A stretch of 64,000 nt of DNA from NCBI RefSeq assembly GCF_947500995.1, contig NZ_CANMUA010000002.1:310001-374000 (forward strand), written 5' to 3'. Origin of the DNA: an uncultured Serinicoccus sp. GTDB taxonomy: Bacteria > Actinomycetota > Actinomycetes > Actinomycetales > Dermatophilaceae. The notes below the pieces were generated by a model, which was given only the letters and a program-made list of their open reading frames with translations, did not search any database and was not told the DNA's origin. Below, in pieces: positions 1 through 64,000 of this stretch; within the stretch, counting starts at the first letter, position 1, and the number at the start of each line of letters is the position of its first letter. Both the position numbers and the translations under genes were made by a program.

Positions 1-822
1 CGCGGCGCGCTCTCGGACGACGTGCTGACGCTCGGCGGCTCGTGGTCGGCCTACTACTACAACGGCCACATCTACTCCAGCGACATCCAGCAGGGCCTGG
101 ACGTCCTGCGGGTGCGCGGCACCAAGGGTGACCGACGGGTCACCTTCGACGTGCTCAACGCGCAGACGCAGTACCAGTACGCCGAGGGCCGCAACCGCGG
201 CCGGGCGCCGTCCATGAGCGTCCAGGGCGACACGGCGAGCGCCCCGGTGATCCTGCCCGGGTCCCCGGGCGAGGAAGCCCGGGTTCTCAGCGCCGGGGAG
301 GCCGATCGCATGACCGCCCAGAGCCGTGCCGAGGTGGCCGGCGTCAACGAGGCGGACGAGATGTTCATGCACATGATGGCGCCGCACCACCACCAGGCGG
401 TCCTCATGAGCCGGATGGCCCCCAGCCGGGCGCAGAGCCCGGAGGTCAAGGCCCTGGCCGCGCGCATCCTCGTCGAGCAGGGCCTGGAGATCGACGCGAT
501 GCAGGGCTGGCAGGCCCGCAACGACCTGCCGGTCACCGACGAGAAGGCGGCCTACCGGCAGATGATCCGGGACCCGGAGATGGTCGAGCAGATGGGTATG
601 GCGACCCGCCAGGAGATGCGCGCCCTGCGTGGCTCCGAGGGAGCCGAGTTCGACGCCCTCTTCCTCGACCTCATGATCCCCCACCACGAGGGGGCGGTCC
701 GGATGGCCGTCGACGCCAACCTCCACGGTGAGGACGGGTTCGTGCGCCAGTTCAGCACGGATCTCATCGTCACCCAGGAGGCGCAGATCGCCCAGATGGA
801 GCAGATGCGCACCACGGTCTGA
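1..822 (+). CDS. DUF305 domain protein, C-terminal part (5' end outside window)
   Basis: The reading frame is open from the first base (residues RGALSDD precede a GTG at 22), so this is probably the 3' part of a longer gene rather than a gene starting at 22. The first part, with an SSDIQQGLDVLRV stretch, looks like the end of an LVIVD-repeat region. The remainder carries the two His-rich repeats of the DUF305 family: a block around residue 115 with an APHHHQAV core, and a second near residue 215 with a MIPHHEGAV core. DUF305 proteins form helical bundles, are usually secreted or periplasmic, and may bind metal; their role is unsettled. The gene ends at a TGA and runs convergently into the next gene across a strong hairpin. 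Family assignment is firm; the function and the LVIVD part are inference. Confidence 0.8.
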   Translation, partial: RGALSDDVLTLGGSWSAYYYNGHIYSSDIQQGLDVLRVRGTKGDRRVTFDVLNAQTQYQYAEGRNRGRAPSMSVQGDTASAPVILPGSPGEEARVLSAGEADRMTAQSRAEVAGVNEADEMFMHMMAPHHHQAVLMSRMAPSRAQSPEVKALAARILVEQGLEIDAMQGWQARNDLPVTDEKAAYRQMIRDPEMVEQMGMATRQEMRALRGSEGAEFDALFLDLMIPHHEGAVRMAVDANLHGEDGFVRQFSTDLIVTQEAQIAQMEQMRTTV

Positions 823-834
823 TCCGCTGACGGA

Positions 835-862
835 GGGCCCGGCACCGCACGGTGCCGGGCCC
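835..862. terminator. Bidirectional hairpin between convergent genes
   Basis: A perfect 12-bp stem (GGGCCCGGCACC with its complement) and a 4-base GCAC loop lie in the 51-base gap between two convergent genes. There is no long T tract, which is common for actinobacterial terminators. It can serve both strands. Confidence 0.8.
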
Positions 863-873
863 TTCGTGCCGCC

Positions 874-2526
874 TCAGCTGTTCACCCGGATGATCTCCTC
901 CTGGTAGGGCGCGACCACCCCGCCGGAAACCCGGCAGTCCAGCACGAGGAAGGGCCGCTCCTCCGCAGGCTCGGCGGCCCAGGTCTCGAGTCGGTCGAGG
1001 TCGGCCAGGGTCCGCACCACCACCCCCTCGGCGCCCACGCCGCCGGCCAGGGCGGCGAAGTCGACCTGCGGGATGAGCATGGGCGGCAGCGCCAGGCCCT
1101 GCAGCCCGTAGAGGTTGACCTCGGCGCCATAGGCGGCGTCGTTCCAGACCACGGCCAGTCCCGAACCCCCGGCGACCCGCACCGCCGACTCCAGGTCGGA
1201 CAGCGCCATGAGGCCGCCGCCGTCACCGGTGGTGAGCACCACCGTCGACCCGGGCCGGGCCAGGGCCGCGCCGAGCACGGAGGGCCAGCCCAGACCGATG
1301 GACTGGAAGGCGGTGCCCACCATGATCATCCGGTCCGGCGAGGCCACCGGCCAGTACATGTTGGCCCACCCGATGAAGTGCCCGCCGTCGGAGACGACCA
1401 CCCGGTCCTGCGGCAGCAGCTCGCCGATCCGGACCGCCACCGACCGCGGGTCCAGCCGACCGTCCGGCGCGAGGTCCTCCCCCGGGTGGTAGGCGCACAG
1501 GTCACGCACGGGCACGGACTCGCGCCAGCGACCCGGTTCGTGCCCTGCCCCGGTGAGGTGTTCCGTGAGCGCCCGCGCCACGAGGGCCGCGTCACCCCGC
1601 ACGTAGCCCCCCACGTGGGGATGCGTCGCCGCCGGGGCGACGTCGACCTGGAAGAGGCGGGTGCCCGGCGCGAACAGCTCGCCGAAGCGCATGGTGAACT
1701 GGTTGAGCGAGGCGCCGAAGACGACCGCCACGTCGGCCTGGCGCACGAGGTCCAGCGCGCCCTCGGCACCCCAGCCGCCGGCCACCCCCAGGTCGTACTC
1801 CGGCCGGGGGAAGATGCTGCGCCCCAGCGAGGTGGTGGCGGTCACCGCGCCGGTCGCGTCGGCCAGCTCGCCCAGCGCCCCGCCGGCGTCCGCCAGCCAG
1901 GCGCCCCGTCCGGCCAGCAGCAGCGGACGCTGCGCCGCGCCCAGTGCGCGGGCCATCTCCCCGACGGTGCCCTCGGCGTACTCCCCGGTCGGGGCGATCG
2001 GCGAGGGGGCGTGCGGCCCGGGCACCTCCGGGACCGGTCCGACCTCGAGCCGGGCCACGTCGTAGGGCACCGCCAGGACGGTCGGCACCCGGTAGGTCAG
2101 GGCGTGCTCGATGGCGATGACGGTCGTGGCGGCGGCGTCGGTGCGCCCGACCGTGTAGGTGCGGGCGCCGACCGCGGACGCCAGGGCGATCTGGTCGACG
2201 TCCCAGGGGCGCGGGCCGGAGGTGGGCTCGTCCCCCACCACGAGCAGCAGCGGCACCTTGGCCTGCACCGCCTCGGCGAGCGCGGTGAGCGTGTTGGTGA
2301 ACCCGGCGCCGTAGGTGGACGTGGCCGCAGCGATCCGCCCGCAGGCCCGGTGGTGGGCGTCCGCCGCCACCACTCCCCCGGCCTCGTGGCGGACCGCGGT
2401 GAACTGCACGTCGCTCGAGCGCTCGAGGGCGTCCAGGACGTGGGCGTTGCCGTTGCCCATGACCCCGAAGACGTGGTCGACGTGGCGGGCCAGGGTGAGG
2501 GCGACGTGGGCGGAGACGGTGGGCAT
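874..2526 (-). CDS. Thiamine-pyrophosphate-dependent enzyme (acetolactate synthase / benzoylformate decarboxylase family)
   Basis: This 550-residue protein has the three-domain layout of TPP-dependent decarboxylases and synthases. The activating glutamate sits in RHEAGG (about residue 48) of the Pyr domain. The cofactor diphosphate/Mg motif is GDGGG, followed by ND about 28 residues later (residues 433-463). I chose the ATG at 2526 because GAGGAAG lies just upstream; the longer frame to 2613 adds a low-complexity Arg-rich leader. It is the last gene of the minus-strand homoprotocatechuate cluster but is separated from hpaI by 143 bases containing two hairpins, so it may be transcribed separately. 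The substrate is unknown. A 2-oxo acid decarboxylase acting on an aromatic or pathway-derived keto acid would fit the context, but that is inference. Confidence 0.75.
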   Translation of the reverse strand: MPTVSAHVALTLARHVDHVFGVMGNGNAHVLDALERSSDVQFTAVRHEAGGVVAADAHHRACGRIAAATSTYGAGFTNTLTALAEAVQAKVPLLLVVGDEPTSGPRPWDVDQIALASAVGARTYTVGRTDAAATTVIAIEHALTYRVPTVLAVPYDVARLEVGPVPEVPGPHAPSPIAPTGEYAEGTVGEMARALGAAQRPLLLAGRGAWLADAGGALGELADATGAVTATTSLGRSIFPRPEYDLGVAGGWGAEGALDLVRQADVAVVFGASLNQFTMRFGELFAPGTRLFQVDVAPAATHPHVGGYVRGDAALVARALTEHLTGAGHEPGRWRESVPVRDLCAYHPGEDLAPDGRLDPRSVAVRIGELLPQDRVVVSDGGHFIGWANMYWPVASPDRMIMVGTAFQSIGLGWPSVLGAALARPGSTVVLTTGDGGGLMALSDLESAVRVAGGSGLAVVWNDAAYGAEVNLYGLQGLALPPMLIPQVDFAALAGGVGAEGVVVRTLADLDRLETWAAEPAEERPFLVLDCRVSGGVVAPYQEEIIRVNS

Positions 2527-2594
2527 ACGAGCTTCCTCTGCAGAGACATGACGGGATCGAGGCCGTATGTGTCTCGCGCGCCCAGCGCGGCTCC

Positions 2595-2632
2595 GTGCTC
2601 CTTTTTCGAGCACCGGCGCGCAACGGCGCCGG
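2595..2632 (-). other. Two adjacent stem-loops between hpaI and the TPP-enzyme gene
   Basis: Read on the minus strand, a 7-bp stem CCGGCGC/GCGCCGG (2613-2632) is followed at once by a 6-bp stem GTGCTC/GAGCAC with an A-rich loop (2595-2613). They share one base. They could end the hpa transcript or protect it from decay, and may separate expression of the TPP-enzyme gene. The rest of the 143-base gap shows no clear motif. Confidence 0.4.
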
Positions 2633-2669
2633 ACCCCTCGACTATAGGTGCTGGCGCGGGGGTGGCACG

Positions 2670-3470
2670 TCAGGATCGGTGGGAGTCCTCACCGCCGGAG
2701 GGCAGGAACCGTGCGGCCAGCGCCTCCGAGCCGCGGGCGAGCAGCGCGACGTCGGCACCCACGAGGACGAAGGCGGCACCCTGCCCGAGGTAGTCGTCCG
2801 CCACGGCCGGGTCGAAGGCGTTCACCCCGACGGGGGTGCCGGCCGCCCGCGTGGCCTCGAACGTCCGCCGCACGGCTGCCCGCACGTCCGGATGGGTCTG
2901 CTGCCCCAGCAGGCCCATCGACGCCGCGAGGTCGCTCGGCCCCACGAAGACCCCGTCGACGCCGTCGACGGCCGCGATCTCGCCGGCCGCCGCGACCGCG
3001 GCGTCGGACTCGACCTGCACGAAGAGCGACACGTGGTCGTCGGCGTCGCCCAGATAGCCCTCGACCCGGTTCCACCGGGCCGAGCGCCCGAGGGCCGACC
3101 CGACACCGCGGCGTCCCTGCGGCGGGTAGCGCACGGCCGACACCGCCGCGGCGGCCTCCTGCGCGCTCTCGACCATGGGGACGAGGATGGTCTGCGCCCC
3201 CAGGTCCAGGACCTGCTTGATGACCACGGGGTCGGCGGAGGGGACGCGGACGACAGCGACGACGGGGTATGCCGCCACCGCCTGCAGCTGCGCGAGGACC
3301 GACTCCAGCCCGTTGGGAGCGTGCTCCATGTCGATGAGCAGCCAGTCCAGGCCCGAGCCGGCGGCGATCTCGGCCACGAGCGGCGAGCCCGAGCAGACCC
3401 ACACGCCCACCAGCGGGCGGTCGGCGCGCGCGAGCGCGTCGCGGAGGGTGGGGGTCAGACGAAGTGGCAC
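2670..3470 (-). CDS. hpaI: HpcH/HpaI-family aldolase (4-hydroxy-2-oxoheptanedioate aldolase)
   Basis: This cleaves 4-hydroxy-2-oxoheptanedioate to pyruvate and succinic semialdehyde, the last step of homoprotocatechuate meta cleavage. It is 266 residues, normal for the class II HpcH/HpaI family. Visible family motifs are GVWVCSG near the start, LIDMEHAPN, and VQVES with VFVGPSDLAASMG, which carry the metal-binding Glu and Asp. The only sensible start is a GTG at 3470, giving [13 protein letters not shown], which aligns with the usual N terminus. It overlaps the end of hpaH by 16 bases, so translational coupling is likely. The product succinic semialdehyde fits the gabD-like gene at 23980, which carries the same operator as the hpa transcript. 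A related 2-keto-3-deoxy acid aldolase cannot be excluded from sequence alone. Confidence 0.88.
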   Translation of the reverse strand: MPLRLTPTLRDALARADRPLVGVWVCSGSPLVAEIAAGSGLDWLLIDMEHAPNGLESVLAQLQAVAAYPVVAVVRVPSADPVVIKQVLDLGAQTILVPMVESAQEAAAAVSAVRYPPQGRRGVGSALGRSARWNRVEGYLGDADDHVSLFVQVESDAAVAAAGEIAAVDGVDGVFVGPSDLAASMGLLGQQTHPDVRAAVRRTFEATRAAGTPVGVNAFDPAVADDYLGQGAAFVLVGADVALLARGSEALAARFLPSGGEDSHRS

Positions 3471-4240
3471 GTGATGGTCCCCATCTCGGCGTAGTCGCAG
3501 TGGATGGTGTCGCCCTTCGAGACCCACACCGGGCGGGTGAAGGAACCCGCGAGGATGATCTCGCCGGCCTCGAGCCGGTCCCCGTGCTGGTGGACCTTGT
3601 TGGCCAGCCAGGCCACGCCCGTGGCGGGATGGCCGAGGACCCCCGCGGCGACGCCGGTCTCCTCGACCTCGCCGTTGCGGGACAGCACGCCGGGGACCCA
3701 GCGCAGGTCGACCTCGTCCGGGCGCCGGCGGACGTCGCCGAGCACCATCGCCCCGTAGGCCGCGTTGTCGCTGATCGTGTCCACGATCGTCCGGCCCTCG
3801 AGCTCGATGTGGGAGTTGAGGATCTCCAGCGCCGGGACGGCGTGGTCGATCGCCGCCAGCGCGTCCTCCAGGGTGCAGTCCGGCCCGGTCAGCGGCTCGG
3901 CGAGGACGAACGCCAGCTCGACCTCGATGCGGACGTTGGAGAAGTGGTCGACCGGGATCTCAGCTCCGGAGGCGTGGACGGTGTCGTCGAACATGACGCC
4001 GTAGTCCGGCTCGGTGATCCCCGTGGCCTGCTGCATCGCCTTGGAGGTCAGGCCGATCTTGCGGCCCACCAGCCGGCGGCCGGCGGCGAGGTTCGTGTCC
4101 CGCCAGACGCCCTGGATGGCGTAGGAGTCCTCGACCGTCGCCTCGGGGTGGCGCGCGGTGATCCGCGGGACCACCGAGTGCGTCCGGTCGGCCTCGGCCA
4201 GCTCCTCGGCGATCGTCGCGATCTGCTCGGGCGTCAGCAT
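3455..4240 (-). CDS. hpaH: 2-oxo-hept-4-ene-1,7-dioate hydratase
   Basis: This 261-residue protein belongs to the 2-keto-4-pentenoate hydratase family (FAH fold) and hydrates 2-oxohept-4-ene-1,7-dioate to the 4-hydroxy compound used by HpaI. Recognisable blocks are [13 protein letters not shown], the acidic metal-binding residues in [10 protein letters not shown] and [10 protein letters not shown], and the C-terminal [14 protein letters not shown] motif of this family. The ATG start at 4240 is 16 bases from the hpaD stop. Gene order hpaE-hpaD-hpaH-hpaI follows the pathway and supports assignment to the homoprotocatechuate route rather than to catechol cleavage. MhpD-type hydratases are the main alternative, but the neighbours argue against them. 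Confidence 0.88.
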
Positions 4241-4256
4241 CCCTGGTCCTCCCCGG

Positions 4257-5423
4257 TCACAGCTGGTGCCCCAGCTTGTACTCGCCCTTCTTCCAGTCGG
4301 GCATCTCCTCGTCCTCGTCCCGGCGGGTGTAGGAGAAGCCGTCCGCGCCGATGGTCACCTGCATCTCGGAGTCGTCCGTCCTCGCCACCACCGGCTGCGG
4401 GTTGCCGTCCAGGTCGAGCACAAGGGAGGCCTCGGTGTACCAGGACGGCACCACCGGGTTGCCCCACCAGTCGCGCCGCTGGTTGTCGTGCACGTCCCAG
4501 GTGATGACGGGGTTGTCGGGGTCGCCGGTGTAGTAGTCCTGGGTGTAGATCTCGACCCGGTGCCCGTCCGGGTCGCGCAGGTAGAGGTAGAAGGCGTTGG
4601 ACACGCCGTGCCGGCCGGGACCGCGCTCGATGGCGTCCGACCGGCGCAGCGCGCCGAGCTTGTCGCAGATGGCCAGGATGTTGTGCTTCTCGTGGGTGGA
4701 GAAGGCGACGTGGTGCATCCGCGGACCGTCGCCCCCGGTCATCGCGGTGTCGTGCACGGTCGGCTTGCGCCGCATCCACGCGGCATACACCGTGCCCGCG
4801 TCGTCCTGGATGTCCTCGGTGACCCGGAACCCGAGGTCCTGCATGAACCGCGTGGCGCGCGGCACGTCGGGGGTCACCTGGTTGAAGTGGTCCAGGCGCA
4901 CCAGGGCACCGGGGGTGTAGAGGTCGTAGCGCCACGCCAGCCGCTCGACGTGCTCGACGTCGTGGAAGAACTCGTAGGGGAAGCCCAGCGGGTCGGTGAC
5001 GCGCACGGAGTCGCCGACCCCCCGGGTGAAGCCCTCGGCCCGCCGCTCGACCCGGCACCCGAGCTCGGTGTAGAACGCGACGGCCCTGTCCAGGTCCTCC
5101 GGGGAGCGCACCCGGTAGGAGAACGCCGCCACCGCGGCGACCGGACCCTGGCGCAGGACGAGGTTGTGGTGGATGAACTCCTCGATCGAGCGCAGGTAGA
5201 CGGTGGAGTCGTCCTCCTCGGTGACGGTCAGGCCGAGGACGTCCACGTAGAAGTCGCGGGACGCGGCCAGGTCGGTGACGACGATCTCCATGGAGGCGCA
5301 GCGCAGGATGTCGGGGGCCGGCACCGACGGGGTCGGCACCGGGTCGTCGGTCTGGATGGGTGCCTCCTGGGAGACGTAGTAGCCCGAGGAGGTGAGGGTC
5401 TTGTCGGTATGCCTGTCGCTCAT
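4257..5423 (-). CDS. hpaD: 3,4-dihydroxyphenylacetate 2,3-dioxygenase (type I extradiol)
   Basis: This opens the homoprotocatechuate ring between C2 and C3 with O2. It is a two-module vicinal-oxygen-chelate protein of 388 residues, close to the length of the Brevibacterium and Arthrobacter enzymes. The expected 2-His-1-Glu metal ligands are present: His in VRLDHFNQ (about 179), His in MHHVAFST (about 236) and Glu in HRVEIYTQ (about 290). The long C-terminal tail (GNPVVPSWYTE to the end) that covers the active site in this subfamily is also present. The ATG at 5423 follows AAGGA. A much longer open frame runs upstream, antisense-like and in another frame to hpaE, and I rejected it. The serine-threonine-rich start (residues 1-40) is slightly longer than usual. 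Confidence 0.9.
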   Translation of the reverse strand: MSDRHTDKTLTSSGYYVSQEAPIQTDDPVPTPSVPAPDILRCASMEIVVTDLAASRDFYVDVLGLTVTEEDDSTVYLRSIEEFIHHNLVLRQGPVAAVAAFSYRVRSPEDLDRAVAFYTELGCRVERRAEGFTRGVGDSVRVTDPLGFPYEFFHDVEHVERLAWRYDLYTPGALVRLDHFNQVTPDVPRATRFMQDLGFRVTEDIQDDAGTVYAAWMRRKPTVHDTAMTGGDGPRMHHVAFSTHEKHNILAICDKLGALRRSDAIERGPGRHGVSNAFYLYLRDPDGHRVEIYTQDYYTGDPDNPVITWDVHDNQRRDWWGNPVVPSWYTEASLVLDLDGNPQPVVARTDDSEMQVTIGADGFSYTRRDEDEEMPDWKKGEYKLGHQL

Positions 5424-5476
5424 GTCGCGTCCTTGCGAGGTCGGGGTGGTCGGGGCGGCTGCTCGGGGGCGGGTGG

Positions 5477-7012
<1,536 letters not shown>

Positions 7013-7028
7013 GCTCCTCCTGGGTGGG

Positions 7029-7733
7029 TCAGAACGCCGGGAGACCCAGCGCCTCGTCGGGGTGCTCGTGGATGAGGTAGGCGTCGAGGGTGGCAGACCG
7101 GTGCCGCCGGGCAGCCTTCTCGATCTCGCCCAACGGCGCGCCGCGCTCGATGAGCTGCAGGATGTTCTCGTGCTCGTGCACGGATTCCTGCGCGCGGCCG
7201 GGGACGAAGCTGAAGGTGGAGTCGCGCAGGTGGCCCAGCCGGGCCCACTCGGCCTCGACGAGCTCCAGCAGCCGTGGGTTCGGGCACGGCCCGTAGAGCG
7301 TGGAGTGGAACTCCTGGTTGAGGCGGGTGAAAGCGCGCGGGTCGAAGTGCTCCAGCGTCTCGATCATCAGGTCGTTGATGCTGCGGGCCGTGCGAAGGTC
7401 GTCGGCGCTCAGGCGGCGAGCGGCGAGTGCGGTCGCCGTCCCCTCCAGGATCGACAGCGACTGCATGCTGTGGCGGTACTGCGAGTCGTCCACCATCGAG
7501 ACCCGGGCACCCACGTTGCGCTCGAAGGTCACCAGCCCTTCGGCCTCCAGCTGACGGATCGCCTCGCGGACGGGGACGACGCTCATGTCGAGCTCACCGG
7601 CGATCATGCCGAGCACGAGGCGGTAGCCAGGTGTGAAGTCCTGGCTCGCGATGCGCTCCTTGATCCAGTGGTATGCCCGCTGAGACTTGCTGAGGGACGA
7701 GGCGTCCGCGCTGCTCAGCGCTCCTGGCGCCAT
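7029..7733 (-). CDS. GntR-family regulator, FCD (FadR-like) subfamily
   Basis: This 234-residue regulator has an N-terminal winged helix (MSVVPVREAIRQLEAEGLV) and a C-terminal FCD ligand-binding domain with the Asp/His residues that usually hold a metal (FTRLNQEFHSTLY and SVHEHENILQLIERG). I chose the ATG at 7733, preceded by GCGAGG; a GTG at 7754 has no ribosome-binding site. It overlaps the upstream FAH/RraA gene by 19 bases. FCD regulators usually bind short palindromes with a GT-N-AC core and release DNA when a carboxylic-acid metabolite binds. Three matching palindromes in the window (9320, 15114, 23922) make this the best candidate regulator. That pairing is inference. Confidence 0.85.
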   Translation of the reverse strand: MAPGALSSADASSLSKSQRAYHWIKERIASQDFTPGYRLVLGMIAGELDMSVVPVREAIRQLEAEGLVTFERNVGARVSMVDDSQYRHSMQSLSILEGTATALAARRLSADDLRTARSINDLMIETLEHFDPRAFTRLNQEFHSTLYGPCPNPRLLELVEAEWARLGHLRDSTFSFVPGRAQESVHEHENILQLIERGAPLGEIEKAARRHRSATLDAYLIHEHPDEALGLPAF

Positions 7734-9313
7734 GCGTCGTACCTCGCTCTCCACTCGGCGTTCATGGGGAAGAGCCCGTCGACCGGGTGGCCCTCCGCGA
7801 CCCGCTCCGCGATCCAGGCGTCCTCCGACTCCTTGGCGAGCGCGGCGTCGACGACCTCGTGGACCAGACCCGGGGGAATGACGACGACGCCGTCGGCGTC
7901 GCCCACGAGGACGTCACCGGGCTGGACGGTCGTTCCGCCGCAGGCGATCGTGAGGTCGTGGTCCCAGGGCACGTGCCGACGACCCAGGACCGCAGGATGG
8001 GCGCCCGAGCTGTAGACGGGGATGCCGACCGCGGCTACCGCGTCCAGGTCCCGCACCCCGCCGTCGGTGACGATGCCGGCGGCGCCGTTGGCGTGGGCCC
8101 GGATCGCGAGGATGTCCCCGAGGGTCCCGGAGCCGGACTCGCCCCGGGCCTCGATGACGATGACCTCGCCCTCCCCGACGGCGTCGAAGGCACGCTTCTG
8201 CGCGTTGTAGCCCCCTCCGTGGCTGCGGAAGAGATCTTCGCGGTTGGGCACGAAACGTAGGGTGCGGGCCACCCCGACGAGCTTGGCTCCGGGGTGCAGC
8301 GGCCGGACCCCGTCGATGGTGACGTTGTCGAGGCCGCGCTGCCGCAGCTGTTGCGAGAGCCCGGCGACGGGCACCCGGAGCAACTTGTCCCGCACCTCGG
8401 GGTCCAGGGCCGGGCGAGCGGCACCCTCCTGCGCGGCGTCGTCGGCCGCGGCGTCATCGGCCGCCGCGTCCTCGCCCGGCAGCCCCGCTGCCTCCCGGGA
8501 GCCCCATGCCTCAGCCCGCTGCGTGTCGTCGACGGCGGGCAGGGACCCCAGTCCGGGGTCGAAGCCGATCTCCCCCTGCACCACTGTGGTGACGAGGCGA
8601 CCGCTGGTGGGAGAACCCTCGGCGGTCGGGGCGTCCACCTCGACCTCGACCACGTCCCCGGGGGCGAGGACCGAGGAGCCGGCCGGGGTACCGGTGAGGA
8701 TGACGTCACCGGTCTCCAGGGTGAGGTGCTGCGCGAGGTCGGCGACGATCTGCGGGAGGGAGAAGATGAGCCCTGCAGTGGTGTCCTCCTGCGCGAGCTC
8801 CCCGTTCACCCAGGTACGGACCCGTAGCCCGGCCGGGTCGATGATGCTCGCGTCCAGGAGCTCGGGGCCGACCGGGGTGTAGCCGTCGCGGCCCTTGGAC
8901 CGCGCGTTGGATCCCTTGTCGTTCGCGCGCAGGTCGTAGAGACCCAGGTCGTTGGCGGCGGTCACCCAGCCCACGTACGACCACGCGTCCTCCTCGGTGA
9001 CGTGGCGGGCGGGCCTGCCGATGACGAGCGCCACCTCTCCCTCGAAGGCGAGCAGCTCCGTCGCTGCCGGCCGCTCCACCGTGCCCTGTGTGGCCGCCAC
9101 GGAGCTGGACGGCTTGAGGAAGTAGGACGGTGCCTCCGGGCGGCGGCCGCGCTGGTCGGCCCGTGAGGCGTAGCTGAGGTGGACGGCGACGATCTTCCCC
9201 GGCCGGCACGGGAGCCCGGCGAACCGCGGATCCTGGCGGACCGACGGGCCGTGGCCTGCCGGATCGTACGCCTGCTCGTCGCTCGACACAGGAGCTCCCT
9301 CGCTCGTCATCAT
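7715..9313 (-). CDS. Fused fumarylacetoacetate-hydrolase domain and RraA-like aldolase/decarboxylase domain
   Basis: This 532-residue protein joins two enzymes. Residues about 20-255 are an FAH-fold domain with the acidic metal site (FEGEVALVIG, RANDKGSNARSKGRDGYTPVGPE) and the GDVILTGTPAGS motif, matching HpaG decarboxylase/isomerase. After a linker with an Ala/Asp-rich repeat (EDAAADDAAADDAA, about 285-300), residues about 320-532 are RraA-like, as in 4-hydroxy-4-methyl-2-oxoglutarate aldolases, with the catalytic Arg-Asp in DGGVRD and GDVLVGDADGVVVIP. HpaG makes the substrate for HpaH, so the FAH half fits the pathway; the RraA half could decarboxylate oxaloacetate or cleave an aldol. Tandem ATGs lie at 9313 and 9310, and a palindromic operator lies 7 bases upstream. 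It follows a strong hairpin after dctP and so probably opens the hpa transcript. Confidence 0.82.
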   Translation of the reverse strand: MMTSEGAPVSSDEQAYDPAGHGPSVRQDPRFAGLPCRPGKIVAVHLSYASRADQRGRRPEAPSYFLKPSSSVAATQGTVERPAATELLAFEGEVALVIGRPARHVTEEDAWSYVGWVTAANDLGLYDLRANDKGSNARSKGRDGYTPVGPELLDASIIDPAGLRVRTWVNGELAQEDTTAGLIFSLPQIVADLAQHLTLETGDVILTGTPAGSSVLAPGDVVEVEVDAPTAEGSPTSGRLVTTVVQGEIGFDPGLGSLPAVDDTQRAEAWGSREAAGLPGEDAAADDAAADDAAQEGAARPALDPEVRDKLLRVPVAGLSQQLRQRGLDNVTIDGVRPLHPGAKLVGVARTLRFVPNREDLFRSHGGGYNAQKRAFDAVGEGEVIVIEARGESGSGTLGDILAIRAHANGAAGIVTDGGVRDLDAVAAVGIPVYSSGAHPAVLGRRHVPWDHDLTIACGGTTVQPGDVLVGDADGVVVIPPGLVHEVVDAALAKESEDAWIAERVAEGHPVDGLFPMNAEWRARYDAWRQER

Positions 9314-9318
9314 GAACG

Positions 9319-9332
9319 GATCGTATATGATC
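9319..9332 (-). promoter_or_regulatory. Operator 1 of the ATCGTATAyGAT set (FAH/RraA-hpa transcript)
   Basis: GATCGTATATGATC is a near-perfect palindrome immediately upstream of the start codon of the FAH/RraA gene. The core ATCGTATATGAT recurs exactly at 23922 and with two changes at 15114. The GTAT/ATrC centre fits the FadR-type GntR regulators, one of which is encoded in this transcript. Its position suggests repression. Confidence 0.65.
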
Positions 9333-9367
9333 TCTTCGGGCCGGCACAAGCGCCGTGCCGGCCCGGC

Positions 9368-9398
9368 GCCGACCCCGCCCGGTCCGGGCGGGGTCGGC
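9368..9398 (-). terminator. GC-rich hairpin after dctP
   Basis: A perfect 13-bp stem (GCCGACCCCGCCC and its complement) with a 5-base loop lies six bases past the dctP stop codon. It separates the transporter transcript from the FAH/RraA-hpa transcript. Confidence 0.75.
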
Positions 9399-9403
9399 GG
9401 ACG

Positions 9404-10549
9404 TCACTGCGAGGCGAACTCGTCGACGCAGGCCAGGATGGCGTCGTCGTAGGCGGTGTCCTCGAGGTCCGTGTAGCCGGCGACGTACTCGTCGAGCACG
9501 GCCTGCGCATCGTCCAGGCCCTGACTCGACGCCAGCTCCACCCAGGCCTCCTTGGAGGACTCCAACGACTCCTGCTCCCAGGCCTCGGTCACGGACTCGT
9601 CCCACATCGTCAGGTCCTCGACGGTGGGGGCGTCGAGCATCTGCTGGCACTGGTCCGCGGCCTGGTCGTTGAAGGCCTCGATCCCCGCACCGGTGTTCAG
9701 TTCCTCGGTGACCTCGTCGACCGTGGCCCGCAGGTCCTCGGGCAGGCTGTCGTAGGCATCCTGGGAGAACCACATCCCGAACGTGGAGTACTGCCCGATG
9801 CCGGGGTCGCTCCAGTAGGGCAGCAGCTCCATGAGTCCGTAGTTCACCGGGAAGTCGATCGTGCCGCCGACCGCCTCGAGCACGCCGCGCTGCACCGCCT
9901 CGTAGCTCTCCGAGGCGGTCACCGCCTGGATGCTCGCTCCGGAGTCGGTGAGGAGCTGCTGGACGATCGGGCCGGACGCCCGCATGGACAGACCGTCGAG
10001 GTCCTCGGGGGTGGAGATCTGCTCATCGGTCCCGATGAGGATCCGACCGACGGGCCAGGTACCCACGTGGTGCAGCCCGTTCTGGTCCATCACGGCCTTG
10101 GCCGGGCCTTCCTCCAGGTGCAGCCGGTAGAGCGTCTCCATCGAGGCCTGCGAGTTGGTGGTGAGGAAGGGGATGCTCACCATGCTGGTGGAGGGGAAGT
10201 ACTGCGGCGTGTAGTCGGGAACCGTGACACCGATCTGCGCTCGGCCGTCGCGGACGCACTCGACGACCTCGGGGGCGGCGCACAGCGACTCGGTGGTGGT
10301 GCGCTCGAAGCTCACCCGGCCGTCGGTGGCCTCCTCGACGGCATCGAGGTACCAGTCCTGCACCGCAGCGTTCGGGGTGCCTTCCTGGGCTCCGGTGGAG
10401 AGGGTGAAGGTGAAGGTCTCACCCTCCCCCTCGGAGGCGCCGTCGGTCGCGACGCCGGAGCATCCGGCGGCTGAGCCGACGGCGGCCACGGCCACGGCTG
10501 CGGCCGCAAGCGTGCGACGGCGACCATTGGTGAGGCGGGGAAACATCAT
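9404..10549 (-). CDS. dctP: TRAP transporter substrate-binding lipoprotein (DctP family)
   Basis: This is a 381-residue extracytoplasmic binding protein of the TRAP family, which delivers carboxylates (C4-dicarboxylates, aromatic or sugar acids) to the DctQM permease. A signal peptide of about 30 residues ends in the lipobox GSAAGC, so it is anchored to the membrane by lipid. The mature part shows DctP features: FTLSTGAQEGTPN near the start, VGRILIGTDEQISTPEDLDGLSMRASGP, and a conserved Arg in the RASG segment where DctP proteins salt-bridge a substrate carboxylate. Two ATG codons are in tandem at 10549 and 10546 behind AAGGAG. It is the last gene of a CMD-HIBADH-dctQ-dctM-dctP unit. Linkage to aromatic catabolism suggests an aromatic acid as cargo; this is inference. 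Confidence 0.87.
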   Translation of the reverse strand: MMFPRLTNGRRRTLAAAAVAVAAVGSAAGCSGVATDGASEGEGETFTFTLSTGAQEGTPNAAVQDWYLDAVEEATDGRVSFERTTTESLCAAPEVVECVRDGRAQIGVTVPDYTPQYFPSTSMVSIPFLTTNSQASMETLYRLHLEEGPAKAVMDQNGLHHVGTWPVGRILIGTDEQISTPEDLDGLSMRASGPIVQQLLTDSGASIQAVTASESYEAVQRGVLEAVGGTIDFPVNYGLMELLPYWSDPGIGQYSTFGMWFSQDAYDSLPEDLRATVDEVTEELNTGAGIEAFNDQAADQCQQMLDAPTVEDLTMWDESVTEAWEQESLESSKEAWVELASSQGLDDAQAVLDEYVAGYTDLEDTAYDDAILACVDEFASQ

Positions 10550-10592
10550 TGTTCTCCTTCGTGGGGGTGGGGATGTGCGGACGCGGGCACGG

Positions 10593-11990
10593 CTAGCCGG
10601 CCGCCGGGTTGACGAGCGAGGGGAGGAACAGCGAGAGCTGGGGGAAGAGGAACAGGATCACCACCACCACCAGCTCCACGAGGAACAGCGGGAGCAGCCC
10701 CTTGAAGACGGTGTCGGTGCGCAGCCCAGCGCTGCCGGCCACGACGAAGGCGTTGATCCCGACGGGCGGGGTCACCATGCCGATCTCGATGAGCTTGACG
10801 ATGAGGATGCCGAGCCACACGCTGTCGAAGCCGTACTCCATGGCGATGGGGTACAGGATCGGGACCGTGATCACGAGGATGGACAAGGACTCCAGCGCCA
10901 TCCCCAACGGGATGAGGCACGCCAGCAGCAGGGCCATGGTGAGGGTGGGCGGCAGGTCGACCGCGGTGACGGCCTCGGTGATCGACTGCGGCACCCGGGC
11001 AGCGATGAAGAAGGCGGACAGGATGGCCGAACCGATGATGATGAAGAACACCATCGAGGTGGTCGCGGCGGTGTCCTGCAGCGCTCGACGCACCTCGGTG
11101 AGGATGCCGCGCGCTCCGCGTCGCCGGTTCTCGAAGACCAGGATGACGACCGCCGCCAGAGCACCGATCGCCGCCGACTCGGTGGACGTGAAGACCCCCG
11201 AGTACATGCCGCCCAGGACGATGCTGAACAGGATGGCGATGTACACCAGCCCCTGCCAGGGCAGGCTTCGCCATGGCACGGGGCTCTCGCCGTCGACCGT
11301 TGACGACCACGACCTGCCGGCGACCTCGCCCTGGGCGCCGTCCACCGCGTCGGCGAGGTCCTCGGGGTCGGTGGAGCGACCGATCCGGCGCGCTCCGAGC
11401 GTCATGATGTAGGTGATGTAGGCGGCGGCCGAGAGGAGCCCGGGCACCACACCACCGGCCAGCATCTGGGCGACCGACGTGCTCGTCATGATCGCGTAGA
11501 GGACCAGGAAGGTGCTGGGCGGGATCATCACCCCGAGGGTCCCTGCGACGGCGACCAGGGCGGACGCCAGGCTCGCAGGGTATCCGTGGCGGCGCATCTG
11601 GGCGATCGAGAGCTTGGACATCGTCGCTGCGGTGCCGATGCTCGACCCGGAGACCGCGGCGAACCCTGCACAGGCCATGACGGTGGCGACGCCCAGACCG
11701 CCGGGAGCGCGCCGGACCGCCCGGGCGGCGATGGTGTAGACGTACTCGGCCACGTTGGCCCGGACGGCGAACAGGCCCATGAGGATGAACATCGGGATGA
11801 TGGTCAGCCCGAAGCTGTAGGTCTGGCTGAACGACACCGACCCCAGGACGCTCGCCGTGTAGCCCGTCCCCTTGAGCAGGATCAGCCCGCAGGCCCCCGA
11901 GAGACCCAGGGCCAGGGCGATCGGGAACCGGCTGGCCAGGAGCAGCAGGAGCAGGGCGACGGTGACGGCGATGATCATCGAGATGGTCAT
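10593..11990 (-). CDS. dctM: TRAP transporter large permease
   Basis: This 465-residue membrane protein belongs to the DctM family, the sodium- or proton-driven channel of the TRAP system. There are about 12 hydrophobic segments. Family signatures visible are PMFILMGLFA near residue 65, AAVSGSSIGTAATMSKL, the TLGVMIPPS block near residue 150, and the second-half repeats VFTSTESAAIGALAA and IEIGMVTPPVGINAFVV. A hydrophilic loop around residues 215-245 is a little longer than usual. It lies six bases downstream of dctQ and 43 bases upstream of dctP, so the three are one operon. Confidence 0.92.
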   Translation of the reverse strand: MTISMIIAVTVALLLLLLASRFPIALALGLSGACGLILLKGTGYTASVLGSVSFSQTYSFGLTIIPMFILMGLFAVRANVAEYVYTIAARAVRRAPGGLGVATVMACAGFAAVSGSSIGTAATMSKLSIAQMRRHGYPASLASALVAVAGTLGVMIPPSTFLVLYAIMTSTSVAQMLAGGVVPGLLSAAAYITYIMTLGARRIGRSTDPEDLADAVDGAQGEVAGRSWSSTVDGESPVPWRSLPWQGLVYIAILFSIVLGGMYSGVFTSTESAAIGALAAVVILVFENRRRGARGILTEVRRALQDTAATTSMVFFIIIGSAILSAFFIAARVPQSITEAVTAVDLPPTLTMALLLACLIPLGMALESLSILVITVPILYPIAMEYGFDSVWLGILIVKLIEIGMVTPPVGINAFVVAGSAGLRTDTVFKGLLPLFLVELVVVVILFLFPQLSLFLPSLVNPAAG

Positions 11991-11996
11991 GCGCCG

Positions 11997-12572
11997 CTAC
12001 CTCTGCTGGCGCTGGGCTCGGGGGTCCGCGACGGACTCGTCGTCCCGGTCCACCTGGTCGTACGGCCGGGCCCCGGTCAGGGACCGGGCGACGTTCATCA
12101 CGCAGACCAGGAGGAGGACGACGAAGCCGACGGCGACGAACCATCGCCAGGGCCACTCGTACCAGACGATGATCCCGAAGCCCTGCTCGCCGCGCTCGGT
12201 CGCCTCCAGGGCGCGGGTCGTGCTGGTGTAGGCCAGCCAGGCGACGAGGACGGCAGACACCGACCACACGACGACGTCGAGGACCCTGTTGACCCGCACA
12301 CTGAGACGGTCGGTCAGCAGGGTGACCGAGACGTGGTCACCGGTGACGGCCGCCCAGCCCAGCCCGAAGGCCACGGCGATGACCAGGCAGGACTGGGCGA
12401 CTTCGAGCATGCCCGGGAGGGTGAAGCCCCACAGCGCGCGCACCACGACCTGCAGCGCGATCGCCACCATGATGGCGACGACGGCGAGGGCGGAGATCAC
12501 GGCGCAGACCCGCGCCAGGATGAGCACCGCCCGCTCCCCGGGCAGGACACGCCCCGGGGCGGCCACACTCAT
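11997..12572 (-). CDS. dctQ: TRAP transporter small permease
   Basis: This 191-residue DctQ-family protein has four predicted membrane helices. The conserved Trp/Pro-containing cytoplasmic stretch (RALWGFTLPGMLEVAQSCLVIAVAFGLGWA) lies between helices one and two, and GDHVSVTLLTDRL follows. It partners the large permease encoded just downstream. Its ATG overlaps the stop codon of the preceding dehydrogenase gene in an ATGA junction, so the two are translationally coupled. The N terminus is short, and the C terminus is highly charged (residues about 170-191). Confidence 0.85.
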   Translation of the reverse strand: MSVAAPGRVLPGERAVLILARVCAVISALAVVAIMVAIALQVVVRALWGFTLPGMLEVAQSCLVIAVAFGLGWAAVTGDHVSVTLLTDRLSVRVNRVLDVVVWSVSAVLVAWLAYTSTTRALEATERGEQGFGIIVWYEWPWRWFVAVGFVVLLLVCVMNVARSLTGARPYDQVDRDDESVADPRAQRQQR

Positions 12573-13456
12573 CGGGAGCTCCAGAACTCATGGGCTCGGG
12601 TGTGGTCGACTGCACCGAGCGCGTCGAGCGCGTCGCCCATGGTGGCAGCGACGGCGTCGCAGACGGGCGAGGCATGCCCCATGGCCCGCTGCAGCCGCTC
12701 GGCGATGCGGACGTCCTTGGTGAACAGGGGCAGCGCGAAACCGCTGGCATAGGCACCGTCCACGATGTGCGGACCCATGACGTGCTGCGTCACGAAGCTC
12801 TGGCCGGTGGAGGAGTTGAGGACGTCGACCATGACGCGTGGGTCGAGACCGAACCTGGAGCCCGCGACGAGCGCCTCGGCCGCGGCGGTGAAGGCGGCGG
12901 CCGCCACGAAGTTGTTCAACGCCTTCATCGCGTGACCGGTACCGAGCGTGCCGGTCCGGAAGATCGCCGAGCTCATCGCCTCGATCACCGGCACCGCCAG
13001 GTCGGCGGCGTCCTCGTCGTCGGCGCCGAGCATGATCGACAGGGTGCCGGCGACTGCCCGCTCACGCGCCCCCGAGACCGGGGCGTCCACCATCCGCAAC
13101 CCCACGGCACCCAGCTGGGCACCGGTCTCGACGGTCTCGGTCGGGTCCGAGCTGCTCATGTCGACGAACACGGTGCCCGTGGCGAAGGGCGCTCTGGGCT
13201 GACCGTCGTCGTCCAGCAGGGCGGCACGGACGATGGCGCTCGTCGGCAGCATCAGGACGACGACGGGGCACTCGGCCAGGTCCGCCAGGTCGACGGCGGG
13301 CTCGGCCCCGATCTCGGCGGCGACGCGCGTCGTGACGTCGGCGTCCACGTCGTGGACGAGGACCCGGCGGCCCGAGCGTGCGATGTTCGCCGCCATCGGG
13401 GCACCCATCACGCCCAGTCCGATGAAGCCCACCTGCGGCGCAGTGTGATCAGTCAT
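12569..13456 (-). CDS. 3-hydroxyisobutyrate-dehydrogenase-family oxidoreductase
   Basis: This is a 295-residue NAD(P)-dependent beta-hydroxyacid dehydrogenase. The Rossmann motif GFIGLGVMGAPMAANIARSG starts at residue 9. The substrate-binding DAPVSGARERAVAGTLSIM block and the catalytic Lys in GHAMKALNNF are both present, so it should be active. Family members act on 3-hydroxyisobutyrate, tartronate semialdehyde, 4-hydroxybutyrate/succinic semialdehyde or beta-hydroxy acids. Position between a carboxymuconolactone-decarboxylase-like gene and TRAP genes suggests a role in the imported acid's breakdown. Succinic semialdehyde reduction is one option in this cluster, but the substrate is unknown. 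Confidence 0.82.
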   Translation of the reverse strand: MTDHTAPQVGFIGLGVMGAPMAANIARSGRRVLVHDVDADVTTRVAAEIGAEPAVDLADLAECPVVVLMLPTSAIVRAALLDDDGQPRAPFATGTVFVDMSSSDPTETVETGAQLGAVGLRMVDAPVSGARERAVAGTLSIMLGADDEDAADLAVPVIEAMSSAIFRTGTLGTGHAMKALNNFVAAAAFTAAAEALVAGSRFGLDPRVMVDVLNSSTGQSFVTQHVMGPHIVDGAYASGFALPLFTKDVRIAERLQRAMGHASPVCDAVAATMGDALDALGAVDHTRAHEFWSSR

Positions 13457-13494
13457 GGTGCATCCCGCTCCTTTGCGAGTAGTCGGTCGAGGTG

Positions 13495-13908
13495 TCAGCG
13501 AGCGGACTCGCCGTCGAGATCGTGGGAGATCCCCTGCTCCTCGAGGATCTCGGTCAGGGCGCGCATCCCCTCCACTGCGGCGGGGATGCCGCAGTAGAGG
13601 ATGGAGTGGACGACGAGCTCGCGCAGCTGAAGGGGGGTGACCCCGTTGGCCAGGGCACCCCGCAGGTGGACGCGGATCTCGTGCGACTTGCCGGTCGCGA
13701 TGAGCATGGCCAGGGTGATCTTGCTGCGCTCACGCAGGTCGAGTCCCTCCCGCTGCCAGATGTCCCCGAAGCAGATGCGGGTGACGAACTCCTGGAGCTT
13801 GTCGTCGAGGTCGTCCGTGTGCTCGACCTGGTCCTCGGCACCGGCGGATCCGAACATCGCGCGGCGCTGGTCCAGACCGGTCGCATAGAGCAGGTCGTCT
13901 CGGATCAT
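13495..13908 (-). CDS. Carboxymuconolactone decarboxylase family protein
   Basis: This 137-residue protein of the CMD/AhpD-like family starts at the ATG at 13908 behind GAAGGA; the longer frame has an Arg-rich leader and no ribosome-binding site. Motifs typical of 4-carboxymuconolactone decarboxylases are RSKITLAMLIATGKSHEIRVHLRGALANGVT and ELVVHSILYCGIPAAVEG. A single Cys in the last block rather than CxxC argues against AhpD-type peroxidase activity. It is the first gene of the HIBADH-TRAP operon, and direct repeats resembling an AraC operator lie upstream. True PcaC activity would connect to protocatechuate, the expected product of the mobA-like enzyme, but no other beta-ketoadipate gene is present in the window. 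Confidence 0.8.
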   Translation of the reverse strand: MIRDDLLYATGLDQRRAMFGSAGAEDQVEHTDDLDDKLQEFVTRICFGDIWQREGLDLRERSKITLAMLIATGKSHEIRVHLRGALANGVTPLQLRELVVHSILYCGIPAAVEGMRALTEILEEQGISHDLDGESAR

Positions 13909-14010
13909 GGTGCGTCCTTCCGTGGGGCGGGGGCCAACACTTCTGCCGGCCCGGACCGCCACGCTCCGGCGATCGCTCCGTCAGTCTGCTGCCGCCACCG
14001 CCCGTCGGGC

Positions 14011-14050
14011 TGGTGCACAGGTGCACGCCTCACGGCGCCAGGTGCACGCC
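14011..14050 (-). promoter_or_regulatory. Direct repeats resembling an AraC-type operator
   Basis: CAGGTGCACGCC occurs at 14018-14029 and again at 14039-14050, exactly 21 bases apart (two helical turns), with an extra GGTGCAC at 14012-14018. Tandem same-face sites are typical for AraC-family activators. The repeats lie in the 164-base gap between the araC-like gene and the CMD gene, about 100 bases upstream of the CMD start codon. They would place the CMD-HIBADH-TRAP operon under the adjacent regulator. Confidence 0.55.
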
Positions 14051-14072
14051 CCCTCTCGCGGCACCCAGCGGT

Positions 14073-15080
14073 TCACGCGCTGCGGCGGTCGGCGCGCTCA
14101 GCGCCCGCGGCGGAGCGCTGTCCGGCCTCGCCACCCCGCCGGTATTCGCTCGGGCTGCTCCCGTACGTGGCGCGGAAGATCCGGCTGAAGTGACTGGCGT
14201 CGGAGAACCCCCACCGGTGCGCGACGTGCAGGATCGAGCGATCCACGAGCGAGGAGTCGAGAAGATCCATCCGACAGCGCTCCAGACGCTGCTGCCGGAT
14301 GTAGCCGGAGACCGTCTGGTTCTCGTGGCTGAAGAGGTACTGCAGGTGGCGCAGCGACACGTAGTGGACGGCGGCGATCCGGCTGGCCGACAGCTCGGGG
14401 TCGTCGAGGTTGGCCTCGATGTAGCGCTGCACGGCGCTCAGCAGCTGTCGCCAGGACTCCCCACTGCTGTGATGGCGCAGCAGCTCGTCGGACAACATGG
14501 CAGTCACCAGGTCGAGCGCACTGCGCACGATCCGCACCCCGGGCGCGCCGGAGATCTGGGTGAGGTTCTCGGCGAGGTGCGTCATGAAGGGAGAGATGAC
14601 CCGCCCGATACCACTGTCACCAGCCAGCCGGGTGGCGGTCATCGACGGCACGAGCTCTGCCGACAGGCCCAGCATCCGGTGCGGGAAGACCATCACGAGT
14701 GACCGCATCGAGTCGGGGTAGTCGAGGACGTACGGGCGACAGGTGTCGTACACCGCCACGTCACCCTCGTGCAGCACGGCCTCGTGGCCGTCCTGCCGCA
14801 CCACCCCCCGTCCGCTCAGCTGCAGCGTCAGCTTGAGGTGCTCGGGGTCGTCGGCGACGATGTCGGCGGCACGGCGTTCCACCCGGTGCGCACTGGCACA
14901 GATGTCGGAGATGTGCGTCCCGTCGATGACCGTGGTGCGCAGGGTCCCCGCGAAAGGCTCCGGTCCGGTCAGCTGCAACGGCACGAACCGGTTGCCGACG
15001 ACCTGCCGCCAGGCCCGCAGGCTGTCCACCGAGCACTCCTCGAGCGCGCTGGGGGTCTGAACAGAGGTCGACATCGTCAT
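14073..15080 (-). CDS. AraC-family transcriptional regulator
   Basis: This 335-residue regulator has an N-terminal AraC-binding-like (cupin_6/AraC_binding_2) domain, residues about 20-190, with the DVAVYDTCRPYVLDYPDSMRSLVMVFP stretch seen in regulators of the XylS/NphR group. The C-terminal double helix-turn-helix (residues about 225-320) includes LSASRIAAVHYVSLRHLQYLF and the AraC signature region ILHVAHRWGFSDASHFSRIFRATYGSSPSEYRR. Start choice is uncertain: ATGs at 15080 and 15074 and a GTG at 15089 all lack a clear ribosome-binding site; I use 15080. One copy of the ATCGTATAyGAT-type operator lies 33 bases upstream, suggesting control by the GntR regulator. It probably activates the CMD-TRAP operon. 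Confidence 0.85.
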   Translation of the reverse strand: MTMSTSVQTPSALEECSVDSLRAWRQVVGNRFVPLQLTGPEPFAGTLRTTVIDGTHISDICASAHRVERRAADIVADDPEHLKLTLQLSGRGVVRQDGHEAVLHEGDVAVYDTCRPYVLDYPDSMRSLVMVFPHRMLGLSAELVPSMTATRLAGDSGIGRVISPFMTHLAENLTQISGAPGVRIVRSALDLVTAMLSDELLRHHSSGESWRQLLSAVQRYIEANLDDPELSASRIAAVHYVSLRHLQYLFSHENQTVSGYIRQQRLERCRMDLLDSSLVDRSILHVAHRWGFSDASHFSRIFRATYGSSPSEYRRGGEAGQRSAAGAERADRRSA

Positions 15081-15113
15081 TGAGGTCACGTCCCAAGGTC
15101 TGGCAAGTCCGAA

Positions 15114-15125
15114 CCGTATACGATC
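15114..15125 (-). promoter_or_regulatory. Operator 2 of the ATCGTATAyGAT set (araC-like gene)
   Basis: On the plus strand this reads CCGTATACGATC. The palindromic core CGTATACG (15115-15122) matches operators 1 and 3 with small differences. It lies 33 bases upstream of the AraC-family start codon, where the promoter should be, in the 116-base gap after the aldehyde dehydrogenase gene. Confidence 0.55.
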
Positions 15126-15196
15126 TGACCCTACCTGATCGAGGCGCTGGGCAGGAGGGGGCCGGCCGGTGAGGGCCTGACGGGCGGTGCCTCGGG

Positions 15197-16606
15197 CTAC
15201 CGGGTCAGCACGACCGGGACTGCGACGGACTTCAGCCCCTCGACCCCGAACTCCAGGCCGTAGCCGGAGCCCTTGATGCCGCCGAACGGCACCATCGGGT
15301 GGATGCCGCCGTGCTTGTTGATCCAGATGCTGCCGGCCTCCAGGCGCAGCGCCGTCTGCTGCGCTGCCTCCGGGTCGTCGGACCACACGGAGGCGCCCAA
15401 CGCGGCATCGAGGCCGTTGGCTGCGGCGATGGCGTCGTCCAGGTCGGAGTAGCGGATCACCGGCAGGGCGGGCCCGAACTGCTCCTCGTCGACGATGGCG
15501 GTGCCGTCGGTGACGTCAGCCACGATGGTCACGGGGTAGAACAGCTCACCCAGATCGGTCGCGGGCTCCCCACCGGTGACGATCCGAGCACCCGACGCGC
15601 GGGCGTCTTCCACCAGGCGGGCGACGATGTCGAACTGCTGCTGGTTCTGCAGCGGCCCCAGGAGGTTCTCCTCGTCCAGCCCGTTGCCCATGGGCGTGGC
15701 CGTCGCGAGGCGCGCCAGCGCGTCGACGACCTCGTCGTACTGCGAGTCATGGACGTAGAGCCGCTTGAGCGCAGCACACGTCTGACCGGTGTTGAGGAAC
15801 GCTCCCCAGAACAGATCCTCGGCGTGCGCGGCGATGTCCGTCCCCGGGAGCACGATGCCGGCATCGTTGCCACCGAGCTCGAGCGTGAGACGCGTGAGGT
15901 TGTCGGCCGACGACCGGGCGATCGCCTTGCCGGTCGCGGTCGATCCGGTGAACATGATCTTGTCGATCCCCGGGTGCTCTGCCATCCCGGCGCCGATGTC
16001 CCGTCCGCCGGGGATGACGTGCAGGACGTCCTCCGGCAGCGCCTCGGCGAGGACGGCGACCAGGGCCTGGACGGACAAGGGGGTGTACTCGCTGGGCTTC
16101 ACCACGACCGTGTCACCGACGGTCAGCGCGGGCGCCACCTGCCAGACGGTGATCATCATCGGCCAGTTCCAGGGGCCGATGGCCCCGACGACGCCGGCGG
16201 GACGGTAGTGCAGCTCGGAGTGGTTGTCCGGCTCGTCGACGACCACCTCCGGGGCGAGCTCCAGCGACGCGGTCGCGCGCAACCAGGCGACACAGGCGCC
16301 GACCTCGAAGCGTGCGTTCGGCCCGTTCAGAGGCTTGCCCTGCTCGCGGGAGAGCAGCCGGGCCAACGCCTCGGAGTTCTCCTCCACCAGCTCGGCTGCA
16401 CGCATGAGCCGCTCACGACGCCCCTCGTAGCCCCTGGCCGCCCACGCGGGCTGAGCCGCACGGGCCGCGGCGACGGCCCGGTCGAGATCCTCCGCCGTGC
16501 ATTCGGCGGTGTGACCGATCAGGTCACCGGTGGCGGGGTCGTGGATCGCACGACCGTCCTGGACGCTCACACGGTCGAGCAGGTCGGTCTCGGGATGGTG
16601 GGGCAT
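15197..16606 (-). CDS. NAD(P)-dependent aldehyde dehydrogenase
   Basis: This 469-residue aldehyde dehydrogenase uses the ATG at 16606 behind GAGGAG; the longer frame to 16702 lacks support. The catalytic Glu is in LELGGNDAGI and the catalytic Cys in NTGQTCAALKRL. The PWNWPMM and KPSEYTPLS blocks of the cofactor site are intact. The C-terminal FGGIKGSGYGLEFG is typical of aromatic or aliphatic aldehyde oxidisers such as vanillin- or benzaldehyde-type enzymes. It lies close to the P450 fusion gene on the opposite strand. Oxidation of an aldehyde produced by the P450, either an aryl aldehyde or formaldehyde from demethylation, would fit, but the substrate is not determined. Confidence 0.85.
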   Translation of the reverse strand: MPHHPETDLLDRVSVQDGRAIHDPATGDLIGHTAECTAEDLDRAVAAARAAQPAWAARGYEGRRERLMRAAELVEENSEALARLLSREQGKPLNGPNARFEVGACVAWLRATASLELAPEVVVDEPDNHSELHYRPAGVVGAIGPWNWPMMITVWQVAPALTVGDTVVVKPSEYTPLSVQALVAVLAEALPEDVLHVIPGGRDIGAGMAEHPGIDKIMFTGSTATGKAIARSSADNLTRLTLELGGNDAGIVLPGTDIAAHAEDLFWGAFLNTGQTCAALKRLYVHDSQYDEVVDALARLATATPMGNGLDEENLLGPLQNQQQFDIVARLVEDARASGARIVTGGEPATDLGELFYPVTIVADVTDGTAIVDEEQFGPALPVIRYSDLDDAIAAANGLDAALGASVWSDDPEAAQQTALRLEAGSIWINKHGGIHPMVPFGGIKGSGYGLEFGVEGLKSVAVPVVLTR

Positions 16607-16623
16607 CGTCGCTCCTCTGGGGG

Positions 16624-16638
16624 TGGTCGGTACGACCA
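16624..16638. promoter_or_regulatory. Inverted repeat upstream of the aldehyde dehydrogenase
   Basis: TGGTCG and CGACCA flank a 3-base GTA centre, giving a perfect 15-bp dyad 18 bases before the aldehyde dehydrogenase start codon. It is operator-like and differs from the ATCGTATAyGAT set. The rest of the 128-base gap (16607-16734) shows nothing else. Confidence 0.4.
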
Positions 16639-16734
16639 GCCTGACCGGCGAGCACCATGCCGGAGTAGCCGAATCGCGCACGGTCACCGTCCAGGGACGC
16701 ACGGTCTCGGTGGACGGACCGGACGCGGCCGCCC

Positions 16735-17157
16735 TCAGGGGACCGTCCGGGGGTCGTCGAGGTCCGTGCCCTCCACGTAGGGCCCGTAGAACAGCTCGGC
16801 CCCCTCGGCGGTGAGCGTCGTCCCCGAGGCCGCCGCCCCGTCGAACCGGGCGATCAGCGCGAACCGGAGGCGTCCGTCGGCGGCCTCGGGGTCAGCGAGA
16901 GTGAGCACGGCTCCGGGCGGCGCCGGATGGATCCACGGGTCGGCCAGCACGACGCGCATCATGCCGTGGTGCCCCAGGAGGGTGACGGACCCCTGGAAGT
17001 GCTGGACGGACCGGTCGAGGAGATCGGCCTCGACGTCGGGCGCGAAGGCGAAACCGGCGTCGTGCTGCTCGACGCCGTCGAGCAGCACGCGGCCATCGGG
17101 CATACCCCGCACATAGCTCAGCAGCGAGGCCTTGACGCCCCAGACGAGCCTGGTCAT
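16735..17157 (-). CDS. HtaA-domain protein without signal peptide (putative cytosolic heme-binding protein)
   Basis: This 140-residue protein is essentially one HtaA domain, known from corynebacterial heme-uptake proteins. The start MTRLVWGVKASLLSYV matches the WGVKxSFxxYV signature, and LLGHHGMMRVVLADPWI matches the GHxG-LxLxLxDP segment. The Tyr (15) and His (63/64) at heme-ligand positions are retained. Unlike classical HtaA proteins it has no signal peptide or membrane anchor. Its ATG overlaps the LysR stop codon (ATGA), so it is co-translated with the regulator that lies divergent to the P450 fusion. A role in delivering or sensing heme for the P450, or a structural role unrelated to heme, are both possible. 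Family assignment is moderately sure; role is speculative. Confidence 0.65.
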   Translation of the reverse strand: MTRLVWGVKASLLSYVRGMPDGRVLLDGVEQHDAGFAFAPDVEADLLDRSVQHFQGSVTLLGHHGMMRVVLADPWIHPAPPGAVLTLADPEAADGRLRFALIARFDGAAASGTTLTAEGAELFYGPYVEGTDLDDPRTVP

Positions 17158-18071
17158 CCCGTGGCTCCAGGCCAGCGGATCGACGTGGCGAAGTCGATCA
17201 GTCGGCGGGCGCGCTCGGTGGGCGGCGCTGCCGCCGACCAGATCACCTCTATCCCCACCGGAGGAACCGCGGGGCGGATCTCCTTCATGACGACAGGATA
17301 TCCCTCGTAGGTCCTCGGGTTGGCCGGCCGCTGGACCAGGATGCCGTACCCGAGGCCGCGGCCGACGAGCGTCCGCACCGCCTCGTAGCTGGCGGTCCGC
17401 AGCCGGATGCGCGGGGTCAGGCCGCGGCGGGCGAACAGCGACAGCGTGTGCTGGCTGGAGGGTGGTGCGTCCAGCAGGATGAGGTCGCGACCCACCACCT
17501 GCTCGAGCTCGATCACCTCCTCGGAGGCCAGCGGGTCGTCGGCCGCCAGCAGGACGTGCGCCGGGACGCTGAAGAGCTGCTGGCGTCGCGGGTTGCCCGG
17601 CACCAGGGTGTCGTAGACGAAGGCGACATCCACCTCCCCGGACTCCAGCCGCCCCTCGAGCTGGTCGTGGGTGGCCTCGACGACGTCCAGCTCCACCCGT
17701 GGGTGCGTGGTGCCGAACTCGTCGAGCAGACGCGGCAGGATCGTCGGTGCCAGGATCGGGTGACAGCCCAGGGTGACCGGGCCCACCAGCTCGCCGGCTG
17801 AGCTGCGCAACGACAGAGCAAGGTCCCCGGCGTCGGACAGCAGCCGGTGGGCCCGCGAGGCCACCCGCACGCCCGCGCTGGTGAGTCGGATACCGTGCGC
17901 GCGGCGGCGGATGCACAGCCGCTCCCCCAGGGCGTGCTCCAGCGCGGTGATGGCGTCGGAGATGGCGCTCGGGGTGACGTGCAGACGTGCGGACGCGGCG
18001 GCGATGGTCCCCTCGTCGGCCGCCGTCAGGAAGTACGACAGCTGCCGCAGCGTGTAGTCCGGCCCTTGCAT
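17154..18071 (-). CDS. LysR-family transcriptional regulator
   Basis: This 305-residue regulator has the N-terminal winged helix-turn-helix (LRQLSYFLTAADEGTIAAASARLHVTPSAISDAITALEHALG, residues 8-50) and the periplasmic-binding-like effector domain (about 90-300). It is divergent from the P450 fusion, with 99 bases between them, the classical arrangement for a LysR regulator and its target. The effector pocket is unknown. A TAAAGT hexamer six bases before the ATG could be a -10 for leaderless transcription, although GAGGT in the same place could act as a ribosome-binding site. The HtaA-domain gene is coupled downstream. Confidence 0.88.
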   Translation of the reverse strand: MQGPDYTLRQLSYFLTAADEGTIAAASARLHVTPSAISDAITALEHALGERLCIRRRAHGIRLTSAGVRVASRAHRLLSDAGDLALSLRSSAGELVGPVTLGCHPILAPTILPRLLDEFGTTHPRVELDVVEATHDQLEGRLESGEVDVAFVYDTLVPGNPRRQQLFSVPAHVLLAADDPLASEEVIELEQVVGRDLILLDAPPSSQHTLSLFARRGLTPRIRLRTASYEAVRTLVGRGLGYGILVQRPANPRTYEGYPVVMKEIRPAVPPVGIEVIWSAAAPPTERARRLIDFATSIRWPGATG

Positions 18072-18170
18072 ACCTCGACTTTATCGAAGTTCTCCCGGGG
18101 ATATCACCGCTTTTGCTCACGTGTGCGCTCCCGCATACTCGACCTCATCCCCGGACCACAAGGACGTGCC
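18072..18170. promoter_or_regulatory. Divergent control region between LysR and P450 fusion
   Basis: The 99-base gap is AT-richer than its surroundings. It contains TATC and GATA elements 14 bases apart (18081-18102, LysR T-N11-A-like) and, for the P450 gene, a weak TTGCTC and CATACT pair ahead of AAGGACGTGCC-ATG. I see no better -10 and assign these only tentatively. Confidence 0.35.
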
Positions 18171-21140
18171 ATGACCTTCGACGCACCAGTTGCCGACTGG
18201 GTGAGGATCCCCGACCTCTACACGGACCCGTTCCCGCTCTACGAGCGGTTGCGGTCCGAAGGGGGGGTGCACTGGGTCCCGCAGGTCGGCCGCTACCTCA
18301 TCACCAGCTACGCCGCCGTCCACGAGACCGAGCTGGACCAGGAGGTCTACTCGGCCGACGAGGAGGGCTCGTTGCAGATCCGCGCCATGGGGCACTCCAT
18401 GCTGCGGCGCGACGACCCGGAGCACTACCGCGAGCGGACCGCCTGGCAGCCGGCACTTCGGCCCGGCGCGGTGCGACGGACGTGGACCGAGGTGTTCCAG
18501 CGCAACGCCGAACGCTACCTCGAGGAGTTCCTCAGCCGGGGCCCGGAGGCCGACCTCATCTGGGACTTCGCCGCGCCCTATGCCGCCGAGAACCTCAGGG
18601 AGATCATCGGTCTGCACAACGCCTCCCAGGAGGACCTGCAGCGCTGGTCGCAGACGATGATCGACGCCACCGGCAACTACGCCGACGACCCGGACGTCTG
18701 GGCTGCCGGCCTCGCCTCCTACGAGGAGGTCGACATCGCCCTGGACGAGATGCTCCGGTGGCACCAGGACAACCCGAACGCCTCCCTCCTCTCCCAGCTG
18801 CTGCGCATCCCGGACTACGAGATGCCGCTCGAGCGCATCCGGGCCAACGTCAAGATGACGATCGGGGGCGGTCTCAACGAGCCCCGCGACGCCCTCGGTG
18901 TCGCGGCGTGGGCCCTGCTGACCCACCCGGAGCAGCGGGCGGCCGTCGAGGCCGACCCGTCCCGGTGGCAGTCGGTCTTCGACGAGTCCATCCGGTGGGT
19001 CGCCCCGATCGGGCTCTACTCGCGACAGGTCACGCGCGACACCGTTCTCGAGGGGGTCCGGCTGCCCCGGGGTGCCAAGCTGGGCATCTGCATCTTGTCC
19101 GCGAACCGGGACGAGCGGGTGTGGGACCGGCCGGCGAGCTTCGACATCCATCGCGAGGTCAAGCCTCATCTCGCCTTCGGCAAGGGCGTCCACGTCTGCC
19201 TGGGCGCCTGGGTCGCCCGCGCCGAGGTCGCTGACGTCGCACTCCCCCTGCTGTTCGGCCGTCTCGAGGGGCTCGGGCTCTCAGCCACCCGGACGCCGGA
19301 GATCCGCGGTTGGGTCTTCCGGGGGATGACCAGGCTCCCGGTGACCTGGACGGGCACCCGCGCGCCCGCGGAGGCTGCGCAGGCCGAGGACAGCCGCGCG
19401 CCGATGGAGGACACCGGCGACCTGGCCCCGCGCATCGTGGTGGTGGGTTCCGGGCCGGCCGGCTCCTTCAGCGCCCAGGCCTTGCGGCGCACCTTCCCCA
19501 CGGCCCCCATCGACGTGCTCGAGGGGCTCCCCACCCCCTACGGGCTCGTGCGCTACGGCGTGGCCGCGGACCACCAGGGCACGAAGTCGGTGGCCCGTCA
19601 GTTCGAGCGCCTCTTCCTGCACGAGGACGTGCGGTTCCGTGGCAACCTCCGTCTGGGCCACGACGTCTCCCTCGAGGAGCTGCGTCGCGCCTACGACGTC
19701 GTGGTGCTGGCGACGGGCCTGCAGTCCGACGCCCCTCTCCCCGTCCAGGGGGCGCACCTGCCACGGGTGCATGGCGCGGGGCGGATCACCCGCCTGCTCA
19801 ATTCCCACCCTGACGAGGACGAGGCCCCCCGTCTCGGCCCCACCGTGGTGGTCGTGGGCCACGGCAACGTGGCCATGGACGTCGCACGCATGCTGGCTCG
19901 GCACCCCGACGACCTCGAGGACAGCGACGTGGCCGACGAGGCCCGGGAGCGACTGTGCGGCAGCGTCCGCACGCTGCACCTGGTAGGTCGCAGTGACCCC
20001 GCCTCGGCCAGCTTCGACCCCGTGATGGTGCGGGAGCTGGCGACCCTGCGGGGTGTGCGACACATCGTGCACGGTGTCGAAGCGCTCCCTGCGGACGGCA
20101 AGGATGCTCGCGTCGAGGCCGTCCGCTCCCTCGCCGATGTGCACCCGCGGCAGGAGCGTGTCCGCATCGAGTGGTGGTTCGGACTGTCCCCCCTCGACAT
20201 CCAGGGGACCGAGAGCCTCGAGGCGGTCGTCTTCGAGGGTCCGGACGGCGAGGTGGTCCTCCCGGCCGACGACCTCGTGACCGCCATCGGCTTCGCCGCG
20301 GACCCGGACACCCCGGTGGAGCCGGGCTCCACACCCGACGGCCGTGTCGAGCCGGGGCTCTACACGGCAGGTTGGCTGCGCCGAGGGCCCCGGGGCACGA
20401 TTCCCGACCAGCGCCTGGACGCCCGGAGCCTGGCCCGGGCGGTCGCGGAGGACGTGTCGAGCGGGGCGGTGGAGGTGTCCAGGACCGGGCTGCCCTCCCG
20501 GGCGCACGAGGTGTCTTTCGAAGGCTGGCGACGGATCGATCTGCGGGAGCGACTCGCGGCTGCGCCGGGTCGCCAGCGGGCCAAGCTGCCCTCCCGGACG
20601 GCGCAGCTGCAGGCGGCCACGGACGACTCCCTCCTGCCCCCTGAACCGGCTGGCGTCGACCTGCGACTGCCGGAGGGTCAGGCGATGACGATCCTGTTCG
20701 CGACGGAGTCGGGCGGGGCCGAGCTCGTCGCCACCGACCTCCACCGTTCCCTGGGTGAGGACGCCGACGTCCAGATCCGGGACCTGGACGGGACGGCCCC
20801 GGCCGACCTCGACCCGGGCCGAACTCACCTGCTCGTGTGCTCGACGTACGGCGACGGCGAGGTGCCGACCTCCGCGCGACCCTTCCATGCCGCTCTGCGG
20901 TCCGGGGAGCACGACCTCACCGGCCTGCGCTACGCCGTCTTCGGCATGGGCGACCGGAGCTACACCCGGACCTACTCCCGCGGGAGCGAGCTGATCGACG
21001 AGGCCATGGCCGCCGCGGGTGCGACGCGCTTCGGCGAGTACGGCCGCCACGACGCGAGCGGCCCCGACGCAGCGGCGGAGGCCGCGGTCGAATGGCTGCA
21101 GGGTGTCCTGGCCGAGCTCGCCGAGGTGGCCCACGCCTGA
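18171..21140 (+). CDS. Self-sufficient cytochrome P450 fused to adrenodoxin-reductase-type FAD reductase and FMN flavodoxin
   Basis: One 989-residue chain holds a complete electron-transfer system. Residues 1-395 are a P450: ExxR as ESIR (272-275), heme loop FGKGVHVCLG with Cys343, and an unusual I-helix GGGLNEP (232-238) lacking the usual acid-alcohol pair. After a short linker, residues about 418-790 resemble FprA/adrenodoxin reductase: FAD motif GSGPAG (426-431), PTPYGLVRYGVAADH, and NADP motif GHGNVAMDVAR from 563. The second Arg of the usual GRR NADPH site is Ser608. Residues about 838-980 are a flavodoxin: FATESGGAE phosphate loop, STYGDGEVPTSARPF and FGMGDRSYTRTYSRG. Electron flow would be NAD(P)H-FAD-FMN-heme. 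The ATG at 18171 follows AAGGA; longer upstream frames are antisense to LysR. Substrate unknown; an aromatic methyl or methoxy compound fits the neighbours. Confidence 0.9.
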   Translation: MTFDAPVADWVRIPDLYTDPFPLYERLRSEGGVHWVPQVGRYLITSYAAVHETELDQEVYSADEEGSLQIRAMGHSMLRRDDPEHYRERTAWQPALRPGAVRRTWTEVFQRNAERYLEEFLSRGPEADLIWDFAAPYAAENLREIIGLHNASQEDLQRWSQTMIDATGNYADDPDVWAAGLASYEEVDIALDEMLRWHQDNPNASLLSQLLRIPDYEMPLERIRANVKMTIGGGLNEPRDALGVAAWALLTHPEQRAAVEADPSRWQSVFDESIRWVAPIGLYSRQVTRDTVLEGVRLPRGAKLGICILSANRDERVWDRPASFDIHREVKPHLAFGKGVHVCLGAWVARAEVADVALPLLFGRLEGLGLSATRTPEIRGWVFRGMTRLPVTWTGTRAPAEAAQAEDSRAPMEDTGDLAPRIVVVGSGPAGSFSAQALRRTFPTAPIDVLEGLPTPYGLVRYGVAADHQGTKSVARQFERLFLHEDVRFRGNLRLGHDVSLEELRRAYDVVVLATGLQSDAPLPVQGAHLPRVHGAGRITRLLNSHPDEDEAPRLGPTVVVVGHGNVAMDVARMLARHPDDLEDSDVADEARERLCGSVRTLHLVGRSDPASASFDPVMVRELATLRGVRHIVHGVEALPADGKDARVEAVRSLADVHPRQERVRIEWWFGLSPLDIQGTESLEAVVFEGPDGEVVLPADDLVTAIGFAADPDTPVEPGSTPDGRVEPGLYTAGWLRRGPRGTIPDQRLDARSLARAVAEDVSSGAVEVSRTGLPSRAHEVSFEGWRRIDLRERLAAAPGRQRAKLPSRTAQLQAATDDSLLPPEPAGVDLRLPEGQAMTILFATESGGAELVATDLHRSLGEDADVQIRDLDGTAPADLDPGRTHLLVCSTYGDGEVPTSARPFHAALRSGEHDLTGLRYAVFGMGDRSYTRTYSRGSELIDEAMAAAGATRFGEYGRHDASGPDAAAEAAVEWLQGVLAELAEVAHA

Positions 21141-21168
21141 TCAGGCCGCGACCGGGGGTCACCCGGAC

Positions 21169-21888
21169 CTATCCCTGAAGGGCCGTGCGGATGGCGTCGG
21201 CGGAGCGGGAGAGCCGTTCGGCGACCCTCCGCGGGTCGGTCGAGTCCACGACGTGCACGACGGCGAGCGCCGCTGGTGGGCGATCACGTAGCGCCAGCGG
21301 CACCGCCACGGACTGCACCGAGCGGATCACCTCGTCGTGACTGGTGGCGTAGCCCTGCGTGCCTACCACCCGCACCTCCTCGACCAGGCCCGTGCCGACG
21401 CCGTCGGGCCACTGGTCGAGGGGGACCTGGGCCAGGATCGCCTTGCCCGGGGCGCCGACCGTGACCGGGTGCCGGGCCCCGGGACGCTGGGCCACCGACG
21501 CGACTGCATGGCGTGGCTCGATGCTGGCAATGGTGATGGCCTCGTCGCGGTCCAGGAGGGAGAGGAAGCACGTCATCCCGAGGTCGTTCGCCACCGCAGT
21601 GAGCTCGGGCAGGGCCTGCGCCTGCAGATCCCGGGTGACGCCGGCGGCGAGGGCGGCCAGGCGGGCGCCCAGCTCGATGCGCCCGCTCGAGTCCCGGACG
21701 ACCAGGCCGTGGTGCTCGAGGGTCCGCACCAGCCGGTAGGCCACCGACCGGTGCACCTCGAGTCGCCCGGCGATGTCATCGATGGTCAGCGACTCCCCCG
21801 CGTCCGCGAGCACCTCGAGGACCCGGATGCCTCGGCTGAGGGTCTGCGACGCCGGAACGTCGCGCCCGACGGGAGGCCCTGCTGCCAC
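21169..21888 (-). CDS. IclR-family transcriptional regulator
   Basis: This 239-residue regulator has the winged helix in the first 75 residues (SRGIRVLEVLADAGESLTIDDIAGRLEVHRSVAYRLVRTLEHHGLV) and the IclR effector domain after it (about 85-239, with TVGAPGKAILAQ). It starts at a GTG with AGGAGGAGG immediately upstream. It is divergent from the mobA-like gene and convergent with the P450 fusion gene (28-base gap). A long inverted repeat in the divergent promoter is its probable operator. IclR proteins controlling aromatic acid hydroxylases usually act as inducer-dependent activators or repressors; which applies here cannot be read from sequence. Confidence 0.87.
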   Translation of the reverse strand: MAAGPPVGRDVPASQTLSRGIRVLEVLADAGESLTIDDIAGRLEVHRSVAYRLVRTLEHHGLVVRDSSGRIELGARLAALAAGVTRDLQAQALPELTAVANDLGMTCFLSLLDRDEAITIASIEPRHAVASVAQRPGARHPVTVGAPGKAILAQVPLDQWPDGVGTGLVEEVRVVGTQGYATSHDEVIRSVQSVAVPLALRDRPPAALAVVHVVDSTDPRRVAERLSRSADAIRTALQG

Positions 21889-21944
21889 TGCCTCCTCCTG
21901 ACCGTCGTCGGCTCTTGTGCCGCGGCGCTGCCTCGCCTACCGTT

Positions 21945-21979
21945 GTTCCATAGTCGAACAACGCGTTCGAATATAGAAC
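21945..21979. promoter_or_regulatory. IclR operator: 15-bp inverted repeat
   Basis: GTTCCATAGTCGAAC (21945-21959) and GTTCGAATATAGAAC (21965-21979) are inverted copies matching at 13 of 15 positions across a 5-base spacer. Each arm also contains its own GTTC...GAAC dyad. It lies in the 145-base divergent gap, 54 bases before the mobA-like start. Confidence 0.65.
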
Positions 21980-22033
21980 GGCCGTCTCGCGAGCGCAAGA
22001 GCCACGGGCCAGGGCGACGAAGGAGTCACCAGC

Positions 22034-23932
22034 ATGCAGTTCCACCACCACGGCTACGTCTCCGGCGACCCGCGTGTCCAGGAGGCCGCCGGCACCGGGG
22101 TGGACCGTCCGACGGAGCTCCCCGACACCACCGACGTGCTGCTCGTCGGGTCCGGACCCGCCGGCATGCTGCTGGCGGCGCAGCTGTCGCAGTTCCCCCA
22201 GGTGTCCACCCGCATCATCGAGCGCCGCGAGGGCCGGCTGCCGCTGGGCCAGGCGGACGGCATCCAGCCCCGCAGCGTCGAGACCTTCCAGGCCTTCGGC
22301 TTCGCCGAACGCATCGTCGCCGAGGCCTACAACATCGCCTACATGAACTTCTGGGGCCCGGACCCGGAGAACCCGCAGAACATCGTGCGGACCGCCCGGA
22401 CCGAGGACTACGGGCTCAAGATCAGCGAGTTCCCGCACCTCATCGTCAACCAGGCGCGGGTGCTCGACTACTTCGCCGAGGCCGCCCGCAACGGACCCGG
22501 GCGCATCGTCCCGGACTACGGCGTGGAGTTCGTCGGGCTCACCGTCCACGACGAGGGTGAGCACCCCGTGGAGGTGCGGCTGCGTCACGTCGCCGGCGAC
22601 CGGCAGGGTGAGGAGCGCACGGTCCGGGCGAGGTATGTCGTGGGGTGCGACGGAGCCCGCAGCGGGGTGCGCGAGGCGATCGGGCGGCGGCACACCGGGC
22701 AGTCCGCCGCGCACGCCTGGGGGGTGATGGACGTGCTGGTCAACACCGACTTCCCCGACTGGCGGACGAAGTGCGCCATCAACGCCGAGGCGGGCAACAT
22801 CCTGCACATCCCCCGCGAGGGCGGATACCTCAGCCGGATGTACATCGACCTGGGCGAGTCCCCCGAGGACCCCGACCACGCCATCCGCCGTACGCCGATC
22901 GAGGACATCATCCGGCGGGCGAACGAGATCCTGCACCCCTACTCCATCGACGTGAAGGAGGTCGCCTGGCACAGCGTCTACGAGGTCGGCCACCGGGTGA
23001 CCGACAAGTTCGACGACGTGCCCGAGGGCTCGGACCGTGCGCCGCGGGTCTTCCTCACCGGCGACGCCTGCCACACCCACAGCGCCAAGGCCGGCCAGGG
23101 CATGAACGTCTCGATGCAGGACGGCTTCAACCTCGGCTGGAAGCTCGGCCACGTGCTCGCCGGGCTCAGCCCCGCCTCGCTGCTGGCGACCTACTCCGCG
23201 GAGCGCCAGCCTGTCGCCCAGGAGCTCATCGACTTCGACCGCGAGTGGTCCTCCCTCATGGCCCGCAAGCCGCAGGACATCTCCGACCCCTCCGAGCTGG
23301 CCACCTTCTACCTCGGCACCGCCGAGTTCCCCTCTGGGTTCATGACGCAGTACGCGCCCTCGACCCTCGTCGCGGACACCGGCCACCAGGAGCTCGCCGA
23401 GGGGTTCCCGCTGGGCAAGCGGCTCAAGTCCGCCGCGGTGGTCCGGGTCTGCGACGGCAACGCCGTGCACCTCGGGCACCACGCCCGTGCCGACGGGCGC
23501 TGGCGCATCTACGCCTTCGCCGACGGCCCGGCCGCCGGCGAGCCCTCGGCGCTCTCGGACTGGGCCGCCTGGGCGGCCTCCCCCGTGTCGCCGGTCTCCC
23601 GCTTCACGCCCCAGGGGGCCGACCCGGACGCGGTCTTCGACGTCAAGGTCGTCTTCCAGCAGGGTTACGAGGACGTCGACCTGGGCCGGGTGCCCGCGGT
23701 GTTCCTGCCCCGCAGCGGTCCGTTGGGCCTCACCGACTGGGAGAAGGTCTTCGCCGCGGCACCGAACGCCTGGACGGACACGGACATCTTCGTCGAGCGC
23801 GGGCTGTCCCGGGACGGGGTGGTCGTGGTGGTGCGCCCGGACCAGTACGTCTCGGCGATCCTCCCGCTGACCGCGACGCAGGAGCTGGGTGCCTACTTCG
23901 AGGCGAACATGCTCCCGCCAAATCGTATATGA
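22034..23932 (+). CDS. mobA: 3-hydroxybenzoate 4-monooxygenase-like FAD hydroxylase
   Basis: This 632-residue flavoprotein converts 3-hydroxybenzoate with NADPH and O2 to protocatechuate if the assignment is right. The N terminus (MQFHHHGYVSGDP), the LGQADGIQPRSVETFQAFGFAERI block and the overall length match Comamonas MobA as I recall it. FAD site GSGPAG is at 39-44, the DG motif in VVGCDGARS, and the GD motif in VFLTGDACHTHSAKAGQGMN. The last 180 residues form the thioredoxin-like dimer domain of phenol-hydroxylase enzymes, ending VVVVRPDQYVS. The ATG at 22034 has AAGGAG eight bases away. The final codons read Pro-Asn-Arg-Ile-stop with a rare ATA because the 3' end lies inside operator 3. 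Phenol 2-monooxygenase is the main alternative. Confidence 0.83.
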   Translation: MQFHHHGYVSGDPRVQEAAGTGVDRPTELPDTTDVLLVGSGPAGMLLAAQLSQFPQVSTRIIERREGRLPLGQADGIQPRSVETFQAFGFAERIVAEAYNIAYMNFWGPDPENPQNIVRTARTEDYGLKISEFPHLIVNQARVLDYFAEAARNGPGRIVPDYGVEFVGLTVHDEGEHPVEVRLRHVAGDRQGEERTVRARYVVGCDGARSGVREAIGRRHTGQSAAHAWGVMDVLVNTDFPDWRTKCAINAEAGNILHIPREGGYLSRMYIDLGESPEDPDHAIRRTPIEDIIRRANEILHPYSIDVKEVAWHSVYEVGHRVTDKFDDVPEGSDRAPRVFLTGDACHTHSAKAGQGMNVSMQDGFNLGWKLGHVLAGLSPASLLATYSAERQPVAQELIDFDREWSSLMARKPQDISDPSELATFYLGTAEFPSGFMTQYAPSTLVADTGHQELAEGFPLGKRLKSAAVVRVCDGNAVHLGHHARADGRWRIYAFADGPAAGEPSALSDWAAWAASPVSPVSRFTPQGADPDAVFDVKVVFQQGYEDVDLGRVPAVFLPRSGPLGLTDWEKVFAAAPNAWTDTDIFVERGLSRDGVVVVVRPDQYVSAILPLTATQELGAYFEANMLPPNRI

Positions 23933-23933
23933 T
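23922..23933 (+). promoter_or_regulatory. Operator 3 of the ATCGTATAyGAT set (gabD-like gene), overlapping the mobA stop codon
   Basis: ATCGTATATGAT is identical to the core of operator 1. It includes the last two codons and the TGA stop of the mobA-like gene and lies 46 bases before the gabD-like ATG. A promoter for the downstream gene must therefore sit in this short gap. Confidence 0.65.
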
Positions 23934-23979
23934 CTGTGCCGGCGGGCCGTCCGCCTCTCACCCTGACCCGAGGGAGCCC

Positions 23980-25446
23980 ATGAGCCAGCACCAGGAGCGC
24001 GACCTGCTCGCACGCGTGCCCGACCGCCTGTTCATCGCGGGACGGTGGCGTCCTGCCGAGAGCGGGGGCACCCTCGAGGTACGCGACCCCGCCACCGGGG
24101 AGGTCATCAAGGAGATCGCGGACGCGACCCCGGCAGATGGGATGGCCGCGCTCGACGCCGCCGAGGCTGCCTCCGCAGGATGGGGAGGAACCCCGGCGCG
24201 CGAACGGGGCGAGCTGCTACGCCGCGCCTACGACCTGCTGATCGAGCGGCAGGAGGAGTTCGCGCTGCTCATGACCATCGAGATGGGCAAGCCGCTCGCG
24301 GAGGCCCGTGGTGAGGTGACCTACGGCGCGGAGTTCCTCCGGTGGTTCGGCGAGGAGGCCGTGCGCGTGCAGGGCCGCTACGGTCCCAATCCCGAGGGCA
24401 CCGGACGGATCATCGTGTCCCAGCACCCGGTCGGGATCTGCCACCTCATCACCCCCTGGAACTTTCCCCTGGCGATGGCCACCCGCAAGATCGCCCCGGC
24501 GCTGGCGGCCGGGTGCACCGTCATCGTCAAGCCGGCCGCGCTGACCCCGCTGACCACGCTGCACCTCGTGCAGCTGCTCGAGGAGGTCGGTCTCCCCGCG
24601 GGCGTGGTCAACGTCGTGACGACCTCCTCCTCCGGGCAGGTGTCAGAACCCATCATCCGCGACCCGCGCCTGGCCAAGCTGTCCTTCACCGGTTCGACAC
24701 CGGTGGGCCAGCATCTGCTGGAGCAGGCGGCCCAGGGAGTGCTCCGCACCTCGATGGAGCTAGGAGGAAACGCGCCCTTCGTCGTGTTCGACGACGCCGA
24801 CCTGGACCAGGCCGTCGACGGGGCGATGCTCGCCAAGTTCCGCAACATCGGCCAGGCATGCACCGCGGCCAACAGGTTCATCGTCCACCGGGACGTCGCC
24901 GAGGAGTTCTCGCGACGGGTGACCGAGCGGGTCCGTCGACTCAAGGTCGGTCGCGGCACCGAGGAGGGCGTCACCATCGGGCCGCTCATCGACGACCGTG
25001 CGGTCGACAAGGCCTCCTCACTGGTCCAGGACGCCGTGATGCGTGGCGCGGAGGTCACCACCGGCGGTGAGGCGGTCCACGGTGACGGCAGCTTCTTCGC
25101 CCCGACCGTCGTCACCGGAGTCCGCGAGGGCAGCGACATCCTCCGCGAGGAGATCTTCGGCCCGGTGCTGGCCATCGTCCCCTTCGAGGACGAGGACGAC
25201 GCTGTCCGCATCGCGAACGACACCGAGTACGGTCTGGTCTCCTACGTCTACACCGAGAGCCTGTCACGCGGTCAGCGGATGATCGACCGCCTCCACACCG
25301 GCATGATGGGGCTCAACGTCGGCGTCGTCTCGAACGCGGCGGCCCCCTTCGGCGGATGGAAGATGTCCGGTCTCGGCCGGGAGGGCGGTGCCGAAGGGAT
25401 CCACGAGTACCTCCAGACCAAGTACACCTTGACCCCGAACCCCTGA
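23980..25446 (+). CDS. gabD: Succinate-semialdehyde dehydrogenase-like aldehyde dehydrogenase
   Basis: This 488-residue aldehyde dehydrogenase of the GabD type oxidises succinic semialdehyde to succinate. Catalytic Glu in SMELGGNAPFVVFDDADLD and Cys in FRNIGQACTAANRF are diagnostic of GabD, as are the block PWNFPLAMATRKIAPALAAGCT and the substrate-loop residues near NVGVVSNAAAPFGGWKMSGLGREGG. The ATG at 23980 follows AGGGAG; the longer frame begins inside mobA and was rejected. Succinic semialdehyde is the HpaI product, and this gene shares its operator with the hpa transcript 14 kb away, so it very likely finishes the homoprotocatechuate pathway. An NADP preference, common in GabD, is not proven here. 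Confidence 0.87.
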   Translation: MSQHQERDLLARVPDRLFIAGRWRPAESGGTLEVRDPATGEVIKEIADATPADGMAALDAAEAASAGWGGTPARERGELLRRAYDLLIERQEEFALLMTIEMGKPLAEARGEVTYGAEFLRWFGEEAVRVQGRYGPNPEGTGRIIVSQHPVGICHLITPWNFPLAMATRKIAPALAAGCTVIVKPAALTPLTTLHLVQLLEEVGLPAGVVNVVTTSSSGQVSEPIIRDPRLAKLSFTGSTPVGQHLLEQAAQGVLRTSMELGGNAPFVVFDDADLDQAVDGAMLAKFRNIGQACTAANRFIVHRDVAEEFSRRVTERVRRLKVGRGTEEGVTIGPLIDDRAVDKASSLVQDAVMRGAEVTTGGEAVHGDGSFFAPTVVTGVREGSDILREEIFGPVLAIVPFEDEDDAVRIANDTEYGLVSYVYTESLSRGQRMIDRLHTGMMGLNVGVVSNAAAPFGGWKMSGLGREGGAEGIHEYLQTKYTLTPNP

Positions 25447-25477
25447 CGCCTCGTCGGCCACCGTCGGTCTGGGCGCA

Positions 25478-25483
25478 TATGCT
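25478..25483 (+). promoter_or_regulatory. -10 element for leaderless transcription of the AI-2E permease gene
   Basis: TATGCT ends seven bases before the ATG at 25491, and there is no ribosome-binding site. This spacing puts the transcript start at or next to the start codon, a common actinobacterial arrangement. Confidence 0.5.
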
Positions 25484-25490
25484 GCGTGCC

Positions 25491-26894
25491 ATGCCGACCC
25501 ACGACCTGCCCCACGAGGCCCGTATCGCCGCCTCGCTCGACGTGAGGGCGGAGGAGCCGGCCGGCGAGCCGGGACACCGGCCTCCCACCGTGCCCGGGTC
25601 GTCCCCGCGGCCCGCCGGCCCCCCGGCGCCGACCACCAACGTCGGGGTCGACCGGATGCGGGTCTTCGGCGACGGGTTCCGCTTTGTCACGGCGTGGTCG
25701 CTACGGGTCATCATCGTGGCGGCGGCCCTCTGGCTGCTGTGGTGGGTCCTCGAGAAGGTCTGGTTCGGCGTCCTGCCGATCCTGCTCGCCCTCATCGTCG
25801 CGACGGTCCTGGCCCCGGTCGTGCAGCTCGGCCGCCGCATCGGTCTCCCGTCCAGCCTGTCGACCATCCTCACCCTGCTGTTGTCGCTGGCCCTCCTCGC
25901 CGGCGTCGTCGCCGGGCTCGTGCCGTCCATCGCCGGGCAGTCCCAGCAGATCTTCGACCAGGCCGGCGAGGGTGTCGGCCAGGTGCGCAGCTGGATCAGC
26001 GGCCCGCCGCTCAACCTCGACGACGCGCAGGTCGACGAGTACCTCAACTCCGCCGTCTCCTGGATCCAGGAGCGCAGCAGCGAGGCGGCCGGCGCCGTCG
26101 CGTCCGGGCTCGGCGCCGTCGGGTCCGCCCTGGTCACCCTCGCGCTCATGCTGGTCCTGCTGTTCTTCTTCCTCAAGGACGGCCCGAAGTTCCTCCCCTG
26201 GGTGCGGCGCACGACCGGCCGCACGGTCGGGCGCCACCTCACCGAGGCGCTGACCCGCATGTGGAGCACGCTCGGCGGCTTCATCCGCACCCAGGCCATC
26301 GTCAGCGCCGTCGACGCCGTCGTCATCGGAGCCGGGCTGCTCCTCCTCCAGGTGCCGCTCGCGCTGACCCTGGCCGTCCTCACCTTCCTCGGCGGCTTCA
26401 TCCCCATCGTCGGTGCCGTGGTCGCGGGCGGCATCGCGGTGCTCGTCGCGCTGGTCACCCAGGGATTCACGAGCGCCCTCATCGTCCTGGCCATCGTCAT
26501 CGGTGTGCAGCAGCTCGAGGGCAACGTACTGCAGCCGATGCTGCAGGGCCGCAGCATGCAGATGCACCCCGGGATCGTCCTGCTCGCCGTCGCCGGGGGC
26601 AGCACGCTCTTCGGCATCATCGGCGCCTTCCTGGCGGTGCCCTTCGCAGCGACCTTCGTCGTGGGCCTGCGATACCTCAGCGAGCAGGTCGACCTGCGCA
26701 GCGGGGACGTCAGCGCCGCCGAGATCCCCTTCGCGACGCCGGAGGGCTATGTCGCGGGGGCCCAGGCGGAGCATGCCGCCGCCGCGGCTCGCGAGGCCGA
26801 GCAGGCCGCCATGGCGGCCTCCCAGCACGGCTCGGTCGCGTCCGCCGCGCCTCCTCGGCCCGGCTTCCTCGCCTGGCTCTGCGGCCGCCACTGA
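25491..26894 (+). CDS. AI-2E family transporter (PerM/UPF0118)
   Basis: This is a 467-residue membrane protein of the AI-2E/PerM family. After a proline-rich cytosolic leader (residues 1-50) there are about eight hydrophobic segments, with the family core FFFLKDGPKFLPWV near residue 225 and the hairpin LTFLGGFIPIVGAVVAGGIAVLVAL near 300. The QQLEGNVLQPMLQGRSMQMHPGIVLLAVAGGS block, the best conserved part of the family, is intact. The C terminus is Ala-rich and probably disordered. Members export AI-2 in a few species and act as proton- or sodium-coupled exporters in others, so the cargo is open. An alternative ATG lies at 25479, but it falls within the -10 element. Confidence 0.87.
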   Translation: MPTHDLPHEARIAASLDVRAEEPAGEPGHRPPTVPGSSPRPAGPPAPTTNVGVDRMRVFGDGFRFVTAWSLRVIIVAAALWLLWWVLEKVWFGVLPILLALIVATVLAPVVQLGRRIGLPSSLSTILTLLLSLALLAGVVAGLVPSIAGQSQQIFDQAGEGVGQVRSWISGPPLNLDDAQVDEYLNSAVSWIQERSSEAAGAVASGLGAVGSALVTLALMLVLLFFFLKDGPKFLPWVRRTTGRTVGRHLTEALTRMWSTLGGFIRTQAIVSAVDAVVIGAGLLLLQVPLALTLAVLTFLGGFIPIVGAVVAGGIAVLVALVTQGFTSALIVLAIVIGVQQLEGNVLQPMLQGRSMQMHPGIVLLAVAGGSTLFGIIGAFLAVPFAATFVVGLRYLSEQVDLRSGDVSAAEIPFATPEGYVAGAQAEHAAAAAREAEQAAMAASQHGSVASAAPPRPGFLAWLCGRH

Positions 26895-26910
26895 CGACCG
26901 CTCGGGTCCG

Positions 26911-27264
26911 TCAGGCCGGGTCGTCCTCGCGGCCATCGGACCCGGCGTCGTCCAGCGCGTCCAGCTCGCGCAGCGCCGTCTCCCAGCGCTCGCGGCGCTC
27001 CGGCCCGCCCTGGTCCCACCACGGCTCGCCGCGCTCCCCCAGCCCGTGCTTGGCCAGGTCGACCCGCCGCCGCGCGGGAGCCGGGTCCTCGCCTGCGCCC
27101 CGGAGCGCGCGCACTCCGGACCGGCCACGACCCAGGTGCGAGAGCAGACGCTGCGCCACGTCCTCGGGCAGTGACGGGTCCTGCCGGCGCCAGCGACGAC
27201 CACGCACGACCAGCCAGCGCTCGTCGTCGACCGGCGTCCCGCCCTCCGTCACCCCGTCCGCCAC
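26911..27264 (-). CDS. Small conserved actinobacterial protein, function unknown
   Basis: This 117-residue hydrophilic protein reads DERWLVVRGRRWRRQDPSLPEDVAQRLLSHLGRGRSGVRAL near the start and RRRVDLAKHGLGERGEPWWDQ in the second half. The pattern resembles a small family often labelled, without evidence, as biopolymer transporter Tol. There is no signal peptide or membrane segment. It starts at a GTG 10 bases after the VWA lipoprotein gene and is convergent with the AI-2E gene. I assign no function. Confidence 0.65.
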   Translation of the reverse strand: MADGVTEGGTPVDDERWLVVRGRRWRRQDPSLPEDVAQRLLSHLGRGRSGVRALRGAGEDPAPARRRVDLAKHGLGERGEPWWDQGGPERRERWETALRELDALDDAGSDGREDDPA

Positions 27265-27274
27265 CGCCCCGCGC

Positions 27275-28687
27275 TCAGTCGCCGCGCTGCTGGCGGTAGT
27301 ACTCCGACCACCGGGCGCTGCCCTCGTCGTAGACCTCCCGCCACGTGCGGGTCTGCTCGCGGTAGGCCGCCCGCCAGTTGGAGTTCTTGCGGTCCAGCGC
27401 CCAGCGCCACATCTCGTTCTTGCGGTCCAGCGCCCACCGCCAGACCTCGTTGCCGGTGGCGCGGTCGACGACCTCCTCGTCCTGCAGGCGGGAGGCGAGG
27501 TCCATCGCCCGCTCCCCCTCGTCCTGCGCTCCGTCCATGAGCCGCTGTCCGACCTCGCTGGCCTCCGCCATCGACGCCCGGCCCTCGTCCTGGACCCGCT
27601 CGAGCTCGGCCCGCCGCCACTCGCCCCAGGCGTCCATCATCCGGGAGTACTCCTGCGCCCAGTACTCCTCCAGGTCGGCCCCCGAGCCGACGTCGGTGAA
27701 CTCACCGCCCCCCGCCTCGGCCATCGCGCGCAGCGCCTGCTGGTCGGCGTCGCCGACCTCGAAGCCGATGACGTTGACGACCGGCTCGATGCCGGACCCG
27801 GCCAGGTCCTCGGCCGCCTGCACCGGGTCGCCCCCGCACGACTCCAGACCGTCCGTCACGACGTACACGATCCCGTCGCTGGCGTCCTCGGGGATGTCCG
27901 CGGCCGATGCGGTGACCGCGCGCGCGAGCGGGGTCCACCCCACCGGCTGCACCTGCGCCAAGGCCTCCTGGAGGTCCTGCCCCGCGGCCTCGCCCTCGAA
28001 CACGACCTCGCTGGAGGCGCAGGACTCGGCCTTGCCGGCGTCGGTGTTGTCGCCCTCGTGGCCGAAGATCCGCAGGCTCAGCGTCGACCCCTCGGGCAGG
28101 GTGTCGGCGAAGTCCGCGATCGCCGAGGTGGCCTCCGTCATCCGGGTCCCTCCCCGGCCCTGCGCCGACATCGAGCCGCTGGCGTCCAGCACGACGGCGA
28201 AGTGGTTGCTGCCGACGGCCTCGACCTCCGGCGCCTCGCCCTGCGTCGGTCCGTCCGAGACCTCCGACAGGCTCGGGTCGAAGAGGATCGCGGCCTGGAC
28301 GTCCTCGGCGTAGTCACCCTGCACCTGGGACTGGATGGCCCGCTGCCACTCCACGGCGCTGCCCGGCTCCATCGCCAGCACCGCCTGGTAGGCCGCCTCC
28401 TCGTCGTAGGCCTCGCCGGCATAGGGGCCGGGGGCGTACATGAACTCCTGCTCGACCTCGGTCAGCTCGCGCGGGGCGTCCGGCCACGCGACCGACACCA
28501 GCTCGGGCACGGCCGAGGAGACCGGCGGCGCCGTGGTGGTGGCCGCGTCGTCCGGGCCCGACGTCGCGGCCGCGGCCTCCTCCGCCGTGGGTGCCGGGGC
28601 GTCCGCCGCCGGGTCGGCGTTCCCGTCGCACGCGGCCAGCAGCACCGCCCCGGCGAGCGCCACGGCGACCACCCTGGACATCCTCAT
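27275..28687 (-). CDS. Lipoprotein with von Willebrand factor A domain and C-terminal tryptophan repeats
   Basis: This 470-residue secreted lipoprotein has a signal peptide ending in the lipobox LLAAC. A Thr/Ala/Pro-rich stretch (about 20-55) is followed by a VWA domain (about 155-340) with an intact metal site: DASGSMS near 167, a Thr in the TPLAR loop, and VTDGLESC. A charged helical stalk follows. Residues 413-465 then carry five tryptophans spaced exactly 11 apart (416, 427, 438, 449, 460), the first two units being almost identical. I chose the ATG at 28687 because GGAGGGG lies just upstream. VWA domains bind proteins through a divalent metal; the partner is unknown. A surface-adhesion or envelope-assembly role is possible. 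Confidence 0.8.
   Translation of the reverse strand: MRMSRVVAVALAGAVLLAACDGNADPAADAPAPTAEEAAAATSGPDDAATTTAPPVSSAVPELVSVAWPDAPRELTEVEQEFMYAPGPYAGEAYDEEAAYQAVLAMEPGSAVEWQRAIQSQVQGDYAEDVQAAILFDPSLSEVSDGPTQGEAPEVEAVGSNHFAVVLDASGSMSAQGRGGTRMTEATSAIADFADTLPEGSTLSLRIFGHEGDNTDAGKAESCASSEVVFEGEAAGQDLQEALAQVQPVGWTPLARAVTASAADIPEDASDGIVYVVTDGLESCGGDPVQAAEDLAGSGIEPVVNVIGFEVGDADQQALRAMAEAGGGEFTDVGSGADLEEYWAQEYSRMMDAWGEWRRAELERVQDEGRASMAEASEVGQRLMDGAQDEGERAMDLASRLQDEEVVDRATGNEVWRWALDRKNEMWRWALDRKNSNWRAAYREQTRTWREVYDEGSARWSEYYRQQRGD
27383..27448 (-). repeat. 33-bp tandem DNA repeat encoding the 11-residue Trp repeat
   Basis: Two units (27383-27415 and 27416-27448) begin with the same GTTCTTGCGGTCCAGCGCCC and differ at about three bases. 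They encode NEMWRWALDRK and NEVWRWALDRK. Three more diverged units continue toward the stop codon at the protein level only. Confidence 0.75.
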
Positions 28688-28751
28688 CGTCCCCTCCACG
28701 TCCGGCGCCCGGCGGCGCACCGTGCGAGGAGACTACCCGAGGCGCCCGTCC

Positions 28752-29999
28752 TCACCGCGCTCCCGAGACGCCGTCGGACCGGTCCAGGCGTCGCACGTCC
28801 AGCGTGAAGCCCTGGCGGCGCAGCGCCTGCACGAGGTCGTCCCCGAGCGCCGCCGCGGGGGTCAGCACCCCACCCTCGCGCCCGGGCTCGTCACGGGTCG
28901 CGAGCAGCACGAGGGCCGACTGGCCCAGCATCACGGACGTGGCGGCATACCCGGGGTCGCCCTGGGCGGCGACGGTCGCGGCATACCGCGAGCCGTCCTC
29001 GGTGGTCGTGGTCGTCTCGGTGCGGAACGACCCGGCCTCGCGCCGCTCCCGGTTCGGGCCCTCCCCGGGCGAGGGCAGGGCGCGGTCCACCAGGGAGCGC
29101 AGCCCCGGCACGGACATCGCGCCCACCAGTCCGCCCATCGCCGCGACCAGCGTCCGGGCCCGCAGGGCACCCCGCGCCCCGCGGCCGTTGGCGACGAGCT
29201 CGCGGTAGCGGAAGCGGGCGCCGTAGCCACCGCCGAGCAGAGCGTCGGAGCGCCGCACCACGCGGGTGTTGTAGGGCGCCATGAAGAACGGCACCGCCCA
29301 CCGGCCGCTGCCCTCCTCGACGAAGGGACGCCAGTGCTCCCGCTGGGCGGGCGCGCCGCGGTGACCGCCGCTCAGCGCGAAGGGGTCACCGACGACGCGG
29401 CGCAGCGCGGGGTCCTCGCGGGTGCGCTCCAGCTGGAGCCGCAGCGAGTCGACGGTGCCGCCGCTGACCCCGCCCCTTCCCTCCCGCACCCACAGGGTGG
29501 TGTCGGTGAGACCACCGGCACCGTCCTCCTGCGCAGCACGGTGCAGCAGGTGCACGCCCAGGTCGGAGGGCACGGAGTCGAAGCCGCAGGAGACGACGAC
29601 CCGCGCGCCGCTCTCCCGGGCCCTGTCGTGGAAGCGGTCGACCGCCTCGCGGACGAAGAGCACCTCGCCGGTCAGGTCGGCGTAGTCCGTGCCGGCGGCC
29701 GCGCACGCCTCGACGATGGGTATGCCGTGCCGCTGGTAGGGCCCGACCGTGCTGACGACGACGCGGGAGCGGTCGGCGAGCGCCCGGAGGGTGGCGGCGT
29801 CACCGGAGTCGGCCACGAGCAGCGGCCAGTCCGCCGCGCGGACCCCCAGCCCCGCCCGGACCTGCTCGAGCCGCTCCCGCGAGCGTCCGGCCAGCCCGAC
29901 GACCACCCCGTCGGGTGCGGCCTGCACGAGGTGCTCGGCGACCAGCCGGCCGACGAAGCCGGTGGCGCCGAGGAGGGCGATGTCGATGTCCCGTGCCAT
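28752..29999 (-). CDS. Saccharopine dehydrogenase-like NAD(P)-binding protein
   Basis: This 415-residue protein belongs to the family that includes mycobacterial trans-acting enoyl reductase and saccharopine dehydrogenase-like oxidoreductases. The Rossmann motif IALLGATGFVGRLVAEHL is at residue 6; TVGPYQRHGIPIVEACAAAGTDYADLTGE and SCGFDSVPSDLGVHLL are the family signatures. The start is the ATG at 29999; a far longer frame continues into the TetR gene region and was rejected. It lies on the same strand as the TetR gene, 55 bases away. Reduction of a lipid or polyketide double bond is known for one mycobacterial member, but no lipid genes are nearby, so the role is open. The motif octamer forces an ATA isoleucine at 29719. 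Confidence 0.8.
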   Translation of the reverse strand: MARDIDIALLGATGFVGRLVAEHLVQAAPDGVVVGLAGRSRERLEQVRAGLGVRAADWPLLVADSGDAATLRALADRSRVVVSTVGPYQRHGIPIVEACAAAGTDYADLTGEVLFVREAVDRFHDRARESGARVVVSCGFDSVPSDLGVHLLHRAAQEDGAGGLTDTTLWVREGRGGVSGGTVDSLRLQLERTREDPALRRVVGDPFALSGGHRGAPAQREHWRPFVEEGSGRWAVPFFMAPYNTRVVRRSDALLGGGYGARFRYRELVANGRGARGALRARTLVAAMGGLVGAMSVPGLRSLVDRALPSPGEGPNRERREAGSFRTETTTTTEDGSRYAATVAAQGDPGYAATSVMLGQSALVLLATRDEPGREGGVLTPAAALGDDLVQALRRQGFTLDVRRLDRSDGVSGAR

Positions 30000-30054
30000 G
30001 TCCCCATCGTCACCCACCACCGGGTCGCCCGCCCGGTCAGCCCCGTCAGCCTCG

Positions 30055-30636
30055 TCAGCCCTCGCGCCCCCAGCCCAGCGCCGCCCGCGCCGTCTCGGCG
30101 GCCCGCCCGGCCGGGTCCTGCGGGACGCCGCGCAGCAGGCTGGCGAGGGCACCGTTGTAGAGGAGCAGGACGGTGTCCGCGATTTCCTCGGCCCGCTCCG
30201 GGTCGACGTCCGCGGCCAGCTCGCGCAGCCGACCGACGAGCCCGGCGGTGTCCGCGTCGACCAGGTCCCCGGCGCGGTCCTCGCCCTCCCCCCGGGCGGG
30301 AGGGCGCTCGGAGGCCGTCGCGAGGAAGGAGCACCACTGAGTCGGTGACGAGCGGGCCCGGAAGGCCGCGAGCGCGTCGAAGACGGCGAGCACCCGCTCC
30401 CGCGGACCCGGGGCGGCCGCCACCTCCTCGTCCCAGACGGCGCGCCAGCCGTCGAGCCGGCGCTGCAGGACCTCGGCCAGCAGGCCGTCCTTGCTCCCGG
30501 TGTGGGCATACAGCGTGACGACCGAGACCCCGGCGGCGGACGCCACACGGTCGACGCCGGTGGCCGCGATGCCCTCGCTGAAGAACAGCGACTCGGCCGC
30601 GTCGAGGATCCGGGTGCGGGTCTGCTCCTTCGTCAT
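30055..30636 (-). CDS. TetR-family transcriptional regulator
   Basis: This 193-residue repressor has an N-terminal helix-turn-helix in residues 8-55 (RILDAAESLFFSEGIAATGVDRVASAAGVSVVTLYAHTGSKDGLL), typical of TetR. The C-terminal ligand domain has no recognisable substrate signature. It is divergent from an MFS exporter gene whose start codon lies inside the shared palindromic operator, the standard layout for ligand-induced efflux control. Ligand probably equals an exported compound, identity unknown. Confidence 0.88.
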   Translation of the reverse strand: MTKEQTRTRILDAAESLFFSEGIAATGVDRVASAAGVSVVTLYAHTGSKDGLLAEVLQRRLDGWRAVWDEEVAAAPGPRERVLAVFDALAAFRARSSPTQWCSFLATASERPPARGEGEDRAGDLVDADTAGLVGRLRELAADVDPERAEEIADTVLLLYNGALASLLRGVPQDPAGRAAETARAALGWGREG

Positions 30637-30642
30637 CGACCT

Positions 30643-30681
30643 AGTGTAACGTGCGTTTCATGCTGAAACGATCGTTACACT
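30643..30681. promoter_or_regulatory. TetR operator covering both divergent starts
   Basis: AGTGTAACGTGCGTTTCA (30643-30660) and TGAAACGATCGTTACACT (30664-30681) are inverted copies differing at two positions around a TGC centre. Each half is itself a near-dyad (TGTAACG..CGTTTCA), so two repressor dimers may bind. It begins seven bases before the tetR start codon and contains the MFS start at 30660. Confidence 0.75.
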
Positions 30682-31751
30682 CCTCGCCACCGCCCACCGC
30701 CCGCTCGCCGCTGAGCCTGGTGCTCGCCGGTGTGATCCTCATCGCCGGCACCTACGGCATGGCCCGCTTCGGTGTCGGCCTCCTGCACCCCCAGATGGCC
30801 GCCGCACGCCCGGACCTGGACGGGGCGCTGCGGCCGGCGGGGACGGCCCAGTTCACGTCCTACTGCCTCGCGGTGCTCGTGGGTGGCCGGCTGGCCAGGA
30901 GGCGGGCGCGGGCCCTCGCGCTCGCCGCCGGCCTCGTCGCGGGGGCCGGCGCCCTGGGTCTCATGCTCGCGCCGGGCGTCGCCACCTTCACCGCCGCCGC
31001 CTTCGTCGCCGGGGCAGGTGCGGGTCTGGCCTCCCCGGCCCTGGTCCCGCTCCTGGACCGCGCGGTGCCCGCCGGGCGCTCCGGGCTGACGCAGGCCGCG
31101 GTGAACTCGGGGACCGCCGTGGGGCTCGTCGTCGTCGGCGCGGTGGTGCTGCTGACCAGCGCCGCGCTCACCCCGTGGCTCATGGTCGCCGTCGTGTGCG
31201 TCGGGGCCGGGTGGGCCGTGCACACGCTCGCGCCGGAGGTGCCCGACGCCGAGCCGGGCGGGGCGGGCGGGTCCGCCCCGGAAGGGTCCGCGCCGGCCGC
31301 CGGCGCCGTCGGCGGGATGGTGCTCCCCTGGCTGCTGGCCGCCGCCGCAGGGGGCGTCTCGGCCTACGTGTGGACCTACGGCCCCAGCGCGGTGGTGCGG
31401 GACACGGGCCTGGGTACCGACCACATCGGCTGGCTCTGGGTGGCCGTCGGGGTCGGTGGGCTGGTCGGGGTCGTCGCGGGTCGGCTCGTCGACCTCACCA
31501 GCCCGTTCCTGGCCTTCCTCGCCTGCGCGGCGGGGGTCCTGCTGGCCACCGGCGCCGTGTCGACGGCCACGCAGCCGTGGGCGGCGGTGCTGGGTCTGGC
31601 GCTGTTCGGCGCCGCCTACATGGCGCTGACCGGGACCCTCATCCTCTGGGGCCGTGTGCTGCGACCGCAGGACGCCGGGCAGGCCACCGCGTGGTTGTTC
31701 CTCGCCCTCTCGGTGGGCCAGGCGGTGGGCGCCGCCCTCGTCGGCCCGTGA
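30660..31751 (+). CDS. MFS transporter
   Basis: This 363-residue protein has about 11-12 hydrophobic segments, with the MFS-like GTYGMARFGVGLLHPQM at the start and RLARRRARALALAAGLVAGAGALGL as the charged loop after helix two. The ATG at 30660 falls within the TetR operator; a GTG at 30651 is possible but less likely. It is somewhat shorter than the 400-residue norm, with compact loops. Control by the divergent TetR suggests export of a toxic or signalling molecule; the YbfB/YjiJ-type MFS group is a possible match. Confidence 0.8.
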   Translation: MLKRSLHSSPPPTARSPLSLVLAGVILIAGTYGMARFGVGLLHPQMAAARPDLDGALRPAGTAQFTSYCLAVLVGGRLARRRARALALAAGLVAGAGALGLMLAPGVATFTAAAFVAGAGAGLASPALVPLLDRAVPAGRSGLTQAAVNSGTAVGLVVVGAVVLLTSAALTPWLMVAVVCVGAGWAVHTLAPEVPDAEPGGAGGSAPEGSAPAAGAVGGMVLPWLLAAAAGGVSAYVWTYGPSAVVRDTGLGTDHIGWLWVAVGVGGLVGVVAGRLVDLTSPFLAFLACAAGVLLATGAVSTATQPWAAVLGLALFGAAYMALTGTLILWGRVLRPQDAGQATAWLFLALSVGQAVGAALVGP

Positions 31752-31782
31752 GGGCCGTCCGCGGTGCGACCCGTGGCTCGAC

Positions 31783-32469
31783 TCAGTCGCGGGCGGAGAC
31801 CCACACCCCGCGCGCGTCGACGCCGAAGCGCACCCAGGAGAGGTCGGGCACGACGAGGTCCGCCTCCGCGAGCTGCTCCCGCGGGGTGGTGGTGAGCAGC
31901 GCCAGGGTCGAGGCTCCGGCCGCCCGGCCGGACCGCACGCCGGCCGGCGAGTCCTCCACCACGAGACTGCCGGCCGGGTCCACGCCCATTCTCGCGGCCG
32001 CCTCCAGGTAGGGGGCCGGGTCGGGCTTGCCCCGCTCCACGTCGTCGGCGCAGACCAGCACCGCGGGCGCGGGCAGCCCGGCCGCCCCCAGCCTCGCCGA
32101 GGCCAGGGCCCGGTCGGCCGAGGTCACCACCGCGGCCCGGTCCCCCAGCGCGGCCAGCGCGTCGAGGGCGCCCGGCAGCGCCACCACGTCGTCCAGGTCG
32201 CCGAGCTCGATCTCGTCGAAGACCGCCCCGGCCTGCTCGAGGTCGAGCCCGAGGTCGAGCTCGCGGTCGAGACGGGCGATGGTCTGGCGGCTCGGCATCC
32301 CGTGCGTCTCACCGAGCCGCTCGACCGGGACGCCGAAGCGGCGGGCCCAGGCCTCCCAGCTGCGCCGCACCGCACCCGCGGAGTCCACGAGGGTGCTGTC
32401 GCTGTCGAGCAGGACGGCCTCGTAGCGCTCCTCGGCCGGCTCCCGCCGGCCCGCCGCGGGACCGGTCAC
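31783..32469 (-). CDS. HAD-superfamily hydrolase (sugar-phosphate phosphatase type)
   Basis: This 228-residue protein has all four HAD motifs: nucleophile block LLDSDSTLVDS (DxDST), VVTSAD, the Lys in KPDPAPYLEAAARMG, and VVEDSPAGVRSG. The alpha-helical cap lies between motifs one and two, as in sugar-phosphate phosphatases of the GPP/2-deoxyglucose-6-phosphatase group. I start it at the GTG at 32469, whose GTGA overlaps the stop of the AGE-family gene. It is the last gene of the nine-gene sugar operon and may remove phosphate from a dead-end or intermediate sugar phosphate. Confidence 0.82.
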   Translation of the reverse strand: MTGPAAGRREPAEERYEAVLLDSDSTLVDSAGAVRRSWEAWARRFGVPVERLGETHGMPSRQTIARLDRELDLGLDLEQAGAVFDEIELGDLDDVVALPGALDALAALGDRAAVVTSADRALASARLGAAGLPAPAVLVCADDVERGKPDPAPYLEAAARMGVDPAGSLVVEDSPAGVRSGRAAGASTLALLTTTPREQLAEADLVVPDLSWVRFGVDARGVWVSARD

Positions 32470-33719
32470 CGCGACCACGCCGCCACCCCGGCGGCGAACG
32501 AGGCCGCACCGGGGACATCGGCCACCAGAGACGCCTGGTAGGCGTGGTAGGCGTCGGGGCGGCCGGGCCAGGTGCGCGCGCTGGGCCGGTTGTGCCGGTC
32601 CAGCTCGTGCCGCCACGACCGGCCGTCGGCGTCGACCAGGTAGCGGTCGGCATACCGCCACCAGCGCTCCAGGTCGGTGGCGTGCCGCGCCTGACCGGTG
32701 ACCCAGTGGAGCACGGTCGAGGTGGCGATGGCCTCCGTCAGGACCCAGTGCATCCGCTCCTGCACCACGGGCCGACCCGCCCAGTCGGTGGTGTAGACGA
32801 AGCCGTCCTGCCCGTCGGCCGCCCAGCCGTCGGCCACCGCGCGGTCGGCCAGGTGCACCCCGGCCTCGAGCAGGGTGGTGTCGGTCTGCTCGCCGGTGGT
32901 GGCCAGCGTCACGAGGAGCCGGGCCCACTCCAGCCCGTGCCCCACGGTGGCGCCGTAGGGACGGAACGGGTCGGCCGGGCGGTCCGCGTGGTGCTCCGGC
33001 AGCGGCGTCCAGGCGGTGTCGAAGTGCTCGGGGATGCGCCAGGAGCGCTCCTCGGCCCAGCCGACGACCCGGCCGGCGATCCGCAGCGCCCGCTCGCGCC
33101 ACCGGGGTCCGGCTCCGGCGGCCCAGGCGGCGAGGTAGGCCTCGACCGTGTGCATGGCCGAGTTGATGCCGCGGTAGGGGTCCAGCTCGGACCAGGACGC
33201 GTCCCACTCCTCCACGACCATGCCCTGCTCCTCGTCCCAGAAGCGACGCTCCTGGACGGCGAGCGCCGTCTCCAGCAGCTCGTCCGCACGAGGTATGCCG
33301 GCGGTGCGCGCGGTGCTCGCGACCAGCACCACGAAGGCATGGGCGTAGGCCTGCTTGGTGGAGGTCTCGACCGACCCGTCGCGGACCGCGGCGAACCAGC
33401 CCCCGTGCTCGGCGTCCCGCAGCGGGCCGTCGAGCAGGGCCGCCACGCCGTGCGCCGCCAGGTCGGCCAGCTCCCCCGGCCCCGGGCCTCCGGGCGCCGG
33501 GGGGTCGCCGGCCAGGAGGCCGAGCGAGAAGACGTGCGTCATCCGGCAGGTGACGTAGAGCTCGACCGGGTGGGCCGGGTCCACCGCACCGTCGTCGTCG
33601 AGGTAGCCGAAGCCCTCCGGCACCCGCGAGCCCTGCGCGAAGCGCAGCAGCTCCGCGCGCCGCGCGCGCCGGTAGTCCCGTCCGCCCGGGAGGGGACCAC
33701 CGGCGGGTCCGGGGCTCAC
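32466..33719 (-). CDS. AGE-family sugar epimerase/isomerase
   Basis: This 417-residue protein belongs to the N-acylglucosamine 2-epimerase superfamily, (alpha/alpha)6-barrel enzymes that isomerise aldoses to ketoses or epimerise at C2. Family landmarks are TCRMTHVFSLG, GGWF (about 105), KQAYAHAFVVL, the RGINSAMHTVEAYLAA block with its catalytic His, GHGLEWARLL with another His, and ERMHWVLTEAIAT with the third. The GTG at 33719 overlaps the SDR stop (GTGA). Mannose isomerase, cellobiose epimerase and sulfoquinovose isomerase (YihS) belong here. Given kinase and aldolase neighbours, conversion of an aldose to a ketose is the likely job. Confidence 0.82.
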   Translation of the reverse strand: MSPGPAGGPLPGGRDYRRARRAELLRFAQGSRVPEGFGYLDDDGAVDPAHPVELYVTCRMTHVFSLGLLAGDPPAPGGPGPGELADLAAHGVAALLDGPLRDAEHGGWFAAVRDGSVETSTKQAYAHAFVVLVASTARTAGIPRADELLETALAVQERRFWDEEQGMVVEEWDASWSELDPYRGINSAMHTVEAYLAAWAAGAGPRWRERALRIAGRVVGWAEERSWRIPEHFDTAWTPLPEHHADRPADPFRPYGATVGHGLEWARLLVTLATTGEQTDTTLLEAGVHLADRAVADGWAADGQDGFVYTTDWAGRPVVQERMHWVLTEAIATSTVLHWVTGQARHATDLERWWRYADRYLVDADGRSWRHELDRHNRPSARTWPGRPDAYHAYQASLVADVPGAASFAAGVAAWSR

Positions 33720-34447
33720 CGGCACGTGTACCCCCCGTCGACGGGCAGGTGGGCGCCGGTGATCATCGAGGCGCCCTCGCCGAGGAGGAACACGACGGGC
33801 GCCGCGACCTCGGCCTGCGTCGCCCAGCGCCCCAGCGGCATCTGCGCGAGGAACGGCGGGCCGACGTCCTCGCGGCCCCAGTAGAACTCGGACATCTCGG
33901 TCATGACGACCGTCGGGTGCACGCTGTTGACCCGGATGCCGTGCGGTCCGAGCTCCAGGGCGCTGACCCGGGTGATGTTGTCCAGCGCGGCCTTGGACGA
34001 GCCGTAGGACACGTGGTTCGGCAGCGCCACGAGGGAGGCCTGGCTGGACACGTTGACGATCGAGCCGCCGGCGCCCAACCGGATCATGGTGCGGGCGGCG
34101 TGCTTGATGACGAGCAGGGCGCCGCGCGCGTTGACCGCCATCGCCCGGTCGAAGACCTCGATGTCGGTCTCGGTGGGCGACGCGATCTCGCCGCCGAAAC
34201 CGCCGCAGTTGACCACGCCCCACAGGTCGAGGCCGTCCAGGGCCGCGGCGATCTGCTCCTCGGAGGCGAGGTCGAACAGCACGGTGCGCACCCCGGTCTC
34301 GGCGACGAGGTCGGCGAGCGACTCCTGCGTGCGCGCCGCGGCGACCACGTCGGCCCCGGCCGCCACGAGGTGGCGCACGATCTCGGCGCCGATGCCGCCG
34401 GAGGCCCCGGTGACGAGGACGGTCCTGCCGTCGAGGCCGCCGCTCAC
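33716..34447 (-). CDS. Short-chain dehydrogenase/reductase, L-xylulose-reductase-like
   Basis: This 243-residue classical SDR has the cofactor motif TGASGGIGAE at residue 12 and catalytic Ser-Tyr-Lys in NVSSQASLVALPNHVSYGSSK. The segment ELGPHGIRVNSVHPTVVMTEM closely follows dicarbonyl/L-xylulose reductase (DCXR) sequences. A strong start is the GTG at 34447 overlapping the aldolase stop codon (GTGA). It could interconvert a ketose and a polyol, or reduce a ketose intermediate, in the surrounding sugar pathway. An Arg close after the first beta strand (AARTQE) suggests NADP. Confidence 0.85.
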   Translation of the reverse strand: MSGGLDGRTVLVTGASGGIGAEIVRHLVAAGADVVAAARTQESLADLVAETGVRTVLFDLASEEQIAAALDGLDLWGVVNCGGFGGEIASPTETDIEVFDRAMAVNARGALLVIKHAARTMIRLGAGGSIVNVSSQASLVALPNHVSYGSSKAALDNITRVSALELGPHGIRVNSVHPTVVMTEMSEFYWGREDVGPPFLAQMPLGRWATQAEVAAPVVFLLGEGASMITGAHLPVDGGYTCR

Positions 34448-35355
34448 GCGGGGACCCCGACGTCGGCGGGCACGGCGCCGTCGATGGTGGCGGACAGCTC
34501 GGCCAGCCGCGGCTGGGCACGGGTGCTGAGCAGCTCCTCGCGCTCCCCCGCCGTCATGGCGAGGCTGTCCTTCCACAGGGAGCGGCCGGCCATCGCGCCG
34601 GCGGCGCCGTGCTCGACGGCGGTCCGCACCTGCTCCACGAAGGTCGCGTGGTCCACCCCCGCCGACAGCACGGCCCAGGGCACGTCCCCGGCGGCCGCGC
34701 TCACCTCGGCGCAGGCCTGCGCCGAGCCCGGGTAGGCCAGCTTGAGGACCTTGGCGCCGTGCTCCACGGAGACCCGCGCGGAGTCCACGACCAGCTGGCC
34801 GAAGCGCGCGGCATACTCCTCCGGCGACTCGTCCTCGAGCCGGTAGGTGAGGATCTCGACGATGAGCAGGAGGCCGGCCGCCTCGCAGTCGGCGACCAGC
34901 GCCTCCATCTCGGCGGCGACCCGCGCGACCGAGGCCGGCTGGTCGGGCCGCAGGTACCACAGCATCTTGGCGGCGTCCCCGCCCAGCTCGCGCACCGTCG
35001 CGGCGGTGACACCGGGCACGTAGCGGGTGTAGCGCAACCCGTCCACGGTCTCGAACCCGGAGGCGTCCATGCCGACCACCAGGGCGGTGCCGGCGGCGAG
35101 GGTGCCCTCGTCGACGACCTTGGGCAGCGCGACCTCGGGGTCGAGCAGGATGGCGGGGGCGTGGTTGCCCAGGTGCGCGACGAGGTCGGACTTGGCCTCG
35201 GCCAGCTCCGCGACGGAGATGCCCTCCGGGCCCTCGGGGCCGTTCATCACGGCCTTCATCCCGTTGCGCTGGTCCGCGGCGACGACGAGCATCCGCCCGG
35301 CGGGGGTGGTGAGCCGGGAGAACGCGCGGCGCTCGAGCGTGGACAGGGTGTTCAT
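34444..35355 (-). CDS. Class I aldolase of the LacD/YihT (tagatose-bisphosphate / sulfofructose-phosphate aldolase) type
   Basis: This 303-residue TIM-barrel protein matches the family that cleaves ketose 1-phosphates or bisphosphates through a Schiff-base lysine. Visible blocks: LVVAADQRNGMKAVM near the start, AILLDPEVALPKVV, KMLWYLRPDQP, LLLIVEILTYRLEDES, GAKVLKLAYPG (probable Schiff-base Lys), and WAVLSAGVDHATFVEQVRTAVEHGAAGAMAGRSLWKD. GAGGAG precedes the ATG at 35355. Known members act on tagatose 1,6-bisphosphate, 6-deoxy-6-sulfofructose 1-phosphate and related ketose phosphates. With an FGGY kinase and an AGE isomerase in the operon, an isomerase-kinase-aldolase route is the coherent reading. 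Confidence 0.8.
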   Translation of the reverse strand: MNTLSTLERRAFSRLTTPAGRMLVVAADQRNGMKAVMNGPEGPEGISVAELAEAKSDLVAHLGNHAPAILLDPEVALPKVVDEGTLAAGTALVVGMDASGFETVDGLRYTRYVPGVTAATVRELGGDAAKMLWYLRPDQPASVARVAAEMEALVADCEAAGLLLIVEILTYRLEDESPEEYAARFGQLVVDSARVSVEHGAKVLKLAYPGSAQACAEVSAAAGDVPWAVLSAGVDHATFVEQVRTAVEHGAAGAMAGRSLWKDSLAMTAGEREELLSTRAQPRLAELSATIDGAVPADVGVPA

Positions 35356-35384
35356 GTGGATCGCTCCTCGTGGGTTGCGGGGGT

Positions 35385-35424
35385 GGTGCGGTTCAGGGGT
35401 GGGACGGTGCGGTTCAGGGGTGGG
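35385..35424. repeat. 19-bp tandem repeat upstream of the aldolase gene
   Basis: GGTGCGGTTCAGGGGTGGG occurs at 35385-35403 and at 35406-35424, a 21-base period (two helical turns), in the 80-base gap between the FGGY kinase and aldolase genes. It may be a protein-binding site or a transcript-stability element; neither is proven. Confidence 0.6.
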
Positions 35425-35435
35425 GGTGCCGTGGC

Positions 35436-36878
35436 TCAGCGGTGTGCGGGGAGCAGGGACAGGGCCGAGACCGCGGCGCCGTAGGCCGTGTCCTGGGACC
35501 GGTGGGAGACCTCCAGGCGCGGCAGGACCCGGCCCCGGGCCTCCCGGACGCTGGCCCAGGACGTCCAGCCGCCGGTGAGCAGGGCCGAGGTGGCCGGCGG
35601 CAGCTCGCGGTCCAGGACCTGGACGAGGCGCGCGATCTCCTCGTTGCCGTGCTCGAGCACCGCCCGCATGAGCAGGGCCGGCGACACCTCGTCGGTGCCG
35701 ATCCGCAGCGCGAGCTCGCCGTCGTCGTTGCGGGCACCGGCGACGGTGATGCCGGTGGACGGGGCGTCCGCCGGCAGGGCCAGCACCGCCTCGTCGAGGG
35801 CCCGGTGCGACGGCTCGTCGACCATCCCCAGCATCGTCAGGGTGCGCCGCATGAGCAGGCCGGTCTTGACGCCGGCCACGACCACCCAGCGGCCGGGGAC
35901 GACGTGCGGGACGCAGTTGATGAGGTATGCCCCCAGCCGGCTGCGGGCCTCGAAGGTCAGGGGCGTGTCGATGACCCGCAGGAGCACCTCGGCGGTGCCG
36001 AGGGAGACGTGGTAGCGCCCGCCCGGCGAGGCGGTGGTGCCCGGGGTCGCGGCTGCCTGCTCGTGCTCGTGCTCGTCGTCGTCGTCGCCGGGGGCATGGC
36101 CGTGCTCGCTCGCGCGGCTGGACACGAGGTGGTCGTGCCCGGCGACGCTGAGCTCGGCCTGCCCGAACGCCGCGGGGACCCGGGCGGCGTCGACGCGGCC
36201 GACCGGGGTGCCGGCGTCGACCAGCGGTGGGACGACCTGGGCCCCGACGCCGAGGTGGTCGAGCAGCTCGGGCCAGACCTGCCCGGTCTCCACCTGCAGC
36301 AGCCCGGTCCGGGCGGCGAGCGAGCGCTCGGCGACGACCGGCCCGCCGAGGGCGTGCACGACGAACTCCGGCAGGCTCAGCCAGCGCGCGTCCGCCACCG
36401 GTGCGCCACGGTCGCGCAGGTGGGCGATCTTGGCGGCCGAGACCTGCACGCCCCACGGGAGCCCGGTGCGCCCCGGGAACTGCGCCCGGAGGTCGGCCGG
36501 CAGCGCCTCGACGGCATCCTGGCCGGTGCGGTCGAACCACGCGAAGGCGGGGGCGACCACCCGGTCGTCGGGGCCCAGGAGGAAGCCGGACTCCCCCATC
36601 CCGGTGACGGACAGGACCTCGACCCGGGGCGACGGCCCGGCGGCCTCGGCGGCGCAGGCGTCGCCGCCGTCGAGGGTGGCGAGCTGGCGGGCCGCGTCGT
36701 CGAGCACCTCGTGCACGGCCGCGACCAGGGCGTCCTCGGTGAGGACGACGGCGCCGACCTCGTCCTCCTCCCAGGGGGTGGCGGTGCGGCTCAGCGCGAC
36801 CTCCTCGCCCCGGTCGTCCAGGACGAGCAGCTTGATCCGGGTGCTGCCCAGGTCGAGCCCGGCTACCAGTGTCGGCAC
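35436..36878 (-). CDS. FGGY-family carbohydrate kinase
   Basis: This 480-residue sugar kinase has the first ATPase motif LVAGLDLGSTRIKLLVLDDRG at residues 4-25, GMGESGFLLG, the catalytic-base region SVAGHDHLV (about 240-250), and the second ATP-binding half with GGRYHVSLGTAEVLL and LTGGWTSWASVREARG. The GTG at 36878 has AAGGAG five bases upstream; longer frames were rejected. Residues about 253-284 are an unusual insertion rich in His and acidic residues (HGHAPGDDDDEHEHEQ). It probably phosphorylates the ketose made by the AGE-family enzyme to the substrate of the aldolase. The insert may bind metal or be an unstructured loop. Confidence 0.85.
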   Translation of the reverse strand: MPTLVAGLDLGSTRIKLLVLDDRGEEVALSRTATPWEEDEVGAVVLTEDALVAAVHEVLDDAARQLATLDGGDACAAEAAGPSPRVEVLSVTGMGESGFLLGPDDRVVAPAFAWFDRTGQDAVEALPADLRAQFPGRTGLPWGVQVSAAKIAHLRDRGAPVADARWLSLPEFVVHALGGPVVAERSLAARTGLLQVETGQVWPELLDHLGVGAQVVPPLVDAGTPVGRVDAARVPAAFGQAELSVAGHDHLVSSRASEHGHAPGDDDDEHEHEQAAATPGTTASPGGRYHVSLGTAEVLLRVIDTPLTFEARSRLGAYLINCVPHVVPGRWVVVAGVKTGLLMRRTLTMLGMVDEPSHRALDEAVLALPADAPSTGITVAGARNDDGELALRIGTDEVSPALLMRAVLEHGNEEIARLVQVLDRELPPATSALLTGGWTSWASVREARGRVLPRLEVSHRSQDTAYGAAVSALSLLPAHR

Positions 36879-36902
36879 GTCGCTCCTTCTCTGCGTGGTG
36901 CT

Positions 36903-36971
36903 CCCGCGGGCCTGCCGCGGGGGTCGGGATGGTCGGTGTGTCGGTGCTCTGCGCCGGGTCGCGGCCGGCGC
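36903..36971 (-). other. Stem-loops between the sugar-binding protein and kinase genes
   Basis: Two hairpins, CCCGCGG/CCGCGGG (36903-36921) and GCGCCGG/CCGGCGC (36951-36971), follow the binding-protein stop codon. Such hairpins often protect binding-protein mRNA and lower expression of downstream genes. No T tract is present. Confidence 0.45.
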
Positions 36972-36975
36972 CGGG

Positions 36976-37980
36976 TCAGCACTCGGAGGCGTAGAGGGCC
37001 GCCTGGCCCTCCTCGCTGTCCAGGGTGTCGGCGGTGACGATGGTGAAGCCCGTCTGGATCTGGGCCTCGGTCTCCTCGCCCTCGAGCGCCATGAGGGCCT
37101 GCTCGACGCCCTGGTAGCCGATCTCGTAGGGCTGCTGGGCGATGATGGCCTGCACGGTGCCGTCCTCGAGGGCCTCGACCTGGGCGGGGCCGGCGTCGAA
37201 GCCGACCACCTGCACCTCACCGGAGACACCCGCCTGCTCGATGCCGGTGGCAGCACCCTCGGCGCTGAAGATGTTGGTCGCGAAGATCGCCACCAGGTCG
37301 GGGTCACGCTGCAGCGCCGAGGTGACGATGGAGGCCGCCCGGGCCGGCTGGTTCTGGGCGTACTCCACACCGACGTACTCGAAGGAGTCGTCCTGCGCCA
37401 CGGCCTCCTCGAAGCCCTGGACCCGGTCGTCGGAGGTCGAGATGCCCGGCTGGTTGTCGATGACGAGCACCTTGCCGCCGTCGGGGGCCAGCTCCTGGAT
37501 GGCCTCGAAGGCCGCGGCGCCGCCGCCGACGTTGTCCGAGGCGATCTCGGAGACCGCGAAGGAGGGGTCCTCCACCGTGGTGTCCACCAGGACGACCTCG
37601 CTGTTCTCGGCGGCGTCCTCGAGGGGCCGCTGCAGCGCGGTCACGTCGTTCGGGGCGATGAGGATGGCGTCCGGGTCGCTGGCCGCGACCGAGGTCACGA
37701 TCGGCTGCTGCAGCGCCGGGTCCCAGCGCTGCGGGCCCTGGACGGACACCTCGGCGCCCAGCTCCTCGGCCGCGGCGCGCACGCCGCACTCCATGGAGAT
37801 GTAGAAGTTGTCGCCGATGACGCCCTGGATGAAGGCGACCTGCGGGGTGCCGGAGGAGCCACCCTCGGCCTGGGTGCCGTCGGCGCCGTCGCCGCTGTCG
37901 GCGTCACCGCCTCCGCAGGCGGCCAGCCCCGTGGTGGCGAGAGCGGCGGCGAGGATCGTTATTGATCGGTGGAGTCGCAT
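36976..37980 (-). CDS. Ribose-type sugar ABC transporter substrate-binding lipoprotein
   Basis: This 334-residue binding protein of the Peripla_BP_4 (RbsB-like) family has a 21-residue signal peptide with lipobox LAAC. The mature part begins with a Gly/Asp-rich linker, then QVAFIQGVIGDNFYISMECGVRAAAEELG and the DAILIAPNDVTAL motif. IASDNVGGGAAAFEAI, DRVQGFEEAV and QVVGFDAGPAQVEALEDGTVQAIIAQQPYEIGYQGV are typical of pentose or hexose binders. It is cotranslated behind the permease gene (TGATG junction). Cargo would be the sugar handled by the kinase and aldolase downstream. Confidence 0.9.
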   Translation of the reverse strand: MRLHRSITILAAALATTGLAACGGGDADSGDGADGTQAEGGSSGTPQVAFIQGVIGDNFYISMECGVRAAAEELGAEVSVQGPQRWDPALQQPIVTSVAASDPDAILIAPNDVTALQRPLEDAAENSEVVLVDTTVEDPSFAVSEIASDNVGGGAAAFEAIQELAPDGGKVLVIDNQPGISTSDDRVQGFEEAVAQDDSFEYVGVEYAQNQPARAASIVTSALQRDPDLVAIFATNIFSAEGAATGIEQAGVSGEVQVVGFDAGPAQVEALEDGTVQAIIAQQPYEIGYQGVEQALMALEGEETEAQIQTGFTIVTADTLDSEEGQAALYASEC

Positions 37981-39086
37981 CAGGAGTCCTTTCGGTGGTG
38001 GGTGAAGATGCGGGAGAACAGAGAGCTGCGGGGGCGGCCGCGGGTCGCGGACGCGCGGCGGACCTGGTCGAAGTAGACGGCGCCGACAAGGAAGGCCCCG
38101 ACCACGACCTGCTGCCAGTACGGCGCCACCCCGAGGATGACGAAGCCGTTGCGCAGCGTGGCCGGGATGAGCAGGCCGACCACCGTGCCGAAGACGGTCC
38201 CGATGCCTCCGAAGAGGCTGGTCCCGCCGATGACGACGCCGGCGATGACGTCCAGGTTGGTGAGGCTGTGCCCGGCGATGGTCGTCGACCGGAAGAACGT
38301 GAGGTTGAGGATCCCGGCGAGCCCGGCCAGCAGCCCGGCGAAGGCATACACCCGGATGAGCTGCCGGTCGACGTTGATGCCGACCCGGCGGCAGGCCTCG
38401 GGGTTGGACCCGACGGCGCTCGTGTGCAGCCCGAACTTGGTGCGGCGCAGCAGCACGATGCCGAGCACGACGACGAGCGCGGCCACGAGCACGAGGATGG
38501 GGACCCCGGCCACCTGCCCGAAGCCGACGGTGTTGACCAGGACGTCCGGGACGGCGCGGCGGTCGATGCCGCCGGTGAAGACCTGGGCCAGGCCCAGCGC
38601 GGCGCCGAAGGTGCCGAGCGTGACGATCATGGGCGGGACTTTGGCCTTGGCGACGAAGAAGCCGTTGACCAGGCCCCAGGCCAGCCCGCAGCCCAGCGCC
38701 ACCAGGATGCCGACGAGCGCCACGCCCCAGCCCTGGCCGTCCCCGAGGCGTTCCATCGTCAGCGACGAGACCACCCCGCTGAAGACGAGGATCGACCCCA
38801 TAGAGAGGTCGATGCCGCCGGTGACGATGATGAACGTCGTCCCCACGCCGAGCACGGCCAGGATGGCGACGCTGACCGCGATGTTGCGGAAGTTGGTGAC
38901 GTCGAGGAAGGCCGTCGGGGCCAGGGTGCTGAAGATCGCGCAGATGACCAGCCAGACGAGCACGATCTGCAGGGCCTGCGCCTGCACCCGGCGGCGCAGG
39001 TGCTCCCCGACCGAGGTGCGGGGGGCGGCGTCCTCGGTCTCGGGCGCGGCGGCCACGTCGTCCTTGGTGTGCGTGGCGTTGCTCAT
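37980..39086 (-). CDS. Ribose-type sugar ABC transporter permease
   Basis: This 368-residue RbsC-family membrane protein has about ten hydrophobic segments. FIIVTGGIDLSMGSILVFSGVVSSL near residue 85 and VATLGTFGAALGLAQVFTGG-like sequence are family signatures. NPEACRRVGINVDRQLIRVYAFAGLLAGLAGIL carries the ATPase-coupling loop (EACRRVGI). A charged N-terminal leader of about 35 residues precedes the first helix. It overlaps the ATPase gene upstream by four bases (ATGA). Confidence 0.9.
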   Translation of the reverse strand: MSNATHTKDDVAAAPETEDAAPRTSVGEHLRRRVQAQALQIVLVWLVICAIFSTLAPTAFLDVTNFRNIAVSVAILAVLGVGTTFIIVTGGIDLSMGSILVFSGVVSSLTMERLGDGQGWGVALVGILVALGCGLAWGLVNGFFVAKAKVPPMIVTLGTFGAALGLAQVFTGGIDRRAVPDVLVNTVGFGQVAGVPILVLVAALVVVLGIVLLRRTKFGLHTSAVGSNPEACRRVGINVDRQLIRVYAFAGLLAGLAGILNLTFFRSTTIAGHSLTNLDVIAGVVIGGTSLFGGIGTVFGTVVGLLIPATLRNGFVILGVAPYWQQVVVGAFLVGAVYFDQVRRASATRGRPRSSLFSRIFTHHRKDS

Positions 39087-39850
39087 GAGGCCTCCCTGGT
39101 CTCGAGTGCTCCGGTCATCGCGCCGACGAGCTCCTCGACGCTGGAGGACTTGGCGTCGTAGACCGCGACGCGACGGCCCTGGCGCATGACGTGCACCCGG
39201 TCCGAGACCTCGAGGACCTCGGGCATGGAGTGGCTGATGTAGACGACGCCCAGCCCCTGGTCGCGGATCCGGCGGATGAGGTCGAGCACCCCCTTGGTCT
39301 GCACGACGCCGAGCGCGGCGGTCGGCTCGTCGAGGAAGATGACCTTGTCGGCCCAGGTGGCCGCGCGGGCGACCGCGATGGCCTGGCGCTGGCCGCCGGA
39401 CATGCCGCTGACCGCTCCCTCGTAGTCACGGACGGTCGCCCCGAGGCTGTCGAAGGCCTCGGCGCCGCGCCGGCGCATCTCGGCCCGCTGCATGAAGCCG
39501 AGCCGGCCCAGCAGCCCGGGCCGCATGAGCTCGCGGCCGAGGTACATGTTCTGGATGGGGTCGAGGTGGTTGGCCAGCGCGAGGTCCTGGAAGACCGTCT
39601 CGATCCCCAGGTCGCGGGCGTCCGTCGGGCTGGTGAGGGTGAGCTCGCGGCCCTGGAAGGAGATGGTCCCCCCGTCCGGGGCGTCCGCACCGGACAGGAT
39701 CCGCACCAGCGTGGACTTGCCGGCGCCGTTGTCGCCGATGAGCGCGGAGACCTCACCGGGACGGACGTCGAAGTCGGCGCCGTCCAGCGCCTGCACGGCG
39801 CCGAACCGGCGGACGATGCCGCGCGCCTCGTAGATCGCGTCGGTGCTCAT
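39083..39850 (-). CDS. Sugar ABC transporter ATP-binding protein (single nucleotide-binding domain)
   Basis: This 255-residue ATPase has Walker A GDNGAGKST, Q-loop, signature SGGQRQ, Walker B VIFLDEPTAALG and the switch His in VVYISHSM. Classical RbsA proteins are about 500 residues with two domains; here only one domain is present, so the working transporter needs a homodimer. This single-domain form is common for this transporter subtype in Actinobacteria. The ATG at 39850 was chosen because upstream sequence lacks family similarity. It is the first transporter gene after the LacI gene, 71 bases away. Confidence 0.9.
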   Translation of the reverse strand: MSTDAIYEARGIVRRFGAVQALDGADFDVRPGEVSALIGDNGAGKSTLVRILSGADAPDGGTISFQGRELTLTSPTDARDLGIETVFQDLALANHLDPIQNMYLGRELMRPGLLGRLGFMQRAEMRRRGAEAFDSLGATVRDYEGAVSGMSGGQRQAIAVARAATWADKVIFLDEPTAALGVVQTKGVLDLIRRIRDQGLGVVYISHSMPEVLEVSDRVHVMRQGRRVAVYDAKSSSVEELVGAMTGALETREAS

Positions 39851-39921
39851 CGGGGCTGCTCCTTCCTGGGGTGGTCCTCGGGGATGTCGCACCCCGTCGT
39901 CGCGGTGAACATGTGCCTCCT

Positions 39922-40980
39922 TCAGGCTCGGGACATCTGCTGGGGGGTGGGAGGTGCGGCGATCTCGCCGGTCCCACGGGGGATGAGTCGGGCGGGCACC
40001 TCGATGACCCCGGTCGGGCCGTGGGTGGGGTCGTGCGGCGGCAGGTGGGCCAGCAGGGCCTCCGCCGCGGTCTGCGCGATCCGCCGGGCGGAGTGGTCGA
40101 CGACGGTCACCGCGGGCTGCACGCTGTCCGCCATGGTGAAGTCCCCGAAGGACACGAGGGCCACGTCGGTGCGGCCGAACTGGTGCAGGGCGGGCACCAC
40201 CCCGAGGGAGAGCCGCGAGCTGCAGGAGAAGATCGCCGTGGCCGGGTCGGCGAGGTCCAGCACCTCGCGCACCTGACGCATCGCCGAGCTCTCGTCGTCG
40301 CACTCCATGCGCATCAGCTCGGGGGCCACCTCGACGCCGGCCTCGGTCAGCGCCCGGCGGTATCCCTCCTGCCGCCCCCGGGTGGTGGGCAGGTCGAGCG
40401 AGTCGCTGAGCAGGGCCACCCGGCGGTGGCCGTGCGCCAGCAGGTGCCGGGTGGCCTCGAAGGCCATGCCGGGGTCGTCGGAGACCACCGAGGCGGCCCC
40501 CTCGACGTGGCCGACGCGGTCCACGAAGACGACCGGGGTGCCGGCCAGGTCCGCGGCGGAGATCGAGGCGGGGGTGGTCGGCGCGACGATGACGCCGGCG
40601 CAGCGTCGGCGCACGAGGCTGCGGACGATGTCGCGCTCCCGGCCCTCCTGGCGGTTGCTGGAGGCGAGCAGGCAGCTGTAGCCGGCGGCGTCCAGCACCG
40701 ACTCCAGGGTCGCGGCCAGCTCGGAGAAGAAGATGTCACCGACGCTGTCGACGACGACGCCGACGGTGCGGTCGTGCCCCGCGCGCAGCGAGCGGGCCGC
40801 CGGGTCCGGCTCGTAGGAGAGCGACTCCATGGCCTCCTGGACCGCCTGCCGGGTGGCGCTGGACACGTTCGGCCCGTCGTTGAGCACCCGCGAGGCGGTC
40901 TTGAGGCTGACGCCGGCCAGCGCGGCGACGTCGCGGAGGGTGGGGCCGGGGACCCGCCGACGGGGGGTGAGGGAGGTCAT
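39922..40980 (-). CDS. LacI-family transcriptional regulator of the sugar operon
   Basis: This 352-residue repressor has a helix-turn-helix at residues 14-35 (TLRDVAALAGVSLKTASRVLNDGPNVS), the hinge helix (DPAARSLRAG) and a periplasmic-binding-like effector domain to the end. GGGAGG lies upstream of the ATG at 40980. It heads the nine-gene sugar operon on the same strand, so it is probably autoregulated and induced by the incoming sugar or its phosphate. A LacI-like dyad lies at 41112, about 130 bases upstream. Confidence 0.9.
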   Translation of the reverse strand: MTSLTPRRRVPGPTLRDVAALAGVSLKTASRVLNDGPNVSSATRQAVQEAMESLSYEPDPAARSLRAGHDRTVGVVVDSVGDIFFSELAATLESVLDAAGYSCLLASSNRQEGRERDIVRSLVRRRCAGVIVAPTTPASISAADLAGTPVVFVDRVGHVEGAASVVSDDPGMAFEATRHLLAHGHRRVALLSDSLDLPTTRGRQEGYRRALTEAGVEVAPELMRMECDDESSAMRQVREVLDLADPATAIFSCSSRLSLGVVPALHQFGRTDVALVSFGDFTMADSVQPAVTVVDHSARRIAQTAAEALLAHLPPHDPTHGPTGVIEVPARLIPRGTGEIAAPPTPQQMSRA

Positions 40981-41071
40981 CGACGGCCTCCCCGAGGACC
41001 GGGTGCACCAGCACGCCGCAGCGTGTGCGCTCGCTCCACCATGGAGTCCTCCGGTCGTCGTTGTCCATCGT

Positions 41072-41124
41072 TGTCATCTGCTGACAGGAGGAGTCTGCCT
41101 CGCAGATGACACCGTTGTCAACGG
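41072..41124 (-). promoter_or_regulatory. LacI-type operator and flanking inverted repeat before the sugar operon
   Basis: CCGTTGTCAACGG (41112-41124) is a perfect 13-bp dyad of LacI type. Next to it TGTCATCTGC (41072-41081) and GCAGATGACA (41102-41111) form a perfect 10-bp inverted repeat. CGTTGTC also recurs at 41059 and 41069, 10 bases apart. All lie in the 205-base gap upstream of the LacI gene. Confidence 0.6.
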
Positions 41125-41185
41125 GTCCGACGGATGAGTTTCTCGGCGGGCCGCGGCGCGGGGTATGCCGTGGGGCCAGCAGTCC

Positions 41186-41752
41186 TCAGCGCGGCGCCGG
41201 CGCCAGTCGACGGCGCAGGTCACGGGCCTGCTCCTGCGGCGGCAGCGTCGCGTCCACCGCGAGGTGCGGCGCGAGCGGCGGGGCGAGGTCCACCCCGCCG
41301 AGGTAACCCTCCAGGTCCGCCAGCTTGGCGTGGTCCCGCTGGGCCCCCCGTGCCCGCAGCCGTGCGCCGAGCTCACCGGCGGAGATCTCCAGCCAGGCCA
41401 GCCACGGCTCACCCCCGGCCTCGGTCAGCGTCCGGGCGAGCACCGCCCACGCCTGCGGGTCCGCCCGCTCCCCCGTGAAGGGTGCGACGAGCACGACGGG
41501 CGTGCCGGTGCGCAGGCAGTCCTGGGCCGCGCCGACCAGGCAGGCGTACCGCGCCCGGCGCACCTGCGGCGCGACCTGCGGGTCGTCATACCCCTGGCCC
41601 CCGAGCGAGGCCATGAGCAGGTCCACGAGCGGGTTCGTCACCGTGTCGAGGTCCAGCAGCGCCGCCCCGAGCACCCGGGCCAGCTCCCGACCGGTCGAGG
41701 TCTTCCCTGCCCCCGGTGCCCCGGTGACCGCCACTGCCAGCTGCTCTCCCAC
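41186..41752 (-). CDS. P-loop kinase/ATPase, small AAA-type
   Basis: This 188-residue protein has a Walker A loop VTGAPGAGKTSTGRELARVLG at the start, and otherwise resembles small nucleotide- or sugar-kinase-like P-loop proteins (LIDxDT-like LLDLDTVTNPLVD, VVLVAPFTGERADPQAW, an Arg-rich lid). I start it at a GTG 15 bases after the GH2 stop codon; there is no clear ribosome-binding site, so the start is uncertain. It is the last gene of the glycan locus and may phosphorylate a released sugar or sugar acid; gluconokinase-type enzymes are similar in size. Function not established. Confidence 0.7.
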   Translation of the reverse strand: MGEQLAVAVTGAPGAGKTSTGRELARVLGAALLDLDTVTNPLVDLLMASLGGQGYDDPQVAPQVRRARYACLVGAAQDCLRTGTPVVLVAPFTGERADPQAWAVLARTLTEAGGEPWLAWLEISAGELGARLRARGAQRDHAKLADLEGYLGGVDLAPPLAPHLAVDATLPPQEQARDLRRRLAPAPR

Positions 41753-41766
41753 GGCGGCCAGCCTAG

Positions 41767-43623
41767 TCAGCCCTCCTGCTCGTAGGCCGCCTCGGCACCG
41801 AAGACCGCGCGGATCCGGGCCATGTCGAACTTCACCGACCGGTCGAAGCCGTAGATGCCGTTCTTCTCCTGGAAGACGTCGGTGAGCTGGGTGTAGCAGT
41901 AGCCGAACATCAGCGGGTCCTGGTCCAGCACCCGGGTCAGGCCCTCGACCCGGGCGTAGAACTCCTCCTCGTCGCGGACCCGGTCGCCGTAGCCCCAGGA
42001 CTCGCCCGAGTCGTTCGCCTCGTCGGACCGGGCGCGCTCGTGCTCCGGGACCCACCAGATCCCGCCGTACTCGCTGCAGAAGTACGGCTGGCCGGCGTAC
42101 GGCAGGGAGTAGGCGGGGGCGCCGGGCTGGCACGCCCCGGTGTTCTCGCCCGTGTTGGTCCAGGGCGTCCCCTGCGCCAGGCCGGACATGTGCTCGGCGA
42201 GCACCGCCGGGTCCTGGGCGTAGTCGTGGCTGTCCCAGACGTCGGTGGTCGCGACCCGGTGGCTGTAGCCCGAGGCGTCGATGACCGGACGGGTCCGGTC
42301 CATCCCCTTGGTCGCCCAGTACATCGCGTGGGTGACGTCGTCGAGCGTGGTGAACCGGTCGTGCAGGAACTGGTGGGTCTCGTTGAGCGGGCACCACCCG
42401 ACGACGGAGGGGTGGGAGTAGTCGCGCTCGACCGCCTCCACCCACTGGGCGACGAAGGTCGGGCCGTGCCCCTGGTTGTGCCCGGCCGGCCCGGCCCCGG
42501 AGACCCCCCAGTCGGGGAACTCCCCCCAGACGAGGTAGCCCAGCCGGTCGCAGTGGTGCAGGAAGCGCTCCTCGGCGATCTTCTGGTGCACCCGGGCGCC
42601 GTTGAAGCCGGCCGCCAGCCCGAGCTCGATATCCGCGACCAGCGCCTCCTCGCTCGGGGCCGTCATGAGCGACTCCGGCCAGTACCCCTGGTCCAGGACC
42701 AGGCGCTGGAAGACGGGCTCGCCGTTGAGCAGGATGCGGTGCCCGTCGATCGCGAGGGTGCGCAGCCCGGCGTAGGACTCCACCTCGTCCAGCACCTCTC
42801 CCCCGGTGTCCAGGAGCTCCAGGTGCAGCCGGTAGAGGTGCGGGTCGCCCGGGCCCCACCAGCGTCGGCGGTCGGCCGGGACGTCCAGGCGCACCCGCGG
42901 CACCAGCTGGCGCCCGACGGGCGCCTCCGCGGCGGCGACCTCCCCCGCGTCGTCCCGCAGGGTGGCGCGCACCCGCTGCCCCGGTATGCCGCCGGTCACC
43001 GGCAGCTCCACGTCGAAGGCCCCGGCGGCGTCGGGGGTGATCCGCGCCCGGCCCAGGAAGCTGGTCGGCACCGACTCCAGCCAGACCGGCTGCCAGATGC
43101 CGGTGGTGCGCGGGTACTGCGCGTGCGTGCCGTGGAACCAGGTCGCCTGCTTGCCGCGCGGCAGCAGCTCGTGCCGCGGGTCGCGGGCGCGGATCACCAG
43201 GGTCGCAGACCGCCGGCCGCCCAGGGCCGCCGTGAGGTCCAGGGTGAAGCTGGTGTGCCCGCCGCGGTGCCGACCGACCTCGGTGCCGTCCACCCAGACG
43301 GTGGCGTCGTGGTCGACCGCCTGGCAGTGCAGCAGCACGCGGTCCTGCGCCGGCCAGTCCGCCGGCAGCCCCAGGGAGCGGCGGTACCACACCGCCTCGT
43401 GCCAGTCGGGGTCCCCGACCCCGGACATCGCGGACTCCGGGGCGAACGGGACGAGGATGGAGGCGTCCAGCTCCCGGTCCAGCAGCCCGCGCTCCAGGCC
43501 CGAGTCGCCGGGGTCGCGCTCGAACTGCCACGTGCCGTTGAGGGTGAGCCACCGCCCGTCCGGGCGGACGAACTGGGGCCGGGGGTGCTCCGGGCGGGGG
43601 ACGGCGGGGGCGGGGGCGCTCAT
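41767..43623 (-). CDS. Glycoside hydrolase family 2 (beta-galactosidase/beta-glucuronidase type)
   Basis: This 618-residue protein has the GH2 order: jelly-roll sugar-binding domain (about 25-190, with WYRRSLGLP and VWVDGTEVGRHRGGHTSF), immunoglobulin-like domain (about 190-300), then a TIM barrel. Acid/base Glu is in GWCPLNETHQF (about 412) and the nucleophile in FCSEYGG (about 516). There is no signal peptide, so it acts in the cytosol on imported oligosaccharide. The ATG at 43623 overlaps the GH43 stop codon (ATGA). GH2 members of this shape cleave beta-galactosides, glucuronides, mannosides or alpha-L-arabinosides; partners suggest plant side chains. Confidence 0.87.
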   Translation of the reverse strand: MSAPAPAVPRPEHPRPQFVRPDGRWLTLNGTWQFERDPGDSGLERGLLDRELDASILVPFAPESAMSGVGDPDWHEAVWYRRSLGLPADWPAQDRVLLHCQAVDHDATVWVDGTEVGRHRGGHTSFTLDLTAALGGRRSATLVIRARDPRHELLPRGKQATWFHGTHAQYPRTTGIWQPVWLESVPTSFLGRARITPDAAGAFDVELPVTGGIPGQRVRATLRDDAGEVAAAEAPVGRQLVPRVRLDVPADRRRWWGPGDPHLYRLHLELLDTGGEVLDEVESYAGLRTLAIDGHRILLNGEPVFQRLVLDQGYWPESLMTAPSEEALVADIELGLAAGFNGARVHQKIAEERFLHHCDRLGYLVWGEFPDWGVSGAGPAGHNQGHGPTFVAQWVEAVERDYSHPSVVGWCPLNETHQFLHDRFTTLDDVTHAMYWATKGMDRTRPVIDASGYSHRVATTDVWDSHDYAQDPAVLAEHMSGLAQGTPWTNTGENTGACQPGAPAYSLPYAGQPYFCSEYGGIWWVPEHERARSDEANDSGESWGYGDRVRDEEEFYARVEGLTRVLDQDPLMFGYCYTQLTDVFQEKNGIYGFDRSVKFDMARIRAVFGAEAAYEQEG

Positions 43624-44693
43624 CGGCCGGCCTCCGGCGCCACCGGGTGGTCGACGGTGGGGGGCTCGACCTCCACGCCGCCGTCCGCGGTGAAGGTCAC
43701 CCGGGAGAGCCACATCTGGCGCCCGACGGCCTCGTCGCCGACCGAGCCCGGGACCCAGGCGTGGTAGACCATCCACAGCTGCCCGTCGACCTCGATGAGC
43801 GAGTTGTGCCCGGGCCCGGCGGCCACCTCGTTGGCGACGAGCACGGGCTCGGGGTCCTTGGTGAAGGGCCCGGTGGGACTGTCGGAGACGGCGTGGCCGA
43901 CGGCATACGCCTCGGTCCAGAAGCCGTTGCCCGAGTAGAAGAGGTGGAAGCGGCCCTCGTGCTCCCAGACCGAGGGCCCCTCGACGAGCATGTCCTCCCA
44001 GGGCTGGTCCTGCTGCAGGACGTCGACGGTCTCCCCCTCCACGCTCATCCCGTCCTCGGAGAGCCGGGCCACCCGGATGAAGGTGTCCACGCCGACGTGG
44101 TTGCCGTCGTTCTTCCAGTAGAGGTAGGCGGTGCCGTCGGAGGCGACGAAGGGGCTGGTGTCGATCGAGCCGCCCTCCTCGATCTCGCACAGCAGCGGCT
44201 CGTCCGACTCGTCGACGTAGGGGCCGGCGGCCTGGTCAGCGACGGCCACCGAGATGCACTGGCGGTCCTCGCCGGTCAGCGCGGTCGTGTAGTACATCCG
44301 GTAGCTGCCGTCGGCCCAGCGGATCGTCTCCGGCGCCCACACCTTGCCGGGGGTGGACCAGCCGGGCAGCCGGGGCAGCGCGTCGCTGCCCTGCGACCAG
44401 TCGACCATGTCCTCGCTCACGGCGGTCTGCACGTTCATCGCGTTGCCGTTCGTGGCGAACGCGATGTAGCCGCCGTCCTCGTCGGCCAGGATGTGCGGGT
44501 CGGGGAAGTTGGTCGGGTGGACGGGGTTGGTGAACCCGGTGCCTGCGGCCACGTCGTCGGCCTCGCTCTCGGTGGTCTGGTCGGTGGTCTGCTGGGTCGC
44601 CGCGTCCTGGCCCGCCCCGCCCCCGCCGGCGCACCCGGCGAGGACGAGGAGCACCAGGGGTATGCCGGCCGCTCGCCGCGTCCGGCGCCTCAC
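43620..44693 (-). CDS. Glycoside hydrolase family 43 lipoprotein
   Basis: This 357-residue protein starts at a GTG overlapping the upstream GH43 stop codon (GTGA). A short signal peptide ends in lipobox VLAGC, so the enzyme is anchored outside the membrane. The five-blade propeller of GH43 is recognisable by its acidic triad: Asp in NFPDPHI, Asp in SIDTSPF and Glu in VEGPSVWE. HNSLIEVDGQLWMVYHAW is a late-blade motif typical of the family. Likely activity is beta-xylosidase or alpha-L-arabinofuranosidase/arabinanase; subfamily cannot be fixed by eye. Confidence 0.85.
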   Translation of the reverse strand: MRRRTRRAAGIPLVLLVLAGCAGGGGAGQDAATQQTTDQTTESEADDVAAGTGFTNPVHPTNFPDPHILADEDGGYIAFATNGNAMNVQTAVSEDMVDWSQGSDALPRLPGWSTPGKVWAPETIRWADGSYRMYYTTALTGEDRQCISVAVADQAAGPYVDESDEPLLCEIEEGGSIDTSPFVASDGTAYLYWKNDGNHVGVDTFIRVARLSEDGMSVEGETVDVLQQDQPWEDMLVEGPSVWEHEGRFHLFYSGNGFWTEAYAVGHAVSDSPTGPFTKDPEPVLVANEVAAGPGHNSLIEVDGQLWMVYHAWVPGSVGDEAVGRQMWLSRVTFTADGGVEVEPPTVDHPVAPEAGR

Positions 44694-46984
44694 GGCGCCG
44701 ACTCGTAGACGGTCAGCTCGTGGAAGCGGGCGTCGACCGGGGGTTCGGCACCGCCGCCGGCGTAGAGACCCAGCCGGGGGTCGGTGCCCGCGGGGAAGGT
44801 CCACGCGGCCCCCCACACCCAGGACGTGCCGTCCCTGCTGATGCCGGCGCGGTAGACGTGCTCGCCCTCGGCCCCGGTGGTGTGCGCGATCCGCATCGAC
44901 ATGGTCGGTGCCGGGGCCCCGATGATCGCCCCGGCGTAGATCGTCCGGTCGTCGCCCTCGGCGACCGCGAGCTCCCGGCCGTACTCGACGGTCCGGGTGT
45001 TCCAGATGGCCACCGACCCCAGCCGGGCGAAGTCGTCGTCGTCCTCGTGGACGATGAGACCGGCCTGCTGGTAGTTGCGCACGGTGTCCTCGCCGAGGTC
45101 GAGGGTGAGCTCGGTCTCGGCGATCCAGTCGCCCTCGGGCATGTCGCGCAGCAGCAGCGCGCCGGTGTTCGTGCCCCCGACGGCGTCGACCGACCGGAGC
45201 GGCCAGACGAGGTCGCCGTCGGCCACGGTGATGCCGTCGTCCGGGCGGACCCACTGCCAGGTGTCGTCCAGCCCGCCGTCGAAGGAGTCGGAGAAGATCA
45301 CGTCGCCGACCTGCGGCGCCGGAGCCGGGTCGGTGACCGGCGTGGCGGGGTGCTGCACGGAGAGGTTGTCGACCCGGGCGTCCGCCCCGGTGAGGGTCAC
45401 CGGTGCCGAGGCCAGGGAGAACCCGGGGAAGGATGCGCCCGTCACGGCCATCGGGTCGTGGAGGTCGGAGGCGGACACCTCGGCGGTGACGGCGCGCCGG
45501 CCGGCCTCGACGGTGAGCGTGCGCCAGCCCTGCCCGGGGGGCAGCGGGGTCACCGACTCGTCGACGACCTTCTTGGCGCCCATCACCACGGCAGTCCTCA
45601 GCTCGCCGGCCGCGCCGTCGTAGGTGACCCGCACCTTCTTCGGGTGCGCACCCAGGGTGAGGGTGAGCGTGTCCTCGGCCCGGACGTCCAGGCGCACCCG
45701 GGCGGCATCGCGGGGGGCCTTCGCCCGGCTGGTCGCGGTCCCCTCGAGCACCCCGACGTCGCCACCCTGCGGGTCCTGCCCCGTGCTCATCCCGGTGAAG
45801 GAGGTGGCCGGGTCGGCAGGGTCAGCGGGCAGCAGCGAGGTGGTCACCGGCAGCGGCTGCGGGCCCTCGGAGGGACCGGCCCCGGCGTCGGTGCGGGGCC
45901 AGCCGTCGATCCAGTCGAACCGGTCGAGGAGCATGGGGCGCCGGTTGATGCCGAAGGGGTCGGTCAGCCAGGGCTCGTCCCGGTCGATGGCGTGGTAGAC
46001 GATGAAGTCCTGGCCGGTGGCGTCGGTGAGGACGGAGTGGTGGCCCGCCCCGACCCAGCTGTTGCCGTTCTGCGTGAGGACGGTGGTGCCGCCGGTGACG
46101 GAGGCGGACAGGTCGAGACCGTCGGCGTCCAGGAAGGGGCCGCGGGGGTCCTTCGAGCGACCGGCGAAGACCGAGTAGCCGGTGGCCGGCCCCGCGCAGC
46201 AGTTGGCCGAGGACCCCATGAGGTAGTACCAGCCGTCGTGCTCGACGACGTAGGCGCCCTCGTAGCGGTCGTTGATCGCGACCTGGGTGGGCTCACCGAC
46301 CGGCGTGAGGCCGTCGGCGCTGACCTCGGTCACCTCCAGGCCGCCGAAGTAGGAGCCGTAGTAGAGCCACTGGCGGCCGTCGGTGCTGGTGAACCCCGCG
46401 GGGTCGAAGGTCCACAGGAAGCGACCGTCGTCCAGCTGCCGGGGCGCCACGATGGGCTCGTCGGCCGGCACCCACGGGCCGGCGGGGTCCGCGGAGGTGG
46501 CCACCCCGATCGCCGAGTCCTCACCGGGGTTGCGGGTGGTGTCGGTGACGGTGAAGTAGAGGACGTACCGACCGTCGACGTAGCGGATGTCGGGGGCCCA
46601 GAGGCCGGCCGACTCCTCCGCCCAGACGGGGCGGTTGGTGTCGTCGAAGATGGTGCCGACGTAGTCCCACGTCGCCCAGTCGCGGGTGCGGGTGATGTGC
46701 CCGATGCCCGGCTCCTGGCCGGCGTAGAGCGGGTCGGCGGTGGCGTAGGCGTACCACCAGCCGTCCTTGCCCTGGATGACCGCGGGGTCGGCGTAGGTGT
46801 CGGAGAAGGCGTCGCTGACCGCGTTGGTGTAGGTGCCCTCCGGCGCCCCGGGGGCGGCGGGGGCCGCGGGCCGTGCGGGGGCCGCGGGTCCTGCGGGGGC
46901 GGCGAGACCGGGTCCGGCCAGGGTCGCGCTGAGCGCGAGCGCCGTCGCGGTGGCGAGCAGGGCGCGGCGTGGGTGGTGGGTCAT
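44690..46984 (-). CDS. Secreted glycoside hydrolase family 43 with C-terminal beta-sandwich domains
   Basis: This 764-residue enzyme has a signal peptide (residues 1-30, cleaved near GLAAPA) followed by an Ala/Pro linker. The GH43 propeller spans about 50-370: Asp in TYADPAVI, Asp in TFDPAGF and Glu in YEGAYVVEHDG, with GNSWVGAGHHSVL near the end, as in arabinanases of GH43 subfamilies 4-6. Residues about 390-540 and 560-764 look like two beta-sandwich (concanavalin/DUF1349-like) domains, the last with DTWQWVRPDDG. The ATG at 46984 has AAGGAG six bases away; an ATG at 46990 touches it. It is the first gene after the CUT1 transporter. Extracellular cutting of arabinan or arabinoxylan is likely. 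Confidence 0.83.
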   Translation of the reverse strand: MTHHPRRALLATATALALSATLAGPGLAAPAGPAAPARPAAPAAPGAPEGTYTNAVSDAFSDTYADPAVIQGKDGWWYAYATADPLYAGQEPGIGHITRTRDWATWDYVGTIFDDTNRPVWAEESAGLWAPDIRYVDGRYVLYFTVTDTTRNPGEDSAIGVATSADPAGPWVPADEPIVAPRQLDDGRFLWTFDPAGFTSTDGRQWLYYGSYFGGLEVTEVSADGLTPVGEPTQVAINDRYEGAYVVEHDGWYYLMGSSANCCAGPATGYSVFAGRSKDPRGPFLDADGLDLSASVTGGTTVLTQNGNSWVGAGHHSVLTDATGQDFIVYHAIDRDEPWLTDPFGINRRPMLLDRFDWIDGWPRTDAGAGPSEGPQPLPVTTSLLPADPADPATSFTGMSTGQDPQGGDVGVLEGTATSRAKAPRDAARVRLDVRAEDTLTLTLGAHPKKVRVTYDGAAGELRTAVVMGAKKVVDESVTPLPPGQGWRTLTVEAGRRAVTAEVSASDLHDPMAVTGASFPGFSLASAPVTLTGADARVDNLSVQHPATPVTDPAPAPQVGDVIFSDSFDGGLDDTWQWVRPDDGITVADGDLVWPLRSVDAVGGTNTGALLLRDMPEGDWIAETELTLDLGEDTVRNYQQAGLIVHEDDDDFARLGSVAIWNTRTVEYGRELAVAEGDDRTIYAGAIIGAPAPTMSMRIAHTTGAEGEHVYRAGISRDGTSWVWGAAWTFPAGTDPRLGLYAGGGAEPPVDARFHELTVYESAP

Positions 46985-47000
46985 GGGCATCTCCTTCGAT

Positions 47001-47038
47001 GCGGGACGGGACGACGCGGGACGGTGGGGGCGGGACGG
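47001..47038. repeat. Three GCGGGACGG repeats in the permease-GH43 gap
   Basis: GCGGGACGG occurs at 47001, 47016 and 47030, spaced 14-15 bases, in the 85-base gap between the permease gene and the secreted GH43 gene. Meaning unknown; it may simply be slippage in a GC-rich gap. Confidence 0.4.
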
Positions 47039-47069
47039 TTGGGGCGAGCGGGGCGCAACGGTGCGCGCC

Positions 47070-47897
47070 TCAGCCCTTGACCCCGGAGGTGGCCACGCCG
47101 TCGATGACGTAGCGCTGGACGAAGACGTAGAGCAGCAGCACCGGGAGCGAGGCGATGACGGCGCCGGCCATGATGACCGGGTAGTCGATGGTGTAGGCGC
47201 CCTGCAGCTTGGACAGCCCGATGGGCAGGGTGAGCCGCGCGTCGTTGAAGAGCACGTAGAGCGGCCAGATGAAGTCGTTCCAGTTCGCGAGGAAGCTCAG
47301 CACCAGGAGGGTCACCAGGGCCGGCGTGGCGTTGGGCAGCATGATCCGGAAGAACGTCGTGAACGGCCCGGCCCCGTCGATGCGGGCGCTCTCCTCGAAC
47401 TCCTTGGGCAGGGACAGGAAGAACTGCCGCATGAAGAACACCCCGAAGGCGCCGGCCGCCCCGGGCACGACGATGGCCGCGAGGGTGTCGAGCCAGCCGA
47501 GCCGGTCCAGGGTGAGGAAGTTCGGCATGAGGAAGATGAACCCGGGGACGAACATCGTCGAGATGATCACCCCGAACATGAGGTTCTTGCCGGGGAAGTC
47601 CATCCGCGCCAGGGCGTAGCCGGCCAGCGACGCCGTCAGCACCACCAGGAGCGCGTGCGCGGTGGCCGCGAGCATGGAGTTGAGGAACCAGCGCAGCACC
47701 GGGTTGTCCGCCGAGGTGAAGAGCACCTCGTAGGCCCGGAAGGTGATCTCGCCGGGCAGCAGACCGGGGTCGGCGGACTGCGCCTCCGCGGTCGGCTTCA
47801 GCGAGGTGAGCAGCATGGCCGCGATGGGACCGACGAAGACGACCGAGAGCAGCGTCAGGACGACCCACAGCAGGGGGTTGCGTGCCGCGCGCCTCAT
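47070..47897 (-). CDS. CUT1 carbohydrate ABC transporter permease (MalG type)
   Basis: This 275-residue permease has six membrane segments and the EAA coupling loop EFEESARIDGAGPFTTFFRIMLPN near residue 180. MFVPGFIFLMPNFLTLDRLGWLDT is typical of MalG-like subunits. Its ATG overlaps the preceding permease stop codon (ATGA). It works with the two genes upstream; no ATPase gene is in the locus, so a shared MsiK-type ATPase encoded elsewhere is expected, as is usual for CUT1 systems in Actinobacteria. Confidence 0.9.
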   Translation of the reverse strand: MRRAARNPLLWVVLTLLSVVFVGPIAAMLLTSLKPTAEAQSADPGLLPGEITFRAYEVLFTSADNPVLRWFLNSMLAATAHALLVVLTASLAGYALARMDFPGKNLMFGVIISTMFVPGFIFLMPNFLTLDRLGWLDTLAAIVVPGAAGAFGVFFMRQFFLSLPKEFEESARIDGAGPFTTFFRIMLPNATPALVTLLVLSFLANWNDFIWPLYVLFNDARLTLPIGLSKLQGAYTIDYPVIMAGAVIASLPVLLLYVFVQRYVIDGVATSGVKG

Positions 47898-48913
47898 CGC
47901 ACGGTCCCCAGGCTCGCAGGGGTGGCCGGGACCTGGGGGTCCGACGACCCCGGGGTATGCCCGTCCGCTCCCCCGCCGCGCCGCCGCTGCGCGCGCAGCG
48001 CCTTGGCCTGCTCGGCCGCGTCCTTGTCCCGCATGAGCCAGAAGTTGGCGATGGAGACGACGGCCAGGAAGAGGGCCAGCAGGTAGCTCTGCGCCGCCGC
48101 CGCCCCCATCTGGTAGCGGCTCAGCCCCAGGTCGGTGATGACCATGATGGCCGTCTGGGTCGACTGCGAGGGCCCGCCCTGCGTGATGAGGTACGACTGC
48201 CCGAACATGTTGGCGCTGGCCAGCACGGTGATGACCACCACGAAGATCATCACCGGTCGCAGCCCGGGCAGGGTCACGTGGACGAAGCTCGCCCACCACC
48301 CGGCGCCGTCCAGGGCGGCCGCCTCGTAGTGCTCGGTCGGGATGTCCCCCAGCCCGGCCAGGAAGATGACGGCGTTGAAGCCGAGGGTCCACCAGACCGT
48401 GACCCCGACGAGGCTGACCCAGGCCCACGGCTGCGAGGTGGTCCACGAGATGTCGGTGCCGAGGTAGGCGTTGACCAGCCCGAAGTTGCCGTCGAGCAGG
48501 TAGCGCCACATGAGGCCGATCACCGCCACCCCCAGGACGTAGGGCGCGAAGAACATGGCCCGGAAGAAGGTCCGGCCCGGGAACTTCTGCTGCAGCAGCA
48601 GGGCCAGCAGCAGCGGCAGCACCAGCAGGAAGGGCACGCTGACCACCGTGAACAGCAGGGTGTTGCCCATGCCGTTCCAGAAGTCCCGGAAGACGACCGA
48701 CGCGGGGTCCAGGAGGTCGGTGTAGTTCTGCAGCCCGAGGAAGCGCTGCGAGCTCATCATGTAGTCCCAGTCGTGCAGGCTGATCCACAGGCCGTAGACG
48801 GCGGGGAAGGCCACGAAGGCGACGAACAGCGCCAGGTAGGGCGCCAGGAACAGGTAGGGCGTCAGGGGCGAGCCGGTGCGCCCACCCCTCCCGGGGGTGC
48901 GGGTCCTGGCCAT
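47894..48913 (-). CDS. CUT1 carbohydrate ABC transporter permease (MalF type)
   Basis: This 339-residue permease starts with a basic leader and the typical PYLFLAPYLALFVAFVAFPAVYGLWISLHDW first helix. The EAA loop is HYEAAALDGAGWWASFVHVTLPGLRP near residue 205. A Gly/Asp-rich tail of about 30 residues follows the last helix. It joins the binding-protein gene by a TGATG junction and the next permease by ATGA, so the three are one translation-coupled unit. Confidence 0.9.
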   Translation of the reverse strand: MARTRTPGRGGRTGSPLTPYLFLAPYLALFVAFVAFPAVYGLWISLHDWDYMMSSQRFLGLQNYTDLLDPASVVFRDFWNGMGNTLLFTVVSVPFLLVLPLLLALLLQQKFPGRTFFRAMFFAPYVLGVAVIGLMWRYLLDGNFGLVNAYLGTDISWTTSQPWAWVSLVGVTVWWTLGFNAVIFLAGLGDIPTEHYEAAALDGAGWWASFVHVTLPGLRPVMIFVVVITVLASANMFGQSYLITQGGPSQSTQTAIMVITDLGLSRYQMGAAAAQSYLLALFLAVVSIANFWLMRDKDAAEQAKALRAQRRRGGGADGHTPGSSDPQVPATPASLGTVR

Positions 48914-50256
48914 CAGCCGCTGTAGCGCGAGGCGTTCTCGTCGAGGATCGCCTGGGCCCGGGACGCGGTGTCGGCGAGGATGGCCTCCGGCTCGGCACCG
49001 CTGAGGACGGCCTCGTTGAGCGCGCGGTCGAACTCGGCCATGCAGTCGGTGATGCCCGGGACGGTGGGGATGAAGCGGAGGTCGTCGAGCTGCTCAGCCA
49101 GGGTCGCCTGCTCGGTCAGGGCCTCGAACTCGGGGGTCTCGCGGGCCGAGTTGCGGGCGGGCACCTGGCCGGCCTCGGCCCAGGCCTGCGACTGCTCGGA
49201 GATCCAGCTGACGAAGACGCGGGAGGCCTGGGCCTTGTCGGCGTCGGCGTTGCGCTGGCGGGGCAGCACGAACTGGTGCGATCCGGCCCAGACCCCGCCG
49301 GAGCCGCCGATGTCGGGCAGCGGCGCGACGCCCCAGCTGATGTCGGTCTGCTTGAGGTCGTTGATCTGCCAGATGCCGTTCCAGTTGAAGGCCGTGGTCC
49401 CGTTCTTGAGCGCGACGTAGTCGGCGTCCTGGTCCACGTTGGCCGGCGAGTAGCCGTTCTTGGCGAGGTCCACCCACCAGGTGAGGGCCTCGACCGCCGG
49501 CGCCTCGCCCCAGGTGACCTGCGTGCCGTCCTCGTTGAAGAGGCTGCCGCCGAACTGGTAGATGAGGGCCTGCAGGGTCAGCCCGCCGGTGAAGGGGAAC
49601 GGGCTGGCCCAGTGCCCCTCGATCCCGGCCGCCTTGAGGTCCTCCAGCGCCGCCATGTAGCTGTCGTGGTCGGTCGGCGGGGCCTCCGGGTCCAGGCCGG
49701 CCTGCTCCATGACGTCCTTGTTGTAGTAGAAGCCGAGGGGGTGCACGTCCAGCGGGATGGCGAAGCGCTGGCCGTCGTAGATCCCGGCCTGCCAGGGGAC
49801 CGCGGCGAAGTCGGACTCGGCCAGCTCCAGCGCCGCGGCGACGTCGTCCAGCGGCTGGATGACGTTGCGGGCGGCGTTGGTCGCGACCGAGTCGACGTGC
49901 ATGATGCCGATGTCCGGACCGTTGCCGGAGGTGACCGCGGAGGGCAGCCGGGAGTAGTAGTCCGCCCACTGCATCGTCGTCATCGTCACCGCGATGTTCG
50001 CGTGCTCGGAGTTGAAGGTGTCGACCAGGGCCTTCATGGTCGGCCCGTCACCGCCGGTGAAGCCGTTCCAGAAGGCCAGGTCGACCTGGGGTCCGTCGTA
50101 ACCCCCGGCGCCACCGTCACCGGTGGCCACCGCCTGGTCGGCGCTGTCGCGCGGCGAGCTCCCCCCGCAGGCCGCGAGCGAGGCGGTCATGCCTCCGGCC
50201 GCGGCGAGCGAGAGGAAGGATCGACGGCTGAACGGAGAGCGGGTCGGCTGGGTCAT
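48913..50256 (-). CDS. CUT1 ABC transporter substrate-binding lipoprotein
   Basis: This 447-residue extracellular solute-binding protein (family 1) has the N terminus SRRSFLSLAAAGGMTASLAACGG, combining a twin-arginine motif with a lipobox. It may be exported folded through Tat. The mature part shows the family pattern LAFWNGFTGGDGPTMKALVDTFNSEH, YNKDVMEQAGLDPEAPPTD and VWAGSHQFVLPR. The ATG at 50256 follows AAGGA. It is the first gene of the glycan transport operon and lies 131 bases from the divergent LacI gene, across LacI-like dyads. Cargo is probably the oligosaccharide released by the secreted GH43. Confidence 0.9.
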   Translation of the reverse strand: MTQPTRSPFSRRSFLSLAAAGGMTASLAACGGSSPRDSADQAVATGDGGAGGYDGPQVDLAFWNGFTGGDGPTMKALVDTFNSEHANIAVTMTTMQWADYYSRLPSAVTSGNGPDIGIMHVDSVATNAARNVIQPLDDVAAALELAESDFAAVPWQAGIYDGQRFAIPLDVHPLGFYYNKDVMEQAGLDPEAPPTDHDSYMAALEDLKAAGIEGHWASPFPFTGGLTLQALIYQFGGSLFNEDGTQVTWGEAPAVEALTWWVDLAKNGYSPANVDQDADYVALKNGTTAFNWNGIWQINDLKQTDISWGVAPLPDIGGSGGVWAGSHQFVLPRQRNADADKAQASRVFVSWISEQSQAWAEAGQVPARNSARETPEFEALTEQATLAEQLDDLRFIPTVPGITDCMAEFDRALNEAVLSGAEPEAILADTASRAQAILDENASRYSG

Positions 50257-50274
50257 GAGACGTCCTTGTCCTCG

Positions 50275-50336
50275 TTTACAACGGATAACCATCGTGGTTC
50301 ACCCAGGAGTATGCCGTGCGTGTGCAACGTTGTAAA
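50275..50336. promoter_or_regulatory. LacI-type operators in the divergent promoter
   Basis: TTTACAACG (50275-50283) and CGTTGTAAA (50328-50336) are perfect inverted copies. The second lies in TGTGCAACGTTGTAAA (50321-50336), which matches an ideal TTTACAACGTTGTAAA dyad at 13 of 16 positions around a CAACGTTG centre. The pair spans the gap between the binding-protein gene and the LacI gene and fits looping or two-site repression. Confidence 0.65.
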
Positions 50337-50375
50337 GAGCGGTGTGACGCGGCGTGTCGGCGGGCGACCTACCCC

Positions 50376-50381
50376 TACCAT
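50376..50381 (+). promoter_or_regulatory. -10 element for leaderless transcription of the LacI gene
   Basis: TACCAT ends six bases before the ATG at 50388, with no ribosome-binding site in between. This is the leaderless spacing. Confidence 0.45.
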
Positions 50382-50387
50382 GGCTGC

Positions 50388-51422
50388 ATGCCGGTGAGAC
50401 TCAAGGACGTCGCGCAGCACGCCGGGGTCTCGGTGAAGACGGTCTCCAACGTCGTCAACGACCACCCCAACGTCAGCAGCCTCATGCGGGAGCGGGTGCA
50501 GGCGTCGCTGACCGAGCTGGGCTACCGCCCCAACCTCGCGGCCCGGCAGCTCAAGCACGGCCGCGGGGGGTTCATCACGCTGGCGGTGCCCCAGCTCGAC
50601 TCTCCCTACTTCTCCGAGCTCGCCGCCCGCCTGTCCGACGAGGCGACCCGCCGCGGGTTCCTGCTGCTGCTCGACGTCACCGGTGCGGACCCGGACGAGG
50701 AGCGGCTGGTCCTGTCGGGCATGCGGGCCCACATGGTCGACGGGGTCATCTTCAGCCCGCTGGCCCTGTCGGCCGAGGAGATCGCCGCGCGGACCGACGA
50801 CATCCCGCTGGTCCTGCTGGGCGAGCGACGGACCCCGACCCACCTCGACCACGTGGCCGTCGACTCGGTGGCCGCCTCGTGGGCCGTGGGCGAGCACCTC
50901 CTCGCGCTCGGGCGGCGCCGGCCCGCGGCCATCGGGCGGCAGACCCGGGAGGGCACGGCCTCGGTCCGCCTGGAGGGCTTCGTCGGCGCCCTGCACGAGC
51001 ACGGCCTCGACCTCCCCGACGAGCGCACGGTCACCGTCGACGGCTTCGGACGGGAGGAGGGGTACCACGGCATGCGTCAGCTCCTGGACCTGCCGGCGGA
51101 CCGGCGACCGGACGCGGTCTTCGCCTTCAACGACCTCCTGGCCGTGGGGGCCATGCGTGCGTGCTACGAGGCCGGCGTCCGGGTCCCCGAGGACATCGCG
51201 GTGGCCGGCTTCGACGACATCGCCGAGGGCCGCTTCCACGCCCCCTCGCTCACGACGATCTCCCCCGACCTGGAGGTGCTGACCCACCACGTCCTCGACC
51301 TGCTGGTCCGGCGGATCGAGGGGTGGGCAGCACCGCCGGAGCACCCCGTCGTGCCGTGGACGCTGCACCACCGCGAGTCCACCGGCGGGGCGACGGCCCC
51401 GGTGACCACCGGTCCGGCCTGA
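50388..51422 (+). CDS. LacI-family transcriptional regulator of the glycan locus
   Basis: This 344-residue regulator has a helix-turn-helix in residues 4-26 (RLKDVAQHAGVSVKTVSNVVNDHPNVS), hinge helix NLAARQLKHG and the sugar-binding core with FGREEGYHGMRQLLDLPADRRPDAVFAFNDLLAVGAM and PEDIAVAGFDDIAEGRFHAPSLTTI, a PurR/LacI pattern. It is divergent from the CUT1 and GH operon and shares its operator region, so it is the local repressor. Inducer is probably a mono- or disaccharide from arabinan or xylan breakdown. Transcription seems leaderless. Confidence 0.92.
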   Translation: MPVRLKDVAQHAGVSVKTVSNVVNDHPNVSSLMRERVQASLTELGYRPNLAARQLKHGRGGFITLAVPQLDSPYFSELAARLSDEATRRGFLLLLDVTGADPDEERLVLSGMRAHMVDGVIFSPLALSAEEIAARTDDIPLVLLGERRTPTHLDHVAVDSVAASWAVGEHLLALGRRRPAAIGRQTREGTASVRLEGFVGALHEHGLDLPDERTVTVDGFGREEGYHGMRQLLDLPADRRPDAVFAFNDLLAVGAMRACYEAGVRVPEDIAVAGFDDIAEGRFHAPSLTTISPDLEVLTHHVLDLLVRRIEGWAAPPEHPVVPWTLHHRESTGGATAPVTTGPA

Positions 51423-51443
51423 ACCGGGCGGCCGGGGGCGTGG

Positions 51444-52538
51444 TCACCCGGCGGCGTCGAGCCCGCTGATGTGGTCACGGACGGCCTGCGCCACCTCGGT
51501 CGTCGAGGCCGTACCGCCCAGGTCGGGGGTCCGCACCCCGGAGGTCAGGCTGGCCTCGATCCCCGCGACGACCTCTGCCGCCGCCTCCGGGTGGCCGAGG
51601 TGGTCCAGCATCATCGAGGCCGCCCAGAGCTGACCGAGGGGGTTGGCCACCCCCTGGCCGGCGATGTCCGGGGCGGACCCGTGCACCGGCTCGAACATCG
51701 AGGGGTGCACGCCCTCGGGGTTGAGGTTCGCCGACGGCGCGATCCCGATGCTCCCGATGATGGCGGCCCCGAGGTCGGTGAGGATGTCTCCGAAGAGGTT
51801 GGAGGCGACCACGACGTCGAATCGCCCCGGGTCCAGGACGAACATCGCCGACAGCGCGTCGATGTGGTAGTCCCGGACCTCCACCTGCGGGAAGTCCGCC
51901 GCCGTGTCCCGGACGACCTCGTCCCAGAAGGGCATGGTGTGGATGATGCCGTTGGACTTGGTGGCGGAGGCGAGGCCGCCGCCGCGCCCCGCGGCGAGGG
52001 TGAGGGCATACCTCGCCACCCGCTCGATGCCGCGCCGGGTGAAGACCGACTCCTGCACGGCGAGCTCGTGCGGGGTCCCGCGGTACATCCGGCCGCCGAC
52101 CTCGGAGTACTCCCCCTCGTTGTTCTCCCGCACGACGACGAAGTCGATGGACGTGCCCTCCCGCAGCCGCAGCGGTGACTCGATCCCCGGCAGGAGCCGG
52201 ACCGGACGGAGGTTGACGTACTGCTCGAAGGCGCGGCGGATGGGGATGAGCAGGCCCCAGAGCGACACGTGGTCCGGAACCCCCGGGTAGCCCACGGCCC
52301 CCAGCAGGATCTGGTCGACCTCGGCGAGCCGGTCGAGCCCGTCCTGCGGCATCATCCGACCGGTCCGGGTGTAGTATTCGCAGCTCCAGTCGTGGTGCTG
52401 CCAGTCGAAGGTCAGGCCGTGCCGCTCCCCCACGGCCTCGAGGATCCCGAGGGTGGGCTCCATCACCTCCGTCCCGATGCCGTCACCGGGGATCACGGCG
52501 ACCCGCACCGGGCGGTCGGACGTCGGTGGCGGGGTCAT
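51444..52538 (-). CDS. Tartrate dehydrogenase / D-malate dehydrogenase (isopropylmalate-dehydrogenase family)
   Basis: This 364-residue NAD-dependent hydroxyacid oxidative decarboxylase shows VIPGDGIGTEVMEPTLGILEAVG at the start, and LRPVRLLPG, VVRENNEGEYSEVGGR, the catalytic Lys/Asp (SATKSNGI and SNLFGDILTDLGA) and EPVHGSAPDIAGQGVANP. The ENNEGEYSEVGGR sequence and the LRPVRLLPG substrate loop follow tartrate/D-malate enzymes (TtuC/DmlA) rather than LeuB. It overlaps the upstream tartronate-type reductase by four bases (ATGA), consistent with a tartrate or glyoxylate-type pathway in which both act in sequence. Confidence 0.83.
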   Translation of the reverse strand: MTPPPTSDRPVRVAVIPGDGIGTEVMEPTLGILEAVGERHGLTFDWQHHDWSCEYYTRTGRMMPQDGLDRLAEVDQILLGAVGYPGVPDHVSLWGLLIPIRRAFEQYVNLRPVRLLPGIESPLRLREGTSIDFVVVRENNEGEYSEVGGRMYRGTPHELAVQESVFTRRGIERVARYALTLAAGRGGGLASATKSNGIIHTMPFWDEVVRDTAADFPQVEVRDYHIDALSAMFVLDPGRFDVVVASNLFGDILTDLGAAIIGSIGIAPSANLNPEGVHPSMFEPVHGSAPDIAGQGVANPLGQLWAASMMLDHLGHPEAAAEVVAGIEASLTSGVRTPDLGGTASTTEVAQAVRDHISGLDAAG

Positions 52539-53416
52539 CGGGGTCCTCCGGGGGAGCGTCGGTCCAGCCCGCGGATGAGGGCCGAGTGGTCCAGGGCGGC
52601 GTCGCCGTCGTCCAGCGCCTGCGCGACGAGGGCGGCGACCGTGCGGGCGACCGGCAGGTCGAGGCCGGAGCCCGCCGCGAGGCCCTCGGCGATCCGCAGG
52701 TCCTTGTCGTGCAGCTGCAGGCGGAAGCCCGGCTCGAAGCGGCGGCTCACGAGGTTGTCGCGCTTCTGGGTCAGCACCGCGGAGCCGGCGAGCCCGCCGG
52801 CCAGCACGTCGAGGGCGTCGTCCAGCGCGATGCCCTGGCTCTCGAGGAGCACGACCGCCTCGGAGAGGACCTGGATGTTGCCGGCGACGACGACCTGGTT
52901 GGCGGCCTTGACGACCTGGCCCGCGCCGGGCGGTCCGACGTGCACCACCGTGGCCCCGACGGCCTCCAGCGGCGGGCGCGCGGCCCGGACCGCGTCCTCC
53001 TCGCCGCCGACCATGACGGACAGCCGGGCCTCCCGGGCGCCCGCCTGACCGCCGGAGACGGGGGCGTCGACCATCGGCATACCCCGGTCCGCCGCCTGCC
53101 CGGCGACGCGCCGGGCGACGTCCGGGGCGACCGTGGAGAAGTCCACGACGAGGGTCCCGGCCGCCGCCCGGGCGAGCACGCCGTCCTCGCCGCCCATCAC
53201 CGCCTCGACGTCGGGCCCGTCCGGCAGCATGAGACACACCGCCTCGGCCCCCTCGAGCGCCGCGGGCAGCGTGTCCACCTCCGTGCCGCCGGCCGCCACG
53301 AGCTCCTCGCCCTTGCCCGGGCTGCGGTTGTGACCCCGCACCTCGTGGCCGGCGCGCTGCAGGTGGGCGGCCATGGGTGCACCCATGACCCCGAGTCCGA
53401 CGAAGGCGATCCTCAT
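52535..53416 (-). CDS. Tartronate-semialdehyde reductase / 3-hydroxyisobutyrate dehydrogenase family
   Basis: This 293-residue beta-hydroxyacid dehydrogenase has NAD(P) motif FVGLGVMGAPMAAHLQRAGHEV at residue 5, DAPVSGGQAGAREARLSVMVGG and the catalytic Lys in GAGQVVKAANQVVVAGNIQ. The NQVVVA and NIQVLSEAV segments are closer to tartronate-semialdehyde reductase (GarR/GlxR) than to the second family member in this window at 12569. The pairing with a tartrate/malate-type dehydrogenase supports use of hydroxy-dicarboxylic acids. The octamer GGCATACC at 53076 fixes a GGT glycine codon here. Confidence 0.83.
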   Translation of the reverse strand: MRIAFVGLGVMGAPMAAHLQRAGHEVRGHNRSPGKGEELVAAGGTEVDTLPAALEGAEAVCLMLPDGPDVEAVMGGEDGVLARAAAGTLVVDFSTVAPDVARRVAGQAADRGMPMVDAPVSGGQAGAREARLSVMVGGEEDAVRAARPPLEAVGATVVHVGPPGAGQVVKAANQVVVAGNIQVLSEAVVLLESQGIALDDALDVLAGGLAGSAVLTQKRDNLVSRRFEPGFRLQLHDKDLRIAEGLAAGSGLDLPVARTVAALVAQALDDGDAALDHSALIRGLDRRSPGGPR

Positions 53417-53520
53417 GCGGGGATGATGTCATCCCGGCCGGGGGCCCGTGCGGCGAGGCATCACCGGCCGGGCCGTGGCAGGCTGGTCGGACCACGCCAC
53501 GCCCGACCAGGAGGACCGCC

Positions 53521-54252
53521 ATGGAGGCACCGGACTACCAGGGGCTGCGCGCCCTGCTCGTCAACTGCTCGCTCACCCCGGACGCAGCGGCGTCGCACAC
53601 CGGCCGGCTGCTCGACGTGGTGGACCACCTCATGGCCGGGGCCGGGGTGCAGGTCGACCGGCTGCACGCCGTGGACCACGACATCGCCCCGGGCGTCCAG
53701 CCGGACATGCGCGAGCACGGTTTCGACCACGACGCCTGGCCCGGGCTGTGGCCGCGCGTCGAGGCGGCCGACATCCTCGTCGTCGGCACCCCGCTGTGGC
53801 TGGGCGAGGAGTCCTCGGTGTGCCGCAGGATCATCGAGCGCCTCTACGCCATGTCCGGGATGCTCAACGACCGGGGGCAGTCCATCTTCTACGGCAAGGT
53901 CGGCGGGGCGGTCATCACCGGCAACGAGGACGGCGTCAAGCACACCTCGATGTCGCTGCTCTTCGCGATGCAGCACCTCGGCCTCGTCATCCCGCCCCAG
54001 GCCGACTGCGGCTGGCTCGGCGAGATCGGGCCGGGGCCCTCCTACGGCGACCCGCAGGACGGCGGGCGACCGGTCGGCTTCGACAACGACTTCACCCGCC
54101 GCAACGCCACGATCATGAGCTGGAACCTCATGCACACCGCGCACCTGCTGCGACAGGCCGGTGGGCTGCCGACCTACGGCAACGACCGGAACGCGCTCGC
54201 CGACGGCGAGCTCTTCGGGTATGCCGAGCCCGCGGCGGTCCCGGAGGGCTGA
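53521..54252 (+). CDS. Flavodoxin-fold NAD(P)H-dependent FMN oxidoreductase
   Basis: This 243-residue protein of the NADPH-dependent FMN reductase/flavodoxin-like superfamily has ALLVNCSLTPDAAASHTGRLLDVVDHL near the start (FMN phosphate loop), ADILVVGTPLWLGEESSVCRRIIERL and KVGGAVITGNEDGVKHTSMSLLFAMQHLGLVIPP. The second and third blocks are well conserved in multimeric flavodoxin-like proteins. AGGAGG precedes the ATG. It stands alone between a divergent dehydrogenase gene and a convergent lipid-kinase-like gene. Physiological substrate unknown. Confidence 0.82.
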   Translation: MEAPDYQGLRALLVNCSLTPDAAASHTGRLLDVVDHLMAGAGVQVDRLHAVDHDIAPGVQPDMREHGFDHDAWPGLWPRVEAADILVVGTPLWLGEESSVCRRIIERLYAMSGMLNDRGQSIFYGKVGGAVITGNEDGVKHTSMSLLFAMQHLGLVIPPQADCGWLGEIGPGPSYGDPQDGGRPVGFDNDFTRRNATIMSWNLMHTAHLLRQAGGLPTYGNDRNALADGELFGYAEPAAVPEG

Positions 54253-54309
54253 GGACCGCCCGCCGACGTCGGCCTGCAACCCGTGGTGGGGCGCCGGCGT
54301 CCGGAGAGG

Positions 54310-55269
54310 TCAGCCGGCGTCGCCCGTCGACCCCTCCGGCACGCGCAGGGTCCAGCCCTGCTCCAGCAGGCGCCAGGAGCGGCGCGCGACCCGCTGCTCC
54401 TCGACCTCGCCGTCGGTGTTGACCCGGAAGGCGTCGATGTCGCGCTCGGCGGTCACGACGACCTCCCGCCCGGAGGTGAGCGTCACGTCCTCGCGCTGGG
54501 TGTGCCTGCCCTTGCGCAGGTCGAGCGCGAAGCGCACCCGGGCCGCGGGAGACACCCCGTGCGCCACGACCACCTCGACCTGCCCGTCGTCGGCGCGGGC
54601 GTGCGGGGCCACGGGCGTGCCGCCCCCGACCGAGCTGCCCAGGGCCAGCGTCACCATGAGCTCGGGGCGGCCGTCGTCGGCGATGCTCTCCCCGTCGACG
54701 CTCACCCGCAGGTGCCAGCCCTTCGAGGTCAGTCCCGCCCGGAGGGCGCCCCAGCCGTAGGCCGCCTTGCCGAGCACCCCCTTGACGTCACCGGCGTGCG
54801 CCGTCGCCTCGGCCGCCACCCCGGCGTGCACGGCGTTGACCACGACCGCCCCGGTGTCGTCGACCATGAGCCCGCGCGCCGTCGGGGCGCCGGCCACCGC
54901 CGCACGGGCCGCCTCCTGCGGGTCCAGCGGGATCCCCGCACCGCGGACCAGGTCGTTCCCGGTGCCGAGGGGCACCACCCCCACCGCGCCGATGCGGCCC
55001 AGCAGGTCCTGGTCGTGCACCGCCTGCAGGAGGCGGTGGACCGACCCGTCGCCCCCCATGACGACGACGTCGCGGCCGACCGCCGAGGCGACGGCCGCGG
55101 CATACTCCTCGTCGTCGGCGGGGGTCACGACCTCCGTGCCGGACGGCGAGCACGACTCGAGCTCTCCGCACACCCGCTCGACGAGCCCCTCCTTGGAGGA
55201 CCCTGCGGCGGAGTTGGAGAGCACCAGCACGCGGCGGTCCTCGTCGCGGGCGGTGTGGTCCTCGGCCAC
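54310..55269 (-). CDS. Diacylglycerol/sphingosine-kinase-family lipid kinase
   Basis: This 319-residue protein has the DAGK catalytic signature GGDGSVHRLLQAV (about residue 75) and GTGNDLVRGAGIPLD (about 105), with LVLSNSAAG at the N terminus. The second half is the beta-rich domain with VVVNAVHAGVAAEATAHAG and MVTLALGSSVGGGTPVAPHARADDGQVEVVV. The GTG at 55269 follows GAGGAG and was preferred over the GTG at 55299. Bacterial members phosphorylate diacylglycerol or undecaprenol-type lipids; which applies is unknown. Confidence 0.85.
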   Translation of the reverse strand: MAEDHTARDEDRRVLVLSNSAAGSSKEGLVERVCGELESCSPSGTEVVTPADDEEYAAAVASAVGRDVVVMGGDGSVHRLLQAVHDQDLLGRIGAVGVVPLGTGNDLVRGAGIPLDPQEAARAAVAGAPTARGLMVDDTGAVVVNAVHAGVAAEATAHAGDVKGVLGKAAYGWGALRAGLTSKGWHLRVSVDGESIADDGRPELMVTLALGSSVGGGTPVAPHARADDGQVEVVVAHGVSPAARVRFALDLRKGRHTQREDVTLTSGREVVVTAERDIDAFRVNTDGEVEEQRVARRSWRLLEQGWTLRVPEGSTGDAG

Positions 55270-55312
55270 GGCGTCTCCTCGGTGGGGGAAAGGGCCCACG
55301 CTACGCCTCTGG

Positions 55313-56560
55313 TCAGGCGGCGCCGCCCCGGACCAGGCGGGCGGTGAGCGCCGCGTGCGCCGCGGTCACCCCGACGCCCAGGGTCGGCTCCAGCTGGGGA
55401 CCGAAGTGGGGTGAGTGGTTGGTGACGGTGATCTCCTCCCCCTCGACCTCCTCGCGGGTCAGGCCGCCGAAGAACCAGTAGACGCCCGGCACGTCGATCG
55501 CGTCCGGCAGCGCCCCGAAGTCCTCGCTGCCCATGACCGCGGGGATCTCGTTGACCTGCTCCTCACCGAGCGCCCCGCGCAGCACCCCCATCACCCGCGC
55601 CGTCTCCTCCTCGTCGTTGACGAGCAGGGGGAAGGTGTAGATCTCCTCGATCTGCGGCTCCGGCGCGTCCGAGGCCATCGCCTCGGCGAGGATGACCCGG
55701 CGCAGCGCACCGAGCAGGTGGTCGCGCACGTCGGCGTCGAGGTTGCGCATGTTGACGGTGAACTCGGCGGTCGCCGGGATGATGTTCTCCTTGAGCCCGG
55801 CGTGGATCGTGGCGATGGTGATGACCGCGGCCTTCTGGGCCGGCACCTCGCGGCTCTTGAGGCTCTGGATCCGCACGATCATGTGGGCGGCCAGCACCAC
55901 CGGGTCGATCGTCGACTCCGGCTGCGACCCGTGGCCGCCGCGACCCTTGACCGTCACCCGCCACGCGTCGGAGAAGGTCATGGCCGGGCCAGGTGTCATG
56001 TCGACGGTCCCGGAGACGCCGGGCCAGACGTGCTGGCCGTAGATCACCTCGGGCCGCGGCGCCCGGTCCCACAACCCGTCGTCGAGCATCGCGGCGGCAC
56101 CCTGCGCCGTCTCCTCCCCCGGCTGGAAGAGGAAGACGACGGTGCCGGCCCAGGACGAGCGGTCCTGGGCGAGCAGGGTGGCCGCACCGATGGCGGCGGT
56201 GATGTGCATGTCGTGACCGCAGGCGTGCATGACGGGGACGTCGGTGCCGTCCGGCAGGGTGCCCCGGGCGGTGGAGGCGTACTCCAGACCGGTGTCCTCC
56301 TCGACCGGCAGCGCGTCGGTGTCCGCGCGGAACCCGACCACGGGGCCGTCCCCGTTGCGCAGCGTCGCCACGACGCCGGTCCCGCCGCACCGGAAGACGT
56401 CGTAGCCGAGGCCGCTCATCCGCTCCTCGACGAGGGCCGCGGTCGCCTCCTCCTGCATCGACAGCTCCGGGTGGGAGTGCAGGTGGCGGTAGAGGTCGTG
56501 CAGCGACGCGCGCAGGTCGGCGTGCTCGGGCTCGTCCAGGATCGTGGTCGTCGGCGACAT
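55313..56560 (-). CDS. M20-family amidohydrolase/peptidase
   Basis: This 415-residue metal-dependent amidohydrolase is of the hippurate hydrolase/IAA-amino acid hydrolase group. The metal site is HACGHDMH (about 110-117), FQPGEETAQGAAAML and the final His in the NHSPHFGP region; the dimer domain occupies about 190-310. KGRGGHGSQPE is the substrate-groove motif. It removes an N-acyl group from an amino acid or splits a small peptide; the substrate cannot be read. It is divergent from the HNH gene and shows a leaderless start. Confidence 0.88.
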   Translation of the reverse strand: MSPTTTILDEPEHADLRASLHDLYRHLHSHPELSMQEEATAALVEERMSGLGYDVFRCGGTGVVATLRNGDGPVVGFRADTDALPVEEDTGLEYASTARGTLPDGTDVPVMHACGHDMHITAAIGAATLLAQDRSSWAGTVVFLFQPGEETAQGAAAMLDDGLWDRAPRPEVIYGQHVWPGVSGTVDMTPGPAMTFSDAWRVTVKGRGGHGSQPESTIDPVVLAAHMIVRIQSLKSREVPAQKAAVITIATIHAGLKENIIPATAEFTVNMRNLDADVRDHLLGALRRVILAEAMASDAPEPQIEEIYTFPLLVNDEEETARVMGVLRGALGEEQVNEIPAVMGSEDFGALPDAIDVPGVYWFFGGLTREEVEGEEITVTNHSPHFGPQLEPTLGVGVTAAHAALTARLVRGGAA

Positions 56561-56566
56561 ACGGCG

Positions 56567-56572
56567 AGGGTA
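56567..56572 (-). promoter_or_regulatory. -10 element for leaderless transcription of the M20 gene
   Basis: On the minus strand TACCCT ends six bases before the ATG at 56560, without a ribosome-binding site. It overlaps one copy of the GGTATGCC octamer (56569-56576). Confidence 0.4.
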
Positions 56573-56649
56573 TGCCGCGCACGCCCGCGAGCGTCCTCCG
56601 GGACCTCGTCGTGGCGGTGCTTGCGGCCCAGGGCGTTGTGCATCACCCC

Positions 56650-56678
56650 TTGCGGTGTTCGAACATATGTTCTATGAT
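56650..56678 (+). promoter_or_regulatory. Promoter with SOS (LexA) box for the HNH gene
   Basis: TTGCGG (56650-56655), a 17-base spacer and TATGAT (56673-56678) form an unusually good sigma-70-type promoter for this genome. The spacer holds TCGAACATATGTTCTA (56659-56674), matching the actinobacterial LexA consensus TCGAAC-N4-GTTCGA at 11 of 12 fixed positions. Confidence 0.75.
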
Positions 56679-56703
56679 GAGGAGAGAAGGGGGGCGGGAC
56701 ATC

Positions 56704-59082
56704 GTGGATCACCCATACGTCGACTCACCGATCGAGTGCGGGCTCGCCGAGCTCGGCGACCGATCGTCGTGGGGTCTCGAGCCGCCCGTCATGAGGTTCG
56801 ACCTGCACGAGGCCCGGCTGGCCCTGCGCATCATCACCACCCCTGAGGCCGGCTCCGAGGATGCCTGCGCCATCACCGCGCAGGACGGCGTCGACGGTGA
56901 TCCGATCGAGGATGGCCCGGGGGCCGAGCCTGCACCCACGGACCCCTCCGAGGCGACAGACCCTGTCGAACCCTCAGACCCCTCAGACCCCTCCGACCCC
57001 TCTGAGGCGACGATCGCAGACCCAGTCGCCCGGGTCCGGGAGCTGGCGCGGCAGAGGTCGGCGCTGGAGGCCCAGCTGCTCGGAGCAGCCCGCGACCTCT
57101 CGGCGGAGGTCGGACGGGCCCTGCTGTCCGACAAGGGCTTCGCCGATGTCGAGGAGCTGACGTCGGCGCAGCGCCGCAGGTGGCGGGCCGAGACCAAACG
57201 GCTGGCCTGCGCGGAGCTTCAGGTCGCCCTCGGGCTGGGCGTCAAGGAGGCACGCCAGATGATCGGCGTGGCCTGTGCCCCTGCCCCCGTGCGGACCGTG
57301 GTCGGTGAGGCCCTGGCGACCGGCCTCGCCTCGTGGGGTCACGTGCGTGCGTTCTGGGACCGGTGCGGGTCCCTCGAGGCGGACGAGGCGGTCCTGGTCT
57401 GCGAGTCCCTGTTCGGGTCCGACGCCGACACCGTGGTGACCGAGCGGCTGGGCCCGGACGGCACGGTGCTCGACCGGCCGTGGCACCAGGCGGAGTTCTG
57501 GGCTGCGCTGGAGCGGGAGGCGGTCCGGGTGGAGGGGCAGGACGTCGTCGCGGAGCGCGAGCGCCGGCGGCGGGCACGTGCCGATCGGCACGTCTGGATG
57601 AGGGTGGACGACGACTCCACGGCCACCCTGGCCATCACCGGTCCCCTGACGAGCCTCTGTGCGATCTCCCGACGCCTGGACCTCTGCGCCAAGGCGCTGC
57701 GCAAGGGCGGCGACGGACGCACCCTCGCGCAGCTGCGCTCTGACGTCGCCCAGACCCTGCTGCTCCATGGACACCTCGATCTCCCCGACCCGCAGGATGC
57801 TCTCGTCTCACCGACCCATGGCGAGACCGTCGCGCAGATCGTCACCGCACAGCCCTCCATCTGCCTCGAGGTGGTCGTGCCCTGGGACGCGCTCTCCGGC
57901 CACCCGGCGTGTGCGCGCTGCCCGGCTGGTGACGACCCGCCCGGTACCCAGCCGACCCTCGGCCACCCCGCCGGGGCCGGCGTCGACCGTCCGGCTGGGG
58001 ACGCGGAGGCACCCGAACAGGCACCCCCTGATCGACCGGCGGCCCGTCTGGCACCTCCCGATCCAGCAGCGGCGGGTCGGGCGATGTCACCCCCGGCCGC
58101 GGCTCCGGCACGCCCACCCTCCCTCGTCGGCGAGGTCCTCGGCCGGCACCCCGCCTTCATCACCGCGGGCCACGCGCGGGAGCTCGCGCTCGCACCGGGC
58201 ACGACCCTGACCCGGCTGCTGGTCGATCCCGCCGACGGGCGCCTGATCGAGCGCAGCATCACCTCCTACCGGCCCGACGCCGCCATGCGCCGGCAGGTCG
58301 TCGCGGCAGACGTCTACTCCCGGGCACCCGGCAGCCGCAGCCCCGCGCTCGCCTGCGAGCTCGACCACGAACAGCCCTGGGGGTCCGGCGGAGGTGCCAC
58401 CAGCGAGAGCAACCTCGTGCTGAAGGACGTCCGCAGCCACCAGCTCAAGACCGAGGGATGGTGGTCCAGCGCGCTGGGTCCACGGCGCGACGTCCGGTGG
58501 GAGACCCTTCTCGGCCAGGTCGAGCAGACGCGCGGCCACGACTACCGCCAGTACCTCCCCTCCCGTCAGGCCCCCAGCCATCCAGATGGTCCGGATCTGC
58601 CAGGTCCACGAGAACAGCCCGGTCTCGATCTCCCCGGTGACGACGACCTGGACCTCGCCTGCAGGGCCCTGTATGCCGCACTCGCCCATCGCGGCGTCGC
58701 CGCTCTGCTCGCCGACGCGGACGACGCCGAGGGAGCCACCGACCACGACCCTCGGCTCAGCGGGTGGATCACCCTGGCCCACCGGGGTCAGGACGGCCGA
58801 CGGCGCAGCGGGCCACCCGAGGACTGCGCCACCGTGGCGAGCCTGCTCAGGATGACCAGCCGCACAGGGCCGGACGACGACGCCCCCGCTGACGCGCTGG
58901 ACGGCTCGCAGGACCAGGAACCGCAGAGCCCGCCTCCTGCCGCGGACGGCCCGCGGATCGGCCGGCAGGACGGTCCGCGGGGCCAGGGACCGCGCGACCA
59001 GTCCCACCCGATGCCGGACGAGGGGTCGGAGGACCCACCAGCGTCGTGGGAGACATCCCGTGACGACCCGCCCCCCTTCTGA
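56704..59082 (+). CDS. DUF222/13E12-type HNH endonuclease
   Basis: This 792-residue protein begins at a GTG preceded by AAGGGGGG, chosen because earlier ATGs fall within the -10 element. The N-terminal half has a Ser-Asp-Pro repeat linker (SDPSDPSDPSEAT), then a DUF222 helical region. The C-terminal HNH motif is ACELDHEQPWGSGGGATSESNLVLKDVRSHQLKTEGWW (His, Asn and His in place; residues about 549-586), followed by an acidic disordered tail. It belongs to the 13E12 family, abundant in Actinobacteria and often in multiple copies. SOS control fits reports for mycobacterial relatives. The natural target DNA is unknown; mobile-element or damage-related roles have been proposed. Confidence 0.87.
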   Translation: MDHPYVDSPIECGLAELGDRSSWGLEPPVMRFDLHEARLALRIITTPEAGSEDACAITAQDGVDGDPIEDGPGAEPAPTDPSEATDPVEPSDPSDPSDPSEATIADPVARVRELARQRSALEAQLLGAARDLSAEVGRALLSDKGFADVEELTSAQRRRWRAETKRLACAELQVALGLGVKEARQMIGVACAPAPVRTVVGEALATGLASWGHVRAFWDRCGSLEADEAVLVCESLFGSDADTVVTERLGPDGTVLDRPWHQAEFWAALEREAVRVEGQDVVAERERRRRARADRHVWMRVDDDSTATLAITGPLTSLCAISRRLDLCAKALRKGGDGRTLAQLRSDVAQTLLLHGHLDLPDPQDALVSPTHGETVAQIVTAQPSICLEVVVPWDALSGHPACARCPAGDDPPGTQPTLGHPAGAGVDRPAGDAEAPEQAPPDRPAARLAPPDPAAAGRAMSPPAAAPARPPSLVGEVLGRHPAFITAGHARELALAPGTTLTRLLVDPADGRLIERSITSYRPDAAMRRQVVAADVYSRAPGSRSPALACELDHEQPWGSGGGATSESNLVLKDVRSHQLKTEGWWSSALGPRRDVRWETLLGQVEQTRGHDYRQYLPSRQAPSHPDGPDLPGPREQPGLDLPGDDDLDLACRALYAALAHRGVAALLADADDAEGATDHDPRLSGWITLAHRGQDGRRRSGPPEDCATVASLLRMTSRTGPDDDAPADALDGSQDQEPQSPPPAADGPRIGRQDGPRGQGPRDQSHPMPDEGSEDPPASWETSRDDPPPF

Positions 59083-59159
59083 CACCCGGCGCCCCTGACA
59101 CCCGGCGCCCCTGACACCCGGCGCCCCTGACACCCGCCCCCCTTCTGACACCCGGCGCC
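59079..59159. repeat. 16-bp tandem repeats after the HNH gene
   Basis: CTGACACCCGGCGCCC repeats at 59079, 59095 and 59111, with a partial copy at 59127 and another at 59145. The HNH stop codon is inside the first unit. A longer block CCGCCCCCCTTCTGACACCC occurs twice (about 59069 and 59136). The array fills most of the 126-base gap before the PPOX gene. Confidence 0.75.
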
Positions 59160-59208
59160 GGCGACGCACGCGGCGCGGCCCAGGGACGCGGGTGGCACAG
59201 TGGGTCCC

Positions 59209-59685
59209 ATGCCTCGCTCCATCGCCACGACCACCGACGTCGACCGTGAACGACTCCTCGAGTTCGCCCGGGACCGTCACCACCTCGTCCTCATCACGCA
59301 GCGCCAGGACGGGCGCCCCCAGGCCTCCCCCGTCACCGGTGGGGTGGACGACGAGGGCCGGCTGGTCATCTCGACCTACCCGGAACGGGCCAAGACCACG
59401 AACGCCCGGCGCCACCCCGAGGTCAGCGTCCTCGTGCTGTCCGACGACTTCGACGGCGCGTGGGTCCAGGTCGACGGCACCTGCGAGGTCCTCGACGGCG
59501 AGGCCGCCATCGAGCCGCTCGTCGACTACTTCCGGTGCATCTCCGGCGAGCACCCGGACTGGGACGAGTACCGCCAGGCCATGCGTGACCAGGGCAAGTC
59601 GCTCATCAGGGTCACCCCCACGCGGTGGTCACCCATCGCGACCGGTGGCTTCCCTGCCCGGCTCGCCGCACCGGACGAGGACTGA
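59209..59685 (+). CDS. PPOX-family (F420/FMN-binding split-barrel) protein
   Basis: This 158-residue protein of the pyridoxamine-5'-phosphate-oxidase-like fold matches the F420-dependent class common in Actinobacteria. Visible blocks are HHLVLITQRQDGRPQASPVTGGVDDEGRLVISTYPERAKTTNARRHPEVSVLVL and WVQVDGTCEVLDGEAAIEPLVDYFR, characteristic of these reductases. The ATG at 59209 has no ribosome-binding site; a weak CACAGT seven bases upstream may mean leaderless transcription. Substrate unknown; F420 reduction of quinones or biliverdin-type molecules occurs in relatives. Confidence 0.8.
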   Translation: MPRSIATTTDVDRERLLEFARDRHHLVLITQRQDGRPQASPVTGGVDDEGRLVISTYPERAKTTNARRHPEVSVLVLSDDFDGAWVQVDGTCEVLDGEAAIEPLVDYFRCISGEHPDWDEYRQAMRDQGKSLIRVTPTRWSPIATGGFPARLAAPDED

Positions 59686-59757
59686 GCTGCTTCTCGCCCG
59701 CGGCCGTCACCCCACGTTCGGGCTCATCGGCGCCGCCCCTCTCCCGGCCGAGCAGGG

Positions 59758-61245
59758 CTAGCGCCCGAGCCACGGCGCGGCGGAGTCGCGGTGCTCCTGC
59801 CTCTTCTCCTGCGCCATGCCGTCCCACGTGCGGACCGCGAAGTTCGCCCTGCTGTTCGCCTCGAACACCTCGCGGTGGTCCTCCACGAAGGTCCAGTACA
59901 AGCCGTCCCACGCCTGCCGCCAGTCCCCCGGGGGGAGGTCCGACATCTTCCTCAGGTAGTTGCTGCCGGACACGTAGGGCTTGGTCGTGATGGCATCGCC
60001 CGCCGCGAACTGGCTCATGGCATACACGTTGGGCACCATGACCCAGTCGTAGGCGTCGACGAAGAGCGACATGAACCACCGGTACACCTCGTCGGGGTGC
60101 ACGCGCAGCAGGCACAGGGCGTTGCCCAGCACCATGAGCCGCTCGATGTGGTGCGCGTAGCCCCGCTCCAGGACCCGACGGATGACGAGGTCGACCGGCT
60201 CCAGACCGGTGTCCCCGGTCCACCACGACTCCGGCATGGGGCGCCCGTGCTCGAGGACGTTGCTGGTGCGCATCCGACGTCCCCAGATCCGGTAGGTCGC
60301 GCGCATGTACTCCCGCCACCCGATGAGCTGACGGACGAAGCCCTCCAGGCTCGGCAGGTCGACGTCGTGCTCGTCGGCAGCCACCAGGGCACGTTCCAGC
60401 ACCTGGTCGGGGTTGATGAGACCGCAGTTCAGGGCTGGGGTGAGGGCGGCGTGGAAGATCACCGGGTGCTCGGCGCTGATGGCGTCCTCGTAGGGACCGA
60501 ACTGCGTGAAGCGCTCGTCGAGGAAGCGGCGCAGGGCGGCGTCGGCCTCGCCCGGCGAGGTCGCCCAGCAGAAGGTCGAGGGATCACCGGGGGCGTCCGG
60601 GAAGTGCTCGGCGACCCAGTCGACCGCCTCGTCGACCCGGGTATGCCGTCGCGACGGTCCCAGCGACGGATCCGGCACGTGATGCCCCCGGGGCAGCTTC
60701 TTGCGGTTCTCGGTGTCGAAGGACCACCGGCCGCCGACCGGCTGCTCGCCGTCCATGAGGACGTCGAGCCGGCGTCGCTGCCAGGCGTAGAAGTGCTGCA
60801 TGCGGGCCCCGCCCGAGGCGAAGTGGTCCGCGACCTGCTCGCGGGTGGTGAGGAACGCCGGCGTGTCGAGGACGTCCTCGCGGCGCAGCTCGTATCCCCC
60901 TTCCCTCAGCTGGTCGCGGCAGTGCCGACCCAGCCAGTCGTCGGCGACGTCCAGCACGCTCACCCGCTCCGGCCGCAACCGTCCGACGAGCTCGACCACA
61001 CCGGCGCCGCTGCTGCGGTCCGGCGACGACTCGACGACCTCGACATCGAAGGACTCCTCGCGCGCTCGGTCGACGAACCTGCGCACCGCGGCGCGGTGCA
61101 GGACCAGCTTGTGGGCGTGGAACGGGAACTGCCGGTAGAGCAGGTCGTCCTCGACCACGACGAGCACCGTGCCGTCGGCCACGTCCAGCTGCTCGGTGTG
61201 CAGCTGGTGCGGGTAGACCAGCCGCACGTCCGGTCCGCGGGTCAT
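59758..61245 (-). CDS. Cryptochrome/photolyase-family protein (DPRP/PhrB type) lacking the 4Fe-4S motif
   Basis: This 495-residue protein of the deoxyribodipyrimidine photolyase-related (FeS-BCP, PhrB) family starts VRLVYPHQLHTEQLDVADG and continues with the antenna domain (about 10-180). The C-terminal FAD domain has LIGWREYMRATY, HHIERLMVLGNALCLLRVHPDEVYRWFMSLFVDAYDWVMVPNVYAMSQFAAGD and TKPYVSGSNYLRKMSD. The YCxxC...ACPF cysteines that bind the cluster should follow at once, but this protein has SDLPPGDWRQAWDGLYWTF there. The cluster is therefore probably absent. The ATG at 61245 was chosen where similarity begins; upstream frame is low-complexity. Confidence 0.82.
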   Translation of the reverse strand: MTRGPDVRLVYPHQLHTEQLDVADGTVLVVVEDDLLYRQFPFHAHKLVLHRAAVRRFVDRAREESFDVEVVESSPDRSSGAGVVELVGRLRPERVSVLDVADDWLGRHCRDQLREGGYELRREDVLDTPAFLTTREQVADHFASGGARMQHFYAWQRRRLDVLMDGEQPVGGRWSFDTENRKKLPRGHHVPDPSLGPSRRHTRVDEAVDWVAEHFPDAPGDPSTFCWATSPGEADAALRRFLDERFTQFGPYEDAISAEHPVIFHAALTPALNCGLINPDQVLERALVAADEHDVDLPSLEGFVRQLIGWREYMRATYRIWGRRMRTSNVLEHGRPMPESWWTGDTGLEPVDLVIRRVLERGYAHHIERLMVLGNALCLLRVHPDEVYRWFMSLFVDAYDWVMVPNVYAMSQFAAGDAITTKPYVSGSNYLRKMSDLPPGDWRQAWDGLYWTFVEDHREVFEANSRANFAVRTWDGMAQEKRQEHRDSAAPWLGR

Positions 61246-61257
61246 CCGGCGACCCCC

Positions 61258-61356
61258 GCGACGGCGGAGACGGCCGTGGCGTCCGGCCCGCGGATCGCAC
61301 CGCGGCTCACGCCGCGGCTCCCGCCACGGCGGAGACGGTCTCGGCGTCCGGGTCCC
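61258..61356. repeat. Duplicated segment at the 3' end of the RNA-ligase-like gene
   Basis: Positions 61258-61291 and 61323-61356 are copies 65 bases apart, sharing a core ACGGCGGAGACGG and GCGTCCGG. The downstream copy is the coding 3' end (DAETVSAVAGAAA); the other lies in the 61-base gap to the photolyase gene and still reads like it. It looks like a short tandem duplication that moved the stop codon. Confidence 0.5.
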
Positions 61357-61867
61357 ACCACCGCAGGGCCTCCGGGGACAACGAGACCGGGGACGTCGAA
61401 CCGGTGCCGACCACGCCGCTGCCCTGCCCGGAAGCCTGCGCCGAGAGCGCGCCGAGCGCGGCCCCGGCCACCTGCGTCGTGAGCCGGGTCGCCAGGCTGA
61501 CGTGCGGCACCCAGGGACGCTCGTCGGCACCGGCCCAGCGCAGGACCAGCTCCGCCTGGGCCCTCCGCGCGGCGAGGGGCGGGGCCACGAGGTCGGCCAA
61601 GATCAGTCGACGACCGCCCAGCAGCACCAGCCCGGTGACGTCCGCGCGCAGCGGGAGCAGCGGGGACCACAGCTCACCCGCCAGGGCCAGCAGCTCCTCG
61701 CCCGGGGGCTGGGGAGAGGAGGCGACCGTGAGGTGCGGACGGTGGGTGCGGCCGCGGTGCCGACCCAGCGAGGGGATGCCCGCGTCCTCCAGCACCGCCC
61801 AGCGCTCGCGCACCACGGCGTCGTGCGTCGGGCTCAGCACGAGCTCCAGCGCGTGCGCCCGGCTCAC
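61307..61867 (-). CDS. 2'-5' RNA ligase superfamily (2H phosphoesterase) protein
   Basis: This 186-residue protein carries two HxT/S motifs, RPHLTVASS near residue 52 and VPHVSLATR near residue 125, the mark of 2H phosphoesterases such as ThpR. I use the GTG at 61867; the longer frame to 62005 is weakly supported. Family members hydrolyse cyclic phosphates or 2'-5' bonds in RNA or nucleotides. It is flanked by an MpaB-type oxygenase gene and the photolyase gene on the same strand, with no obvious link. Confidence 0.7.
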   Translation of the reverse strand: MSRAHALELVLSPTHDAVVRERWAVLEDAGIPSLGRHRGRTHRPHLTVASSPQPPGEELLALAGELWSPLLPLRADVTGLVLLGGRRLILADLVAPPLAARRAQAELVLRWAGADERPWVPHVSLATRLTTQVAGAALGALSAQASGQGSGVVGTGSTSPVSLSPEALRWWDPDAETVSAVAGAAA

Positions 61868-61913
61868 GCGGCGCCCCACGTCCTGGAGGCCGACCCTGTC
61901 GCCCGCGCCCGGA

Positions 61914-62780
61914 TCACGCGGCGTCCTGTCGCGCCCGACCCACCCCGGCCATGGCCCAGCGCACGGTCGAGGTGCTGGCCCGACCCAGGGGCGACAGCAC
62001 GGCACGGGACAGGACCGGCGAGGCCGGCAGTCCCAGCTCGGAGCGCGCCCACGACGGCAGCAGGGCGACGCCTCCCGCCGCGATGGCCCAGTAGCCGGGT
62101 CGCGAGGCGATCGGCAGCGGCGGCTCGGCGAGGAGGAAGCGGGCGGCCTCGCGCGCCGCCTCGGTCGCCTCCAGCTCGGGCCGGTATGCCTCGAGGGCCG
62201 CCCGCAGCTCGCGCACCGTCGTCGGCGGCTCCGGGACCCCGAGGTGCCGGGCGGAGACCCCGGCCTGGGCGACGTAGCGGTCCGCCTCGTCGTCGGTCAG
62301 CGGTGACCCGGAGAAGGCCTGGAAGCCGTCGAGGAAGGAGACCGCCTCGGCGACGTGCACCCACGTGAGCAGGTGCGGGTCGGAGGCACGGTAGGGCCGC
62401 CCGAAGGCGTCCTTCCCGCGCACCCGCTCGTGGATCGCGCGGACGTGGCCGATCGTCGTCAGGGCGTGCTCGACCGTGCCGAAGGTGGTGGCCGCGAGGT
62501 AGGTGCTGGTCCGCTGCAGCCGGCCCCAGGGATCCCCCTTGTAGCCCGAGTGGCCGGCGACCCCCGCCATGGCCATGGGGTGCAGCATCTGCAGGAGCAG
62601 CGCCGCGACACCGCCGGGGAACATCGAGGCGTCGGCGTGCACCCGCCATACCGGGTCGTGCGGGGTGAACCAGCGCTCCCCCGGCGTGTCCCAGATCACC
62701 GCGGCCCGTTGCTGCGCGTCGTCACCGGCCACCCGGGAGCGCAGCGCCGATCCAAGGGCGCTCTGGAGCCGACCGATCAT
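61914..62780 (-). CDS. Oxygenase MpaB-family protein (DUF2236)
   Basis: This 288-residue protein of the DUF2236/MpaB family is common in Actinobacteria. Landmarks: DPVWRVHADASMFPGGVAALLLQMLHPMAMAGVAGHSGY, RLQRTSTYLAATTFGT, RASDPHLLTWVHVAEAVSFLDGFQAF and the conserved His residues expected to bind heme or metal (HPMAM and WVHVAE). Relatives include latex-clearing protein and MpaB oxygenase, so oxidative cleavage of a lipid or terpenoid is possible. The start is the ATG at 62780 with GAGGTCC upstream. The substrate is unknown. Confidence 0.83.
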   Translation of the reverse strand: MIGRLQSALGSALRSRVAGDDAQQRAAVIWDTPGERWFTPHDPVWRVHADASMFPGGVAALLLQMLHPMAMAGVAGHSGYKGDPWGRLQRTSTYLAATTFGTVEHALTTIGHVRAIHERVRGKDAFGRPYRASDPHLLTWVHVAEAVSFLDGFQAFSGSPLTDDEADRYVAQAGVSARHLGVPEPPTTVRELRAALEAYRPELEATEAAREAARFLLAEPPLPIASRPGYWAIAAGGVALLPSWARSELGLPASPVLSRAVLSPLGRASTSTVRWAMAGVGRARQDAA

Positions 62781-62964
62781 CCGGGACCTCGCATTCGCCG
62801 ACCGTGGACAGAGTCTGGACAAAGACGTAACAGCAGCACTATTGCACGGCCGCTGCCCACCGTCCACGCGGCCCGTCTCCACCGACCACGCGCGGCGGGC
62901 CCACCGGAAGAACCCACCCCGCGACCGTCCGTCGCCCCACCCGGTGGTCCCCGTCGCCGACTTG

Positions 62965-62970
62965 TAGTGT
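62965..62970 (+). promoter_or_regulatory. -10 element for leaderless transcription of the aldo/keto reductase gene
   Basis: TAGTGT ends eight bases before the ATG at 62979, with no ribosome-binding site between. The spacing suits a leaderless start. Confidence 0.5.
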
Positions 62971-62978
62971 CGGGCACC

Positions 62979-63923
62979 ATGCTGACCTCCACCTTCCCCG
63001 GCACCGACCGCACCTTCCTGCCGATCAACCTCGGCGGCAACCCCTTCGGCTGGACCTCCTCCGCCGAGGCCAGCGAGGCGGTCCTCGACGCCTTCCTCGC
63101 CGCGGGCGGGTCCTTCGTCGACACCGCCGACGCCTACTCCTCCTGGGCCGAGGGGCACGAGGGGGGCGAGTCCGAGCGCATCCTGGGCAGCTGGATGGCC
63201 GAGCGCGGCAACCGGGACGAGGTGCTGGTGGCGACCAAGGTCGGCAAGAAGCCGGGCCGGGAGGGTCTGGCGCACGACTCGGTCATGGCCGCCCTCGACG
63301 AGTCCCTCGAACGCCTGCAGACCGATCGGGTCGACCTCTACTACGCGCACGCCGACGACGAGACGGTGGCGATCCAGGACCAGGTGGCGACCTTCGACGA
63401 GGCCGTGCGCGGCGGCAAGGTGGGGGCCGTCGGCCTGTCGAACTACTCCCCCGACCGGCTGCGGGAGTTCATGGAGACCGCCGCGGCGCAGGGCGCGGTG
63501 CTCCCGACCGCGATCCAGCCGCGCTACAGCCTGGTCTCCCGCTCGGGATACGAGAACGACCTCGCGCCGCTCGTCGACGAGTTCGACCTCGCGGTGTTCT
63601 GCTACCCGGCGCTGGCCTCGGGCTTCCTCACCGGCAAGTACCGCACCGAGGAGGACTTCGCCGGCAACGCCCGCGGGGGCGCCGCCCGACGGTATGCCGA
63701 GGCCGGCGGTCTCGCGGTCGTGGACGCCCTGGTGGCGGTCGCCGACCGGCACGGGGTCGCCCCGGCGTCGGTGGCGCTGGCCTGGCTCCTGGACCGGGGT
63801 GTCACCGCCCCCATCGCCTCCGCCTCGCGTCCCGAGCAGCTGGAGCCGCTGCTGGCGGCCACCCGGCTCGAGCTGGACGAGCAGGACCGCGCCGAGCTGG
63901 ACGAGGCGTCCGCAGGCTTCTGA
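62979..63923 (+). CDS. Aldo/keto reductase
   Basis: This 314-residue NADPH-dependent reductase of the AKR superfamily contains Asp/Tyr of the active site in SFVDTADAYSSWAEG, the catalytic Lys in VLVATKVGKKPG, and VDLYYAHADDETVAIQDQVATFDEAVRGGKVGAVGLSNYS. The usual catalytic His (LYxxHxxD) appears as YYAHADD. The C-terminal ALAWLLDRGVTAPIASASRPEQLEPLL binds NADPH. It is similar to the AKR11/IolS-like group of general carbonyl reductases. No pathway link with neighbours. Confidence 0.88.
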   Translation: MLTSTFPGTDRTFLPINLGGNPFGWTSSAEASEAVLDAFLAAGGSFVDTADAYSSWAEGHEGGESERILGSWMAERGNRDEVLVATKVGKKPGREGLAHDSVMAALDESLERLQTDRVDLYYAHADDETVAIQDQVATFDEAVRGGKVGAVGLSNYSPDRLREFMETAAAQGAVLPTAIQPRYSLVSRSGYENDLAPLVDEFDLAVFCYPALASGFLTGKYRTEEDFAGNARGGAARRYAEAGGLAVVDALVAVADRHGVAPASVALAWLLDRGVTAPIASASRPEQLEPLLAATRLELDEQDRAELDEASAGF

Positions 63924-63934
63924 GCCGCGACGCG

Positions 63935-63951
63935 CTCCTCGGGGCGAGGAG
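63935..63951. terminator. Hairpin between convergent genes
   Basis: A perfect 7-bp stem, CTCCTCG and CGAGGAG with a 3-base loop, lies between the aldo/keto reductase stop codon and the stop codon of the next, convergent gene. Confidence 0.55.
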
Positions 63952-64000
63952 TCAGACCTCGACGTCGTCCACCGCGTCGAGGTCGGGCAGGTCGTCGAAG
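63952..64000 (-). CDS. 3' end of an unidentified gene continuing beyond the window
   Basis: On the minus strand the frame reads FDDLPDLDAVDDVEV-stop, an acidic C-terminal tail typical of real proteins, ending one base past the hairpin. Only 15 residues are visible, so the product cannot be named. Confidence 0.45.
   Translation of the reverse strand, partial: FDDLPDLDAVDDVEV

Follow-up and report, generated by a model that had tools for sequence, protein, structure and literature searches.

On the forward strand of the window, that is, the whole stretch of 64,000 nucleotides analysed here, positions 18171–21140 encode a P450, an FprA-type reductase and a flavodoxin, in this order, within one polypeptide. 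We consider it rather probable that this product is a self-sufficient fused P450 in which electrons would be relayed from NAD(P)H via FAD and FMN to heme, and which, under control of a LysR-type regulator, would O-demethylate a methoxylated arylacetate for entry into the homoprotocatechuate pathway. The observed basis comprises the architecture, its conservation, the grouping of the fused chains in two trees, intact cofactor motifs and the gene neighbourhood, from which we infer cofactor loading, electron route, substrate and regulation.

Gene and domain layout

The gene (18171–21140, +; defined by open frame, Pfam matches and orthologues) is a single intact reading frame of 989 aa, running from an ATG at 18171 to the stop codon at 21138–21140 without internal stops, and an AAGGA motif, read by eye, lies 6 nt 5' of the start. 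All Pfam matches obtained at E-values up to 0.01 are to p450 (residues 267–353, 2.1e-15), Pyr_redox_2 (421–713, 5.2e-10) and Flavodoxin_1 (841–975, 1.7e-20), none being to a [2Fe-2S] domain. In the PDB sequence search, residues 3–394 match 6g71, titled as CYP1232A24 from Arthrobacter, at 1.8e-161, and from this match and a fold search the CYP1232A24-like P450 domain was placed at residues 8–393 (18192–19349, +). It contains the heme loop HLAFGKGVHVCLG with Cys343 (19167–19205, +), as read from the sequence and the alignment of 41 fused chains, and is followed by a low-complexity linker of 15–43 residues across these chains (here residues 394–419; 19350–19427, +). The middle part matches adrenodoxin reductase (9.7e-48) and FprA (2e-47) in the PDB sequence search and, together with the fold search, defines an FAD/NADP domain of this type at residues 420–805 (19428–20585, +). 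Behind a second linker, delimited by alignment (residues 806–837; 20586–20681, +), the C-terminal part is a cindoxin-like FMN flavodoxin (residues 838–989; 20682–21137, +) according to Pfam, alignment and a PDB sequence match to cindoxin 4oxx (2.6e-24). As P450 and FprA chains fill both fold-search listings, with no flavodoxin row among the 50 matches listed in either, the flavodoxin assignment rests on sequence. The AlphaFold model of the fused chain, 21 sequences deep, reached a pLDDT of 75.6 and a pTM of 0.54 with low values near the heme loop, and its domain packing is unreliable. The domain identities, their order and the cofactor motifs in a single frame, all proposed in the initial annotation, are thus borne out by Pfam, PDB matches and the 41-chain alignment.

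Distribution and integrity of the fusion

The initial annotation had named a sequencing frameshift joining separate genes as a possible refutation and had suggested searching for the full-length architecture in other proteins. A full-length orthologue of 82% identity is present in a one-contig closed genome of the same genus. A genome-contig scan, seeded by six short peptides and hence returning close relatives only, yielded 22 further loci, of which 20 have the whole chain in a single open frame. Full-length single-frame matches were obtained in 2/186 genomes of the own family, 10/396 genomes at order level, 15/57 genomes of one genus and 10/299 genomes of one family. At class level, no full-length match was found in 394 genomes at an E limit of 1e-80 beyond the own one and G416 from the same order, and at phylum level none in 296 genomes beyond the own one at an E limit of 1e-100. 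Besides, a single gene with all three parts was absent from the 5 plasmid records examined of 20 listed (2 of the 5 being among the 10 records covering at least 80% of the query; 15 listed and 1304 unlisted records lie outside this set).

Altogether, the aligned set comprises 41 fused chains, 40 of them non-duplicate single-frame chains from elsewhere. Collinear unfused genes for P450, FAD reductase and flavodoxin in Rhodococcus pyridinivorans as well as chains split over two frames in three relatives (L048, L052 and G911, left unmended) might be taken as hints at a frameshift or assembly error joining three genes, but the 40 independent chains, one of them in the one-contig genome of the same genus, refute such a join, the chance of which we regard as vanishingly small. 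Since the P450 frame of G911 apparently continues, judged by eye, beyond the linker and out of register with the reductase, this copy was read as a frame-broken fused gene rather than as an ancestral two-gene stage.

Cofactor motifs, selection and proposed electron transfer

None of the 41 aligned fused chains deviates at Cys343, at Glu272 and Arg275 of the ExxR motif, at the FAD glycines, in the GxGNVAxD motif or at the core residues of the three FMN loops, in line with the heme loop previously described as intact. Other motif positions vary, for example, heme-loop Gly337, which is replaced by Ser in 23 of the 41. Having the Cys heme loop, the ExxR motif and the Pfam p450 match, the N-terminal domain belongs to the cytochrome P450 superfamily. 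Likewise, the middle domain, with its GxGxxG FAD and GxGNVAxD NADP motifs and overall fold, is a member of the FprA/adrenodoxin reductase fold family, and the C-terminal domain, with one loop for the FMN phosphate and two for the isoalloxazine ring, is a cindoxin-like flavodoxin. In FprA, an Arg-Arg pair contacts the 2'-phosphate of NADPH. The fused reductases fall outside this canonical subtype, all 41 having Arg-Ser instead. The Ser at this site reported in the initial annotation (Ser608) is correct but not the oddity it was taken for, as Arg-Ser is also found in 10 of 11 sampled unfused reductases with an adjoining flavodoxin (the exception, L076/L092, has Arg-Gly), compared with Arg-Arg in all 8 sampled without one. 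Because of this shared Arg-Ser, the fused reductase is assigned to a flavodoxin-paired subtype.

Compared with the orthologue from genome G016, dN/dS is 0.19 overall, with 0.09 for the P450, 0.27 for the FprA-type and 0.14 for the flavodoxin domain, and 0.45 and 0.44 for linkers 1 and 2, respectively. Hence, purifying selection acts on each domain. The fused P450s cluster in the P450 tree (SH-aLRT 100) and the fused reductases in the reductase tree (SH-aLRT 99), the only other row inside either cluster being the frame-broken G911 copy. This two-tree phylogeny is consistent with a single origin of the fusion. In the four unfused relatives checked, the adjoining gene encodes a [2Fe-2S] ferredoxin or a BphA4-like reductase, which suggests a swap of redox partners behind the fused chain.

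With the P450, FAD reductase and flavodoxin of a class III set in one polypeptide, all parts of the corresponding electron route are present and the enzyme is predicted to be self-sufficient. NAD(P)H would reduce the FAD of the FprA-like domain, from where single electrons would be handed to the FMN of the C-terminal flavodoxin, and the flexible linkers may leave the latter free to move to the CYP1232A-type heme domain on its proximal side. Alternatively, the fused chain might work in trans, a P450 being served by the flavodoxin of a second molecule, or cellular ferredoxins might deliver the electrons, with the fused reductase as a backup. The long and variable linkers, a reductase domain under weaker constraint than the other two and the reduction in trans known from BM3-type dimers would agree with this, yet the key FAD, NADP and FMN residues do not vary in any of the 41 chains, and we regard it as unlikely.

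Gene neighbourhood and candidate substrates

Divergent from the P450 gene, a LysR-type regulator is encoded (17154–18071, –; Pfam), which is present at 28 of the 30 other fused loci and is predicted to control the P450 gene. In the divergent gap between both (18072–18170), alignment reveals CCGCTTTT at 18107–18114, found exactly in 8 of 13 aligned divergent gaps. The start of a small HtaA-domain protein (140 aa; 16735–17157, –; Pfam HtaA 3.5e-12) overlaps the LysR stop. This protein, leaderless before its domain, is the sole HtaA match in the genome, and an HtaA-type neighbour occurs at 19 of the 30 other fused loci versus none of 17 unfused loci. Possibly, it is a heme-delivery factor. Further neighbours are an aldehyde dehydrogenase (15197–16702, –; profile matches), an IclR-type regulator (21169–21888, –; Pfam), a flavoprotein resembling 3-hydroxybenzoate 4-hydroxylase/phenol 2-monooxygenase (22034–23932, +; match to 2dkh at 1.8e-186) and a second aldehyde dehydrogenase (23995–25446, +, start approximate; profile matches). 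At other loci, MFS-transporter labels of neighbours were assigned by eye; one locus (L131, G1167), counted among the 30, has flanks without LysR, HtaA, GntR and hpa genes.

The window also contains homoprotocatechuate genes and neighbours of these, all on the reverse strand: a thiamine-diphosphate enzyme (874–2613; profile match), arylpyruvate-decarboxylase-like from context alone, an HpaI/HpcH-type aldolase (2670–3527; Pfam-type match), an HpaH-like hydratase (3455–4240; 341.5 bits, below the cut-off of 351.5), the homoprotocatechuate 2,3-dioxygenase HpaD (4257–5366, start approximate; 5e-191), the 5-carboxymethyl-2-hydroxymuconate semialdehyde dehydrogenase HpaE (5477–7012; 656.5 bits, above the cut-off of 638.35), a GntR-type regulator (7029–7754; matches below all listed cut-offs) and an HpaG-like protein of the fumarylacetoacetate hydrolase family (7715–9349; profile match). 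This pathway link is not universal, as it was seen at only 8 of the 30 other fused loci. Within flanks of about 4–8 kb, an HpaG-like protein of at least 54% identity and GntR were each found at 8 loci, the former being absent from 22, HpaE of at least 75% at 7, HpaD at 1 and HpaH and HpaI at none; at some loci the flank stops inside or beside HpaE, and such genes may lie beyond it.

Judged from the divergent LysR, the homoprotocatechuate genes, the flavoprotein, the aldehyde dehydrogenases and the kinship to CYP1232A24, the enzyme probably O-demethylates lignin-like aromatic acids, with methoxylated arylacetates as the favoured candidates. CYP1232A24 itself, according to a 2019 paper, reportedly converts homovanillate to 3,4-dihydroxyphenylacetate (homoprotocatechuate). 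The heme domain most likely acts on homovanillate, 3,4-dimethoxy- or 3-methoxyphenylacetate, and the demethylated product would enter the meta-cleavage pathway encoded in the window. By the same reasoning from context and kinship, these compounds are likelier substrates than the cresols put forward in the initial annotation. A less probable alternative is that the same self-sufficient enzyme takes a different substrate, namely a benzoate, a benzyl compound or one of cresol type, which it would demethylate or hydroxylate; as a tentative example, 3-methoxybenzoate might be converted to 3-hydroxybenzoate and then to protocatechuate via the adjoining flavoprotein. The latter, with counterparts at 5 of the 30 other fused loci and beside the unfused L086, fits such a substrate, as do the aldehyde dehydrogenases, whereas homoprotocatechuate is the predicted substrate of the ring-cleavage dioxygenase encoded here and the closest characterised P450 reportedly acts on phenylacetates. 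3-Methoxybenzoate or a meta-substituted benzyl compound would also be in keeping with a TRAP transporter, the aldehyde dehydrogenases, GMC oxidoreductases present at some loci and the neighbour resembling 3-hydroxybenzoate hydroxylase. In L086, the CYP1232-like P450 gene adjoins genes for such a hydroxylase and a GMC oxidoreductase.

Should arylacetate O-demethylation hold true, the fused enzymes would represent single-gene O-demethylases for lignin-derived aromatics. Only a few types of self-sufficient P450 occur in nature, and their value for biocatalysis lies in needing nothing beyond substrate, oxygen and NAD(P)H. The domain order found here, which includes a module of adrenodoxin-reductase type, would add a natural reference for flavin relays feeding heme, the diverse orthologues provide a ready panel of fused P450s, and with the adjoining HtaA protein bacterial heme loading into P450s becomes directly testable. 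As a bolder and more doubtful proposal, P450-FprA-flavodoxin chains may form a new natural class that arose once, when a fused flavin relay took the place of a ferredoxin-type partner, and that has its own intracellular HtaA-type heme loader and O-demethylates arylacetates; one locus would then supply the enzyme, its entire electron supply and the heme loader.

Comparison with known P450 systems

P450s sharing more than 40% identity are placed in one family and those sharing more than 55% in one subfamily. With 58% identity to 6g71 over 393 columns, the heme domain reaches the thresholds for both CYP1232 and CYP1232A. CYP1232A24 from Arthrobacter sp. is a stand-alone chain of 405 residues in the PDB, whereas here the heme domain is fused to both partners. 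The next-closest solved P450s, the aromatic O-demethylases GcoA (CYP255A) and SyoA, show about 28% identity and employ a separate reductase of another type. The I-helix motif GGGLNEP was correctly read in the initial annotation, but as an oddity it does not stand, since 6g71 has the identical GGGLNEPRD and SyoA (8u09) a similar GGLQEP at this position. With relatives having both features, the I-helix and Ser608 were rejected as marks of novel chemistry.

That no described class shows this domain order, as the initial annotation had supposed, agrees with the literature searched, in which no description of a P450-FprA-flavodoxin single chain was found, and with a ten-class P450 list (PMC11173547), where no class unites a flavodoxin with both P450 and ferredoxin reductase in a single polypeptide. 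An earlier description beyond this literature is quite improbable on these grounds, although most subscription papers lay outside the search and CYP1232 drew no paper.

CYP116B (class VII) is likewise self-sufficient with an N-terminal heme domain, but its reductase contains a [2Fe-2S] domain (PMC11173547), and the class VII set of FMN, NADH and [2Fe-2S] domains is not that of the fused chain. XplA/XplB (class VI) has the same three kinds of modules, and the likening to this system in the initial annotation proved apt. In the XplA/XplB-type L061, however, the flavodoxin part is N-terminal in the P450 gene, with a gene of its own for the FAD reductase, whereas here the reductase sits within the chain and the flavodoxin is C-terminal, which sets it apart from class VI. 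The Arg-Ser site is shared with the reductase of the Rhodococcus DN22 plasmid pair, recorded as FAD-dependent oxidoreductase and cytochrome P450 and presumably of XplA/XplB type. The plasmid of Rhodococcus pyridinivorans P23 (L060) encodes P450, FprA-type reductase and flavodoxin in the same order, but as three separate genes and with a P450 only 23% identical to that of the fused chain. Finally, in CYP102 (P450 BM3, class VIII), too, a single polypeptide combines heme with FMN and FAD; its C-terminal part is a diflavin CPR in which an FNR-type FAD domain follows the flavodoxin, whereas in the fused chain the FAD domain is of FprA type and precedes the flavodoxin, which comes last.

Distribution and conservation of the fused gene

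At window positions 18171–21140 on the forward strand, a single gene encodes a 989-aa chain of CYP1232A-type P450, FprA-type FAD/NADP reductase and flavodoxin. The initial annotation had considered a sequencing frameshift joining separate genes, which is not borne out, as a stop-free copy with 82% identity across residues 1–985 exists in the one-contig genome G016 of the same genus and a single open frame spans the match in 20 of 22 loci obtained by scanning genome contigs (Leucobacter, Agrococcus, Microbacterium, Labedella, Arthrobacter, Brevibacterium and an unassigned Micrococcales bacterium). In the other two, L048 (a MAG) and L052, the match is divided between two frames. Full-length matches were found in 2 of 31 genomes of the genus and 2 of 186 of the family, in both cases the own genome and G016, while single-frame full-length matches occur in 10/396 genomes at order level, 15/57 in the genus of G368 and 10/299 in the family of G416; at class level, the fused gene is present in 2/394 (own and G416 only) and at phylum level in 1/296 genomes (own only), with the genome sets of these searches overlapping and some genomes counted more than once. 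Additional copies are a gene broken into two frames in G911 (genus of G368) and a shorter match inside one long frame, reading 1056 aa, in G1167 (family of G416). From these counts, the distribution is patchy and limited to one order within the genomes searched.

Contig C11 of the own genome also carries a rearranged gene fragment (locus L055, 10001–10605), in which a reductase part (580 bp, 98.6% identical to window 19811–20390) and a flavodoxin part (32 bp, window 20838–20869) sit together in an order changed from that of the fused gene.

After removal of nine candidate rows that were broken or identical copies, 41 non-duplicate fused chains were aligned. Cys343, Glu272/Arg275 and the I-helix GGG-x-NEPRD are invariant in these, and the FAD glycines, GxGNVAxD and core FMN-loop residues do not vary either. 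Linker 1, in contrast, has between 15 and 43 residues, and linker 2 is likewise variable. Compared with G016, dN/dS amounts to 0.09 for the P450, 0.27 for the FprA and 0.14 for the flavodoxin domain, 0.44–0.45 for the linkers and 0.19 for the whole chain.

Two oddities noted initially were found as described, albeit not peculiar to the fused chain. The I-helix GGGLNEPRD indeed lacks the acid–alcohol pair, but is the same in CYP1232A24 from Arthrobacter (PDB 6g71), and SyoA (8u09) reads GGLQEP, so that this absence is a trait of the related P450 group. The Ser following Arg607, present in 41/41 fused chains, is also found in 10 of 11 sampled unfused reductases with a flavodoxin adjoining or next door in a P450 gene (L057, L059, L060, L061, L077, L088, L089, L120, L121, L122; the eleventh, L076/L092, has Gly), whereas all eight sampled without flavodoxin beside them have Arg. 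This Ser marks the reductase subtype rather than a defect.

Gene neighborhood and predicted substrate

Homoprotocatechuate 2,3-dioxygenase (HpaD), HpaE (scoring above its curated cut-off), an HpaI-type aldolase, an HpaG-like protein and an HpaH-like hydratase (slightly below its own cut-off) are encoded on the reverse strand of the window. The window further encodes two aldehyde dehydrogenases, a thiamine-diphosphate enzyme, a flavoprotein resembling 3-hydroxybenzoate 4-hydroxylase and parts of a TRAP transporter. CYP1232A24 reportedly converts homovanillate and 3,4-dimethoxyphenylacetate to homoprotocatechuate; hence, homology and gene context agree on arylacetate O-demethylation as predicted function of the fused P450. 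Among 30 other fused loci with flanks (L131 included), several of which stop at HpaE, LysR is found in 28, HpaE (at least 75% identity) in seven, the HpaG-like protein and GntR in eight each, the flavoprotein in five, the thiamine-diphosphate enzyme in four and HpaD in one, while HpaH and HpaI are absent from the flanks examined. As the HpaG-like gene is missing from these flanks in 22/30, the fused P450 may act on substrates other than arylacetates.

Much of the neighborhood is found without the fusion as well, since an unfused CYP1232-like P450 (L086, genome G345) is accompanied not only by a ferredoxin and a GMC oxidoreductase but also by an HpaE-like aldehyde dehydrogenase (40%), GntR (49%) and a 3-hydroxybenzoate-hydroxylase-like protein (64% identical). 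In the LysR–P450 gap, CCGCTTTT (window 18107–18114) is exactly conserved in 8 of 13 aligned gaps and is possibly an operator or promoter element.

HtaA protein

Immediately following LysR, with its start overlapping the LysR stop, is a gene (window 16735–17157, reverse strand) for a 140-aa HtaA-domain protein without leader ahead of the domain. Its closest solved relative is the HtaA domain within GFP (8smu, 4.3e-6), and Tyr15 and His63, which we take to be the HtaA heme-site positions, are invariant in 20/20 sequences. Being the sole HtaA match in the own genome argues against a role in heme uptake. One might guess at a dedicated heme chaperone, in line with its presence in 19/30 other fused versus 0/17 unfused loci examined, eight of which (L058, L084–L087, L123–L125) have a P450 at least 49% identical to the fused one. 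This contrast is only suggestive, however, as the unfused loci belong to other taxa and the compared flanks are short. Moreover, the protein is absent from 11/30 other fused loci, and none of the four Brevibacterium-type loci among those examined (L050, L094, L095, L129) has it, which speaks against a chaperone; the protein may instead act as a regulator or buffer heme.

Origin of the fusion

In quick maximum-likelihood trees, unrooted and with a hand-picked unfused comparison set, the P450 and reductase domains of fused chains each form one group (SH-aLRT 100 and 99, respectively), the sole "unfused" row within either being the frame-broken G911 gene. The closest unfused P450s (57–60% identity; L084, L085, L086, L087, L097, L098) are all stand-alone. 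When neighbors were tested at four loci, a [2Fe-2S] ferredoxin was found near the unfused P450s L058 and L086 and a BphA4-like reductase with Reductase_C domain near L084 and L090. Unfused relatives of the reductase and flavodoxin module occur as adjacent genes (e.g., L057, L059, L088, L089, L121), and on a Rhodococcus pyridinivorans plasmid P450, reductase and flavodoxin genes are separate in a collinear row. The simplest reading is that a single event, in an ancestor of the Micrococcales carrying the gene, linked a flavodoxin-type partner pair to a CYP1232-type P450; direction and timing of this event are inferred, both trees being unrooted.

At L088, L089, L120 and L121 (G225, G472, G903, G943), spread over two families, an unfused FprA–flavodoxin gene pair is divergent from another P450 that is only 24–27% identical to that of the fused chain, probably representing a separate class III system.

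Comparison with known P450 systems

The initial annotation knew of no described class with this domain order. In line with this, a P450–reductase–flavodoxin single chain is absent from the ten-class list of a 2024 review (PMC11173547), where class III comprises P450, ferredoxin reductase and flavodoxin as separate chains, and P450 fused to flavodoxin, the CYP116B type and BM3 represent classes VI, VII and VIII, respectively. A literature search, covering few subscription papers, did not return any description of a P450–FprA–flavodoxin single chain. We rate the fused chain as a new topology of self-sufficient P450 assembled from parts that are all already known.
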